Source: Gonatopus flavifemur (lineage: Eukaryota; Arthropoda; Insecta; Hymenoptera; Dryinidae). Taken from it: 64,000 nt of DNA. The stretch lies in NCBI GenBank assembly GCA_018340375.1, contig JAFFJZ010000025.1, positions 2,371,501-2,435,500 on the forward strand, read 5' to 3'. Shown piece after piece: positions 1-64,000 of the stretch. Below the pieces are notes generated by a model. The model saw only the letters and a list, made by a program, of their open reading frames with translations. It did no database searches and was not told the origin of the DNA. The position numbers were made by a program, and so were the translations under genes. Numbering within the stretch: position 1 is the stretch's first letter; each line of letters begins with the position of its first letter.

Positions 1-272
1 ATTTCTTTTAGCAGGTTCTACCAAAAAGCTATAAACCAAGTTTCATTAGTTATGATAATATTCCGTTCCAGTACATTCCGGTCCATGGAAGAGCGGGTCG
101 GTGCCGAATCAACGAAAAACCAAATCAACGAAAAAAAATTTACTAGCAGTATGAAGTTGTCATTTTGTATCATAAAAAATTGATCTTTCCCACATGATAT
201 GCGTTAACGAATCATTCTTTATGAAGGAAGTGGCGGATTTTTGGATTTATTTCGAAATTTATATTTTTTTAT

Positions 273-397
273 TCGGGACTATGCACATTCGGTCTTATGA
301 GCATTCGATCTTATGAGCATTCGGTATTATGAGCATTCGGGAATATGAACATTCGGTACTATGACACATTCGGTATTATGCACATTCGGTATTGTGA
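273..397. repeat. Short tandem repeat, period 16-17 bp
   Basis: About seven imperfect head-to-tail units built on CATTCGGTATTATGAG are visible, with variants such as CATTCGATCTTATGAG and CATTCGGGAATATGAA. The array is non-coding. The 75-codon frame that crosses it is made of the repeat and is not a credible gene. Confidence 0.8.
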
Positions 398-730
398 TAC
401 TCTACCGCTGAGATCACCGTTCCGTTCCAATAGAATATTCCGATACATGGGAGAGCACCCTCTGGTGTTTGATATTCCTTTGGTCTCGACACGGCAATAT
501 CCTGAAATGTTATATCCCGGATGTTCAATATCCCGAAATTCGCCGATTAGTCAATTCCCAGGGAATCTCTAGTAAGTTCCTAGGGATGAATCAATCTCCG
601 TATTTCGGGAAATCGTGGTGTCGGAACACAGAGTAGTCAGGCAAGTGCCTACCCATGTGTTGAACGCTGCACTCTTATGGATTGGAATAGTAGACCCCCT
701 TTGTCCCGGAAGTTCATCAGCCCGAAGCAC
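398..730. other. Gene-free repeat-rich stretch
   Basis: No coding region is supported. Phrases such as TTCCAGTACATGGAAGA recur near 65, 440 and 1150, so this is probably debris of another dispersed repeat. Confidence 0.5.
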
Positions 731-871
731 TAGCTAAGTTCGTTTACCGATGTCCCAAGTTACCCCAACTCGCTCCAAGTATTTTGGATTCGCTACTTCC
801 AGTTTAAGCAACGAAATGATTGGTTTGGTACAAGTTGGAGCAACTCAGGGCACGTAGAACGAACGAACCTA
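731..871. mobile_element. 141-bp palindromic MITE, copy 1
   Basis: It begins TAGCTAAGTTCG and ends GAACGAACCTA, with imperfect inverted halves (TTGCTCCAACTTG against CAACTCGCTCCAAG). A TA at each end is consistent with a TA target duplication. It is nearly identical over its full length to the copies at 2086, 5047, 5440 and 6129. Confidence 0.85.
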
Positions 872-1170
872 CTGTTGGCCTGGAATCTGAAATTCCGAAG
901 AGGTTGTAGTGAAATTTCATCTTATTCGCACGCGACGAGTGATATATAGTGAGGTTTCGGGAATACGCTCGTTCGGAATTATTGACTTCAGGCTAACAGT
1001 CCTCTGGGTTTACGGACTTTCGGGCCAACAGAGGTCTACCAGATCGGAATCATTCCAGCCGGAATATATTGGCTATTTCTCATGGAGAGTTCCCAATGGA
1101 AATATATATTTCATCATTATTTGGTTAATTTTCCATTCCGTCGGAATGTATTCCAGTACATGGAAGACAA

Positions 1171-1322
1171 GGGTAGGAGGTCATTTCACCGAGAACGTTT
1201 TGGCCGAGAATTTGTTCATTGGCAGATCGAATAACAGTAACTACCAATTCCTAGGAAATACTAGTCAGTCTCCAATACAGGAAAATTCGGCCGAAAACTT
1301 TTTCGGCCTGAAGACCCCCTAC
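1171..1322. mobile_element. GGGTAG-type palindromic MITE, copy 1
   Basis: The ends GGGTAGGAGGTCATTTC and AAGACCCCCTAC are inverted, with inner arms TTGGCCGAGAA and TTCGGCCGAAAA. A second, better preserved copy with an 8-bp target duplication lies at 37390-37542, which places this family with the non-autonomous hAT elements. Confidence 0.75.
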
Positions 1323-1607
1323 TGGAGACAAAAACACCTGTTTTCGTCGGAACGGAAGCCTCAAAAACGTTGCATTCCAGTTGAATAATCTATCGCACGG
1401 GAGAGCACTCTGACATCTACGAATCCGTATAATAATGTTTAGTAATAGCGAACAAAAATACCGACTATGTTTCCACCAGGCGTAAATAAAACAGGATTGA
1501 AATGGAATCATCTAATCGCGATCCAAGCATTCTCTTGTCAAAAATGTACTCGTCTGTTTAGTGGTCATTTCCTGTTATTCAATCCTATTTCAATTCTGTT
1601 TCAAGTC

Positions 1608-1763
1608 CGGTGGAGCAGCAGTCACACGATGAAAAGCCATTTACCCGAACGCAGTGAAGTTTGTGGCAATTTGAGGAGGCCTAGGAACTCCTAGTAATTA
1701 TTCTCGGATCCACAAATGATTGTCTCCCGGGTGAATGTGATTTTGGGCATTTGCTACCTCACT
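1608..1763. mobile_element. MITE fragment, GTAGCAAGTGCC family, copy 1
   Basis: The segment from the AGCAGTCACACG region to GGGCATTTGCTACC is clearly homologous to 3657-3795, sharing CATTTGAGGA, TAATTATTCTCGGATCC and a terminal GGGCA(C/T)TTGCTACC. The left end is degraded. Confidence 0.55.
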
Positions 1764-2085
1764 CGTCTTTACCACACTGGATATACGATATAGATCTCCG
1801 CAATATAAACGTAACCACCCGTGAGCTCGAAATTTCCTGACTCATCAGAAACTGATACTTTCTAAGGGAATTACTGAAAAGTACTAGTTTTCGACCAGTT
1901 AAAAACTTTTGGGCCAACAGGTGGTTACTTACAAATGTCTAGGACGAATTGAATGTGATAGAAGACTGAATAGCAATCAAATCCCGAGCTGAATGGTTAA
2001 AAATGGACGGAAATTCAAAACTATATGAATTCATTCTTACACATTAATTTCCCTATGTAGATTCAACAAATCCAAGTCAATACAA

Positions 2086-2226
2086 TAGCTAAGTTCGTTT
2101 ACCGATGTCCCAAGTTACCCCAACTCGCTCCAAGTATTTTGGATTCGCTACTTCCAGTTTAAGCAACGAAATGATTGGTTTGGTACAAGTTGGAGCAACT
2201 CAGAGCACGTAGAACGAACGAACCTA
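2086..2226. mobile_element. 141-bp palindromic MITE, copy 2
   Basis: This is the same element as 731-871, with one visible change (CAGAGCACG instead of CAGGGCACG), bounded by TA. Confidence 0.85.
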
Positions 2227-2250
2227 ATAATTCATCCGATTAGATCATAG

Positions 2251-2327
2251 CAGAGATGAGTTGGGAGAGATTGCTAACGAAGCTTCAAAACGTGGTCCGG
2301 GTGGTAACCTCTCCCAACTCATCTCTG
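2251..2327. mobile_element. 77-bp mini-palindrome with hAT-like ends
   Basis: Perfect 19-bp inverted ends, CAGAGATGAGTTGGGAGAG and its complement, surround a 39-bp middle that contains ATTGCTAACG. The same terminal sequence bounds the BED-hAT remnant at about 20939 and the fragment at 3875, so this is probably an internally deleted relative. Confidence 0.7.
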
Positions 2328-2536
2328 ATCATGAACATAGGAATATAAGGATGGAGTGTTAACTCCACTTCCTAACGAGGGGTGTAAAATAGAAGGGAGC
2401 CCCGAGGAAAGTATGCGATTCTTCGATTGGTTGACCTAGTACAACTAGATAATCTGGGGAGTAATCATTCCAGTATATTATAGAGTTCAGTGCTTATGCC
2501 TTTTGAGCCTAGTATACCATAATACCAGATGATCAT

Positions 2537-2800
2537 AAGGCTGAAAATTCATGCGAGCGTTATGACGACGCGTCAACACTGGTTGAAGAAATACAAGCTG
2601 TGGGATCTCCTATTTCCATCAATGTTGACGCGGCGTCAAAACGTTCGCATGAGTTTCCAGCCTTATCCCGGGTACTCATGTTAGCGACTGTCGCGCGCGA
2701 CATCATGAGAAGAAAAAAGAGATCCGAGTTGAAAATATCTTTCCTCTTTTTTCTTCTAATCATGTCGCGCGCGATAGTCGCTAGCGTGAGTCTCCGGCCT
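2537..2800. repeat. Two adjacent long hairpins
   Basis: Arms of about 50 bp (CATGCGAGCGTTATGACG with CGTCAAAACGTTCGCATG) close around 2540-2660. A second hairpin at 2678-2795 has arms containing GCGACTGTCGCGCGCGACAT and ATGTCGCGCGCGATAGTCGC. Both are typical of foldback MITEs. The frames through them are by-products of the palindromes. Confidence 0.75.
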
Positions 2801-2805
2801 AAGGC

Positions 2806-2900
2806 CGGATATCAATGTGAAATTAGTTCCAGTACCCTTCCCCTTGGCGGCACTGAGATTGATTCTAAAAATTCTCCTATTGAGTTCATACACCCTGGAT
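2806..2900. repeat. Half copy of a CAGGGGRCATGAACTC-type element
   Basis: The stretch containing TTCCCCTTGGCGGCACTGA to GAGTTCATACACCCTG is homologous to both arms of the palindrome at 12818-13032. Only one arm is present here. Confidence 0.55.
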
Positions 2901-2977
2901 ACAACGACCTATATCCACTGAGATACTTCTATTTATTGGAATGGCTCATATATTCCGGTCTTGGTGTTCTCGTTCTT

Positions 2978-3092
2978 TTGTGGATGCTTCCGATTGCGAA
3001 AGTCCTTGGCCCCAGGGGCTATGAAAATGAACTCCCATTGGCTGATTCATGGCCTCCGGGGCCAAGGGCTTTCGCAAACGGAAGCATCCACT
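2978..3092. repeat. Hairpin, GC-rich arms
   Basis: GTGGATGCTTCCGATTGCGA on the left pairs with the TTCGCAAACGGAAGCATCCAC region on the right, with CTTGGCCCC and GGGGCCAAG pairing internally. This is a foldback structure of about 115 bp with no coding content. Confidence 0.75.
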
Positions 3093-3148
3093 GTGTGGCC
3101 ATGAAGGTATCCAATAGGCAAAGTAGCAAGAGACCGAAATTGCATTGG

Positions 3149-3566
3149 TAAACACCCGTGGGACCGAAAAACCGTTGAACCGAAATTTATTTTATCGAAT
3201 GACAATAATCCGAAAAATTCTTGGTGACATTTTATCTTATTCGAACACGACTAGTAACGTATAGTAAGATTTCGGAATATTGTCATTCGGTAAAATAAAT
3301 TTCGGTCCAACGGTGTTGCGGCCAGTGATCCCAGGATGCGGGAGCTGGCGGCCCCCACCACGCGGTCGGTGGGACACTAATACTGTTTCAGCGCGTGTCC
3401 GTGTGAACAGAGAAAGTCTATATTCTAGACTTTCTTCCTTTCTCATACGGACGCGCAGTGAGACAGTGTTAGTGTCCCACCCACCGCGTGGTGGGGGCCG
3501 CCAGCTCCCGCATTCTGGGATCACTGATTTCGGCTTAACGAGCTTTCGGTCCAACGAGTGTTTACC
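3149..3566. mobile_element. Compound foldback element, nested hairpins
   Basis: The outer inverted ends are GTAAACACCCGTGGGACCGA and TCGGTCCAACGAGTGTTTAC. Inside are two further palindromes, 3171-3310 (arms ACCGAAATTTATTTTA) and 3318-3530. The second has arms of about 90 bp rich in GGGAGCTGGCGGCCCCCACC. The nesting suggests insertion of one foldback into another or outgrowth of the arms. Confidence 0.8.
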
Positions 3567-3576
3567 ATTGCATTTA

Positions 3577-3800
3577 CCCGAAAAACAATCGTTGATGAAT
3601 CCGAAGATAATTACTAGAAGTTTCTAGCTCTCCTCAAATAGCCACAGACCGGTAGAGTAGCAAGTGCCTGGAAGGCCATTCATCCGAAAGCGGTAAAGTC
3701 TGTGACCATTTGAGGAAGGCTAGAAACTTTTGTTAATTATTCTCGGATCCACAAATCATTGTTTTTCGAGTGAATGCAATTTCGGGCACTTGCTACCTTA
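3577..3800. mobile_element. Palindromic MITE, GTAGCAAGTGCC family, copy 2
   Basis: The outer arms CCCGAAAAACAATCGTTGAT and the complement near 3755-3770 pair, and TTACTAGAAGTTTCTAGC pairs with GCTAGAAACTTTTGTTAA. An inner core at 3657-3795 is shared with 1608-1763. It is non-coding. Confidence 0.65.
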
Positions 3801-3874
3801 CCATCCGATAGAATATTCCAAGAGTTATACGAAATTCTTCAATTTGGAACATAACAGGATCGCATAAACTGAAC

Positions 3875-4110
3875 CACAGATGAGTTGGAGAGATTGCTAA
3901 CGATATATGAAAACTATGGTCCAGTTTCTGATTGGTGGTATCACGTTTTCCGTCATGCTTCCATGCTGATTGACTTGGAACAAAAATTGAACCAATAACA
4001 TAATTTTTTTCAAAAGGAAAAAACCAGGGTTGCCAACTGGCCGGTTTTCGACCGGCCTGGCCGGTTTTTTTATCCTCAGGCCGGGTGCCGGTCAGAAATT
4101 GTTATGCGAT
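3875..4110. mobile_element. Terminal fragment of a BED-hAT type element
   Basis: ACAGATGAGTTGGAGAGATTG, GGTATCACGTTTTCC and CAGGGTTGCCAACTGGCCGG occur in the same order as in the right end of the hAT remnant (about 20800-20939, inverted). No coding part is present here. Confidence 0.5.
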
Positions 4111-4276
4111 ACAATTTGTATTCCACCTCCGTTTTCCTAAAAGTTCATCAACCTAAGGTTTTTTGATTGATTAAAAACTTGTAATGTTTAGTGAAATTAC
4201 CAAGAATTAGTAGTTTTTAAGTTGAGTTTCGCTATAGAGTGATCAATTCAAACACACAAGTTACGTGAATTTTGGG

Positions 4277-4411
4277 TAAGTTTATTTAGTGCGTTCCAAG
4301 TTACCTCAACTTGTTCCAAGTATTTCGTATTCGCTATTTCCAGCTAAAAGAACAAATTGATTGGTTTAATACAAGTTGGAGGAATATAAGGCACGTAGAA
4401 CAAACAAACCT
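4277..4411. mobile_element. 141-bp MITE family, diverged copy 3
   Basis: The stretch from GCGTTCCAAGTTACCTCAAC to GGCACGTAGAACAAACAAAC aligns with the family but carries many substitutions. It is therefore an older insertion than copies 1, 2, 4, 5 and 6. Confidence 0.7.
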
Positions 4412-5046
4412 GCAACCCTAGGGAAAAAAGTGAGTGATGTGCTATTGGTCATAAGGTCTAGCTACACAAGTTTCGTAAAGACGAACATAGACGTAATTGG
4501 CTGCGCACTGGTGCAGATGCCCGTAGTGATCATCCTTCCGTTCTTTACGTTCACGTTCACGTACTTGTGTAGACCTATACTGTGTACTAGGCCTATAGAG
4601 TTCATCACTTTTGTTAACTAACATCGCATTACCAAGAGTATATCCCCCAGTACAAATGCGAATAGATTCGGATAAAAATTTGAAAATGGATACAAAAATA
4701 GGATTGAGGTGGATAGAAATGCAATCAAATTTTATTCGTTTCAGTCCTATTTTTGTATCCATTTTCAAATTTCTATCCGAATCCATTCACGTTTGCATGA
4801 GGGTCGCTATTGGTAGAAATTGTGAAATACTATCATGGTGTGAAAGAAAGGTGTTGCAACTAGAACGTTTGTTATGAGATTTTGTGAAGCTCTTCGTGTC
4901 ATGTTCCTGAGCTTGATCACCTGAGGTCTCCGAAACAAAAAGTAAAATTCTTAACCTTTTTCGTCACAAACTATGACAAACATAGTATAGAAGGTTATGG
5001 AGATATTTATTTGGAATTTCATGAACCCAATGAAATATCAAATCAA
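4412..5046. other. Gene-free stretch with a palindrome
   Basis: An inverted pair at 4663-4786 (ATTCGGATAAAAATTTG and CAAATTTCTATCCGAAT) and another around 4470-4570 (CGTAAAGACGAAC with GTTCACGTACTTG) indicate further foldback debris. No gene is supported. Confidence 0.55.
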
Positions 5047-5187
5047 TAGCTAAGTTCGTTTACCGATGTCCCAAGTTACCCCAACTCGCTCCAAGTATTT
5101 TGGATTCGCTACTTCCAGTTTAAGCAACGAAATGATTGGTTTGGTACAAGTTGGAGCAACTCAGGGCACGTAGAACGAACGAACCTA
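5047..5187. mobile_element. 141-bp palindromic MITE, copy 4
   Basis: A full-length copy bounded by TA, nearly identical to 731-871. A homopolymer of G lies about 90 bp downstream at 5278-5294. Confidence 0.85.
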
Positions 5188-5439
5188 TTGTGTCATACCA
5201 GATTTTTGAAAGAAAAGTAGAAATGATAAATTTTTTGTATTTCAAGTTCCTACACATATCAGTATTTTTTGAACATGGGGGGGGGGGGGGGGGGAATATC
5301 TCAGAAAACTTTGGATTGAAATTGAAGTCTCATCAATACTGATCTGAAAACATTTTACTCGTGATGATTCCAGAAATGGAGTGATATTTTATTTCGGGAT
5401 AGTATAAAAACTTATTTTAGTGGTTTCTTGGATTTGCAT

Positions 5440-5580
5440 TAGCTAAGTTCGTTTACCGATGTCCCAAGTTACCCCAACTCGCTCCAAGTATTTTGGATTC
5501 GCTACTTCCAGTTTAAGCAACGAAATGATTGGTTTGGTACAAGTTGGAGCAACTCAGGGCACGTAGAACGAACGAACCTA
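5440..5580. mobile_element. 141-bp palindromic MITE, copy 5
   Basis: A full-length copy bounded by TA. It is only 253 bp from copy 4 and in the same orientation. Confidence 0.85.
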
Positions 5581-5797
5581 TTGATTGCGTGGAAGTTCAT
5601 GAATTGTTCATTATAAAAACTAACCAATTCCAAAACAAAGAGCATGTCAACTATCCATGTTTATCCCAAATTTAATGAATTTCGATTTCATATTCACAAG
5701 AATTTACTGCAATTCAATGAAATTTGAGGATCATATTATGTTTTTTATTTGAAATAGAAGAATTTATGAATGCAAATGTGAAATTTTCATTCAACAA

Positions 5798-6040
5798 TTG
5801 GCTTTTCCTGTTTGTTTAATTCTACTTTTTGATCATGAGACATCTGGTCAGCGTGACCGTCAAAATACTAGATCCAACGTAATTCATCAATCATTACTCC
5901 TTAGTAAAGAGAATGACAAATCACAACAAAACAAAATACTAAAAACGATCACCCTGCATCTGGTGGATACTTTAAGAAACATGATACGAAAGGCTTCAAC
6001 GTATGAAGCCTACTTGCAACACCTTTCTTTGACACCATGA
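5798..6040 (+). CDS. Hypothetical 80-codon reading frame
   Basis: The frame opens with a hydrophobic stretch (MAFPVCLILLF) and continues with a polar, helix-prone sequence ending EAYLQHLSLTP. It lies between two MITE copies. I do not recognise it. It could be an exon of a host gene or a chance frame, and no splice sites or conserved motif decide the matter. Confidence 0.2.
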   Translation: MAFPVCLILLFDHETSGQRDRQNTRSNVIHQSLLLSKENDKSQQNKILKTITLHLVDTLRNMIRKASTYEAYLQHLSLTP

Positions 6041-6047
6041 ATATCAT

Positions 6048-6114
6048 TAGGTTCGTTCGTTCTACCTGCTCTGAGTTGCTCCAACTTGTACCAAATCAAT
6101 CATTTCGTTGCTTA
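6048..6114. mobile_element. 141-bp MITE family, partial inverted copy 7
   Basis: It begins TAGGTTCGTTCGTTCTACC and stops at CGTTGCTTA, so only half of an inverted copy is present. It sits just before copy 6, giving a head-to-head pair. Confidence 0.75.
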
Positions 6115-6128
6115 AAAGCATTAGCTAA

Positions 6129-6269
6129 TAGCTAAGTTCGTTTACCGATGTCCCAAGTTACCCCAACTCGCTCCAAGTATTTTGGATTCGCTACTTCCAG
6201 TTTAAGCAACGAAATGATTGGTTTGGTACAAGTTGGAGCAACTCAGAGCACGTAGAACGAACGAACCTA
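6129..6269. mobile_element. 141-bp palindromic MITE, copy 6
   Basis: A full-length copy bounded by TA, nearly identical to copies 1, 2, 4 and 5. Confidence 0.85.
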
Positions 6270-6669
6270 TTGATAACTGATAGGGTGTTTCAAGAGTGGA
6301 TTACTGTTGGTAGGAATAGTGGAATCTACGTGGCACAGAATTTTTACCAACAATATTCCACTTTGGAAACTTTTGAAATTGGTTATCAAGAGTATTTCAT
6401 AATTTCTACTCAAAGGGATATTCTCTTAGTAAGGTTAATCGGTCATTGGCTATAAATGGCTCAGACCTTTCAAATACCTATACGTTAATTTCCAGTCTAT
6501 TCGTCAGCAGCGTGATTCGAAATGTTGTATCGGTTAACAAGAGGGATGTGCTCTGCAGCCAATAGTGTATCACTTGTTTCTTCCCTAGCGTAACTTCAGC
6601 TACGAACACGGTCTAAGAGAATTGGGTGATCTAACTCTTCAAAACTGCTGTGATTATTTCATGCAGTTT
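6270..6669. other. Gene-free stretch
   Basis: Nothing beyond a weak inverted pair (GGAATAGTGGAAT against ATTCCACTTTGG) is visible. It forms the left flank of the 7-kb hAT-like element. Confidence 0.5.
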
Positions 6670-7310
6670 ACTCACAGGGTGTCTACTAAAATCCCAAAAC
6701 AAAATTCCCTGACTTTTCCAGGTTTTCCAGATCGGATTTTAGAAAATTCCAGGTCAAAAATATATTATTTAATTTGACAGCATAAATACAAATTTTATTT
6801 TTCTTAGCACATTATTTCAACTCTTTTTTTCTATAATTCATAATGTAATACACATATTACCATCAATGCAGCCTCATGAAATGGATTAATTCACTAATAT
6901 ATGAGAAATGAGCATATAATAAAAATCAAAATGAAAATTTTTTGTCATGAACTATTGAACTTTATTTCAAAGAAAGAATACATGAATTACGCATCGTCAA
7001 TGAATTCAAACTTTCAATTCTTGTGCTGAGAAAAAACTTTGTCCCTAAAAACGAAATAAATAAATAAATAAAATCCACCTCAGATTTATTTCAAAATTAA
7101 AAAAAATTTTAAATGACTCAAGAATTTTAAGTATTGTAACAAACATTGTGATTGAAAAAAAACCGATGTTTCCTATGAATTTGGATAGACAACATACTGA
7201 ATGGCATTTATACACATATGACACAGTCTTGAAGTTTTTCGTAGTTATTAAATAATAGCAAAGATGGAAACGTATGATCTCATGCACATTTGATCCAAAC
7301 TAACCAGTGC

Positions 7311-9659
7311 TCAGTTTTTGAATGATTTCTCCAAGTCTGCAATTTCTTGTTCGATATTTTGCATTGATGAACAATTTTCTTCGAACATTTTTCTTTTCTT
7401 ATTTTTCAGTTCTTCGATCTGTTTAAGAGTTTTCCTTTTGTTTTGAGCTTTCTCAAGTTTTTCTTCCTCTAATTTTCTTTTTTCTTTCAGGACAGATTTC
7501 CATTTTTGGTTAGCTTGCGCAACGTAATATAATATTTCTTTCGTTATTTGCACATTTTCAATTCCTCCTATGTTTAAAACTGAATCATATATTATCCTCT
7601 GAGCAACTAATGACTCGTTAGAAAGATTTTCCATTAAACAATCGGCATTTATTGAAAAACCTCTTTCCACTGCAGCGTTACCGTGATAAAGAATCAAGAC
7701 CATCTGTACAAAGCGGCTAAAGTTTTCATTAGATTCATGTTTTAAGTATGGTGTAAATAAATGATCCAATCTATCAGTTTTCCTATTGAATGATTTACAT
7801 GCTTGTTGCATTGCTGGATTTTCACAAAGTGCTTTGTAACTCCGTTCAATATTTTCAGCAGTACGACCAGAAAACCAGTTATTTTCTGTAAACACTTCAA
7901 GAGCCAAACTCAAGCAGTGGACCCCATATTTTGAATTCAATATATTTTCTGGATTAAGGCAAGCGGCTCCTTTTGTTATTCTGTATTTCAGAGGGGATCT
8001 TTCTAAGATTTTTCCAATGCATTCAATCAAACAATTTCTGCACTCATTTGTAAATGTTAAGATCTGGAGATCAGTAATATTTTTATTGGTACTTCTCAAT
8101 GATTTTATAGCAGAACGAGTTTGATAGCCCAGATTGATTTGTTTCGAGGGTTTGAGATTTTTGGATTCTTCCAAGTCGATTTTAGCTAGTTTTTCTGCCG
8201 TATTTGCAGCGTCCAACACTTCTTCTTTAACAAAGCGGGACAAAAGAAGTTGTAACAGATCGTGCAAAGATTTGTGGAGGAATGGGGTTAAAGGAGCATC
8301 ACTTTGGAAATCCACAAGAAAAGGTTCCAAATCGCCCGCTAGAGATTGAAAGAATGCTAATTGTACAGGAAGAAAATCATCTTTTAAAGCTTTTTCAACA
8401 TTCTGTAGACTAGCACATTTCGGCAAACATTTTTCCTTCCTCGCAGTTTTGATATACTCTTTGATATTGGGTAAAATCTCAATTGCTCTTTCAGCAACAC
8501 TGACATTACACAGCCACCTCACAGAACAAAACTTTCGGGGAAAGATACTGGATTTCGTAAATCTAGTAAAATCTGCACGTCTAGCAGGGACATTTTTGAA
8601 GAGATTATAAATTCCCCGTAAAAAAGATACAATATCCCATCCTGTGGCTTGTATTCCAGTTTTGAATGCTCCATGTACAACGTGGAGACCACAAGAACCC
8701 GTTTGAATGAAACATTGGCTTGTTGGCGAAATCTTTATTTCTTCTTGAAGTTCTCTCAGAAATTTCCAATTCACTGAAGGTCCATCCATAGCAATTTGGA
8801 GAATATGCTGTAGCCTGATGTCCATCAACGCTTTTTTGAAACTATCCAGGAGATCTGATGAGGTGCTATGACCTAAAAACATTGAAGAGAAGTATCGAGT
8901 GCACACTTTACCCTGAGCAGAACACCAATATCTGATGATCAAATCCATTTGGTTGGATTGAGCAATTTTATTGAGAGATTCATCAAAACTTATTGTGAAG
9001 AAAGATAATGTTTTGATATAATCAACGAATTTATCTTGAAAGTAGGGAGCAAGGCCATAACAAATAGTATATGCAACTTTGTCTTTATTCAGTTGCATCT
9101 CTTTGGCCACACGAGAATCAACAAACATGGACGGAAATAATTTCACCGCATTAGCAGCTACACGTAGAGACAAGTGGCACATTATTACGTGTAAACACCA
9201 CAATGCTTCAGCTTTTTTGACCTCATCTTTTTTAATAAAATTCTCTAATGTTCCTGCAGAAGTATTATTTGGCACACGGTTCGTGATCGTCGCACTATTC
9301 CTTTGATTTGACGTAATTTTATTAGCATTATCATCTAGATTTTTTGATACTGTATTTTCGCACTGATTTCCTTCTTTATATTCATCTTGGTTGTTGCATG
9401 TCGAAGAATTTCGTTGAGGAGTTACAAATGTACGAATGTCTAAAGATTCACGTTGGCTTAACACCGCCCTCTTATGTTTCACACTTACTTCATGACTCTT
9501 CAAGGCTTGAACTCCCATATTACTAAGACTGAAAACACTGTTACAAATTTTGCATTGTGCATTGTTATTGTTTTTGGGATCCCTATTTACCCATTCAGCA
9601 AAACTTGGGTTCAAAGTGGGATCTGTCCACTCTGGTCTAAATCCAGTCTTTTTCCGCAT
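7311..9659 (-). CDS. BED-finger hAT-family transposase, intact, 782 aa
   Basis: This is predicted to be the nuclear DNA-binding transposase of the surrounding element. Near the N-terminus is a BED-type finger: CKIC, then a conserved ALKSHEVSVKHK giving the two histidines (about residues 36-62). The middle holds a conserved catalytic-domain-like block with SFDES and a C-H motif in QTGSCGLHVVHGAFK. Near residues 665-690 is the hAT dimerisation signature HGNAAVERGFSINADCL. The C-terminus is a charged coiled coil (about 720-782, rich in K and E). There is no internal stop or frameshift, and the length is normal for an autonomous hAT. Domesticated relatives exist, but terminal repeats and a target duplication around it argue for a mobile gene. 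I cannot tell whether it is expressed. Confidence 0.85.
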   Translation of the reverse strand: MRKKTGFRPEWTDPTLNPSFAEWVNRDPKNNNNAQCKICNSVFSLSNMGVQALKSHEVSVKHKRAVLSQRESLDIRTFVTPQRNSSTCNNQDEYKEGNQCENTVSKNLDDNANKITSNQRNSATITNRVPNNTSAGTLENFIKKDEVKKAEALWCLHVIMCHLSLRVAANAVKLFPSMFVDSRVAKEMQLNKDKVAYTICYGLAPYFQDKFVDYIKTLSFFTISFDESLNKIAQSNQMDLIIRYWCSAQGKVCTRYFSSMFLGHSTSSDLLDSFKKALMDIRLQHILQIAMDGPSVNWKFLRELQEEIKISPTSQCFIQTGSCGLHVVHGAFKTGIQATGWDIVSFLRGIYNLFKNVPARRADFTRFTKSSIFPRKFCSVRWLCNVSVAERAIEILPNIKEYIKTARKEKCLPKCASLQNVEKALKDDFLPVQLAFFQSLAGDLEPFLVDFQSDAPLTPFLHKSLHDLLQLLLSRFVKEEVLDAANTAEKLAKIDLEESKNLKPSKQINLGYQTRSAIKSLRSTNKNITDLQILTFTNECRNCLIECIGKILERSPLKYRITKGAACLNPENILNSKYGVHCLSLALEVFTENNWFSGRTAENIERSYKALCENPAMQQACKSFNRKTDRLDHLFTPYLKHESNENFSRFVQMVLILYHGNAAVERGFSINADCLMENLSNESLVAQRIIYDSVLNIGGIENVQITKEILYYVAQANQKWKSVLKEKRKLEEEKLEKAQNKRKTLKQIEELKNKKRKMFEENCSSMQNIEQEIADLEKSFKN

Positions 9660-9810
9660 TTTTTCAAATCACAATAGAATAGTTTATCGTCAACAGTTTA
9701 ACTCATCTGAAACATAGAGAATCAAAATAGCCAACTTGAAATTAACTGTTTAAAAAAGCAGAAAAATGGTTGATCATCCAAGTACTACAAAAATGTTACA
9801 CAATAAAAGA

Positions 9811-10226
9811 CCCTGCTAAAAATTTCCCATAGAAAACGATAAGATTTTTCCTATCGGTTTCAATGTGGTTTCTAAAACTGGAATTCCCGGAGCGTCATGT
9901 AAATTCACGATAGGAATTCTATCGGTTCATATCGTTCCCTGTAGGATTTGAGAAAAATGTATCTGATTTCATCGTGAAAATCCTTTACAGAAACTATCAG
10001 TTATTTGAAAGAATATAATCGTACTTTTTTGAATAACTGGTATTTCTTCTACAGGAATTTTACGATATAACCAGATACATTTCTTCCAAATCCTATAGAA
10101 AACGATAAAAACCGATGATTTCTATCGTGAATTCACGATGACGCTCCGGGAAATTCCAGTTTCAGAAACCACATTGAAACCAATAGAAAAAATCTTATCG
10201 TTTTCTATGGGAAATTTTTAGCAGGG
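9811..10226. mobile_element. 416-bp foldback MITE nested in the 7-kb element
   Basis: The left arm CCCTGCTAAAAATTTCCCAT and the right arm ATGGGAAATTTTTAGCAGGG are perfect inverted ends. Pairing continues inward (GAAAACGATAAGATTTTT; TGACGCTCCGGGAA) for roughly 190 bp per arm. Confidence 0.85.
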
Positions 10227-10440
10227 GATATACAGTGGAAACGACACCGAAAATATTCCCATAAAGTCAAATCCAAATCTCTGTATTAATGTAACCCCAT
10301 TTAGTACTAAATCAACACAATTCCGTATCAAATTAAGCATCATTTAAGTTGGACTTCATTTTTATTGCGGTTTTCTTCAGTGTAGGGGACACTGTAATAT
10401 TAATCATGATAAATATTCAAAATCTGAATAATGATATGTA

Positions 10441-10543
10441 CAGTACAACCTGTGAATAGGGCCGCTTCCTGTCTTCTTATCACCCAAGACAAAAGCATGA
10501 GAATGAAAAAGATGGTAAGCGGCCTTATTCACAGGTTGCACTG
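10441..10543. mobile_element. 103-bp MITE with TA target site
   Basis: The inverted ends CAGTACAACCTGTGAATAGG and CCTTATTCACAGGTTGCACTG, extending into GCCGCTT and AAGCGGC, are flanked by TA on both sides. Confidence 0.8.
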
Positions 10544-10837
10544 TATTTAGAATCATTGCCAATATTTGTATTCATACAATATATGAAAATCGCTAAGCCA
10601 GCTATTTACTAGTCATGACAACTACTTTAATAGTTCTTATAACGAAGTTACTGGAATGAGTTGAATATTTGTGAGGGCTTACACGGAGTCAGAAGGGCAA
10701 AAAAGGCATTTTTCATTCATTTCTCCTGGAGAGATATTTTAATTTAATGACACAGAAATTTATGTGCACATTGCGGTAATATTCAACTTCAACTTTACTA
10801 TTTTTATTTGTAAAAATAATGATTTTCCAAGCTGATC

Positions 10838-11022
10838 CACGCGGTGAGAATAATCCATGAGATTTCACTGTGTACTCACCGGAACGGCGGACCAGATCGG
10901 TATTTCAAGAAAAATTACTGTGCGGTGCAATTCATGTCCACAGTAATTTTTCTCGAAATACCGATCTGGTCCGTCGTTCCGGTGGGTACACAGTAAAATT
11001 TCATGGATTATTCTCTCCGTGC
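10838..11022. mobile_element. 185-bp near-perfect palindrome
   Basis: Arms of about 85 bp (CACGCGGTGAGAATAATCC to AAATTACTGTG) close on a short spacer around GTGCGGTGCAATTCATG. It is a foldback MITE. The 76-codon frame across it is a product of the symmetry. Confidence 0.85.
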
Positions 11023-11318
11023 AGAGATCTCCAGAGACTCTTTTGATAAAAACTGTCTTGAGGTGATCACGGTATCTCTGGACAGGATCTTTCAAAATGG
11101 AAGAACCAAAACATGTCGTTGGAATAAGGTATGATCTATTATTTTATCGGAGGAATAAGTGAAATCTGAATGTTCACCAAAATGGCGGCTTTTAAAAAAA
11201 ATTTCGGCTCTACATTGTTTATAAAATGGAAATATTCATCGATGAGAAGGAACCTTCGATCGAGTACTGAGAAATATATTTAAAAAGCTTGTGTAAGAAT
11301 TTGAAACTGAACAGTTTA

Positions 11319-11752
11319 CACAGTAAAAAATTTGTCGTCATTGTGTAAAGTGCTAAAATTTGTGTGTAGAATATTTAACATTCCAGAGTGTTGATTCAAA
11401 ACAATCGTGTCGTGTCGTGTCCTGTCGTGAATCGTTCGTTTGTGATAACATAACGATTGTGTTGAATCAACACTCGAAGATGTTGAATATTTTACACAAA
11501 AATTTTAACACTTTACACACGGGGAAAAATGTATGGTTGTTTCAACCGACCGTATGGCTGTATTTGGTTCACCCCAAACTTATGGCTGCCCGAAACAGAA
11601 ATTTGATTGCGATAAACATATAGTTGACAACTCCAACTGAATTTCTGGTTCAGGCAACCATAAGTTTGTGGTGATCTAAATACAGCCATACGTTTGGTTA
11701 AAACAACCGTACAATTTTTTCCGTGCACAATAACGAAAAATGTTTTACTGTG
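11319..11752. mobile_element. Composite of nested hairpins
   Basis: The outer ends (CACAGTAAAAAATTTGTC at 11319 and AAAATGTTTTACTGTG at 11752) enclose two side-by-side hairpins. One spans about 11340-11519 (arms GTGTAAAGTGCTAAAATTT and AAATTTTAACACTTTACAC). The other spans about 11522-11724 (arms AAATGTATGGTTGTTTCAAC and their complement). It is probably one or two MITEs inserted into an older one. Confidence 0.75.
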
Positions 11753-12817
11753 CAGCCGTTTCGAGAAATCTTGATGATCGATTTTGAAACCACGGTTTTG
11801 CGAAACAACGCGTCCACACCCAAATCGAAATGCTCGAATCATTAATGAGTTTTGTCTCAATTAATCAATCAGAAATCACACTGTCAGAAATATTATGAAG
11901 TTTTTTCAATACCGTACATGAATTCAGGTTAATAAACATTTTCCATTAAATTTAATTTACCAAAAAGTTGAAAAAATATAGATTTTGTTATAGTTCACAT
12001 TAAATTTAATGTAAAATGTGTATGAACCTCAATTCATGCGCGTATTTGAAAAAAACTCCCAGCAAATACATTAAAATTGATACAGAAATTTCTAACAGTG
12101 TAGATACTCGCAAGTACCACACCAGAACCTTATACAAAACATAGCAAACGTCTAGTTTTTGGCTATATAAGAATTAAAAAACTCGCTAATGACTACAGAA
12201 TTTCTACTAGGGCAGTTTCAAAAGTTGATTACACATAGCAAACAATTTTTTATAAATGTTCATATAACTTCGAAAACATTTGTCGGATTGACTTGGACTT
12301 TTGTATGTGTGTGTGTGTGTACTTGAATATGTGTATAGTATGAAAATGGATTTGAAAAATTCATTTTTCAAAAATCCTGACTAAGTATAACCCCTTGAAA
12401 GATACTTGAAAATCTTTCAAGACATCTTCCAGATATCTATAAGATGTCGAATGCAACTCTTATGTACCCAGAACTGTTTCAAATATGAGTAAATCTTGTG
12501 AGTTTCACTTCAATATTTTTGTAGCCAATTAAAAATTTGATTGAATAAAAGATTCAAACCTATGACAACAGTGCAGCAAAGTTGTGTTCACTTTCAGTAA
12601 TTAGGTTAGAAATACCGACAAATTTATAATCATATTGATCACATGGAAATACGATGTGATTTTCACAATCAATATCAAAATACAATTTCATGGACTTACG
12701 TATTTTACTTCTTGCGTTGATAATTAATCAGTCAACCAGTACAAGTCAATATGAGTACAGATTTTCTCACTACATAACCTCTGCACAGTTATACACAAGT
12801 TTCTGACAAGTTTCGTA
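11753..12817. other. Gene-free interior of the 7-kb element
   Basis: AT-rich sequence with a short GT run at 12307-12321. No gene or clear repeat structure is visible. Confidence 0.5.
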
Positions 12818-13032
12818 TCAGGGGGCATAAACTCAATAAGAGAATTTTTAGAATGAACTTCAGCACCGCCAAGGGGAAAGGTACTGGAACTAACCTCACA
12901 TGAGTACACCAAGACAAATGCTCAACAGATCACGGTAACATTCACGGTCAACAAACGGTAGTTTAAGTACCCTACCCCTTGGTGGCGCTGAAATCAGTCA
13001 AAAGAACGTCTATTTGAGTTCATGTCCCCTGT
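12818..13032. mobile_element. 215-bp foldback element
   Basis: The left arm (CAGGGGGCATAAACTCAATA, then AGCACCGCCAAGGGGAAAGG) pairs with the right arm (CCTACCCCTTGGTGGCGCTG, then GAGTTCATGTCCCCTG). A half copy of the same family is at 2806-2900. Confidence 0.7.
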
Positions 13033-13787
13033 TCCGTATACATAAAGATATAAGAATAGAGGGAACTGAGAACGTATTGAGACTTCAAGAGCACTTTTAG
13101 AAAAATTTTCTGTTCAAGTGCTATTAATTTTTTATCTCAGAAGATTCTGAATTGATTCGTCTATGTCCATTGCAGACAAATTTTTGAAATCTTCCCATTA
13201 ATGTGCCCAGCATTTGGTCACATTTATAACCCTGAAAAAGATAAGATGTATGAACAGTTCGCAAAGAAAATATTAGTCTCATTTCTCACTCTTGGCACGT
13301 TGTTCGAACATTATTCTTTACTATATTTGATTCTCGAATCTAGCAATATGGAAATTATTCTCGATTTTAAATTGACTTGATATATGATTTGAGTGTTGAA
13401 TCCTCTGAGAATAAACAGTAATCCATTCAATCATGATGAAGTCTTCTTCATTAATGGAGGAATTTGACTCCCATCATTTTTTGTGGGACAATTTAATGAC
13501 CATTGCTTAAAATGTGCGAATAATGTTGAATGGAAAAAATTCCCTGACTTTCATCATTTTTACGAAAAATTCCCTGACTTTTCCCTGACTTTACCAGGTT
13601 TAATAAATTCCCTGACTTTTCCAGGTTTTCCAGGTTTTCCAGGTCCGGTAGACACCCTGACTCATAATGACACATGAGTGCGCTACTGACTTTGGTAGGC
13701 AAATGTAAACAACAATGGCCGCTCCCATGAAACGAATATAACCTCATGAAAATTAATATGGAATAATATTTTTTATTTATTATTACT

Positions 13788-13924
13788 CCCAAGCAACACA
13801 CGGATGTTTTAGATGTGATATGAACATGCTTAGAACCTCCAAATGAGACTGTTTTCGATAATCACCTTCTGAGCATGTCCATAGGATACTGTCCGCATTA
13901 TAATTCTTCCTGGTGTTGCTTGGG
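13788..13924. mobile_element. CCCAAGCARCA-family MITE, 137 bp
   Basis: The ends CCCAAGCAACAC and GTGTTGCTTGGG are perfect inverted repeats. The internal AATGAGACTGTTTT and the CTTAGAAC phrase are shared with the longer member at 34214-34531. Confidence 0.75.
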
Positions 13925-14156
13925 CTTGTAACAATAAAGTCAATTACTACTCATATTGAATAATGAACCGGATTGGAATACAAAATTTTTCAATGTTTTC
14001 TTTAACATAAAAAAAAATCCTCACTGATATCAAAGGACAGTATTTTTGCAAATAAATCAGGGAGTACGAAAAAAAATAGAAAAAGATTAATCGTTATTGA
14101 TATTTTGGGAATAATATTGCAAAATAATTTTATTTTCTATAAATCACCAATAGAAA

Positions 14157-14480
14157 TTAAAAAATCACAATGTGCAGATGATAGGTTTTTAGAATTCTCA
14201 AATTCGAAACATACAACCATGTAGCGAATGGCACTTCACGAATTATTACTTCATAAATTACATTCCCAATCACTTCACGTACAATATTCCCTCGTTTGAT
14301 ATCATATTCTTGAAAGTGTTTTTCACAAACAAAACTATTCTTATTCAAATAATTATCCGATTTTTTGATAACATCAAACCATTTCTTGAAAAGTTCAGTG
14401 TCTTTCGGTGCACGAAACATAGATACTTTTTCTTTCGTATATCCACTGTCACATTCAATAATACAGCACTTTTGTACCAT
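14157..14480 (-). CDS. THAP zinc-finger first exon (partial gene)
   Basis: The N-terminal THAP domain is clear. The first two zinc ligands are in CCIIEC (residues 5-10), followed by FRAP, KWFDVIKK and FVCEKHF, which carries the final C and H. THAP domains bind DNA in P-element transposases and in host regulators. The THAP part ends at a GT donor (GAA|GTAATA, about 14255), at the same protein position as the donor of the second THAP exon at 21321. The remaining frame is probably intron read-through. No downstream exon was found to the left, where the 7-kb hAT element begins at 13659. It is best read as an orphan first exon of a second P-like gene in the opposite orientation. Confidence 0.7.
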   Translation of the reverse strand: MVQKCCIIECDSGYTKEKVSMFRAPKDTELFKKWFDVIKKSDNYLNKNSFVCEKHFQEYDIKRGNIVREVIGNVIYEVIIREVPFATWLYVSNLRILKTYHLHIVIF

Positions 14481-15529
14481 TTTAACTCATTTTTTGTCAA
14501 TTCCTTGAGAATGAAAATACATTTTTGTGATGAAGAAGGAATTCAAATAGATGCTACCATATTCCGCCATTGTTGTTTACAAAAACCTACTTCGAACACA
14601 TACGACATCTGGAAAACACTAGAGAAAACTGCAACAAATAATCACACCCCCACTCCCTCAAGATCCAGGATGTTGGTTCACCTATTCTTTTACACCGTGG
14701 CTACGAAAGACTGCGCAGTTGCATGCACGATTTCTGCGCATTTTATCTTACGTTAACAGATCGTGTGTCTAGACCTTCAATCCATGATTCAACATAACCT
14801 CACATTATTCATACAATCATTACTTGTCTGGGTTTCACCGAGTTAAGCCACTAGTCAATTCCTTTTTCCAATTATTCCATCGCAACCATCGGAGATTATC
14901 AACTACTTACGTAAAATTGTATATTATTCACTTCTGCTACTTTATTGCATCAATAATCGATAGTGACAGTGATTGTGGAAATGAAACATCGTCCATACGA
15001 CTAAAAAAAAAAGCACGGATGCGAAATTGTCAATTTCAAGATAAATGGCTCTAAGATGCTCAATTTATTAGCTGGTTCGTGGAGATGAAAAAGACGCAGC
15101 AAAATGTAACATATGCAAAGTGCAATTTACGGTAAAATATGATGGTGTGAAAGCTCTGAAGAAACACGCTTCGGGTTCGAAACATATAAGTACAATGAAA
15201 GCTACAACAATGTTGAACACTTCAACCAATTTTTTCGTGAAAAAATATCAAAGGAAGAAGACGAAATCACGTTGGTGGAAATAACAAAAACTTTTCACAA
15301 TGTGAAACATGGTTTGAGTTATAATTCAGCCGATTGTGGTATACATTTATTATTTAAAATTTTTACAATAAAACTGTATAGAAGAGTGATTCTAATTGCA
15401 ATATGGAATCAGAAAGATTATATCATTTCTCAAATTGATATAGCCAAAGTCACTTTTATCATGTATTTTGGAATCGATTCCAATGTACATTTTTCTTATT
15501 GCAGGAAATAAATTAGACCGTCAAATATA

Positions 15530-17850
15530 CAGGGTGTGCCATTTTAATTTTTATATCGGAATAACTCAAAAACGAGGAGTTTTGGAGGAAAATGTTTCGA
15601 ACAAAAGTTGTGAGATTCCGAGGGGGACATCTGATGGTGACCTTGACTTTGGCCTCGGATCTCAACTTCAAGGTCATTCAGAGGTCAACTTTTGTTTCTT
15701 GAATAGAATCCCCTATTTTTGACTGCAGATTCAGATTTGACGTTGAAAAACAAGAAACTTTGGTCTGAATCATTTTTCCGAATTCCGGACAGATGGCGCT
15801 CTAATCGATGAAAAATGAGTTTTATGAAACACTCGTATTGCTTTCTGTGTAAGACGACATTTAACTCTCCAGTGTTTTTTTTCAGCTCCTGAGGATTACC
15901 GTCGCCATTAGAGTTACCCAATGTGCACCACGAGGAGGTTGAGCGATCGGATCTTGCACATCTTCGTGGCCCTGAAAATTTGATGAAACCCCATAAGTGA
16001 AAATCCAAGGTGGTAAGATCCGGAGGCCTAGGTGGAATGTTCCATCGACCAATATTGACAATTATGTCTGTTCGTAGTACTGTTACTGTGAATTGTTGCC
16101 AAACACAAGTACACATCAACACTTGTGTTTATCATGAACAAGAAAGTTCATACTAGAGCATTGTTTACAAACATAAGTGAAACGGGATGTTTCATATCCT
16201 TCATTCATTCACAAATTTTTTTCGATATACGATTCAAACTTGAAGAAGATCTTTGATCAGTGTTGTGAAGGTCTCAATACCATGGATTATCCTTGGGGTG
16301 AAATACTTGATATTCTCCTCTTACTAGGAGAATGTCAACGTAATTACGCTGCAGCATCAAGATTGTATGGAGAGAGGTATCCAAATAGACGCCAGCCTTC
16401 ACTTCAGGCGATACGCTCAATAGAAAGATGAGTTAGAAGAATGAATATCCCAAGAGTCAGGAGGCGTAATGATGGAAATCGTATGGATGCACGCTCAGTA
16501 GCCGTTTTAGGAATGGTGCACCTGAATCCTCACGTTATTAACAGAGAAATCCAGCACCAATTAGGTATCCTAAGATCAATGGCACACCGCATACTAAGAT
16601 CTGGTAAATATCGTCCTTACCACATTACATTGGTGCAAGCATTAAGTGAAGATGATCTCAGACGTAGGGTTGGATTCGGTCAATGGGCCTCGGAGCAACC
16701 GCCTGGTTTTTTTCGATTACGTGATGTTTAGTGATGAGGCAACATTTCGCAGTAACGGTGTTATGAACAGACATAATTGTCATTATTGGTCAATGGAAAA
16801 TCCCAGATGGCATCGACAAGTTGACAATCAACATCGCTGGACTCTGAATGTGTGGTGTGGGATTTTGAATGGTCAGATCATTGGTCCTTATTTCTTCCAA
16901 CATACTGTTAGGAAGGAAAAATATCTGCAATTGATTCAGGACAAATTACCAAGGATGTTGGAAGATATTGATCTCTACACACGGAACAGGATGTGGCTTC
17001 AACATGATGGGGCACCACCTCATAACGCTGCAATTGTCAGAAATTTCTTGAACACATCTTACCCACACAGATGGATTGGTCGCGCTGGATACATTGCCTG
17101 GCTGGCGAGGTCTCCGGATCTCACCCCTTTGGATTTTCACTAATGGGATTCCATCAAAGATGTAGTTTACGAAAGACCACCAACGACCAGAGATGACATG
17201 AAACACCGAATACGAACTGCCTGCCAAACAATTCCACGTCATGTGCTTTTGTCGTTAGAACCACATTTTCAGAGACGAATTAGGTGATGCCAACAGGTCA
17301 ACGGTGCAAATATCGAACATTTGATACGGTGAATTTCCATACATATTGCAGAGCGTTTGTCGTGAAGAATGATACACCTCCACAGTCCAGACAATCGACC
17401 CTTTCCAGGGCCACAAAGAAGTGCAAGATCCGATCGCTCAATCTCCTCGTTGTGCTCATTGGGTAACTCTAATGGCGACGGTAATCCTCAGAAGCTGAAA
17501 AAAAACACTGGAGAGTCAAATGTCGTTTTACACAGAAAGCAATACAAGTGTTTCATAAAACTCATTTTTCATCGATTAGAGCGCCATCTGTGCGAAATTC
17601 GGAAAAATGATTCAGACAAAAGTTTCTTGTTTTTCGACGTCAAATCTGAATCTGCAGTCAAAAAGAGAGAAGTCCATTCAAGAAACAAAAGTTGACCTCT
17701 GAATGACCTTGAAGTTGAGATCCGAGGCCAAAGTCAAGGTCACCATCAGATGTCCCCCTCGGAATCTTACAACTTTTGTTCGAAACATTTTCCTCCAAAA
17801 CTCCTCGTTTTTGAGTTATTCCGATATAAAAATTAAAATGGCACACGCTG
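15530..17850 (+). mobile_element. DD41D Tc1/mariner element inserted in the hAT gene
   Basis: It begins CAGGGTGTGCC and ends GGCACACGCTG, flanked by TA (15528-15529 and 17851-17852). The terminal inverted repeats are very long, about 450 bp each (15530-15985 and 17395-17850), sharing TAACTCTAATGGCGACGG and GATCCGATCGCTCAA. Removing the element and one TA leaves the hAT reading frame open across the site, which confirms both boundaries. The related element at 59017-61048 has similarly long terminal repeats. Confidence 0.9.
16177..17286 (+). pseudogene. DD41D transposase, disabled
   Basis: This is an integrase-fold DDE transposase of the Tc1/mariner superfamily. The N-terminal helix-turn-helix region (GECQRNYAAASRLYGERYPNR) is followed by the catalytic aspartates in FSDEATF, QHDGAPPH and SPDLTPLDFH. 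There are 41 residues between the second and third, as in rosa-like DD41D families. It carries an in-frame TGA at 16429, a frame change in a T-run near 16707 and an in-frame TAA at 17141. Its sister at 59473-60597 is intact. Confidence 0.85.
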
Positions 17851-18299
17851 TATAAAGACTCTCAACTCGCCAACAAAATCCAACTGGGCAGAACAAAAAT
17901 GGAATCGATAGTAAAGAATGTATTATGTCCATATTCTATAGAGGTCGTGGTTAAGAAGCTAAAAGAAGAGAATCTTCCATTTTCCATATCAATTGATGCA
18001 TCCAACAAGGGCAACAGAAAGTTTTTTCCACTGGCTGTACGATTTTCCGATTCAGACGGTAATTATAATACTCCTAACAGTACAACGTATTTTCAGGGCG
18101 TTCTTAGAACGTTTCAAAAACATCTTGGAAACAATTTGTGCTGTTTGGATACGTTATGGGATTCTAATATTCCACAATAAATTATATAATCACACTCAAG
18201 CGTGACAACCCGTGCAAGAGTCAAGTGGGATGCAAATTTAGCCGCGGAATTTATATAAAATATTTGTGGTTTTTGAAAACATCTCAGTTATATCCATTT

Positions 18300-18877
18300 T
18301 CCACTTTTCTTTCCCTTGTATCCATGCAGAATGAGTCAAAAAATGTGAACATTCTTCGGCAAACATATTCTTGAGGAGATTTTAGATCGATTTCTCCTTT
18401 CGCAAACTTGGATTTGAGCCTTAGATTTTGAAATGTGAGGTTTTTTGAATATCCCGGAAAATCCTGATATCTTGGAAATACTGTACTATATTTTAGACAT
18501 TTGAATCTAACAATATTCGCTGAGTAAGGGATATTTAGTTTAGTGTCTTTTGGTCCCAAGTTACAGCACTCTGAAATGTTTAGCATTCTAGCCAATCAGA
18601 ATTTAACAATTTTGAATCTCTTCAAGTTCATAATGTAAAACGCTGAATTGGTTCGATTTTTTCCGCAGATACGCCTTGATTTGACTTAGCAAATGGTGTT
18701 AGATTCGAATGTCTAAGATACAATCCTTCCGAAATATTAGGTTATTCCAGAAAATTAAAAAACGCTCATATCTCCGAATCTAAGGCTCATATCAAAATTT
18801 GCCAGCAGAAAACTCGATCAAAAATTTCCTCAAGATTATGCCTGCCAAAGGATGTCCACACTTTCTGGCTCACCCTG
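18300..18877. mobile_element. Degraded foldback element inside the hAT intron
   Basis: The right end GCTCACCCTG followed by TA (18877-18879) is well preserved. Its inner sequence (TCTAAGGCTCATATC, TTCCAGAAAATTAAAAAACG) is matched in reverse around 18405-18470 (GAGCCTTAGATTTTGAAATG). The left terminus is degraded. It lies wholly within the intron 18059-18942. Confidence 0.6.
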
Positions 18878-21096
18878 TACAGATCCTCTCAGTATGTGCT
18901 GTTTGGAGCATTTAGAATTATATAACATTGATATTCAAACAGGTATACATGATTTTGTCTTGGATTTTTATGAACAAGCCGATGAGACTGTTGAAGCAAT
19001 TAAGAACTCCATCAAAGATGCTCTCGAAAATTTGAGCATTAATATGAAAAATATGGTTGCTTACAGAGCAGATAACGCGTCTGTGAATTATGGCGCACAT
19101 TGCTCAGTGTATGAACAATTGAAAACAGAATTCATCGGCTCTTCAACCAAAGCTAATTGTAACTGTCATGTGATTCATAATGGCGCTAAATATTGCCTCA
19201 AAATGTTGACTTTTGATGTTGAAGGACTAGTATTGAAGGTTTTTAGCGAATTTTCTGTTAGTGCAAAAAGGACAGAAAAATTAAAATCTTGTTTTGAATT
19301 CGTTGGACAAGATTTTCATCAAGTGCTTCGACACATACCAGTTCGATGGGCAAGCTTATACCGTGCTGTAGATCGGCTATTATTGAATTGGGATGCAATA
19401 AAAACATATTTTCTACAAGAAGGTATAGAAGCAACATTCAAATATTTTGAAATTATTGTTCATTATTCGAATTCAAAAGTATTATTCTAGGCGAAGACGA
19501 TTGCAGTCCAATCATTTGGGCATTCATTTGTGATCAAGCTGATGGAATAAGTCAACAACCAACATTAGCGGAATGCTATATATTTTTCGTTCTTCAGATT
19601 TTATCTTCATTCCATACAGCTATTGCATCACTCGAAAAAACCTCATTAGATGCTACGTGTGTCTATGATGTTATATTCAATTTGAGGAATCAATTGATAT
19701 CGCGAGAAAAAGACTGCTTCTTTGGGTTCAAGGTAACTCAAGGCCTAGAAAAGCTATTACCCTCCGAATCCAAAAAATTCCAAACGGAAGCTTTAAGCGT
19801 ATACAAAAGGGCCATCAAATATTTGGAGGATTGGTTTGATTATGAGAATTCAATCTATAAAGATCTGCGCACCTTCAAATTAACAAATGAAATACCAAAA
19901 CTCCAGGATCTTATCAATGTTTCTTCGAAACTGAACATAAAGGTAAAATATCCATGTCTCATAAATCTAGTAATTTATTGTGTCGAGTGAGTGCAGTTTC
20001 AATACTTGATTGGCCCTATACCCAAACAAGAATCATTCCTCAATTCTAGGAAAGTCATTACAATGTTGGGAAAATGATGAGTCAACCCAAACCTCGCCAA
20101 ATCTCATTACATATGAGACAATCTTTTGACTGAATCCAATTCGACCATCTGTCAATAAGATTCAGTCAATCAATAGAAGCCTCATTGAATCTTCTCAAAT
20201 CTCAGGCGACAAAATCTCACTGAATTTGATTACATCATATTTGATTACATCATGGGTTTCCTTAAGCAGGGTATCTAATGGGTAATTTATTCACATGTTT
20301 AGGTTGATGGTGACCGAATGTATGATGAGTTACAAATCCTCAAAACAGTGTCTAACACTTTAATAAATGATGACAGCTCATGTACATCTGAGAAGTGGCG
20401 TAGATTTTCCAAAAATACAGACGCGCCCATTTTGAGAAGAATAGTTGAAACGGTTTCAGCCATCCCATGTAGTAATGCATATGTGGAACGAATTTTCAGC
20501 ATTATGAATAATCTATGGATTGATGACAGGAACAGGCTGTCCGTTGATATGGTAAAGGCAGAAATATGCATTCGATCGACTTCAAATTATGCGTGTTCAG
20601 ACCTATATGAAGCAATAGCACATAATGATGCATTGCTTAAAGCTGCGCAATCCCAAAATAAATACGATTGGAAAAGGAAGGAACGCAAACAAGAATGAAC
20701 AATTGATGTATCTGGATTTGATTGAACGTGATCAACTGATTGGAAAAAACAGTCAGAATTTGTCTCTTTTTTCATCCCCCCCCCCCCCGCTTCCCGTAGT
20801 CCGGTCAAAGCCGGTCGGTCACTGTGTGTCGATGACAAATAGCCGGTTATTTCAACTCTGAGAGTTGGCAACTCTGGAAAAAACGTGATACGGACCATGA
20901 TTTTAACAATGCGTTAGCAATCTCTCCAATTCATCTCTGACCACGGTGTATCATGCGACATCGGATGGCGTGAATGCACCTCGTAATCCAGTATCAACAA
21001 CAATGGCCGGTATATAGATGACAACAAAATCAATAACTTTCAATGGCTTTATTTATATACCTTGATTCAAACTATTTATCCGTTTTTTTCTCAATC

Positions 21097-21321
21097 ATGG
21101 GAAAAAAGTACTGCGTAATTGAGTACCAAAGTGATCCAAAAACCATATCAATGTTTCGTGCTCCGAAAGAAACACATTTATTCGAAAAATGGTTTGATGT
21201 AATTAAGGAAACGAATAATTATTTATACAAAAGTAGTTTTGTATGTGAAAAGCATTTTCGCGAAGAAGATATAAACCAAGGAACGACAGTATATGATACT
21301 GATGGTAAATGTTTATATCAG
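21097..21321 (+). pseudogene. P/THAP9-like transposase: THAP exon lacking two zinc ligands
   Basis: This is the first exon of the dispersed P-like gene. It has the THAP layout (FRAP, KWFDVIKE, FVCEKHF) and ends at a GT donor (CAG|GTAATC). The two N-terminal cysteines that should bind zinc are tyrosines (YCVIEY, against CCIIEC in the paralogue at 14480). Each is a single G-to-A change of TGY to TAY. The C and H of CEKH remain. A THAP fold without these ligands is not expected to bind zinc normally. Confidence 0.8.
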
Positions 21322-21457
21322 GTAATCTCAACCTATCTTAACCAACCTCAGTTTGAGGGGGTCAACTTGGGAATTCTTTTTTGTCTTTTTTTTTTATTGA
21401 AATAACATTTTACCAAAATAAAATGTCGACGAAAATGTGATAATTTATTCATAATAG

Positions 21458-22417
21458 GAATTAAAAAATTACGATTGCACTTTTAGCATCAATTTAAAAG
21501 TCCAAGACTGGTACAAGGAGCATGACCGTCTGTTTTTCTATTCTGTTAAAAATACCAAGAATTTGAAAAATAAGTCAAAGAAAATTCTTCCTTACCAGAT
21601 GCTTCTAAATTAGATCAGTTTGTTTCATCAATTCCGAGTGTATCCATCAACAGGGCCGTCTTTAAGGCAGGGCACACCGGGCCCAAGCCCAGGGCCTCCT
21701 GCAAAAGAGGGGCTCCATCGTAGAGAATCGTGAGGATTTTTATATATTTTTTTGAGAAGGTTGCTCAAACAAAACGAAATCAAGTCATTTTAAAAATGAA
21801 ACTAATTCTAGATATACAAAAGAGTGTTTTTTTTTTAATTTCAAGATTTTACGTCTCCTCACATGGGCCTCCACTCTAAGCAGGCCCAAGGCCTTCAAGC
21901 AACGAAAGACGACCCTGTCCATCAATCATGATGAAATGATGATGGTTGATACAAATGGTGATATTTCCTCCTTATTTAACTCGATTGTAGAAGAAATTCG
22001 GATGGACGAATGTTGGAATGTATTATAATTTACACAGAAAGCCTTCAAGAAACCTCCGAGGGTGCACAAACGCAACCAACTGAGGAAATGGATCATTTTT
22101 GTGAACCAAACGTTTTTTGTGGAGAACCTGCATGCTTGAACATTTCTGAGCAATCGAAGAAAATGGATCTTCAAGAAACCTCACAGAGTATACAAATGCA
22201 AGAAGGTGAAAAAGTGGATCGTTCCTCTGAATTAGATGTTCCACATAAAGAACCCACATCCTCCAACATTCCTGAGCCTTCAGCACCTATGAATATTCTT
22301 ATAAATTGGGATAGTGAGTTGATTCGCATCAATTATATCAATTTCAATCAAAATCTCAAACAAGTTCTGGCAACTTTAACCCAGAAGACTTTCCTTCACA
22401 TTTCATCGTCTGAAAAT
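21458..22417 (+). pseudogene. P/THAP9-like transposase: probable second exon, decayed
   Basis: After an AG acceptor (ATAATAG), the frame continues from the THAP exon (ELKNYDC) and then shifts near 21590. A 267-bp hAT MITE lies inside (21651-21917), and the sequence on either side rejoins in frame. A stop follows at 22026, but another frame carries two tandem repeats of about 42 residues (each starting LQETS and reaching NISEQS or NIPEPS). This is low-complexity linker sequence, and the assignment to the P-like gene rests on position and orientation. Confidence 0.5.
21651..21917. mobile_element. hAT MITE with 8-bp target duplication
   Basis: The ends CAGGGCCGTCTTTAAGG and CGAAAGACGACCCTG are inverted. 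The duplication TCCATCAA is exact on both sides (21643-21650 and 21918-21925). It contains the GGGCCCAAGCCCAGGGCC and AGGCCCAAGGCCTTC blocks typical of a widespread insect MITE type. It interrupts the P-like gene. Confidence 0.9.
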
Positions 22418-22676
22418 GTGAGGAAGTTTTAGAAATACATATCTATCATCATCCTGAAAGATTTTTTCGATTGATTGTAATTTTTGATGAAAACTATTAT
22501 TCACGCAAATTCAAACGCAATGAGGGGCAGAGGCGTTTCTACATGTATATTAGAGTCATATATGAATCTTCGAAAGTCTGAGCGGTCAGAGTCACAATAT
22601 TAATCAATCAACGTGTAACATCAGTGACGATTCTTGATTGTGAAAGATTATGGGCACTCATGTTTTGTGTCTACAG

Positions 22677-23460
22677 ATTTCGACGAGCCAATACCTACGG
22701 AAAATACCTTATTTAATCACATATACCAAGATTTTCTTGTACCACGATTACCTCATGAATCTTGGGGCATTCACAAGAATGAAGACGGCAATAAGAGAAT
22801 AGTATTTTCAGAAGTTGTACCATCAACATCTCCACCTATTTATAGAAAACAAGTTGGTGATTTTGGTTCTCGTTGAAATAATAACTAATTTGATTTCAAT
22901 TGAATCATCATGATTGAATTTGAATATAGATTATTTTGGATAGTAATGGCTGCATTGGAATTTATATATTCCAAAAAATCATCGACTCCATTGAATTTTT
23001 GAATCCTTGTTTTATAGAGGAATTGGACACTATCCTCCAAGAAGTGCATAATCTGAAAGTATGTTGTAGAGGTCCTATAATTTATGAACATAATATTCAC
23101 CCCAAGTGTGCATATCAAGATGTTTTGAAAATATGGCGACGTAACTCGTGTCCTTTGCACACATACGATGGATTCATTTGTGGGGGATGTAGAAAACTGG
23201 AGAATACATTCCGTACTCATTATAGAGCTCTAATCAGAAATCTGAAACGTACAAGGAAGCCTCATATCATAATGAGCCCATCTCAAAAAAGAAAAGTAGA
23301 TTCATTAAGGAACACTGACCGCGTCCGTTTGCAACCTTTGAGAAGAGCCCAACAGAGAAACTGTAATTTAAAAACAGAAATCGAGGATTTGCAAGGGAAA
23401 TTGGGCAAAATCAACGATTGGGAACAAAAAATCAATGATTCAAGTCTTCCTGAGCCACAA
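22677..23460 (+). pseudogene. P/THAP9-like transposase: middle exons
   Basis: Two exons with matching phase are visible. The exon at 22677-22852 contains RLPHESWGIHKNE and PPIYRKQ. The exon at 22930-23460 (177 codons, open) contains CAYQDVLKIWRRNSCPL, a CGGC pair and then a basic coiled coil (about residues 115-170). It ends at a strong donor (CAA|GTAGGT). These blocks correspond in order to the THAP9/P-element region between the THAP domain and the catalytic core. The phases fit: AA|GTTGGT joins the acceptor TATAG at 22929. Confidence 0.75.
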
Positions 23461-23770
23461 GTAGGTATATTATTGTTTTCAGAAGAAATATTTTGATCAT
23501 GACAAGAAAATATTTATATTCGTCGTGGCTTGAATCAATTTATGAAAATAACTTTGTATAAATCCAGGAGTATATGAGAAAACTTCCATTTCCGAATTCA
23601 TTCAAATTTTTTCATTTTACAACTATTTTTGATAATTGATTATTGGTTTTTATACTATATGTTTGAATTTGAAGTTTATTTAATGAATGCTATGATACTT
23701 GATTCTCATTGCATGAAGTGTGGAGTGTAGTCGATTTTTCTTAACAAATCCTGTTGTCTTATCCCTATAG

Positions 23771-24110
23771 ATGATGCTCATCAAAGAATGTATTTCTGCT
23801 GGTAAATGTGCTTCTAGTAAAGGTCGAAGATACACTACTAACTGGCTTTTGTTGTGCATGCTTTCAAATATCAGAAGTTCCGCAACTTACAATTTTTCAC
23901 GACAAAACAACATCCTCCCACTCCCTTCCTGAAACACTATCAGGAGGTACATGAATTCAGTCAATCTGAAATGTGGATTCGATGATCAGTTTTTTACTAT
24001 TTTGAAAAGAAATTCAAAAATTTATCTGAATTTTCAAAACACGGCGTGTTGATGTTTGATGAAATGCAAGTTCCAAAGAGCGTAGCAATCAATTCTCAAT
24101 GCATTAAACT
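23771..24110 (+). pseudogene. P/THAP9-like transposase: start of the catalytic core, broken
   Basis: Following an AG acceptor, the sequence reads KECISAGKCASSKGRRYTTN and WLLLCMLSNIRSSATYNF, then an in-frame TGA near 23930 where P-like proteins normally continue. It resumes with INLKCGF-like sequence, shifts frame near 24030 and ends with GVLMFDEMQVPKSVAIN, the block carrying the first catalytic acidic residues. A LINE fragment begins directly after it, and the following core exons are missing. Confidence 0.8.
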
Positions 24111-24113
24111 CTA

Positions 24114-24590
24114 TTAATTCAGCAATAAACTCTCATGCCGTAATGTGTGTCCTATAAGATTGCTTCTTCTTTTCACGATGTGTTTCAAAAGATTTCTTTC
24201 TTCATTTATCTGCTCGAGTACTTCTTCATTTTTGACTTCGTCTATATATTTTATTCTCAGCATCCTTCTATAACACCACATTTCAAAAGCCTCAAGTCTT
24301 CGTTGATCAATTTTTCCCATTGTCCAAGTTTCGCAACCATATAATGCTGTGCTCCAAACGTCACTCTTCAAGAATTTCTCCCTCACCTCCAAGCTTATAT
24401 TCTTTGAACATAATAACTGTTTCTTTTGGTAAAAAGCTTGTTTCCCTTGTGCTATTCTTGCTCTTATATCTCTTTCGCTCTTGCCGTTTTCTGTAATTAT
24501 GCTTCCTAGATATTTGAATTCTTTTACTTGTTCAATCGTCTCGGTATCTATTTTGATTTTGATTCTTCTGGATATAGCATTTGTCGATTA
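24114..24590 (-). pseudogene. Non-LTR retrotransposon fragment (post-RT domain)
   Basis: The frame contains WSTALYGCETWTM, MWCYRRMLRI and HIVKRRSNLIGHTLRH, the typical C-terminal region of insect endonuclease/reverse-transcriptase LINE proteins. Upstream remnants (QISRKH, EVKEF-like) are frame-shifted. It is truncated at both ends relative to the copy at 40900-41334, with which it is nearly identical, and it cuts the P-like gene. Confidence 0.8.
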
Positions 24591-25003
24591 GATAATGTTG
24601 TTCACTGATTTCCAAGTTTGGTGGAAATTAAATTTAGTGATATAACTCCCTGCTCCGAATGATACACTAAGAGGAGTGGAATGTAATGATTACCATGTAC
24701 AAATAGTAATTGGGGGACAACTTCGCGAATTTGGTTTCGGATACTATAGAGAATCGTAGCAATGTTCATGCACATGGGAATGGTTACCATTTACATGAAG
24801 ATGGATACCAAATAACCTGATTCTGTCATTCAACTACTATTTTCGCATGGTAATGGTTACAGTTCACTTTTCTCAGTGTATATAGTTTCATATAGATTTT
24901 GGCAATTTATGAACAAAAACCCTATGAAGTCCTACAGAATCAAATCCAAAAGTGGCCGGAATCTTTATGAAACTGTATGGCTTTCGAAACCTTAGAGCAT
25001 ATA
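24591..25003. other. Gene-free stretch
   Basis: AT-rich sequence with several GGTAATGGTTAC-like phrases. The P-like core exons expected here are absent. Confidence 0.4.
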
Positions 25004-26134
25004 CAGGGTGGCGCAAAAGTCTAGAAACACCCCCGTAACTTTTGAACGGGGCATGATGATCGAATCAAATTTCTGTTGAATTGAGGAAGGGGTCAAGGGC
25101 TATCTCAACGGGGGACTTTGAGTTCCCCAGCCCTGTAGGGGACGATGAGAGGGGGAGGGGAGCCAAAATCTCAAACGGGACGGGAGGGCTTGTGATACGT
25201 CATTCGATAGGGTTTTCCAACCCAAATCCAGCGGTTTTTTGTTTTTCGGAATCGGATCATTTTTTGCTGAGTTATCGTAATCTCGATACTCTGATGTGGC
25301 AGAGTCTGGAAACACCCCCTCAACTTTTGAACGGAGCATGATAATTGAATCAAATTCTCCTCGAATCGGAGGTTATTTCTATTCCAATCTTGGCATTATC
25401 CAGAATCAACGGCGTGGACATGTCGGGAATCTGATTCCTTGTGTGTGTAGTGAGTGTGTTGTTGTGTGAGTAGGTGTGTGTGGGTGGTTGTGTGTGATTG
25501 TGGGTGTGTGTGTGCGTGCATGTGTGTGGTTGTGTGTGGGCGTTGGTGTGTGTGGGTATGGGTGGTTGTGTGTGGGTAGCACGGGCCCATACGACCGAAC
25601 CACCCACCCGCCCTCACACACACACAACCACACAAACCGACACCCATCTACACCCACACTCACCTCCTCAGACACACACACACACATGCACATACATACA
25701 AGGAACCAGGTCCCCGCCACGTCCACGCCGTTGATTCTGGGTAATGCGAAGATTGGGATGAGGAAACCTCCGATTGGAACAAATTTGATGCAATTATCAT
25801 GCCCCGTTCAAAAGTTATGGGAGTGTTCACAGACTTTGCCACATCGGAGTATTGAAATTACAATAACTCCGCGAAAAATGACCCGGTTCCAAAAAACAAA
25901 GAATTGCTGGATTCGGGTTAAAAGCCCCTATCGAATGATGTATCACAAGTCCTCCCGTCTCATTTGAGATTTCGGCCCCCCTTCTCCTCTCATCGTCCCC
26001 TACAGGGCTGGGGAACTCATAGTCCCCCGTTGAGATAGCCCTCGACCCCTTCTTCCATTCAAAAAAAATTTGATCCAATTATCACGTCCCGTTCAAAAGT
26101 TATGGGGGTGTTTCCAGACTTTTGCGCCACCCTG
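25004..26134. mobile_element. 1.1-kb foldback element with GT/CA arms
   Basis: It begins CAGGGTGGCGCAAAAGTC and ends with the complement, and TA flanks both sides (25002-25003 and 26135-26136). The arms of about 340 bp pair over most of their length (ACCCCCGTAACTTTTGAACG; GGGGACTTTGAGTTCCCC; AGGGGACGATGAGAGG). The centre is a GT-rich run (25439-25580) facing a CA-rich run (25595-25690), so the whole element can fold into one giant hairpin. There is no transposase. The frames within are low-complexity or arm-derived. Confidence 0.85.
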
Positions 26135-26141
26135 TATATAT

Positions 26142-26863
26142 GGAGTGCTGATCCAGCCCGTTTGCCTGATGCCAACATGTTTCGGATATATTCCTCGATT
26201 GCGCAGGTGCGAAGTTTCCGATCTCTTACGAAATCTTCCGATACCTACCGAAGTATCAAAATATATATATGTATGTAAGTTTTGAGATTAATCGTGAGTT
26301 ATGAGGTTATAGAAAACTAAATAGCGATACAGAATTTATACGATAATGCGAAAGAGATGCCATGTTTATTGTACATATCGCAAGATTATATTTGAAAATA
26401 AGATTACATCACGGAGCACGACGTGTTAATGACAAAACAACAAAGGAATTCATTCGATATGAATTTACAAAACTAGTATTATTTAAAAGCCAATCAATTA
26501 AAATATGAGTAGAGAATTGATTTTACTCCTCGAAATAACTTGCATGAAACCCTGGAATCCTTTATCAATCGATTCTATGAGAGAATCACTTCATTTGAAA
26601 TTCTTATGCTTTTTTCATGAATTAATATTTTTAATTTACTAAAAACCAACTTTGTCAACCAAAAACCAAATCTGTCAAAGAAATAAATATGACCTCAAAA
26701 TATTTTGACGTGTTTACTTTCCACCTAGGCATTTATATATCACCGAAGGTACCCGAAAAATTACGAGATTTGCCGATGAAGAACGCACATGTGCAATTGC
26801 AACTTTGATCTGAAACATCTTGGCTTCAACGAAACTATAGGAAACGGGCTGGATTAGCACTCC
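26142..26863. mobile_element. 722-bp MITE abutting the foldback
   Basis: The left end GGAGTGCTGATCCAGCCCGT and the right end ACGGGCTGGATTAGCACTCC are inverted. ATATAT flanks both sides. Further inside, ATGTTTCGGATATATT has a weak counterpart (GATCTGAAACATCTTGG). No coding content is seen. Confidence 0.75.
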
Positions 26864-27380
26864 ATATATATATGCTCCAAGTTCGAAACAGGGCTATCTA
26901 TTGTTTTGAATAATTATGGAATATCCCCAAAATGGAAAGTATTAGAATACAATCATTCGATTCCTCTATTCACATACTGTTCTCATACTGAAACATTTGT
27001 AACTGGGAGCTTTTGATATCTTATTACATTGAAAAATCAAGATTTTCAATTCAATGTTATCGAAAGCCAATTATATGTCACACTGTCTCCCAAACGGTTA
27101 ATGAGAGATAGAACCTCATTTGCCTATTATTTATGCAACTTCAAACTCATTTACTTGACTTTCAAAGTCTTGTCACGAATAATTTTCCTCCTCGGCTGTT
27201 ATTCTACAAAGATTAAGAATACTCATGAATTTGATTTTTGATCTCTGCGAATTAACTTTCTGGGTATGTTGTAATATGTAATACAGTATGTGTCAAGAGA
27301 TTGTCGAATATTTACATTCTTCACCTGAGTTTTCTTTCATTTGACTATTGAATGATTCAATAAATTTATCATTCCTCCAG

Positions 27381-27533
27381 GTTGATGGGTTGAAAGTGAA
27401 GTGGCATGATTATGAAATTTCATAAGAAGAAGATACCAAAAACATAGGATGTTTGAAAGTGTGTTCCAAACTAACCGCTAACCATGTCAAACCAAGCAAT
27501 TGTTTGAAAATGAGAGTTTATCTACCAACACAA
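27381..27533 (+). pseudogene. P/THAP9-like transposase: later core exon
   Basis: An acceptor (CTCCAG) opens a 51-codon exon containing VDGLKVKWHDYEIS, one internal TAA, then CSKLTANHVKPSN and KMRVYLPTQ. This matches the P-family block just before the FS-S-V motif. It ends in phase 0 at GTGTTG. The exons that should lie between this block and 24110, carrying most of the catalytic domain, were not found. Confidence 0.7.
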
Positions 27534-28662
27534 GTGTTGTTAAAAACTTTCAATTGGAATATCAATTTTATTCATCAGAGCATTTCACAATAGCTGCTTC
27601 AAATAATTCGAATATAAATCCAGCCAATTTATTCATAATTCATCATTCAACACAGGATATCCCAGAAAACCCTCCGACCTTTTTAAGGACAGATTCCTAA
27701 GAATAATAAACATTTTTCTCTCCACCATCGTGTCATTCGGAGCTTAGTTCTTGAGTTATAAGCAAAATGAGTTGACCATTTGGGTAGCAAGGCCATCGCC
27801 TACTCCACTGATCGAAGAGTATATGGAAGATCCACTTGATTGGTTGTCAGGTCTGAAAGTAAGCTTCGGGTTAAGAAAATGGTGAGAAGGAGAGTGTTGT
27901 AACATGGTACATGTTACATGTGAATCGCTCTCTCTCGTCGGCTCTCAGAGTAAATACCCGTCCCGCCGGGGTCTCATTATTATACGATTTAATCTCAAAA
28001 ATTGTATAATCCCATCTAGACGATGGATTAACAGATAATTCAAAAGAATACCTTGTAAATATGGAAGTCAAAGAAATTTCATAATCATAAGTATTCAAAG
28101 AATTTAGAATAATCTTGATAATTAAAGTATTTGAATTTAGAATAATCAATTCGAATGTTAAATGATACGCGCGAGCTGAGTGAACCACCGTGGTCATACG
28201 AATTAATGAAATCCTCACATAGTAATGTATTTGAATTCTTTTCCGGTTCGCGAGAGAAATTTTAGAGAAGAGATCCGGCCCAGGGAAGCCGACGAATGAG
28301 AGACACGGAAGGATGGGGAAGAAAACCGTGATTGGAGCACGATCTTTTGCCACTTAGATGACTTTCTACTACTACGCAGCCGCGAGGTCACTGAAGACTC
28401 CGCAGAAAGAAATTTCAACACGACAACAATGGAAAGACCATCGATAATATCCCGTACTATACCTATAAAATATAGGATATCAAATAACTTCATGTCTTTC
28501 CTCGATAAATTAATTAATGAAAATAACGAAGTACAATCTTCGTTATCCATAACCCGCGCGGCCACTGTACGTGAGAATATGAGGCGCGCGCATTCCTTCT
28601 CCACGAAGATACCGACTCGCCGTTGAACGCACGGGAGACTGTGTCGGGACGGCTTGCCGAAC
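27534..28662. other. Gene-free stretch, unresolved repeat
   Basis: No exon of the P-like gene is recognised here. The part from 27880 to 28660 is less AT-rich (CCCGTCCCGCCGGGG) and may belong to an unidentified mobile element into which the LINE at 28675 inserted. Confidence 0.35.
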
Positions 28663-28674
28663 AAACGTGCGGTA

Positions 28675-29535
28675 CCACACAGTGATTTCGTTAGGAAAAT
28701 AAAGGATAATATAAAAGAAAAAAATGAAAAAGAATTGCAGAGACAAGGAAAATATAAAGGAAAATACTATTTCGATAATTTTTATAGAATTGGATGTGGT
28801 ACATGGTATCAGACAAGAAAAAGTAAAAGAAGATATATAGTTACGTTCAATAGAATAAGATCAAATCACTATAACTTAGCGTACTCGCTACACAGGAAAA
28901 ATTATATACAAAGCCCACAATGTTCATGTGGTTTTGAACAAGAAGATATAAACCATGTATTATTTCAGTGTACGAAATATGAGGATAATAGAAATATAAT
29001 GATTAAAAAATTGCTAAAAATAAATATAAGACCACCATATGATATAACTAATGTGTTATATGAAATGAAAACGAATGTGATGAATATTATATATGAATTT
29101 ATAGAAAAAAATAATTTATTTATATAGATAAATAAGTAAATGTAAATGCATGTATATATATGAATACATGAGTATGTGTGTATATGTATATATGTGTATG
29201 TATATATATACATATATATGTGTGTATGTATGTATGGGTGTACACATGATGTGTAAAAATATATATACAAGTATAAGGACATATGTGAGAATAGAACTAA
29301 GAAAACACAATGAAAAACAATTTTGTTCAATGAAGTACAGATGGCGCGAACGTACAAAAGTAAAGAAGAATGAAAGCATACATGTTGACAATAAGAAAAT
29401 CAGGGCCATATTGGATAAAATAAGTATACCAAAGGCTTTTGGACATATACTATACTAAATGTTACATGTGATCAAATAATGTAATAACAAAATAATGTAT
29501 ATGTGCCAATAGAACAACTTTCATTCATTTCATTC
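28675..29535 (+). mobile_element. 5'-truncated LINE with 12-bp target duplication
   Basis: The duplication AAACGTGCGGTA occurs exactly on both sides (28663-28674 and 29536-29547). The coding remnant (to about 29127) ends with CSCGFEQEDINHVLFQC, the CCHC-like knuckle found after the RT/RNase H region of I/Jockey-type LINEs. The 3' untranslated part contains a (TA/TG)n run at about 29145-29240. Only the last 860 bp of the element is present. Confidence 0.8.
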
Positions 29536-29547
29536 AAACGTGCGGTA

Positions 29548-31186
29548 GAACAAAACTTTCTTTTGATGAATTCTTTGGTCGTTTGTGATGGCTCAACAAA
29601 ACGAGTGGGACGAGAATAAGTCTACACTTCCTGTCTTGTGACTTATAAACCGTAGTCCTCTGTAATCTGTCTCTCGCGGAATTTCTATCGTTGTTTTTGT
29701 AAATTTTCATTACTTTGAATCGTCTTTCCATCCGTTTTGTGTATGGAAGTTGTAGTTCGCGTAGAGTGGCCACGTGGTTCGTTTCGGTTCGCGCGTATTA
29801 CATATTACTCACTTATTCCACACTGAGTGGTTGATAATTGTTTCTTTTTAGTGAAGGAGTGAAATGTAGTGCGAGAATCAATAGGTATCGTATCTCTACC
29901 GTGAGGACGAGAGTGTGCTTAACCCGTCGGGCATGTGACGGCATCGGGTTTTTTTTGGAGAGTGATTGTGATCACTCCTTCACGCGAATCAGTTTACGTG
30001 TGCTTAGTGTATTATATCTTATTTCTTTTCCTTTGGATGTACCAACTCCTTCTTGATTTTATGGATTATATTCTTTTTCATTGGATTCCAGCTTCGTTTC
30101 GTATGTATTATTTCTTCTCTTGTTCCTTTCTCTTTCATCCCTCCCCTTTCACTCCGACCCCCACGACTGACTAGTTGGGTGAACGGGTAAGAAAGAGCGA
30201 GATGGCAGATAGTAGAGTTCGTCTGTTTTATTTCCTTTTCTTTTCGCTTGAATTATCTATCAAGGACCTTCAATTTGAATGCGGCGCTCCTATGTGGGTG
30301 CCTGGCGCCCAACTTTCATAACTTTATGATAGTTAATAACAAATTGTAAAATTCTTATCGAACTTCTGTCTGTCTCTCTCTCTCTCCCCTTTGAATCTAT
30401 CACTGTGGGGAAACTCATTCTGTGCACGTGCTTCTTTTGCTTCGCCTATGCGGTTATCGCTCGCCATGCCCTTTTCTTTCGAACGCCTCTTTGCTCTGCC
30501 TTTGCAATTATTTTCTTTGATTTTTATCTTTGCTTCATTAGATAAATGATAGAATCGTTTGTGGTTATTTACCTAGGCAAGTGAGAAAGAGCGACCGCGA
30601 AGGCGGGGACAGAAGCCACGTCACAGTGTTCATTCTTGTCTCTGGAGCCCTTACACCCTTACAAGGATTGGAGTGTTTTCTGAGACACGCTGTATAAATA
30701 TTCGTGAACTCAATTTTCAAATAATTCCAAGATAACCACATATCTAACCAAATTCAAAGTGCTTCCTTGTCGTTTTCTTCCTTCCAAATTCATTATGCTT
30801 CATTGCTGTTGGCTTACTTATTTTCTGCGTTCTTCCACATTATCATGCATCATGTCTATTTGCAGACTATTTTGAAATCCTCCCGTACAATTCCGTTTCT
30901 TTTTTTTCCCTTCCGGAATTTATCCCGTGTGGATTTGACGAGAATTGGAATCATTTGTTGAAATTAATTAATGATTGGAGATAAAGAAAATTTCGTATCT
31001 GAATTATGTGGATGACGGAGCTTGAGGGGTGTTTCAATGAAATATCCTTTAAACAATATCAAATCAATGAAACCGCTCCCAATGTAGATTTGTCAATATC
31101 AGGTGATGAATTCATTTCAGTGAACGATTCGAATTACAAGAATATCTGTGTGCAAAAAATTTGTCTCATTTGATAAGAATTAGGGA
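29548..31186. other. Gene-free stretch
   Basis: No coding region, tRNA or clear repeat is supported. A TGGCGCCCAAC at 30303 resembles a retroelement primer site, but no LTR pair could be linked to it. Confidence 0.35.
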
Positions 31187-31188
31187 TA

Positions 31189-32479
31189 CGAGGGTGGATT
31201 GATAAGTTTCCGGCCTGACCAAGAAAAACAACGTTTTTAAGAATTTTTTTTTTTTTATTTCTCAACATAATCTCCTCCAAGGCTGATACATTTCTCATAG
31301 CGGTGTTCTAGTCTAGTAATGCCATCTCTATAGACTGATTCGTCAAGCTCCTCAAAATACCCATTTACAGCTTCGATTACTTCTTCATTGTCCGCAAATC
31401 TCTTACCGCCAAGCCATTTTTTGAGGTTAGGAAACAGATAATAGTCACTCGGGGCTAGGTCTGGAGAGTAGGGAGGGTGCAGCATTAATTCAAACTTCAG
31501 ATCGTTGATTTTAGCCATCGCAACGATTGACGTGTGCGCTGGTGCGTTATCGTGATGAAACAAGATTTTTTTCTTCGCCAGATGAGGTCGTTTAATTTTC
31601 ACTTCGTGGCTCAAACGTTGCAATAAGTCTGCGTAGTATTGACCAGTGATAGTTTTACCCTTTTCAAGGTAATCAATGTATATAATACCTCTTGCATCCC
31701 AAAAACAGTAGCCATAACCTTGTTCGCCGAAAAATTGTTTTTGCCTTCTTTGGAGTTGGTTCCCTGGTCCAATCCACTGTTTAGACTGTTCTTTGGTTTC
31801 AGGAGTGTAGTGGTGGACCCAAGTTTCGTCAACGGTTACGAATCGACGCAAAAATTCGCTTGGATTACGCTTATACAACGCCAAATTGGCGGTAGAAATG
31901 TTCTTTCGAATCAATTTTTGGTCGACTGTTAGCAAACGCGGCACTCATCTTGCACAGAGCTTTTCCATATACAAATGTTGGTGCAAAATATTTTGTACAC
32001 GTTCATATGACATCTTACAGGTCTCAGCTATCTCACGAACTTTTAATCTGCGATCTTTCAGCACTATTTGATGGATTTTTTCGATCATATCTGGAGTTGT
32101 GACCTCAATGGGGCGTTCTGAGCGAGGCTCATCAGAGGTGCTCACACGACCCTTTTTAAACTCGGAAACCCACTGCTTAACGGTTGAATATGATGGAGAG
32201 GATGTCCCCAGTGTTGAGTCCATCTCTTCTTTAATTTCCTTCGGCGTTAACCCCTTCAAATAAAAGTATTTGATGACAGCACGATTTTCCAGCTTTTCCA
32301 TTTTTACGAAAAACACAGAGGCGTCTTGGTCAGCGTGCTCTCAAAACCAAACTAACATGGCGATCGGACTGAAACTATAGCTACAAGCTATCTAAGGATG
32401 GTACTATAGAACGCCACCTCAAGGTAGGCCTAGTGGCGCCATCTCTTGGTCAGGCCGGAAACTTATCAATCCACCCTCG
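31189..32479 (-). mobile_element. Full-length mariner element
   Basis: Inverted ends of about 35 bp beginning CGAGGGTGGATTGATAAGTT are identical at the two sides and flanked by TA (31187-31188 and 32480-32481). The total of 1291 bp is the standard mariner size. It holds one transposase frame with a single stop. Confidence 0.95.
31255..32316 (-). pseudogene. Mariner DD34D transposase with one nonsense codon
   Basis: The N-terminal helix-turn-helix part (YFYLKGLTPKEIKEEMD, WVSEFKKGR) and the catalytic part (VDETWVHHY, HHDNAPAH, SPDLAPSDYY) are in one frame. Exactly 34 residues lie between the second and third aspartates. The only break is TGA at 31945-31947, directly after LCAR and before VPRLLTVDQK, where mariners normally have tryptophan (TGG). 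A single G-to-A change accounts for it. Everything else, including both termini, is intact. Confidence 0.95.
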
Positions 32480-32661
32480 TATTTTGGAAATTTCTGACGT
32501 GATGTTCCAAGGATTGAATAAAATCTTCTATATTTTCACGAAATATTATGAATTCCTATGGAGAAATAATTTGCACAAATGTTTAATGATAGGTTTTTGT
32601 ATTTCGCTACTGATTCTCACTAAAAAGCCTTGTCAAATCCACACAATTTTATTATGAACAG

Positions 32662-32835
32662 ATCTTCAGCAACAGTGTGGTTCAGGGTCTCAAGTTTTAT
32701 CAAAAACAGAATGTGCAAGGATTAACTGACTGTGATGGCACCATAGCTTTCACTCAAAAAATTAATGATGTTCTTGATGCACGCAACAGAACTTACCCGG
32801 TTGAAGGAGTTAAGAAAAATGATAAAAACTTCCAA
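32662..32835 (+). pseudogene. P/THAP9-like transposase: FS-S-V exon
   Basis: A 58-codon exon opens after AACAG and ends at a strong donor (CAA|GTATGT), phase 0 at both ends. It carries IFSNSVVQGLKFYQKQN and FTQKINDVLDARN, a block conserved in P-element and THAP9 proteins directly after the KMRV-L block at 27533. The two exons are 5.1 kb apart because of the LINE and mariner insertions. Confidence 0.85.
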
Positions 32836-33595
32836 GTATGTCTGATCAATAAATAGGGAATTGGCTTGCAGATTGGGCAGGTGTTTCGTTTTTGAGTTAT
32901 AAGATTAGAACAGGAAAGGATTTCATGAATTCCTATATACCACTGGCAAGGTGTCAATTTTTGCATTCGATGCACATGAAAAGTTAGTGTATGATCAGAG
33001 TTGACTTCAATTGTCATAAGACTTGCCAGCGGACAAAAATATACAAAACTCGCGAGCTTAAACTGCGTGTCAGTCCAACCTGCATGCCAGTCCCCTATAA
33101 TTTTTATTTGATTTATGAGGATGTGATTCGTTTCATCTCTTCCATCTCACCTTTTTCTGACCTATCTAAGTTTTTGATTATTTTTGGAAAACTTAAAATA
33201 CGATACGAATCAGGGATGGGTAGCCCCCCAGATAGAACACGAGAATCCCACATAAATTCTGAAAAAAAACGCTGCGACACCTGTTTTTGAGTACAAAGTG
33301 TTCTTAAAGAGATTTAAAAAGAATTCGTCGACATTCGCGAGTTCCGTTGAAATTGGCGCACCCTAGTCAAAAAGGATTATACATGGTCTATATATGTAAT
33401 TATTAAAGTTTATATATGTAATCTTGAAATATATATATGGCCATATATAGCTATATATGGGGATATATATGGAATTTAAAAAATTATATATGTTGAAAAT
33501 TTCCTGGTATGTATAATAATTCAAGTTTCGTGTCCAATTATGAGATGAAAATATGAAGATAATCTTCAATGATAAAACATCATCTGGTTCTATAG
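32836..33595. other. Intron of the P-like gene
   Basis: No coding content. A TATATATGG-rich run lies at about 33420-33480. Confidence 0.5.
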
Positions 33596-33802
33596 GTGCT
33601 AAAAGATTTTCTTACATGGCTTGATGCGTGGGAAATGGACGTGAAAAATAAAAAAATATCTCCAAACGAATTCCTAACCAGTACAACCGCTGAAGGCTTT
33701 CGTGTAACTATTAACTCGACAATTGATTTATGCAACGAACTACTAGATACATATGGATTCAATTACGTTTCAACGCGGAAACTAAACCAAGATCGACTGG
33801 AG
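33596..33802 (+). pseudogene. P/THAP9-like transposase: penultimate exon
   Basis: A 69-codon open exon starts after TATAG and ends at GAG|GTGAGG. It contains FLTWLDAWE, TSTTAEGFRVTINSTIDL and GFNYVSTRKLNQDRLE, the conserved block that in P elements precedes an exon starting with FFG. I did not find that last exon before 38 kb, so the gene is probably also truncated at its 3' end. Confidence 0.85.
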
Positions 33803-33979
33803 GTGAGGCACAATCACATTGCCCTTCATGTTTGCGAATACTTTGGTCATGATTTTTTAGGGAAATATTACCTTCATATTTACTGCATTGTATACAGTGG
33901 ATAGATTCCCAAGTGGCACCAGAATATACTAAGGAAACTCTGCCAATTGGCCCGTGGCTTCCTCGTTTGTGTTGGGAAA

Positions 33980-36090
33980 AACCGGAAAAACATTGGAAAT
34001 TGCTAAAGACTTTTCTTCTACGTTTCTCAACCATCACTGAATTGGGGATGAATTTCATCGCAATCGGATAACAGGAAGCGAAATCATGCTCGATCGCAAA
34101 ATCATAATTTTTGATCCCATATTTCTTCTCCCCGCATGGGCGTAGCCAACTCAAAACTTAAGGGGGGGGGGGGACAACATGTTGAATTCAAATTTTCCAC
34201 AACTTTCCACATGCCCAAGCAGCAACAGAATTTCAAAGTATATACGAAGTAGAAACGTTCGTAGAATGTACGGATGAGATACGAAGAACATATAATGAAT
34301 GTTCATAGAATGTTTGAATGAGACTGTTTTAAATATACTTAGAACGTACGCAGTACATTCGAAATCTACGATATACATTCAATCGACGTTCAATCAACGT
34401 GCTGTCGTATATTCGGTCACATACGTTCGATCAATATGCATAGCACCTATAGAACGGTCTCATTCGAATGTGCATAGAACATATTTCGAATATTCGAAGA
34501 ACGTTTATAGTATATTCTGGTGCTGCTTGGGTGACTGTGGTAAAAATTTCGTCCCAATCGAATGATAGGAACGGAAGATATACGCTCACAAAAAAAGCGT
34601 CACATACACACACAGACAGACAGACACAGGGACAAAATTTTTTCCCGAGCCTGGACAACCATTTCGGCCTAAGAGATTTTCATTTTTGAAACGAAAAAAA
34701 TGTTGGCTTCCGCAAACGATCATAAAGCTTCCCTCTGACGAGGAAGCAAAAATCGTGAAACAATGCAGATTGCTATGAACATTTTTTCGCATTTCTCAAC
34801 CTATCGAGATAAGACTTATTTGGGATTACTATGGAACTGAAAACTAAACCGTGGTATAAATTGCATCGCAATCGAATAACAGAAAGCAAAGACAGGGTCG
34901 GTCGCACAATCACAATTTCCAATAACATGTTTCCTTTCCATCTCCTGTTCTTCTACACGGATCAGTTTGAGATTCATACACAACTACCATCGACACTGCA
35001 TCAACTTGTTGTAGGAATTTTCTGAAGATCGGATAATAGGAACGGAAGATATACGCATGATAACGATATTCTATGAAATTTGCCAATTTGGTTTCTAAGC
35101 TCAATGCTTACTTTTTGCTTTCCTTATGTCCGACTTGCTTGAAATTTATACCGTACAACTAGCACCTCGGGAGTTGATCATGTTCAAAATTTCATGACAT
35201 TTGGATGGTACGGACATGAAGAAGGCATGCTTTCAATATATTGTCAAATAACGCGAATCACAGGAAAAAAATTTTCACAGTTTTCAACCAATTGGAATGA
35301 AACTCATATGGGACTTCCATGGGATATTAACTGGAACGCTGTATAATTTTCATTGCGACCGGATAACAGGAAGTGAAGATCTGGGCGGTCACAAAAATCA
35401 CGATTTTTTGAGTACATTTTTCCTCATTCCTCCCATTCTTCTCCAAAAATCAGCTTAACCTCATATGGGACCATTATCAACACTTCACAAAGTTGTGGTA
35501 AAAATTTCATAACGATCGGATAATAAGAACGGGAGATATCTGCCCGTTAGGGGTATTTCCGGAATTTTCAAATTCTGTTTCAAAGCTCAATGCTTACCAT
35601 GTTCTTCCACCGCTTCTTATTTACTTGAAATTCATACCATACAACCAACACCTCGCGGATTAAACATGTTCAAAATTCCATGGCATTTGGATGATATGGA
35701 CATAGGGAAGGCATACTTTCAAAATATTGCAAAATAACACAGATTTGGAGAAAATATTTTTCAAAGTTTCCAACCGATTGAGATGAAAGTCATATGGGAC
35801 CACAACCGGGTCATAACTGTAGCGCGGTATACGTTTCATTGCAATCAGATAACAGGAAGCGGAGATCTGCACGTACACAAAATCACGAGTTTTTGGAACA
35901 TTTTTCCCTACCCCTCCCGTTCTTCTATGCCGATCGCGTTGAAACTTATATGGGACCACTTTCAGCACTGAACATGACTGTGGTAAAAATTTCGTTCCGA
36001 TCGGATAATAGGAACGAATGATATACGCGTACACAAAAAACGTCACATACACACAGACAGACAGACACGGAAACAAAATTCTTGAAACGA
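33980..36090. repeat. Diverged tandem repeat, period about 480 bp
   Basis: Four units are visible, starting near 34010, 34790, 35275 and 35757. Each carries TTTCNACC, then CATTGCAATCGGATAACAGG, then AAAATCACGA, then GACTGTGGTAAAAATTTCGT. Units 2 and 3 also share TCAATGCTTAC and CATGTTCAAAATT. Units 1 and 4 end in ACAGACAGACAGACAC. Unit 1 is interrupted by the MITE at 34214. This is non-coding and satellite-like. Confidence 0.75.
34214..34531. mobile_element. CCCAAGCARCA-family MITE, 318 bp
   Basis: The ends CCCAAGCAGCAACAGAAT and ATTCTGGTGCTGCTTGGG are inverted, and the interior is full of GAACGTTCGTAGAATG-like palindromic phrases. It is related to 13788-13924 and inserted into unit 1 of the tandem array. 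Confidence 0.75.
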
Positions 36091-36593
36091 TTGTTTGATG
36101 AAAATTAAGTTTCTTATCACGGTATATAATGCATGATATTCCTTAGAAAAAAATCCTCTGATTCATAAGTCTTATAAAAAAATTCAAAAATAGGAGGAAT
36201 TCATGAAAAATAAAAATCATAAACAGTTTATGTATGATTCCGTTGAATCAAAAACGTACACATGATGCATTCCTCAATCAGAATGAATGTATCTGCTACA
36301 TAATCCATGTATAATTTCCATATGATCTATTCCTATTTTAGAGTATATTACTCATAAATAGGAGATGACCATCATATGTCAAATAGCATAAAGTTCGTGA
36401 GATCTCCCTCTCCGTGGGGCACCAGTATCACTTCAAAAACTCACTTCGAACCGCGAGTGTTTTGGAGAACTCATCAATAATTATTTATGCTCTTCGAAAT
36501 ATCTATCAACTGTGACCTTATGAAAAATTATATGTGGATTACGAGTAGATTCCATAAAAAAAAATGAAGAAGGATTCACCTCATTTTCATACA
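36091..36593. other. Gene-free stretch
   Basis: AT-rich sequence downstream of the BEN gene. No feature is recognised. Confidence 0.4.
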
Positions 36594-38667
36594 TTAATTT
36601 ACGTACGAATTTTGTATGAATTCTACATGAATCATTATTAGAATCCAAAGATTTCTTGCCACTTTTTTCCTCGCACTATCCGTTACTCTATTCAAATATG
36701 CATCAAGGTGCTTTTCCTCTAAAACTGTCTGTTCTTCTGTGAAATTCTTTTGCAACCAGTGTGAAAAAAATACCGATACAGCAGCTTTTTTTGTAGGAGT
36801 GAACAATGTACGATTCAAGCCCTTGGTTTCTCTTGTAGTTCGGGAAGCCAAGTCTTCATCCGTCCATATAGATTTGGCTACCGTAGAGATAAATTCACTC
36901 GGCTCAGTAACTTTCATTGCTCCATCGTATGATATTTCCTTAATCCAAGTACCGTGCCCAATAAATACTCGATTGTCGCCAAATTGGTAGTTTTTTTTGG
37001 AATGTTGTTTTTCCCCTGAAAAGAAAAATATCGAATCAATCATCGAGTCGTATGAAATTCGGAAATTTAGTTTTCTTTGCATCCGAAGTATCAACAGATT
37101 TCATATAATATTATGGCTGGGAGTGCTTGTTGACCATCACTTGCAGTGACTGCATGAAATTTGGTAAAATTATACTTCACGAACTATGATAACATCACCA
37201 TATACGCGTAGATTTTGAATACATGTATAGACCTTTATTACTTTATCGTTTTTCATTGAGAATTTTCAGATTTTGAGAAGCCAAAAAAGTTCACTGGATC
37301 CAAAAAGAATTTGAGAATGGAGAAAATTGGAAATTTTATGAAACTGACAAATGTTTTCTACTTTCATAATTCCAAGGGAACATCAGAATGGGTAGGGGGT
37401 CATTTCGCCGAAAATGTTTTTGGCCGAAAATTTGTTCATTGGCAGATTTGATAGAAGTAACTACACATTCCCAGGAAATACTAGTGATTCTCCAATGCAG
37501 AAAATTCGGCCAAAAACATTTTCGGCTAAAAGACCCTCTACCATCAGAATGTTTGTGATAAAGAAGAAGGTCTTCGTCAAGGTCTTAAAGATTTTTGGAA
37601 ATTTGATTTGCTATTCAATAAGAGAATAAGAATTCGATTATAAGATCGAAACAAATAGCCCACCATTCTGTAGTGATTCGTAGTCATGTTCAATTTCTCT
37701 GTATTTGGCATTCACCACATCTAATTCATTTTTGAGTTTTGTTACTTGCTCCTTCAATATTTGAATTTTCTTCCTGAGCTGATTTTCCGACATATTCTCT
37801 TCATCTGATCCCATCTGAGTCGATGCTGAAACATAGTTTAATTCATATTCAAGAATTCTCACATATGAATAATTATCTATCCTAGAAATGATTCAAATAT
37901 ACATAAATATGTATTCTGAATCATCATTCGAATATATTCAGAAAACAGTATGTTTGTATTCCTTCAGTGAGACTTTGACGTCACTGCACATTCACTCACA
38001 TGCATTTGATACACCCATGTCTTCTGTATGATCATCTGTGTCACTCATAGCATCATTATCTTTTGTTTTCCCTTTTCCTGAATGAGCATCCACAATTTCA
38101 TTGTCGCTCTTCGCTTCACAATTTTGTGCATGTTGCTTGTGTATCTGTATAGAATAAAAATTCAATGTTTCTTTATCAAAGAAACAAATTGCTATCATTG
38201 TTTATGAATGCTCATAACAGCATATAAATGAATTATCCTTCAAACCTGCATTGTTTTCTTTCTCTTTGCATTTGTCACTTTCGTTGGAGAATCCTCATCA
38301 CGATCATCTGTGTCACTCATAGCATCATTATCTTTTGTTTTCCCTTTTCCTAAATGAGCATCCACAATTTCATTGTCGCTCTTCGCTTCACAATTTTGTG
38401 CATGTTGCTTGTGTATCTGTATAGAATAAAAATTCAATGTTTTTTCATCGGAGAAATCAAATTGCTATCATTGTTTATGAATGCTCATAACAGCATATAA
38501 ATGAATTATCGTTCAAACCTGCATTGTTTTTTTTCTCTTTGCATTTGTCACTTTCACTGGAGAATTCTCATCCGCGGTCGAGACGGAATCGTTGATTGCA
38601 CTGTGACTCAGTTCCGAGACGTTGATTCTTTTTGTTGTAATTTGCGTTTTGAGCTCTTGACGACTTG
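36594..38667 (-). CDS. BEN-domain protein gene, 5 exons, 5' end missing
   Basis: Exons with agreeing phases are 38519-38667, 38246-38416, 38000-38144, 37664-37825 and 36594-37015. Acceptors end in TTTTGCAG, TATACAG, TATACAG, TTTCAG and TTTTCAG. Donors are GTTTGA twice, GTGAGT and GTGGGC. The first three exons encode acidic and basic low-complexity sequence (KVTNAKRKKTMQ; IHKQHAQNCEAK). Exon 4 is a coiled coil (QLRKKIQILKEQVTKL). Exon 5 is a BEN domain (IGHGTWI, KSIWTDEDLASRTTRETKG, LFTPTKKAAVSVFFSHWL). BEN domains bind DNA or chromatin in nuclear repressors. Exons 2 and 3 are products of a 272-bp tandem duplication. The initiator exon was not found, and a DD41D remnant lies 127 bp upstream. 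It is likely a host gene, but mobile origin cannot be excluded. Confidence 0.75.
37390..37542. mobile_element. GGGTAG-type MITE, copy 2, in a BEN intron
   Basis: The ends GGGTAGGGGGTCATTTCGCC and AAAAGACCCTCTACC are inverted, with an exact 8-bp duplication ATCAGAAT on both sides (37382-37389 and 37543-37550). It lies in the last intron of the BEN gene. Confidence 0.9.
38030..38560. repeat. 272-bp tandem duplication across BEN exons
   Basis: ATCATCTGTGTCACTCATAG at 38031 recurs at 38303, and the following 250 bp, including the intron and the start of the next exon, are nearly identical. Each unit contains an exon start, an intron and an exon end, so the duplication added one complete 57-codon exon in frame. 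Confidence 0.85.
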
Positions 38668-38793
38668 CTGCAAAAAACCTTTCTTATTAGCACTTAAATT
38701 ATTCACTTAATTTCAGGTTAGAATTGAAAGATTTTCAATACTTTATTATTTTCGAACAAGCTACACAAATCCACGGGCTATAGATTCTATATA

Positions 38794-39829
38794 CAGGGTG
38801 GGGCATTTAAAGTGTCGCGGGCGTTTTTTCCAAAAATAAAATGAGATATGAGAAAATTTTTCGGACAAAAATTGTAGGGTATCGAGGGGGACATCCGATG
38901 GTGGCCTTGGCTTTGACCTCAAATCTCATCTTCAAGGGCATTCTGAGGTCAACTCTTGTTTTTCAAATAGCATCTCATATTTTTTACTGCAGATTTGGAT
39001 TCTAGGTCAAAAACCAAGAAACTTTTGTCTGAACCATTTTCCTGAAATCCGCAAAGATGGCGCTCTAATCGATATTGTTCCATACTGAATCTGACATTAG
39101 AATAACTCGAAAACGAAGGGTCTTGGAGGAGAATGTTTCGGACAAAAGTTGTCTGATTCCAAGGGGGACCCCTTGAACTGAAACGGAGGTGATGGGGTAT
39201 AACAGACAAAACACAACACATTTCAATCGTCTACATCACTTGGATAATTTTAATGCAGTAGATGCTCAAAATGATGGCCTCCGACTTCAATACACATTTC
39301 AAAACGTTTTACAAAAGATTGCTGAACTCGTGCTAAAATATCTTCATTGATGCTCGCGCATGCATTGATGATTCGTTGACGCATATTCTCAGGTGTAGTC
39401 GGTGCTTGTTGATGAACTGTATCTTTTATGTATCCCCTTGAAAAAAAATCTGGAGAAGTAAGATCCGGAGAACGGGCAGGCCAATGAACTGGTCCACGAC
39501 GTCCTATCCATCGTCCAGGATAATCTCTGTCCAATATTTCTCGAGCTGTGACTGCATAATGGGATGGACGACCATCGTGTTGATACCACATATTCAATCG
39601 TTCCTGAATAGGTATGTCTTCAAGTAATGTTGGAAGTACTTGATCTAAGAAATGTCTGTACTTCTCTCCATTCAGCGTATCTGCAATGAAGTACGGTCCA
39701 ATTACTCGAGATCGAAAAATACCACACCAAACATTCACAGCCCATTGTCTTTGATGCTCTACTTGACGTAACCATCTTGGATTTTCTGTCGCCCAGTAAT
39801 GCATATTATGTCGATTTACTTGACCATGA
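38794..39829 (-). mobile_element. Truncated DD41D element
   Basis: This matches the left 1036 bp of the element at 59017-61048 almost base for base, starting CAGGGTGGGGCATTTAAAG after TA. It stops abruptly at 39829, where LINE sequence begins. The retained transposase C-terminus (39250-39804) has QHDGRPSHY and SPDLTSPDFF. The other half does not reappear on the far side of the LINE. Confidence 0.9.
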
Positions 39830-41360
39830 CTGTTCTTTTGCTTTCCTTGATTCTCTTATTATTTTATTTCTCAATAATTTGTATCGTTGCTGGCCTTCTT
39901 GGCTATCATTATTCTTGTATTTTCTTCTTTCATTTATCAATTCTAAAATTTCTCCCGTTATCCATGGGTTTTTAGCTTCTACTCCATCATTCTTCAAAAT
40001 CTTATCCGCACATTCTCTTTTATTCCCCTTCATCTTTGTCCATCTCCTCTCTATTCCCAAGTCTTTCTCTTTTTGATCTCCCAATTTTTCATCCAACATT
40101 TTCTCGAATGCCTCATGTGTTTGTTTTTGCTTGAGGTTCTTCAAATTCCATCTTTTCTGCATTTTCCTTTTCTTCTTCAGAGATTTGAATTTCAGAGAAC
40201 ATTTCATCATCAACATATTATGATCACTATCTATATCTGCACCGGGATAAGTTTTACAGAATAAAATTGTCGCTATCCCGAAAAAACAAGGGGCAGACAA
40301 ATGCGAGAACTACAGAACGATCAGTTTAACTTCACATGCTTCGAAAATACTGACCAAAATTATATACAGGAGGATGGAAAATAAAATAGAGAGTAGATTA
40401 GCAGAAGATCAGTTTGGTTTTAGAAAAAATAGGGGAACGCGAGAAGCAATTTTAGCACTTAGGGCAGTAATAGAGAAAAGAATAGCGCTGAAGAAATCTG
40501 TCTACATAGGTTTTGTAGATATACAAAAGGCTTTCGATAATGTGAACTGGGAGAAGATGTTTGCGATCCTGGAGAAGGTGGGAATAAATTATAAAGATAG
40601 AAGAATAATATATGAATTATATAAGAATCAAAGTGCAATAATAGACAAAGAGGGTCAGGAAGGGGGAGCACAAATAAGGAGAGGGGTGAGACAAGGATGC
40701 TCATTATCGCCACTGATTTTCTAGAAGAACGAAAATCAAAATAGATACCGAGATAATTGAACAGGTGAAGGAATTCAAATATCTAGGAAGCATAATAACA
40801 GAAAACGGCAAAATCGAAAGAGATATAAGAGCAAGAATAGCCCAAGGGAAACAGGCTTTCTACCAAAAAAAACAGTTATGATGCTCAAAAAATATAAGCT
40901 TGAAAGTAAGGAAGAAATTCTTGAAAAGTTATGTTTGGAGCACAGCATTATATGGCTGCGAAACTTGGACAATGGGGAAAACTGATCAACGAAGACTTGA
41001 CGCTTTTGAAATGTGGTGTTATAGGAGGATGCTCAGAATAGAACGGATTGACAAAGTCAAAAATGAAGAAGTACTCGAGCAGATAAATGAAGAAAGAAAT
41101 CTTTTGAAACACATCGTGAAAAGAAGAAGCAATCTTATAGGACACACATTACGGCATGAGAGTTCATTGAAAACAATATTGGAAGGGAAAATGCATGGTA
41201 AAACTGGTAAAGGTAGACCTAGATTGAGTTATATGAAGCAAATCGTACAAGACAAGGGATGTAGTAGATATGTAGAAATTAAACGTTTGGCGGATAATAG
41301 ACAGGGGTGGCGGGTTTCATCAAACCAGTCGTAAGACTGATTACTTCATGATGATGAACC
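39830..41360. mobile_element. LINE insertion with inverted 5' segment
   Basis: 39830-40262 reads on the minus strand as the end of the endonuclease/linker (KTYPGADIDSDHN, then KNPWITGEILELINERRKY). From about 40265 the element reads on the plus strand as reverse transcriptase (ENYRTISLTS, GFRKNRGTREAILALR, FVDIQKAFDNVNW, GVRQGCSLSPLIF). It then jumps by deletion to the C-terminal part (TALYGCETWTM, 40900-41334). The catalytic YADD-type motif is missing because of that deletion. The 3' end is the ATGATGATGAA stretch near 41350. Confidence 0.85.
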
Positions 41361-41884
41361 CGCATCCGTCCCGCATTTTTTCAACTAAATTTATTTCTCA
41401 TATATAGATTGATACATAGATCGCTAACCCCTTGAAACCGTGGAAAATGGATCCATGAACTATTTTTTTTGTCATATTTGGATAGTATCATAATTGGATC
41501 AACAGATTCGTTAATTCGGAAATCTTACCGTTAATGTATGGTTACATTCTGGTGAATTACCGATTCATTATTAGGCAAAAACCAAAAAATGGCCAGAGAA
41601 TAACCAAAAAGTGTTTTTGGTGCTCTTATGATTCGTATTTTGGTTATCAAAGCGCACAAACCAGCTGGTTTTTTCCGTTCATTTTTTGGCAAACTCAAAA
41701 CCGCCCAGATATTAAGTAAGGAGCAAGGATATTATTGCACAGTCACAATTTGCAGTTATAACATAATTGTAAGGACCTGTTTCGCAGAATTTGACAAACT
41801 TTGTTCACTGCTCTAAAGTCAGCGATCATATCATGCATTAATTTAGTCACGTTTATAATTTATGATATTCTAATATTTCTCAAA
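41361..41884. other. Gene-free stretch
   Basis: No feature is recognised, and the missing half of the DD41D element is not here. Confidence 0.4.
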
Positions 41885-42172
41885 CATACACGTAGGAAAC
41901 TCGCGAGATATTACATCGCCTAACCTTTCCGTGATTTTCCATCTCGCGATTAGGTGATTTTTTATCTCGACTGCGTGAAAAAACATCACAACATCGAAGA
42001 ACATAAATCTCGAATCTCGGTGATATTATTTCACCGTGAAGTTGGAGATCTAAAACCAAGCAGTTTTAGTGATGAAAAATCATCATCGGTTGATTTCGTG
42101 TCACGTCAGTTGTGAGATAAAATATCTCGAAATGTTAGGTGATGTAATATCTCACGGGTTCCTTGCGTATGC
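41885..42172. mobile_element. 288-bp foldback MITE
   Basis: The left CATACACGTAGGAAACTCGC, then GAGATATTACATCGCCTAAC, pairs with the right GTTAGGTGATGTAATATCTC, then GGGTTCCTTGCGTATG. TGTGAGATAAAATATCTCGA and its partner form inner arms. Confidence 0.8.
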
Positions 42173-42789
42173 AGCAATATTTTTGTATATAAGACTTTTT
42201 ACATGTTCTACATACCATGTATTAATTTCGACCATTCAGTAAGCAATGATACAGAATTATGTAAACTGTCAATAGCCTTTCCCAATCGAATGTTTCCATG
42301 CGATAATCCTCAAATACCTATGGAACATACATATATAGTTGATGCTAATAAACCAAACATTTTCATATACGTAGATGGAAATTCTTTCGGATGTTACATA
42401 ATATTTTCCTAGTGAAAATGAATCAAATGTGATCTCCTATATGGATTCATATACGCATCACATATGAACCTTACTCAATACCTGTTGAATTCGTATATGA
42501 TACCTATATGATCCATGCTCAATCCCTATAGAAAGTGGCATCATACACATAAAGAAACAATTTCCGTCATGTATGGGAGGTGCAGTTCACTTCAACACTT
42601 TTAATATTCAGGATTAAAAGTGTTGAAGCCATAAAAATCAGGATTGGCGTGAAAGGTTCGCAATGTAAAAGATGCAAAACCTTTAGTTGAGAACAGAGCC
42701 CTGGTTAAAGTCTCATAACGATCCATAAAAGGATAGTTTGATCATGAAAGATTATGGAATTCGTAATAGGATATTTATGGATGAAGTAT
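42173..42789. other. Gene-free stretch
   Basis: AT-rich sequence with a small inverted pair CAACACTTTTAATATTCAGG / ATTAAAAGTGTTG at 42593-42625. Confidence 0.4.
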
Positions 42790-43350
42790 TTATTTGAATG
42801 AAATTGTGCTCATGATTCGCTGTGAATCATCCTCCGTTACTCCACCTTGTATCCACGACTCCCTTTCATCCATCTTGCATCCACGGATATGCGACGTAAA
42901 GATCGGTGGGAGTGCTTTTAGGGTATGAACCACGGGAAGTATATGTTCCTCAGAACATGTAAATATGTTTTTGGTAACAGAGAGTTTTTGTCTCAGTGTA
43001 TTTTCATTACTATTGAATGTTGAGCGTATTCGGAAACTAATAACAGATACATCACCTTTTAAACTTTTTAAACACGATCGAAGAGCTGTGTTTTCTGTAA
43101 TTTTTTCTTCCAACTGTTGTTCCAACGAGTTGAGGTTTTCCAATAATTTCGATATATAGTAATCGTTTCCTTGTGTTTGTGTTTCCTCATCTTTTTGGTT
43201 GACTTCTTCGTTTATTCTGTTTGTCTTTATTTTCATTGGTTCTCTATCTAATAAATCTTCTCCGAGGTCATAATCTTGAATACAATGTTTTTTAGTTTTC
43301 ATCATGCTGTTCACCATTTGTTCACGTTTTTTAATAGATTGCTTCTTCAT
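42790..43350 (-). CDS. Hypothetical 186-codon protein with coiled coil
   Basis: The frame is open and starts with a lysine-rich segment (MKKQSIKKREQM). It then has a heptad-like stretch (KLLENLNSLEQQLEEKITEN, about residues 68-90) and a C-terminal part containing CSEEHILPVVHTLKALPP. I do not recognise the family. It is on the same strand as the BEN gene and 4 kb upstream, so it might be an upstream exon of that gene or of another one, but no phase-compatible splice link was found. Confidence 0.35.
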   Translation of the reverse strand: MKKQSIKKREQMVNSMMKTKKHCIQDYDLGEDLLDREPMKIKTNRINEEVNQKDEETQTQGNDYYISKLLENLNSLEQQLEEKITENTALRSCLKSLKGDVSVISFRIRSTFNSNENTLRQKLSVTKNIFTCSEEHILPVVHTLKALPPIFTSHIRGCKMDERESWIQGGVTEDDSQRIMSTISFK

Positions 43351-43414
43351 CTGTAATCGGTTTGATTAACAAATTCAATAATAAATTGAGTTCAGTATCT
43401 TGAATCTCATTAAG

Positions 43415-44118
43415 GGGTAATATCATCTTGTGTCCACGAAATTTGTTGCCATTTTCTAAGACCTACCACAAACGATAGAAACATTTCTGAAATATGGGGT
43501 TTTGTGAAAGTACTAGTCTTTGAGTACTAGAAACACATTTTATCATATTTTTACAAAACAAATTGAAGGCATATCAGCACATTCAAGATAAGTCTGTTAA
43601 TTTGCATTGGCGTACCGCTGCAGGTCACAATTATGAACGTAGAACGAAAAACCAAGAAGTTTCTCAAAATATATTCCAAAATCTAGCGAACATCGTAGGA
43701 TTTTTCCAAATAACTGATTTTAAAGGAAATAGCATTGATTTGAATTTTTTTTTCGATTTTTTCTCCGTTAAACCGATCGAAAATCCCTCATAAAATCTGT
43801 CGTATTCAATTTATCGAAAAAATCCTACGATGTTCGCTAGATTTTGGACTATATTTTGAGAAACTTTCTACTTTTTTGTTTTACATTCATAATTGTGACA
43901 TGTAGCGGCATGCTAATGTGAATTAACAGACTTATTTTGAATGTGCTGATATGCTGCCATTTGGTATTGTAAAAATATGATGAAATGTGTTCCTGGTACT
44001 CAAAGACTAGTACTTTTATATGCACAAACCCCATATTTCGAAAATGTTTCTATCGTTTGTGGTAAGTCTTAGGAAATGGCAAAGAATTTCGTGGGCACGA
44101 GGTGATATTACCCCTCAA
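43415..44118. mobile_element. 704-bp foldback element
   Basis: The outer ends AGGGGTAATATCATCTTGTG and CACGAGGTGATATTACCCCT pair, and pairing continues through CCACAAACGATAGAAACATT and GATGTTCGCTAGATTTTGG for about 270 bp per arm. There is no coding capacity. Size and structure suggest a foldback or long-TIR non-autonomous element. Confidence 0.85.
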
Positions 44119-44420
44119 AATGAATTAAATTTGTCGTATAATAATTACTGAAGTTCAAATTATAAGTATTAGTCGAATTTATAGAGATCCCGCTGGAACT
44201 TGGAAAAACTCTGCTTGGACAGAGATAGAGATTCTAACATGGGACAAAATCCATTGAAACGGATAGAACTAGATCAAAATCGAATTCGTTCCCAACTGGC
44301 AATTTTACTGGTACTTTTAAAAAAAATACACAAAAAATTTTAGATAATGAACTCTATGAAATTCTTTTGAATTTTTTTTCCATCTTCTTGAGAGAAACTT
44401 CAATCAATTCTGCGGTGATC

Positions 44421-44955
44421 CCCGCCAATCCCAGAGTGGGCCGAATTTCCTTTTTTTCTTAATTGAAAAAAAAATTTCAATTTCTCAAAATTTTTTTTTT
44501 AGAAACTTTGTTTATATGAAAAATAAATGCAAGTAAATGATTTTCTAATATGACATACTTAATTCAAAGTCCAAACTTGTAACTAGTGACTAGGAATCTA
44601 CGTTTGATACGATTGACATTCAATATTTTCAAGAATAATACAAAAAATAATTCATGTTATTTATCTTTGGTGCTTAAATATTTTACTTTAAATTTTTTCA
44701 TATTTTATTTGAAAATAAAATGAATTATTTGTTGTGTTATTATTGGAAATATTGAATTTCAATTGTATCAAACGTAGATTCCTAGTCACTAGTTATAAGT
44801 TTGGACTTGAATTATATATCTTATATCGAAATATCATTTACTTGCATTCATTTTTCATATAAACAAAGTTTCTAAAAAAAATGTTGAAAACAAAAAATTT
44901 TTTCTCCAATTCAAAAAAATAGAGAGAAAATTCGGCCCACTGTGGGATTGGCGGG
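44421..44955. mobile_element. 535-bp foldback element
   Basis: The ends CCCGCCAATCCCAGAGTGGG and CCCACTGTGGGATTGGCGGG pair. The arms of about 190 bp share TTTGTTTATATGAAAAAT and GACTAGGAATCTACGTTTGA with their complements. The spacer is AT-rich. Confidence 0.85.
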
Positions 44956-45190
44956 ATACTTTCATATCATGTCAACAAACCTAAAAAGTTTCATTATGAT
45001 TAAATAAGAATTTCTTTGAAAGAAAATTTCCTGACTGCGTCTTTTTGGCGTGTTCAATTGTATTGTCTTCCTCAAAAGTACTGTTCCCTGTCAAGTACTT
45101 TTCAATTCCCATAAAATAAAACTTGTGAACGTCAAATTCGGAAGTACTCAACAAGAGAAAGCACTTCAAATACAAAAAGTAATTGAGGCT

Positions 45191-45624
45191 TTATTTGTTA
45201 TAAATAAACAAATTGTTGTGGTATCAGGAAATTTTTGATTTCTGACACCAGGCTATATTTTTCTGTTTTTAGGGAAATAACCAAAACTAGGGTACATGCT
45301 TGTACTAGAATTTCAGGATGAAGGTTGAGGACGTTAATTGTTTTTCCCCTATACATGGGTAAATTCATTCTATTGATTGAATGCGACAATTCGATCGAAT
45401 TACTCAATTTGCAAGATTTAATTTTGAATTTTATTGATTAATATGTCAACACTTTGACTTATCGAAATTTTTGACATATGTACTTTTGGAAAAATTAAAA
45501 CAACGAAACATGTGAAATTACATGTAGCTAAATTATATTTTGATCATACTGATTGTATACCATACGAGAATGATACTCACAGAATACTGAGAACTTCGGT
45601 ATGATCAGATTTGCTAGGGTAGCT

Positions 45625-45670
<46 letters not shown>

Positions 45671-46319
45671 AACGAACTGGGCCTTGTAACCTTGTACACG
45701 GAAACACGCACACTGATTGTCTTGATTGGTTACACAACTATACGAATTTCACGTAAAAGTTCTTTTCATCGTTGATCGTAAGTTACACATAAAGAATACC
45801 CGTAGTGAATATTAAGATGGGTTTACGGAAATGGAAAACCCGATAAATAAGTTGGAAGATAAGGAATTCCTCTACACGTGAATTGTAAGGGGGAGTTTGA
45901 GTGGGAAATACACGTTAAAAGTTCGTGGTAAAACACCAGTCTTGACACACGCGGACTTCGAATACCGAGCGCAACTTCGCGACTTGAAGAGGCAAACGAG
46001 AGTGTGTAAACTTCTCTTCTTCTGCTTTCCTCGTCGACTTCGACCCCCCTTAGACTTACATCGATGGCATGTCGAAGTCGACGAAGTTCTCAGAATTAAA
46101 TAATGCAGGGCCAGCAGTTCGGACTTCTCTCACGTACCACCGTGAGACAAATCATGTAACTGGATCTGACCTGCGATAATTCGTGATAAACACTTTCGTA
46201 TCGTTTGATTTCAAGAAGTCATTGTATACGAAAGTAACCCGAGTTTACAAAGGCTCTTTGAAAATGAGATTTAGACAAAATTAAAACTTCATATTGTTAA
46301 ATTGTTACGGAACGTAACA
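45191..46319 (-). repeat. 3' LTR of the env-bearing gypsy-type element
   Basis: This direct repeat of 62449-63564 is about 1.13 kb. In the element's sense it begins TGTTACGTTCCGTAACA and ends ACAAATAA. The AGGCT target duplication follows outside at 45186-45190. A (TC)n run at about 45628-45669 is longer than in the other LTR, and scattered substitutions separate the two copies, so insertion is not very recent. A perfect 14-bp stem (TCGTCGACTTCGAC with its complement, 46031-46084) is conserved in both LTRs. Confidence 0.9.
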
Positions 46320-46335
46320 TCCGCCCCCCTTACTT
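46320..46335 (-). promoter_or_regulatory. Polypurine tract
   Basis: In element sense this reads AAGTAAGGGGGGCGGA directly before the 3' LTR. It is the expected primer for plus-strand DNA synthesis and confirms the minus-strand orientation. Confidence 0.9.
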
Positions 46336-46752
46336 AATCGTCGTCCCGACGATTCAATGACCCGACATCGACGTGATCCAACCATCGCGCGGATTAGGGG
46401 AAAACTGACATCAATTCGATTGATCAACTCACGCAATCGTGCGCATATCATTGACAACACAGATTCTTTTAGACATCACAATTACCATGTCATTAAATTC
46501 CAATGTAGAAGGAAACACGAGGAAGACGGCCAAAACAAAGGCAAATCGACGAGGTCAAAACAGGAGATACTCGAGGAGCACATTAAACTTATTCGGCGAT
46601 CATGGAATCACGTTTCAGTTAGAGAGAGAGTGTGAGAGGATCGCAAACCTGCAGAGACTCGCTTAAATCTACTTAACTCTAATTCCCTCAGAGAAGAGGA
46701 TCCATCCACATCCGGTGATATTTTTTCATTCAGTTGATTCACTTTTCTTCCC
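46336..46752. other. Untranslated region before the polypurine tract
   Basis: No frame is supported. A small AG-rich run (TTAGAGAGAGAGTGTGAGAG) lies at 46619. The region forms the 3' end of the element transcript. Confidence 0.5.
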
Positions 46753-46806
46753 ATGCATGGTGATGTAGGGTTTCCCTTCAGAAGCAAATGCCCTTCATCA
46801 TACATG
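46753..46806 (-). repeat. Structured repeat A (conserved core, covarying stems)
   Basis: The core is GTAGGGTTTCCCTTCAGAAG (plus strand). The outer arms CATGGTGATG and CATCATACATG pair, an inner hairpin AAGC/GCCCTT can form, and GGG-TTT-CCC closes the core. Copies B to E share the core, but their arms differ in sequence while still pairing. Confidence 0.7.
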
Positions 46807-46968
46807 ATTACTTCACTGGAGTAGATCAATCCTGTAGGACTTAAATCTCATAATGAAAACTAGCTAATGATAAGAGTGAAGACAGAAACAACGCGACTAA
46901 GGAAGACTGCACTCCATCGGACAAGCTTGTACAATGTGACAAGTGTTATTCGAGGGCTAAGGTCATCA

Positions 46969-47024
46969 TATGCATGATGATGTAGGGTTTTCCCTCAGAA
47001 TGCTGATGCTTTTTCATCGTGCAT
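46969..47024 (-). repeat. Structured repeat B
   Basis: The core is TGTAGGGTTTTCCCTCAGAA. The outer arms are TGCATGATG and CATCGTGCA, with one G-U type pair. The inner hairpin AATGC / GCTTT has one mismatch. Confidence 0.7.
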
Positions 47025-47130
47025 ACCTGCAGTAGAATGACACGATGATGTACTTTCTCCCTTCAAACAAATCGGAGGCTGTTGCTGCTGTATTGGTCCC
47101 CGCTTCCATAGTATCCGCTTCATCTCGTCG

Positions 47131-47190
47131 GGATCATGCTTAGCTGTAGGGTTTCCCCTCAGAACGCATAGCGTTTGCTCAGCCAGATCC
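47131..47190 (-). repeat. Structured repeat C
   Basis: The core is TGTAGGGTTTCCCCTCAG. The outer arms are GGATCATGCTTAGC and GCTCAGCCAGATCC (GGATC/GATCC exact, GCTTAGC/GCTCAGC with one mismatch). The inner hairpin AACGC-ATA-GCGTT is perfect. Confidence 0.75.
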
Positions 47191-47249
47191 AGAAAATCCA
47201 GCGTATCGTTGTGTTTTTCAGGTTTTTACCCAGTAATGCTCCCAGGAAC

Positions 47250-47302
47250 CACGCCTCGCTCTAGGGCTTCCCCTCAGAACGCTTACGCGCTTGCTTAGCG
47301 TG
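47250..47302 (-). repeat. Structured repeat D
   Basis: The core is TCTAGGGCTTCCCCTCAG. The outer arms are CACGCCTCGC and GCTTAGCGTG. The inner hairpin is around AACGC and GCGCTT. It ends 2 bp from the stop codon of the cargo frame (47304). Confidence 0.7.
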
Positions 47303-47303
47303 A

Positions 47304-49001
47304 TTAAGTTGATGCTGGAAACAATGGTGTTGTCATCCTCTCATAATAGATTTGGAGGTGATGATTTCTTCGGTCACGGCGGTGGCGAATGGCAGATGTT
47401 CCGCCGAGGAAGTTATTGAGCTGAATGCTCGGAGTCTTCCCTCGCAGCAGGCGGTAGGCGCAGTCGACAACTGGTCGACCCACCCCTCTACAGCCCTCTA
47501 AACTCAGGTGTTCGAGTCCAGGATTCTGTGCCAGCAATCCACATACATCCTCGTCGTTTATACGGGGATTATCCCTGCACTCCACCCTTCGAAGAGTGGT
47601 AAGCTGCTGCAAGAAATAGCCACCGACTCCCTCATGCAAATCACTGATTCCGAGAATCTGCAAATTCGTTAGACCCATGAGCGGATCCAAAGCCTCCTCC
47701 CCACGGATATTAGTGCATCCCGTGATATCCAACTCCTCCAGTACTTCCATTTCCAAACCAATTTCCAATATCAGGCTCGCCGTCACCTATCCGCAAAAGG
47801 TGATGTGGAACACCACCAGGTTATTATATAGTCCAGGCAGTGAAAGAGGTGCCGGTGACAATGGCAACTCTGCCCAGGCCCCCAATTCCCCCTGGTCCAT
47901 TTCCTCTTCCTCCGGGATCTCTGGTGGCGGAAGGGCGAAATCACAGCTGTGAAATTTCAAGGTCTGCAACATTCCATGGAGCTTAGCGTTCTTGATTGAA
48001 GCCTCCAGGATCAACTGATCCGTCATTTTGGGGCAATGTCCCATCTCGAGCGAATTCAAGCCAGCGATGTTGGTCAATAGAGCGGCAACGTTATCAGACC
48101 TCAGATAGCGGCAATGACAGAACCTCAATGAAACCAACTCTCGACCCATCCTCTTCAATGCCACCCCCGTGACATCATTCCTCTCCATCCAGACGGTGGT
48201 CAGTCCAGGATTCAGGACCAGCACCCGCTCCAACTCAGGATCCACAGGTCCCCGACAACGCCCCAACCTCAGCGAGGTCAGATTGGTTATTTTCGCTCCC
48301 AATATCTCCAAGAACGTTGGTCCTATGGTAGTACCTAGAGTATTAACCTCCCGAAGTCCAGGGCAACACTTGGCCACCATGGCCAGGGCTTGTGGTTTCA
48401 AATGCTCGGCCCTCCTTTCGTCGGTGATGGTAAGCACTTCAATATTCGGTGACCTACGTGCCAGCCATCTTATTTGGGAGGAAAGAACATTCCAGTTCTC
48501 ACTTCATCTCCAATCAGTTATGTCCAGTACTTTCTCGTCCAAATGAGTGTTCAAGCTTCCCTCTCGCCAATTACGATTCACCACCTCGACCCTCGCACGG
48601 TCCTTATAACTGAGGGCCCGAAAATTTCTTCTCAGGATCTCCATCGGCAGATCAGGCATCACCCCGGGCATACGGATATTCAAGCCAGCGGAAGGATCTG
48701 GTCCTGGGTTCTCTCGTCTGCTTCTCATCAATTTTTCATCGTGCCAGGAATCAGCACGCTTCACCAACAACTTCCGATTGTGAAGCCATATCGGAGCACT
48801 CTCAGCCCATCGCAAGGCCCGGGTAGTGTTTTCCGGTTCCTTGAAGGTCACAAATGCCGTGCCGCACCGTCCCTTCTTCCGCACCAACGCCGTCACAGGA
48901 TCGAATGCAGCGAACAATTCCCTCAAATGCTCCTCCTGAGTTTCCGGGGCCAGCCGGCCCACGAACAGCTTGAATTTAGAGCCCTGATCAGGCTGCTCCA
49001 T
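47304..49001 (-). pseudogene. RRM - F-box - leucine-rich repeat cargo ORF of the retroelement
   Basis: This single 565-codon frame lies between env and the 3' LTR, in element sense. Residues about 10-85 form an RNA-recognition motif: KLFVGRL (RNP2) and RCGTAFVTF (RNP1). Residues about 115-160 match an F-box: MPDLPMEILRRNFRALSYKD, then ARVEVVNRNW. The rest is a series of leucine-rich units of the F-box/LRR type (LTSLRLGRCRG; LVSLRFCHCRYL; LNSLEMGHCPKM; LEELDITGCTN; LEHLSLEGCRG). F-box proteins are substrate adaptors of SCF ubiquitin ligases, with LRRs choosing the target. Two stops break the frame, TGA at 48504-48506 and TAG at 47787-47789, each one C-to-T change from a sense codon. The region is markedly richer in G+C than the rest of the element, which suggests acquisition from another gene. 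Gypsy elements do not normally carry such a gene. Confidence 0.8.
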
Positions 49002-49124
49002 CTCGTGATTCTGTTCTATATTCCAAAACAGTCCAGCATTAGTTCGTGGATGAAACTAATTATTTTCTTAGATAACGATTACTTTAAAGGGAGAAGGAAA
49101 AAGAGAAAATTTTGAATTTTCGTA

Positions 49125-49170
49125 AGAACAGGGTTTACCCACAGAATGTCTCCGACATTTGCTGATTAAA
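49125..49170 (-). repeat. Structured repeat E
   Basis: The core is CAGGGTTTACCCACAG, followed by a perfect hairpin AATGTC-TCC-GACATT. It lies between the env stop (49241) and the cargo start (49001), so the repeats occur on both sides of the cargo frame. Confidence 0.7.
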
Positions 49171-49240
49171 ATAAAAAAAAAGACATAGAATGAAAAACAA
49201 AATTATTTGACGAAAGAAAATTTTTTTTTAGTATCAGTGA

Positions 49241-51178
49241 TTAATTTATTAAAGCTTGCTGTGGAGGTAATGGTCGCCTAGCCGCAGAGGATCCTTCCCC
49301 TCGCGATGTAGAAACCATTGGCACGTCTTCTGTTGATCTTTCGTCCCCCGTTCCCTTTCGAGAGCAGCACAGGCATAAAACCTTCCATAGCTGTGCCTGC
49401 AATGAGTTTTTGAACATATAAATCACGAATCCTAATATTGTACTGACTTGTACGACCATTCCCATTGAATTTATGAAGGACTGTCTTTGTTTTTCATGAC
49501 GATGACTCTTAATTTCCATCAGTTTTTGTTCCAATTCAAACAATGAACAACCATTGGTCTCCTCTTCATCAACCACACTCGGCGTGTTTATCAATTCACC
49601 GAACTTCTTGAATTCTACTAGTTCCGAAATCATGGGAGAAATAGATGTCACATTTAGAAACAACGTAGAGTTATAAAAATATTGTTCTGAATTTTGGAAC
49701 CTCCTGACGTTAACCAGCGTCAGTTGATGCGTTTCCACAATACAGTTTGAATCAAATTCCAAAAGTCCAGCACCTTGTATAGAAATGGGTTGTAAACGAT
49801 TCTCGGCACAAATCAGTTGAATGGTTTCCGGATCACTCAATGAATACAACCAAGTGTTGGATCGGTGTAATTTTTTCCAATACGGTTGATGATTCATGTT
49901 TAACTTAATGTTACAATAACGCAATTCACCCGGGTCTGGATTTGATAAGAGCATTATTTCGCAAGATTTTGAATTTACTACTTCCCTTAACGGGAGATTA
50001 GGGACACAGAAATGTATGCCGTGTTGATTAGAGCAGGAATTCAGAAATGTTTCATCGAATGTGAAGAACAAATTATTTCCGGCGTTAATTCCAAGATGGG
50101 TATTTTCTGGATTCATGTACGCCGATGATATGTGTCCAGAGAAGTTTTGCACTACAGGCCATGTGTGTAGTTGGTAAATTGTATAATCAGTGCTATCCGT
50201 TAGAGGAATGTGGATCGTAAAAATGAATTTTTCATCTATTCGCGAGGTAGTTGTAGTTGATATATTTGCTACCTCTTCAATGCTGATTTCCTGATGCGCG
50301 ACTGGTATTTTGTATTCTAATGTGGTCGAGTGTATTTCTTCTATTATTTTTTTCAATCTTGTACGATTCAGTAACGAAAAATGAACCCTGCCATTCTGTG
50401 CCATATGCAAAGCTCTTGCCAAATTTTCCCCATTAACCAGGAAATGATCCAAGAAACTTTTAATTTGATTTACATATTGATTCATAAGAAATTGCAAGTC
50501 GGCCAACTGTTGCAAGTGAGTCCACCCTTTCAATTTAGAGGAAATTTGATTCAATTTTTCACCATTTTTTTTAATGGCTGATTCATGGGAAGCAAGTACA
50601 TCGCGAAATTTATGCAAATCACTGGTCACTATGTGGGTATGTTCGTTAATTATTTGTGCAATTTGTCCTTGATCATTATACAGCTTATCGATTTCATCCT
50701 TAAAATACTCCGCGTCATCACTGTTCAATGTTCCGAATAGAGTTTTACTCATGGATCCAACGAAACCAAAAGGGGCCATTCTTTTAATGATTGTTCTCGG
50801 TAAGACCTTGCTCACTCGCGGTTTCGTCATTTTGCCGAGTAACACGGTTATTTCATCATACAGTTCTTGTGCTTGCTCGAATTTACTCTCTAAGTATTCT
50901 TTTCTAAGAGACACATCACATTCGAATGCTGGTTCATGTTTTAAGCACAGTTCGTAAGTGTGATTCATCATCTTTGGCTCAAAAGGAAATTGGAACTTGA
51001 ATTTTTCGATGTCCATTATTATAATCACTTTCCATTCCGCTCGCTGAAGTCGAACGCTGTACAGTTTCTCGAAATATAGTCCTGAGTTTGCACTCACAGT
51101 GGTGATCTTGTAATTGTCCTTACCACTCGCTCCCATCAAAAGAGTGAGAAGAAGAGAGATCGCTATCAGGTCCATCAT
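49241..51178 (-). CDS. env: Envelope fusion glycoprotein, baculovirus-F-like, 645 aa
   Basis: A membrane glycoprotein like those of insect errantiviruses. A signal peptide is visible at residues 1-19 (hydrophobic, ending MGASG). There are many N-x-S/T sites. A basic stretch ending IIKR near residue 140 is followed by a glycine/phenylalanine-rich segment (FGFVGSMSKTLFGTL) in the position of the F-protein cleavage site and fusion peptide. The basic site lacks the arginine of a perfect furin motif. A coiled-coil-prone region follows. A transmembrane helix (VVQVSTILGFVIYMF) lies about 60 residues from the end, then a cytoplasmic tail. The start overlaps the end of integrase by 59 nt, so expression probably requires splicing. 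The frame is uninterrupted. Confidence 0.9.
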   Translation of the reverse strand: MMDLIAISLLLTLLMGASGKDNYKITTVSANSGLYFEKLYSVRLQRAEWKVIIIMDIEKFKFQFPFEPKMMNHTYELCLKHEPAFECDVSLRKEYLESKFEQAQELYDEITVLLGKMTKPRVSKVLPRTIIKRMAPFGFVGSMSKTLFGTLNSDDAEYFKDEIDKLYNDQGQIAQIINEHTHIVTSDLHKFRDVLASHESAIKKNGEKLNQISSKLKGWTHLQQLADLQFLMNQYVNQIKSFLDHFLVNGENLARALHMAQNGRVHFSLLNRTRLKKIIEEIHSTTLEYKIPVAHQEISIEEVANISTTTTSRIDEKFIFTIHIPLTDSTDYTIYQLHTWPVVQNFSGHISSAYMNPENTHLGINAGNNLFFTFDETFLNSCSNQHGIHFCVPNLPLREVVNSKSCEIMLLSNPDPGELRYCNIKLNMNHQPYWKKLHRSNTWLYSLSDPETIQLICAENRLQPISIQGAGLLEFDSNCIVETHQLTLVNVRRFQNSEQYFYNSTLFLNVTSISPMISELVEFKKFGELINTPSVVDEEETNGCSLFELEQKLMEIKSHRHEKQRQSFINSMGMVVQVSTILGFVIYMFKNSLQAQLWKVLCLCCSRKGTGDERSTEDVPMVSTSRGEGSSAARRPLPPQQALIN

Positions 51179-52928
51179 TAGGGATCAGCGCCAACTTATC
51201 TACATGTTTTGTAAAAATCTTTCCATTAGTATCCCTCAAAATTACGTTTCCCTTTTCAAAAGTTCTAATTATTTTATAACGCCCTTTATATCGTGGCCCA
51301 AATTTTCCTCTCTTGGGTTCTATCAAAATTTTCACCAAGTCTCCTATCTTTCCTTTAGAAGGCCTTGTCTTCCTATCATAAATACGTTTGGATTTTCTTT
51401 TTGCAATTATCAAATTCTCTCCTGCTATAGTTTTCATTTCTATCAGTCGCGATATTAGGTCATGGGCATAAGAAGTATATGTTACTAATTTCTCTTCAGA
51501 GGGTAAAGATGTGGGAACTCTAGCTATTTTCCCAAAAACTAACTCAAATGGAGCGAAATTTGTAGCTTCGTGAACAGAGGTATTATATGAAAACATTGCA
51601 AATGGCACTATTTTGTCCCAGTCATCAAAATCGGACAAATAATGACTTATATATTCACTCAAAACTATATGACTTCTTTCCAGACTGCCATTGGTTTGCG
51701 GTCTATACCCGGAAGTGGATAATCGCTTGATTTTGAAGATTTTTGCTATTTGTGAGACCAATATATTTATAAAACTAGTCCCTCTGTCTGTTAAAATAAC
51801 TAAAGGAACACCAAAGTGTAATATCAAATGATTTATCATGGCATTAGCAACCGTTTCAGCTTTTATATTTGGTACGGGAACGGCTATGCAATACTTAGTC
51901 AAATTATCCTGCATGGTTAAAATATGTTTATTTCCACTAGGGGTGACCGGTAATTCGCCTACTGTATCTAGTGAAATTTTTGCAAATGAATCTATAGGGG
52001 TATCTGTTATAATCATTGGTTCACGGATTTTTGTTCGTATCAATTTCTGATTTTGACAACTATGGCATTTTCGAATAAAACTTTGAATATCGTTTCTCAA
52101 TCCAGGCCAATAGAATTTATCACGAACTCTACGATACGTTTTACTGACTCCTTTGTGACCTCCTATCAAACTTCCGTGGTATTCTGTAATGATACCCTCA
52201 CGGAGTTCCTCAGGTGGTACAGAGACTTTACCGAAACAGATGGTTTTTTCAATGTCACTGCCCTCAGAATCTTCAATTAATAACTCGATTAATGTACCTT
52301 GAGGGATGACTTCGATCAAGTCTTCATTCTTCGAGATTCTGAATTTCTCTATTCCCAAATCTATTAGTACTTTCTTTAGATTCTCTAATGTGAATATTAA
52401 ATTTTCCTCTGAAATTTTATCAAAACATCTGTCCTTCAACACCACACTAAAAATTCTGTATTTTCCCTCTTTGGTTACTAAGATCTGTCCCAGTTTTGGC
52501 TTAATTTCTTTTAATTTCTCTGAATCCAAAATTCCGGTGTCCGATAATAGTTTGCAAATTGGGCGAATTAATTCACAATCTGCAGAAATAAAATGAACCA
52601 AATTCGACTTTTGATACGTCAAATTTTCTCTTGAATATTTTATAAATGTCATATCTTGTAGAGCTCGTCCCAAATTCAATGGGCTTATAGGATCGATATC
52701 GGGTGAGATCGATTCTTTAATCGGTATTCCTACAGAATTTTGATTGACATTCGAATTGTTTGGTATTATTCTTCGCGGTTTCGTAGATGATTTCACATTT
52801 TGACCTTGACTTATTGGAAAAGGTGTGGACAAAGCTAAAGGTTTTGAAATAAACGACGGGGTATATATAGTTTGGCTTTGTGGCGGATTTTGTATTACAG
52901 AACTTTCTATTGCATTGGTTCCTACCAA
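51120..52928 (-). pseudogene. pol: pol: integrase portion, 602 codons
   Basis: About residues 250-300 hold the HHCC zinc domain (EYHGSLIGGHKG, CHSCQNQ). The catalytic core follows, with the three acidic positions in SLDTVGEL, LTDRGTSF and QTNGSLERS. The C-terminus has the GPRYKGRYKI-type GPF/Y-like block. About 200 residues before the zinc domain are unusual low-complexity and helical sequence. The frame is offset from the RT/RNase H frame, so a single-nucleotide indel near 52930 separates them. The fragment itself has no stop. Confidence 0.85.
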
Positions 52929-55548
52929 TTTCTAATTCATCATTTTCCGGAATTTCTTTTAACGTAGTCGGTTGAGTAATTTTATCTTTGAATTTTGCTT
53001 CCATCCTATCCTTAGCATTTTTTACCCTCTCCGTCAAACTTTCTATCCTTCTATCCATTTCCGAATCATCGTCACTTTCAGGGTCATAGGGATCAGCTTC
53101 GAATAATATCTCTTTAGTTAAATCATCTAATGATCCTCCCTCAGAAACACTACCTGGTATTTGAATTCTTATTTCTTGCTCGTCTTCTTCTTCCTCTTCA
53201 AAGAGATGACTCCCGTTCTGTAGTGATTGATTGAAATTTTCAAAGTAGTGATTGATTGAAATTTTCAAAGACCTTTGTAATTCATTAAGATCGAAGGGTA
53301 GATTCTTTACATTAATATCATCCTTTTGTACGAAAACTTCATCATCACTATCCTCTTTTTCAGTTAATTCAATCATAATTTCTGTATTAGGCAAGGATAG
53401 CGAAATCCTTTCCTCTACTTGTACTTCCTGTACTTCCTCGACTTCGGGGTGTTTCCCATCCTTCAGGACCTCAGGCATCTGCGGTTCTCCGAGACTCGGT
53501 AACACACTTTTTCGTCGTCTATGCACAGGTCGTGGAACTTTTTCTGCCTCCGATTCTTCTTCGGAAGAAGTGTCGGTCGGTTTTTCTATTCCTGAACTAG
53601 GAGGAGTAGGCTTTATGACTTCTGGTTTTTGAGTTCGAGATTGTGCACGTGTTCGACTAGCTATCGAACTCGTATTAAGATGGATAGGTGGTTTGGGTTT
53701 CTTTTGAGTTCCTACTTTAGAAGGAGAAGGCGCGCTATGAATTCTTCTACGTGTTTCTGTTTCTCTTAATCTTTCCGCCTGTTTCGATTTCAACTTATCC
53801 GAGTTTGCCTCAGGTGATTTCTCTTTAGATTTCTCTGTTTTATCAGCTTTCGCGGATATTCCGAATTTCTTTTTCAACATCATTATTTTCCCTGACTCAA
53901 TTTCTGAATTTTCTGCGTCGCTCTTTGTAGAAGAGCTTTCTTCCGTTGAGGTATCTAAATTTATTTCGTCTGAGCTATATACATTCTCTTCAGTTATGGG
54001 ATTTCGTGATAATGCATCGGCATTTAGATTTAATTTTCCGGGTTTATGTATGAAATTATAATCGTAGTCACGTAGTTTTAATCTCCAACGAACAAGACGT
54101 TGACCAGGGTCTTTTATTGAATCAATCCATTTCAAAGGTTTGTGATCGCTGAACAAAGTGAATTTACGTCCGAATAAATATGGTCTGAAATGAACTACTG
54201 CATATAATACTGCTAAACATTCTTTTTCCGTGGTTGAATAATTTTGTTCAGGTTTAGTTAAAGTTCGAGATCAATATGCAATAGGTAGATCGTAGCCATC
54301 AATATTTAGACTCAATACCGCGCCTATCGCGAAATCAGAAGCATCGGTAGTTAGTGTGAATTCCTTATCAAAATTTGGATACTGTAAAATTGGTTTCTTG
54401 CATAGTGCTTTTCGTAATTTCTCGAAACTCGCAGTATGTTCTTTTGTCCAAGCGAATTTAGCATTTTTCTTTAGTAGTTCTGTCAAAGGTTTTGCTATTT
54501 TCGCGAAATTTTTAATAAATCTACGATAATAACCAGCTAAACCTGAAAATTGCCGAATATTTTTCTGATTTTGAGGTCGAGGAAATTTTTTTACTGCTTC
54601 GATTTTTTGTGGATCTGGTTTTACACCATCCTGTGTAACAATATGGCCTAAATACACTACTTCTTTTCTTAAAAATTGACATTTATCGGGCTGTAGACTA
54701 ATTTGAGCCTCACCTAGTCTTTTAAATAATCTGTGAATTTTTCGTTTATGTTCCTCTAAAGTTTTTGCAAAAATTACTATATCGTCCAAATAAACAAATA
54801 ATTCTACACCCTGCAATCCTCGTAAAACGGTATCCATCATCCTTTGAAAAGTTGCAGGAGCATTTTTTAAACCCTCAGGCATCCTAATAAATTCATAATG
54901 GGCATGGGGTGTAGTAAATGCAGTTTTGTGCTTATCCTTCGGATCCATGAGAATTTGTTGAAAACCACTAGCAAGATCTATGACCGTAAAATATTTAGCT
55001 TCTCCCAACTGATCAAGAATTTCATTTATATTTGGGAGTGGATATGCATCTCCTATTGTCTGTGAGTTTAATTTCCTAAAATCTATTACCATTCTCCATC
55101 GTGGATTACCCTGGGAGTCTGGCCTTTACGGAACTATCCAAATGGGTGGGTTATAAGGTGAGGTCGATGGTCTTATGATGTTATTTTTCAATTTCACTTG
55201 AATTTGACGTTCTATTTATTCTTTATGTACAGGTGGGAATCTATATTGTCTAGTATTTACAGGTTCATTACCGTCAAAAATTCTATGGTTACTATGTGGG
55301 ATGTATCGTAAGTTATCACCAGGGAAAAGAAAATGGAACGGGTACTCTTCTATTATATCTACAACGTGTTTAATTTCCTCTGGATTCAAATCTTTGAAAT
55401 TAAGTTTGTTTAATATCAAATTAGATCTGTCTACTCTGTCTTGAATCGTTAAATTCTTCCCAATTTCAGAATCCGAAGATTCATTTTCTAAATGGTGATA
55501 TTCGAAAGGAATTATTTCTTGTGGGGGAATTTCGATTTCAACATCCTT
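52929..55548 (-). pseudogene. pol: pol: RT, RNase H and long acidic linker, interrupted
   Basis: RT motifs are visible: MVIDFRKLN, FTVIDLASGFQQI, the catalytic FVYLDDIVIF and YLGHIV. RNase H has LTTDASDFAIGAVLS, TEKECLAV and ALSRNP. After RNase H comes a linker of roughly 350 residues dominated by E, D, S, K and P (FEEEEEDEQEIRIQ; EESEAEKVPRPVHRRRKS), much longer than in most gypsy elements. In-frame stops are at 55549, 55216, about 55126 and 54271, and a frameshift lies near 52930. The product as encoded cannot be full length. Confidence 0.85.
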
Positions 55549-56148
55549 TTATAATGTATTTATTGCTAACACATGGCAAACACCCTCATCATTTGTGGAA
55601 ACTACTGCTTCACCTATATAAATTCCCTCGAGTGTCTCTAACTTTGGTAGATAGCCCTCTCGTAAATCCGAATTTATAATGTCTATTGGAATCGGCTGAC
55701 GCATTCGAGCTTGTAAACATAAAACCTTCGACTTCAAATTTCTTCTATCGTCTGTTTTCCTTTCATTTTCACCAAGAAAACGCATCGGCTTTACAGGGTC
55801 ACTTTGTGTAACTAAAGTATCATGTGCAAACGACATTTCTGCCTGTTCCTGTTTCAAATATTCTTTACCCAAAATTCCTTCACAATTTAACGGGAATGAA
55901 GATCTTACTACATGAAATTCCACTGGTTGATCTAAGAGTCTAACGATAGTTGTGCCTATTGTATTTACTTTGTATGGGGTGATCCCTACTATTGAAACAG
56001 AATCGCTGAGAATAACAACCGTATTTTTATTTAATGCGTTTAGTTTTATTACGTTTATATCAGCACCCGTATCTATTAAAAATCTTGCTTTGCCGGCCTG
56101 TAACTGTTCTGAAAACATTTCTACGCTAGGAGATTCAAACTTTTCCAC
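55549..56148 (-). CDS. pol: pol: aspartic protease portion
   Basis: The retroviral protease signature FLIDTGADINVIK is near residues 23-35, with the conserved EGILGKEYLK block (about residue 110) following. The frame overlaps the end of gag by 28 nt in the -1 phase, around TGGAAAAG, the usual arrangement for -1 frameshift expression of Gag-Pol. The frame ends at TAA (55549), one change from CAA, where pol should continue toward RT. Confidence 0.8.
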   Translation of the reverse strand: MEKFESPSVEMFSEQLQAGKARFLIDTGADINVIKLNALNKNTVVILSDSVSIVGITPYKVNTIGTTIVRLLDQPVEFHVVRSSFPLNCEGILGKEYLKQEQAEMSFAHDTLVTQSDPVKPMRFLGENERKTDDRRNLKSKVLCLQARMRQPIPIDIINSDLREGYLPKLETLEGIYIGEAVVSTNDEGVCHVLAINTL

Positions 56149-57503
56149 AGTTGATTCTCGGTCTCCAGATATTTCACTGCTAGACGCTCTGATTTTTGTT
56201 GACTCGTCATCGCGTCCGCATGTCGAGTCTTTGACCTGTTTAAATGATCATTATCCGAAATTTTGCATTCACTAAATTTCCTATTGAAGCTCGGACTTTC
56301 TCTACCTTTATCTTTTGAATTCGTATTTTCTGTACGTCCTGATTGAAATGTTCTATGGGGAGAATTTTCTCTACTACTTTCTCTGGATGAAAGTTGTCTG
56401 TTAGGATGATAATTTCTTCTATCAACACTTTGAAACTGGGAAAATCTGTTTTTATCATGACGTTCTTGATTTAGTGAATCACTTTTCCTATCATTTTTAT
56501 GATCATTTTTCTCATATGGTTGATATGGTGAATGTGGCATATATGGGTTTGGCATGTATGGTGTTGGATACGGATAATATGGCATTTGACATGGCATCGG
56601 TGGTGGGTAATAAGGATAAGGATTTGTCATGGATGTTGATGGGTGCCTGGGTGCATCGGAACTATGAGAGTTGTGAGGTCTTTTCAAAATTCCTGTTGGA
56701 TTTGGATATGAAGCGGATGGTTCAGGACTAGGTGTTCTAGATCTTTCATCAGAGACAGCAAAATTTCGATAACTTCTGAGACTTCTATCCTGACTATAAT
56801 TCCGAAAACGCGAAAAATCATGCCCGTGATCATCAGAGAACGAAACTCTTGCGGGTTGCCTTCCCGGTATAATTCCCGTTTTCATTTTTATCTCTGTTCT
56901 CACCGCAATTTTATGTGCTTCATCTAGGTCCTTCGGATCTCGCACATCTACTGCTCTAGCTAGTTCATCCGGCAATCCTCTCAAGGAAGACTCAAGTGCA
57001 CATTCCTGGATCGGCTTCAACATTTGCTCCACGTTAGCCTGGGCATCATTGTATTTTTCCTCTAATGCGACTTTTGCTCCGCTGAGCAACAAATTCAACC
57101 TATCATAGAAATCGCTCACGGACTCTCCGTGTCTCATTCTAATTGTTTCTATTTCATGGTGATAGTATGGATAACTCTTTCCTGGCGCGAAACGAGTTTT
57201 TAAATGTTTAATCAAATTATCTACAGTTGCGAAAGTTTTCCCGAATGTACTATCTCTTGCGCTACCCTGCAGTCTACCCAGAACCGCTCTAACGTACGCT
57301 CCTTCTGATGCAGGAGGCATATGAGCTGCTCCATTTTGGATATCTTGGAGAAAATTTTTCAAGGGAATATTTTTCCCATCGAAATATGGCACGTTTAAAA
57401 TACTCTGCTGCAGGGACATGCATTCAGCGATCGAATGCATCATTGCGTCAGAGGCGTTCAACTGAGTCCTAGAATGACTTCCACCGTCTTCACCGTTCGT
57501 CAT
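56121..57503 (-). CDS. gag: Gag structural protein, 460 aa
   Basis: This is the capsid precursor of the element. The retrotransposon gag domain covers about residues 30-220 (VPYFDGKNIPLKNFLQDI, RFAPGKSYPYYHHEIETIRM, ESVSDFYDRLNLLL, SLRGLPDELARAV). The C-terminal half is rich in S, R, P and Y (RSRTPSPEP; PYYPPPMPCQMPYYPYP) and lacks a CCHC zinc knuckle, as in errantiviruses, where a basic tail binds RNA. The frame is open from an ATG with no break. Confidence 0.85.
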   Translation of the reverse strand: MTNGEDGGSHSRTQLNASDAMMHSIAECMSLQQSILNVPYFDGKNIPLKNFLQDIQNGAAHMPPASEGAYVRAVLGRLQGSARDSTFGKTFATVDNLIKHLKTRFAPGKSYPYYHHEIETIRMRHGESVSDFYDRLNLLLSGAKVALEEKYNDAQANVEQMLKPIQECALESSLRGLPDELARAVDVRDPKDLDEAHKIAVRTEIKMKTGIIPGRQPARVSFSDDHGHDFSRFRNYSQDRSLRSYRNFAVSDERSRTPSPEPSASYPNPTGILKRPHNSHSSDAPRHPSTSMTNPYPYYPPPMPCQMPYYPYPTPYMPNPYMPHSPYQPYEKNDHKNDRKSDSLNQERHDKNRFSQFQSVDRRNYHPNRQLSSRESSRENSPHRTFQSGRTENTNSKDKGRESPSFNRKFSECKISDNDHLNRSKTRHADAMTSQQKSERLAVKYLETENQLWKSLNLLA

Positions 57504-59014
57504 TTTATACGACTTTATCTAACTACTCAAAAAAAAAACAAAGAAAATCCGATCGTAATTATTTATGAAGTTTATATGATTGTGGATTGTTTGAGACCAA
57601 TTATTGGTTCCTATTCCTATTTTCACACTCCAAGAGAAAGGAAAAAAAAACAAATGTTTCAAATCCTTCCTAATCGTTTTCATATGTTAGTCAATTTTAC
57701 CTGTACATAGTGACACATAAGCCCTGTTACCTTAGTCAATTTTCAATTTCGAGCTTTTGATCTTCCGTCTCTTCCTCTTCAAAGAAAGTTTGAATTCTTG
57801 GTTTCAAACTTTTCAATTCTATCGCACACCGTTTTAGAGGTCACCTCCGGATGCTTTGAAGCATTACGGTATCGTGTGATAGAATATTCATCTCTTAAAT
57901 TTTTCCTTCTATAATCGAAAATTATGAATTTTTCCTTTTCTGAGGATATCTTTTTGGAGAGAAAATCAATCACCTCGATTTTATAGTAGTGAACGATATC
58001 TACAGGAACACGAATTATATCCAGTGGCGCGATTATACCATGTATACGAATTTTCAACAAAGTCCCAGAAGATAGTTATTAATTCAGTTTCATGGTTTAT
58101 CCAATCATATATAATGCATAGGTATACACACAGTGGATGAGTACATCAATATTCGATGTTTGTCTAGTCACGCTTGAAATTCATCGAACCTGTAAGGTTT
58201 TTACGTTAATTCACACTTTCTATCAACTGCACAATCGCTTGAGAGATCACCTCCAGATGCTTTGAAGCATTACGACTGTACAACCGAGAAAAAGGAATTC
58301 GATATTCATTCAATATTTCGAAAAATTCCAACGATCATTCACGTCCAAAACAATGTTGAATACACAAAGGCTACCTTTGTGTATCTTAGCAAAACTTCGA
58401 TTTCCCTATGTTCTCTGTTCACTCAAATTGTGAGGTTCTCAAAGAAACATGTGGCGTTGTGTGACGTATAACACACATACAGATATGTACATCAGGATTC
58501 AGAATCAGAACATGAACTCCAGAGATGCTATTCCTCCATTTTAATCGCAAGAAAAATTTTCAGAGTTGAAATTCGTTGAAATCACATATAGGAAATTCCC
58601 GAGGTCATGCACATAAACGGAATATATATATATACATAACAATGCATTGAGTGGCGACGCGTTCGATTAAATTTCATTCCTTTTGAGAAATCCAATATAA
58701 AACTTGTGTCGAAAATCTTTATGATTTACTGAAGTCATCACCACTAATCTTTAGAATAGAAACCTCAAAGTTGCACAAAGACATGAGGAAAAAATTCCGA
58801 AAACTTCATTCAAAACAAAACTCGATTACGCGGACTTTTAATGTTTTGACTCTTATCTTCATTCAAAATCCCAAAAATCATTGTACTTCGCGAACTTGAA
58901 AACGTGTAACTATCAAAATTTCTGAAGTATTCGCTGATATGAAAAATATATACGATGTTCTCATGTGAGACCGAGCTGTTTATTATAACCGAAAACGTGT
59001 GAACACTATACATA
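57504..59014. other. Element leader, right of gag
   Basis: A direct repeat, CACCTCCGGATGCTTTGAAG at 57842 and CACCTCCAGATGCTTTGAAG at 58246, is the only structure seen besides a 93-codon frame of doubtful reality (57779-58060, minus strand). The leader is unusually long for a gypsy element. Confidence 0.5.
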
Positions 59015-59016
59015 TA

Positions 59017-61048
59017 CAGGGTGGGGCATTTAAAGTGTCGCGGGCGTTTTTTCCAAAAATAAAATGAGATACGAGAAAATTTTTCGGACAAAAATTGTGA
59101 GGTATCGAGGGGGACATCCGATGGTGGCCTTGGCTTTGACCTCAAATCTCATCTTCAAGGGCATTCCGAGGTCAACTCTTGTTTTTTAAATAGGATCTTA
59201 TTCTTTTTACTGCAGATTTGGATTCTAGGTCAAAAACCAAGAAACTTTTGTCTGAACCATTTTCCTGAAATCCGCAAAGATGGCGCTCTAATCGATATTG
59301 TTCCATACTGAATCTGACATTAGAATAACTCGAAAACGAAGGGTCTTGGAGGAGAATGTTTCGGACAAAAGTTGTCTGATTCCAAGGGGGACCCCTTGAA
59401 CTGAAACGGAGGTGATGGGGTATAACAGACAAAACACAACACATTTCAATCGTCTACATCACTTGGATAATTTTAATGCAGTAGATGCTCAAAATGATGG
59501 CCTCCGACTTCAATACACATTTCAAAACGTTTTACAAAAGATTGCTGAACTCGTGCTAAAATATCTTCATTGATGCTCGCGCATGCATTGATGATTCGTT
59601 GACGCATATTCTCAGGTGTAGTCGGTGCTTGTTGATGAACTGTATCTTTTATGTATCCCCTTGAAAAAAAATCTGGAGAAGTAAGATCCGGAGAACGGGC
59701 AGGCCAATGAACTGGTCCACGACGTCCTATCCATCGTCCAGGATAATCTCTGTCCAATATTTCTCGAGCTGTGACTGCATAATGGGATGGACAACCATCG
59801 TGTTGATACCACATATTCAATCGTTCCTGAATAGGTATGTCTTCAAGTAATGTTGGAAGTACTTGATCTAAGAAATGTCTGTACTTCTCTCCATTCAGCG
59901 TATCTGCAATGAAGTACGGTCCAATTACTCGAGATCGAAAAATACCACACCAAACATTCATAGCCCATTGTCTTTGATGCTCTACTTGACGTAACCATCT
60001 TGGATTTTCTGTCGCCCAGTAATGCATATTATGTCGATTTACTTGACCATGATTGGTGAACGTCGACTCATCAGAAAATAATATGTTGATGAAGTTGTTA
60101 TTGTGCATTCGCGCTAGACCCCATCGACAAAACTGTACACGATTTCCGAAATCATCACCGTGAAGGTCTTGATGCAAACAAATGTGATACGGATGGAATT
60201 TGTGACGTTTCAGTATTCGAAGAACACTTCTTCGAGAAATTCCCGAATGGAGTTCAATTCCACGAGAGCTCACGTGTGGATTATTGGCTACTGCAGCTAG
60301 TATATTAACTTCCGCATTTTCTCCGCTAACAGTTCTCATTCGATGTCGTTTTTCCCTTGTAACACTTCCCGTTTCTGAGAATAATTTTGTAATGCGTTGA
60401 AAATACCTAATGGATGGCGTTGTTCTTTCAGGAAATCGTTCTGCATACAAGTCATATGCTTTTCTGGGGTTCTGATGCACTTTACCGTAAATGTAGATCA
60501 TATCGATCTTTTCAGAAACCGTGTATCGGATATCTATGATTTTCAATTTGTCATAAACCAAGTAATAATCAAATGTAACTGACAAACTGACTTTCAAAAT
60601 CGTGAATTTTCACTGAACCCCGTCGTTTGTTTACATCGCGTGAGCTCTGAATGGTGGTAATGTAGACGATTGAAATGTGTTGTGTATTGACAACTTTTGT
60701 ACGAAACATTCTTTTGCAAGACCCTTCGTTTTCGAGTTATCCGAATGTCAGATTCAAAATGCAACAATATCGATTAGAGCGCCATTTTTGCGGATTTCAG
60801 GAAAATGGTTCAGACAAAAGTTTCTTGGTTTTTGACCTAGAATCCAAATCTGCAGTAAAAAATATGAGATGCTATTTAGAAAACAAGAGTTGATCTCAGA
60901 ATGCCCTTGAAGATGAGATTTGAGGTCAAAGCCAAGGCCACCATCGGATGTCCCCCTCGGTACCCTACAGCTTTTGTCCGAAAAATTTTCTCGTATCTCA
61001 CTTTATTTTTGGAAGAAACGCCCGCGACACTTTAAATGCCCCACCCTG
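59017..61048 (-). mobile_element. Complete DD41D element nested in the LTR element leader
   Basis: It begins CAGGGTGGGGCATTTAAAG, ends with the complement, and is flanked by TA (59015-59016 and 61049-61050). The terminal repeats are about 390-430 bp (shared GGGGGACATCCGATGGTGGC; AGATGGCGCTCTAATCGAT-like sequence). The copy at 38794-39829 is nearly identical over its whole length, suggesting recent activity. Confidence 0.95.
59473..60597 (-). CDS. DD41D Tc1/mariner transposase, intact, 374 aa
   Basis: This transposase is predicted to bind the terminal repeats in the nucleus and move the element by cut and paste. The N-terminal helix-turn-helix region has KAYDLYAERFPERTTPS and SGISRRSVLRILKRHKFHPY. 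The three catalytic aspartates are in LFSDESTF, YQHDGCPSHY and SPDLTSPDFF, with 41 residues between the second and third. There is no stop or frameshift, and an ATG opens the frame. The length is normal for DD41D transposases of the rosa-like group. Confidence 0.9.
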   Translation of the reverse strand: MKVSLSVTFDYYLVYDKLKIIDIRYTVSEKIDMIYIYGKVHQNPRKAYDLYAERFPERTTPSIRYFQRITKLFSETGSVTREKRHRMRTVSGENAEVNILAAVANNPHVSSRGIELHSGISRRSVLRILKRHKFHPYHICLHQDLHGDDFGNRVQFCRWGLARMHNNNFINILFSDESTFTNHGQVNRHNMHYWATENPRWLRQVEHQRQWAMNVWCGIFRSRVIGPYFIADTLNGEKYRHFLDQVLPTLLEDIPIQERLNMWYQHDGCPSHYAVTAREILDRDYPGRWIGRRGPVHWPARSPDLTSPDFFSRGYIKDTVHQQAPTTPENMRQRIINACASINEDILARVQQSFVKRFEMCIEVGGHHFEHLLH

Positions 61049-61050
61049 TA

Positions 61051-62428
61051 TATACTAAATTCAATGCGTTACAAGTAATTCCGAACGTGTTTCATGGTCA
61101 ACACAAATCGAAACTTCTCTGAATGTACTGGTATCGAGGAATCGATCATATAACTTTAGAGGATATTTTACGCTTGAACTTTTACGATTGTATATTGAAA
61201 CTATATATATAAAAAAAAACCAATTAAATCCTGATTGAAGTACTTCTTGGTCAGGACAGAATTTTATAAAAGAATTTTACAAATAATAACTTGAAATCAG
61301 GTGAAATGTTCGCATAACTCGAACTTCAAACTCAGGTTCCAGCATCGATTCTCACACTTCATAGAAGAGAAAGAAATCACTTTAAATTCCCCAAAGCGAA
61401 CTTAATTACGAGATTTTACCAAAAACCTATACATATATGAAGGCAATTTCATTCGAATCTGAACTCCAAACGCTCTATCTTTATTGAAATAACTGAATCG
61501 TCAATCTTTATGTGTATAGACAATTTCATATATGTATATCTTCGTATAGTGTTAGTTTTTCCAACTTTACTTAGTCTGGCACAAGTTTACAAAAATTATT
61601 CTGACACAATATCAGCACAAAACAAATTATTAGAGTTCAAATTCGTTCGAAAAAGAAAATATATACATAAAGTTACCGAAATTATCCAAGTAGATGAAAA
61701 ATATATACAAAATTTCGATATAACATCCTGAAAATTTTCACATGCAAAATTTTATAAAATTTTATCAAGATCGTCAATGGTCAGTATTATAATACCTGAA
61801 TGACATGCAATTCTGAATCTGGTTGAATCAAATAAAATCCAACATGAATCGTCGAATCACTGACAACAATTCTGGTACTGATGAATTCCAGTACAACTCT
61901 ATCAATTGCTGTTGTAGATTTTCCACACTGATGCTAGAATTCATTGAACAACTTAATTTCGTCAAAATTAGTAAAATGTACACGAGTCAGATTTTCAAAG
62001 AGAATATTTCATATTCAAGTTTTTGAAAAAGATTATTGGGTTGAAATTAATTCTTGCCTCGAATCTCAACTAATCGCAATTTCAAAATCTTTCACGACTT
62101 GGCTGAGTATCTTAGGATTTCAAGCCTTCATCACTCATTTTGACACTGTACGATGGAAAATTAAATTCACAATCATTCCATGATCAATGCATGCACTGGA
62201 ACCTTCACGAGAAAGCACATATATAGGTATTCCAAGCAATGATTTTTTTATGTCTGAAAATTGAAGTGAATTAAAAATTCATACGATGGAGAGAATTGAA
62301 GATTTATTTCTTTATACACCAGGGAAGAATTTTGAATTTTGAAACCCCTTCAAAAATAGAGAAAATTCCTGAAATTTGTTTTTGATCATTCTCGAATAAA
62401 CAATAGAAAGAATTTCTGGGATAACAAT
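61051..62428. other. Element leader, between the nested DD41D and the primer site
   Basis: AT-rich and without any credible frame. No repeat is recognised. Confidence 0.5.
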
Positions 62429-62446
62429 ATCCCACTTCTGACACCA
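62429..62446 (-). promoter_or_regulatory. Primer-binding site, tRNA-Leu type
   Basis: In element sense TGGTGTCAGAAGTGGGAT lies 2 nt inside the 5' LTR. It would pair with a tRNA ending TTCTGACACCA, which fits tRNA-Leu acceptor sequences as I know them. Confidence 0.75.
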
Positions 62447-62448
62447 CT

Positions 62449-63564
62449 TTATTTGTTATAAATAAACAAATTGTTGTGGTATCAGAAAATTTTTGATTTC
62501 TGACACCAGGCTATTTTTTTCTGTTTTTAGGGAAATAACCAAAACTAGGGTACATGCTTGTACTAGAATTTCAGGACGGAGGTTGAGGACGTTGATTGTT
62601 TTTCCCCTATACAGGGATGGAATTCATTCTATTGATTGAATGCGACAATTCGATCGAATTACTCGATTTGCAAGATTTGATTTTGAATTTTATTGATCAA
62701 TATGTCAACACTTTGACTTATCGAAATTTTTGACATATGTACTTTTGGAAAAATTAAGACAACACAACATGTGAAATTACATGTAGCTAAATTATATTTT
62801 GATCATACTGATTGTATACCAGACGAGAATGATACTCACAGAATACTGAAAACTTGGGTATGATCAGATTTGCTGGGGTAGCTTCTCTATCTCTCTCTCT
62901 CTCTCTCTCTTTTTCAACGAACTGGGCCTTGTATCCTTGTACACGGAAACACGCACACTGATTGTCTTGATTGGTTACACAACTATACGAATTTCACGTA
63001 AAAGTTCTTTTCATCGTTGATCGTAAGTTACACATAAAGAATACCCGTAGTGAATATTGAGATGGGTTTACGGAAATGTAAAACCCGATAAATAAGTTGG
63101 AAGATAAGGAATTCCTCTACACGTGAATTGTAAGGGGGAGTTTGAGTGGAAAATACACGTTAAAAGTTCGTGGTAAAACACCAGTCTTGACACACGCGGA
63201 CTTCGAATACCGAGCGCAACTTCGCGACTTGAAGAGGCAAACGAGAGAGTGTAAACTTCTCTTCTTCTGCTTTCCTCGTCGACTTCGACCCCCCTTAGAC
63301 TTACATCGATGGCATGTCGAAGTCGACGAAGTTCTCAGAATTAAATAATGCAGGGCCAGCAGTTCGGACTTCTCTCACGTACCACCGTGGGACAAATCAT
63401 GTAACTGGATCTGGCCTGCGATAATTCGTGATAAACACTTTCGTATCGTTTGATTTCAAGAAGTCATTGTATACGAAAGTAACCCGAGTTTACAAAGGCT
63501 CTTTGAAAATAAGATTTAGACAAAATTAAGACTTCATATTGTTAAATTGTTACGGAACGTAACA
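62449..63564 (-). repeat. 5' LTR of the env-bearing gypsy-type element
   Basis: A 1116-bp direct partner of 45191-46319, differing by scattered substitutions and a shorter (TC)n run. It should contain the promoter and transcript start. The 14-bp stem is at 63276-63328. Outside it, AGGCT at 63565-63569 is the second half of the target duplication. Confidence 0.9.
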
Positions 63565-63569
63565 AGGCT

Positions 63570-64000
63570 GCCCATCCCTGACTGAAATATAGCACAAGAA
63601 AAATTTACTATATCGTGGATCAACAAAAAAATCGACCTTTTTTGATTTCCAGTTGTTGCAGATTTATCGTGTTTTTATTTTTGTCCTCTTCATCCTCTCT
63701 ATCGCTCAGTATCCTTTTGCAGGCCAACTTCCTATCACCTCTTGTAGGTTCAAGTTTTCCGTATTTTTCCAAGTTGTTCCTCAAGTCGCACATATCATCC
63801 CATTCTATAATGATTATCAGACTTCTATCGAAAATGGATCTTAAAATTGCATATATTTTGTATTGTATATAATTAGGTCAATTCTTCACATACAGTCACA
63901 TTGCAATTATATATACTCCTATATAAAATTCAATAACACTTTCATAAACTGAAATAATTGTATAAAGTGCATATAAAATGGATGTCTCACTAGGGATTTT
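63570..64000. other. Right flank, gene-free
   Basis: Outside the LTR element. A hydrophobic frame of 85 codons (63615-63872) has no recognisable motif and is probably chance. Confidence 0.4.

What the first reader, a model, noticed from the sequence alone, without database searches (positions are those of the whole stretch)
47304..49001. A gypsy-type retroelement carries an RRM - F-box - LRR gene downstream of env
Directly seen: one frame, on the same strand as gag-pol-env, lying between the env stop and the polypurine tract, with RNP1/RNP2 motifs, an F-box-like segment and leucine-rich repeats. Known: F-box proteins recruit targets to SCF ubiquitin ligases, and some plant viruses use F-box proteins to destroy silencing factors. 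Inference: the element captured a host gene that may have tethered a ubiquitin ligase to element RNA or to an RNA-bound host defence factor. I know of no gypsy or errantivirus element with this gene.
Basis: partly seen in the sequence, partly recalled or inferred. Interest (0 to 1): 0.92.

Follow-up and report, generated by a model that had tools for sequence, protein, structure and literature searches.

The report
Insect retroviruses carrying an F-box gene
A large, old group of retrovirus-like elements in one genome, probably an insect's, carries after the envelope gene an extra gene that resembles proteins that bind RNA and mark other proteins for destruction, and this gene has been kept by selection, which I have not seen reported for this kind of element.

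Summary
A Ty3/gypsy-type provirus with LTRs, target duplication, PBS, PPT and baculovirus-F-type env lies on the minus strand, 45190-63564. Between env and PPT, 49001-47304 encodes RRM, F-box and leucine-rich repeats in one frame, broken here by two stops. In the window's own genome the RRM/F-box part matches 55 places. Of 25 copies whose surroundings I read, 24 have env upstream, at gene identities from 100% to 38%. The best 20 form nine groups; all keep the LRR part, and dN/dS between groups is 0.13-0.30. LTR pairs were found in 4 of 10 other copies checked. In relatives the F-box passes Pfam's cut-off. So this is an old, intronless, selected fourth gene of a lineage of env-bearing elements, in a v-src-like position. 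Its work as an RNA-guided SCF adaptor is inference. The host parent was not found; how many related elements lack the gene is untested, as the genome search answered 2 of 26 requests.

The parts
63565..63568 (.). Target site duplication at the 5' LTR side (AGGC on + strand)
   Evidence: Read; the same 4 bases stand at 45186-45189. LTR end taken one base inside the BLAST end (shared base)
62448..63564 (-). 5' LTR
   Evidence: 96.2% identical to the 3' LTR; 28 substitutions in 1117 sites, 2 gap events
62430..62446 (-). Primer binding site TGGTGTCAGAAGTGGGA, one base after the 5' LTR; tRNA-Leu-like by recall
   Evidence: tRNA assignment not tested
56121..57518 (-). gag-like ORF, 465 aa, open
   Evidence: no Pfam match at E 0.01; named by position
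55549..56247 (-). Aspartyl protease piece
   Evidence: RVP E 9.8e-6
54271..55125 (-). Reverse transcriptase and first part of RNase H
   Evidence: RVT_1 E 1.1e-36
52717..54270 (-). Rest of RNase H, then a long acidic linker
   Evidence: RT_RNaseH E 7.7e-23
51120..52931 (-). Integrase ORF, in another frame than the previous piece
   Evidence: Integrase_H2C2 E 6.6e-22; rve E 1.4e-7, 32.2 bits against cut-off 32.6
49241..51184 (-). env, open, 647 aa, baculovirus F-protein type
   Evidence: Baculo_F E 7.2e-38
49161..49181 (-). Best splice-acceptor-like site of the element
   Evidence: Rank 1 of 1131 AG sites, hand-made score; the gap holds the best site of the locus in 14 of 20 copies
49129..49146 (-). 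Diverged motif copy upstream of the gene
   Evidence: the same 18 letters at this place in L010-L013
49081..49101 (-). Second-best splice-acceptor-like site of the element
   Evidence: Rank 2 of 1131
48504..49001 (-). Accessory gene, piece 1: ATG, RRM, F-box, ends in an in-frame TGA (searches used 48504-49055)
   Evidence: 55 matches in the own genome
47787..48503 (-). Accessory gene, piece 2: five motif-matched Cys-type LRRs, ends in an in-frame TAG
   Evidence: present in 20 of 20 loci
47304..47786 (-). Accessory gene, piece 3: three more motif-matched LRRs, ends in TAA
   Evidence: present in 20 of 20 loci; weak in the PDB (best E 0.08, internalin)
46766..47279 (-). Four copies of TTCTGAGGGGAAACCCTA (47262-47279, 47147-47164, 46983-47000, 46766-46783)
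46320..46331 (-). Polypurine tract AAGGGGGGCGGA abutting the 3' LTR
   Evidence: AAGGGGGG at the same place in L014, L016, L022
45190..46319 (-). 3' LTR
   Evidence: holds three AATAAA/ATTAAA signals
45186..45189 (.). Target site duplication at the 3' LTR side (AGGC)
59012..61054 (.). Later nested transposon in the 5' leader; not part of the finding
   Evidence: Inverted repeats 93%; DUF4817 helix-turn-helix E 2.3e-14 in 59473-60609

Best explanation
A lineage of env-bearing Ty3/gypsy-type elements has long carried a fourth gene between env and the polypurine tract, coding for an F-box/LRR protein with an N-terminal RRM. Shown: anatomy, domains, multi-copy spread with env across nine groups of the 20 best copies, separate LTR-bounded insertions, purifying selection between groups, near-neutral change among the youngest copies. 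Inferred: it came from a host mRNA (no intron in the 20 loci read, own composition here); it is expressed from its own spliced mRNA with an acceptor in the env-gene gap and is polyadenylated in the LTR; the F-box joins SCF, and the LRRs and RRM bring an RNA-bound host protein to ubiquitination, which helps the element. Placement and separate mRNA would work like v-src in Rous sarcoma virus. The window's copy is dead in this gene and in pol.
For: 55 places in the own genome match piece 1 (61 candidates, all scored). env upstream in 24 of 25 copies examined: 17 of 20 loci within 1.5 kb, two more of those 20 further up, and 5 of 5 extra copies of 38-43% gene identity. LRR pieces in 20 of 20. LTR pairs of 1.0-2.0 kb in 4 of 10 copies checked, 92.7-99.1% alike, two with 4-bp duplications of their own (AGAT, ATAT; my reading). 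dN/dS (Nei-Gojobori): L009-L012 against L013 0.28-0.30 (dS 0.24-0.25), L009-L013 against L018 0.13-0.15 (dS 1.4-1.5), L020-L024 against L027 0.125-0.147 (dS 0.81-0.87). Gene and env protein distances correlate, r 0.89, 133 pairs, 0 of 2000 permutations. F-box over cut-off in relatives. Acceptor-like site best in the gap in 14 of 20 loci, 4 of 9 groups.
Against: Within the youngest groups dN/dS is near 1 (L009-L012: 0.63-1.19 at dS 0.02; L020-L024: 0.42-0.72; L017-L019 0.70), while env in L009-L012 is still at 0.39-0.49: either few changes and decay after insertion, or the gene has lately lost constraint in this group. With one copy per group the gene-env correlation falls to 0.58 (18 pairs), L026 standing out. 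5 of 9 groups do not have the best acceptor in the gap (L027 rank 14). RRM scores drop under the cut-off in distant copies. L019 has no env within about 4 kb. No RNA data, no host parent, no binding data.
Confidence: 0.65

Rival explanations
1. The protein serves element RNA: the RRM binds the element's own transcript and steers export, packaging or translation, while the F-box tunes the protein's level or removes a competing RNA-binding protein.
For: RRM kept beside the F-box in the copies that match piece 1 over both parts; motif array beside the gene in the window, 5 matches against 0.03 expected; the 3' region folds somewhat better than 20 shuffles (z -2.3).
Against: The motif array is confined: at up to 3 mismatches it shows in L009-L013 and singly in L014, L016 and L018, not in the other loci (loci reach only part of the 3' region). 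The GGG/CCC core does not vary and single copies fold weakly (z -2.3, -2.1, -1.4, -0.6, 0.15).
Confidence: 0.15
2. The target is another element or virus: the adaptor removes Gag or Env of competing elements, or cell-surface receptors, so that it works in superinfection or competition and not against host silencing.
For: Many related elements share the genome (10345 RT candidates of all kinds); gene divergence broadly follows env.
Against: No direct evidence; an RRM is not needed for such targets.
Confidence: 0.12
3. Passenger or nested retrocopy private to this copy.
For: Two stops in the window's copy; own GC content.
Against: Refuted by the other copies with env and LTRs and by dN/dS between groups; in the window also no poly(A), no own signal, no shared 10-mer at the flanks (one shared 9-mer against 1.3 and nine 8-mers against 5.3 in shuffles).
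Confidence: 0.02

Closest known systems
Rous sarcoma virus v-src with its flanking direct repeats
   Same: Host-derived gene downstream of env (recalled); src has its own singly spliced mRNA, and two direct repeats flank it and serve RNA export (PMC9143442, passages read).
   Different: Retroviridae of birds, a kinase. Here a Ty3/gypsy-type lineage, an RRM-F-box-LRR gene, kept over deep divergence; expression untested.
Insect endogenous retroviruses (gypsy, ZAM and relatives)
   Same: gag-pol-env order, F-type envelope; Env from a spliced subgenomic transcript in Drosophila (PMC12992720, passages read).
   Different: A fourth, host-like gene is not mentioned in the passages and listings I saw; the words 'accessory', 'additional ORF' and 'host-derived' do not occur in PMC12992720.
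FBXL proteins (FBXL17, FBXL2, SKP2) of SCF ubiquitin ligases
   Same: F-box then Cys-type LRRs; FBXL17 best PDB match of piece 2; 12 of the 15 Foldseek hits at E 0.001 or better come from F-box LRR entries (TM-scores by query only 0.33-0.54).
   Different: An N-terminal RRM; I recall no FBXL protein with one (recall, not a search).
F-box genes that captured a transposase domain
   Same: Link between F-box genes and mobile elements (PMC12062965; search listing and start of abstract only).
   Different: There the gene took a transposon domain; here the element holds the gene.

Membership tests
Env-bearing Ty3/gypsy-type LTR element | Paired LTRs with short target duplication | tested here: met
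   Window; 4 of 10 other copies with LTR pairs, two with duplications
Env-bearing Ty3/gypsy-type LTR element | PBS after 5' LTR and PPT before 3' LTR | tested here: met
   PPT
Env-bearing Ty3/gypsy-type LTR element | Order protease, RT, RNase H, integrase, env | tested here: met
   window only; gag by position
Errantivirus proper (gypsy/ZAM clade) | RT within the errantivirus clade | not tested
   No named reference set fetched; no tree built
Errantivirus proper (gypsy/ZAM clade) | Baculovirus-F-type envelope | tested here: met
   Baculo_F E 7.2e-38
FBXL (F-box/LRR) protein | F-box | tested here: met
   Under cut-off in the window, over cut-off in relatives: F-box-like 4 of 6, PF00646 5 of 6
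FBXL (F-box/LRR) protein | LRRs after the F-box | tested here: met
FBXL (F-box/LRR) protein | SKP1/CUL1 binding | not testable with these tools
   Needs an experiment
RRM protein | RRM with RNP1 and RNP2 | tested here: met
   RRM_1 over cut-off in window and L010, just under in 4 others, not listed in L025, whose best PDB match is still an RRM (E 1.8e-6); RNP1 degenerate
Retrovirus with transduced host gene (v-src-like) | Foreign gene inside the provirus, carried through separate insertions | tested here: met
Retrovirus with transduced host gene (v-src-like) | Identified host parent gene | tested here: inconclusive
   55 matches in the own genome; 24 of the 25 read have env upstream; 30 not read
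Retrovirus with transduced host gene (v-src-like) | Own spliced mRNA | tested here: inconclusive
   Acceptor-like sites; no RNA data
Processed retrocopy inserted by a LINE | Poly(A) tail and target duplication of its own | tested here: not met

The most novel reading that the evidence does not exclude
An old lineage of insect retroviruses carries its own SCF adaptor. The RRM guides it to RNA-bound silencing proteins (piRNA or siRNA RNPs) and the F-box has them ubiquitinated, a standing counter-defence against small-RNA immunity, encoded in a v-src-like fourth gene and held by selection across many element families.
Probability: 0.22. Interest if true: 0.95.

Novelty: new variant of a known kind. 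Interest (0 to 1): 0.87.

Why it matters
Vertebrate retroviruses are the textbook carriers of host-derived genes. Here a gypsy-type lineage holds one that is old, widespread in the genome and selected, so it most likely did something for the element. Its build (RNA binding plus ubiquitin-ligase recruitment) makes a direct answer to small-RNA defence testable in insects.

Tried and rejected
Led nowhere: the genome search answered 2 of 26 requests. Unanswered were 8 with the RT family, 4 with piece 1, 1 with the 3' LTR as DNA and 11 with env. So I have no count of related env elements without the gene, nor of LTRs. Protein database searches of piece 2, piece 1 and env: nothing at E 1e-3. Viral contigs with piece 1, env, RT, piece 2, IN, genome contigs with piece 1, phage records with piece 1: no confirmed relative. 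Piece 3 was sent to none of these. As env and IN also find nothing, these collections seem not to hold insect elements. Rfam: 0 matches in 45100-63700. NCBIfam: RRM families far under cut-off. The model of piece 1 is poor (pLDDT 41.5) and was not searched; that of piece 2 is weak (56.2). One search failed (wrong program option) and was redone. Donor-like sites in the gap scored low.

Considered and rejected: chance ORF; host gene split by one LTR; private passenger or LINE retrocopy; the repeat motif as a proven RNA element.

Full report
The element. Two direct repeats, 45189-46319 and 62447-63564, are 96.2% identical. On the minus strand they begin TGTTACG; AGGC (+ strand) stands outside both ends, a primer binding site follows the 5' LTR and a polypurine tract abuts the 3' LTR. 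Between them lie, all on the minus strand, a gag-like ORF (named by position), protease, RT, RNase H, integrase and a 647-aa open env of the baculovirus F type. pol is interrupted: RNase H is split by a stop, 55126-55560 has 3 stops in its best frame, boundaries included, and integrase lies in another frame. A later transposon sits in the leader. That the host is an insect is my inference from the envelope type and the transposons.

The extra gene. From ATG 49001 to TAA 47304 one frame holds 3 stops (TGA 48506, TAG 47789, terminal TAA); the two other frames of the strand hold 36 and 29. Piece 1 carries an RRM (E 1.8e-9) and an F-box-like segment (sub-threshold here), piece 3 an LRR match (sub-threshold). 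Piece 2 has no Pfam match, but FBXL17 is its best PDB match (E 1e-4); its weak model (pLDDT 56) finds FBXL2, COI1, SKP2, TIR1 and SKP2 entries first, 12 of 15 hits at E 0.001 or better being F-box LRR entries. LRR motifs: five in piece 2 (0 of 1000 shuffles reach this), three in piece 3 (2 of 1000). GC3 is 0.58 against 0.39 env, 0.33 gag, 0.23 RT, 0.29 IN.

Other copies. The own genome (636 Mb, 402 contigs, unnamed) gives 55 matches to piece 1, the window's own included: three more at 93-94% identity, one at 80%, six at 56-64%, the rest from 58% (a part match) down to 32%. In all 20 loci fetched, window included, pieces 2 and 3 follow. env lies within 1.5 kb upstream in 17 of 20, and further up for L018 and L028; only L019 shows none within about 4 kb. 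Five further copies of 38-43% gene identity all have env upstream, at 40-56% identity to the window's env. So env precedes the gene in 24 of 25 copies read; 30 matches were not read. Four copies without a stop in the matched part show an open frame of 536-583 aa: the coding sequence has no introns there.

Separate insertions. In ten copies I compared a 4.2-kb stretch beyond the gene with a 9.5-kb stretch upstream. LTR pairs appear in L012 (96.3%), L014 (99.1%), L016 (98.2%) and L022 (92.7%); L015 gave a 119-bp pair only; L010, L011, L013, L017 and L020 none, my guess of the place or decay being possible reasons. The PPT core AAGGGGGG stands beside the 3' LTR in L014, L016 and L022.

Selection. 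By protein distance under 15% the 20 loci form nine groups. Of 190 pairs, 35 had dS below 1.5 and were listed. Between groups or deep within them dN/dS is low: L009-L012 against L013 0.28-0.30, L009-L013 against L018 0.13-0.15, L020-L024 against L027 0.125-0.147; env in the L013 and L027 comparisons is 0.31-0.36 and 0.22-0.27. Among close copies it is higher: L009-L012 0.63-1.19, L014-L016 0.73-0.89 (third pair undefined), L020-L024 0.42-0.72, L017-L019 0.70, L026-L028 0.39. This is what selection before and decay after insertion give, though env in L009-L012 stays at 0.39-0.49, so a recent loss of constraint in that group is possible. Gene and env distances correlate (r 0.887, 133 pairs of 17 loci, 0 of 2000 permutations); with one copy a group r is 0.58 over 18 pairs, some with short env overlaps. 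So the gene has mostly travelled with env, with possible exchanges. In the window's copy, drift since insertion predicts 0.66 stops; 694 of 5000 runs gave two or more.

Expression. In the window the two best acceptor-like sites of 1131 lie in the env-gene gap, about 1e-4 by chance; I had seen the first by eye, and the score is hand-made. In the loci the gap (about 410 nt of 3.5 kb) holds the best site in 14 of 20, 4 of 9 groups; ranks elsewhere are 2 (L018), 3 (L026), 4 (L028), 5 (L017), 7 (L025), 14 (L027). Drosophila elements make Env from a spliced transcript (PMC12992720, passages).

Repeats. TTCTGAGGGGAAACCCTA occurs five times in the window at up to 3 mismatches (0.03 expected), four after the gene and one before it. 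The upstream copy recurs only in L010-L013; downstream matches occur there and in L014, L016 and L018. It is thus a feature of part of the lineage. RSV has two direct repeats around src that serve RNA export (PMC9143442, passages); the likeness is a lead only.

Mechanism. Most likely (inferred) the F-box binds SKP1, the LRRs a target and the RRM an RNA or RNP, so that an RNA-bound host factor is ubiquitinated. The F-box is well supported by relatives, the RRM less so in distant ones, where residues of RNP1 have changed. Which factor is open.

Literature. Nine searches on this question and one on RSV in an open-access library; I saw listings, and passages of PMC13172572, PMC12992720, PMC5408687 and PMC9143442. 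What I saw mentions no such gene. Subscription papers are mostly missing there.

Noticed in passing
window 52717-54270 (minus): Between RNase H and integrase the frame carries a linker of several hundred residues, acidic and low in complexity, unusual for Ty3/gypsy pol (recall).
   Followed up: no
L020-L024 against L027: Gene and env seem to differ in age: gene protein distance 0.19 against 0.46 for the short env overlap of L020-L027, a hint of exchange between elements or of a fast env end.
   Followed up: partly
window 57830-57868 and 58236-58274: Two 39-nt repeats, 90% alike, in the 5' leader, each with a GATGCTTTGAAGCAT palindrome.
   Followed up: no
window 59012-61054, 38789-39832: Transposon with 365-bp inverted repeats and an open 378-aa transposase-like frame nested in the leader; a half copy 98.9% alike lies at 38789.
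   Followed up: partly
window 44421-44955: Long nested inverted repeat (arms 96, 75 and 40 nt) near the outer end of the 3' LTR, MITE-like.
   Followed up: no
window 7311-9668 (minus): Open 785-aa frame that looks by eye like a transposase-derived protein; only a sub-threshold zinc-finger match.
   Followed up: partly
window 15526-17854: Pair of 453-bp inverted repeats, 95% alike, around a frame that looks by eye like a transposase fragment.
   Followed up: no
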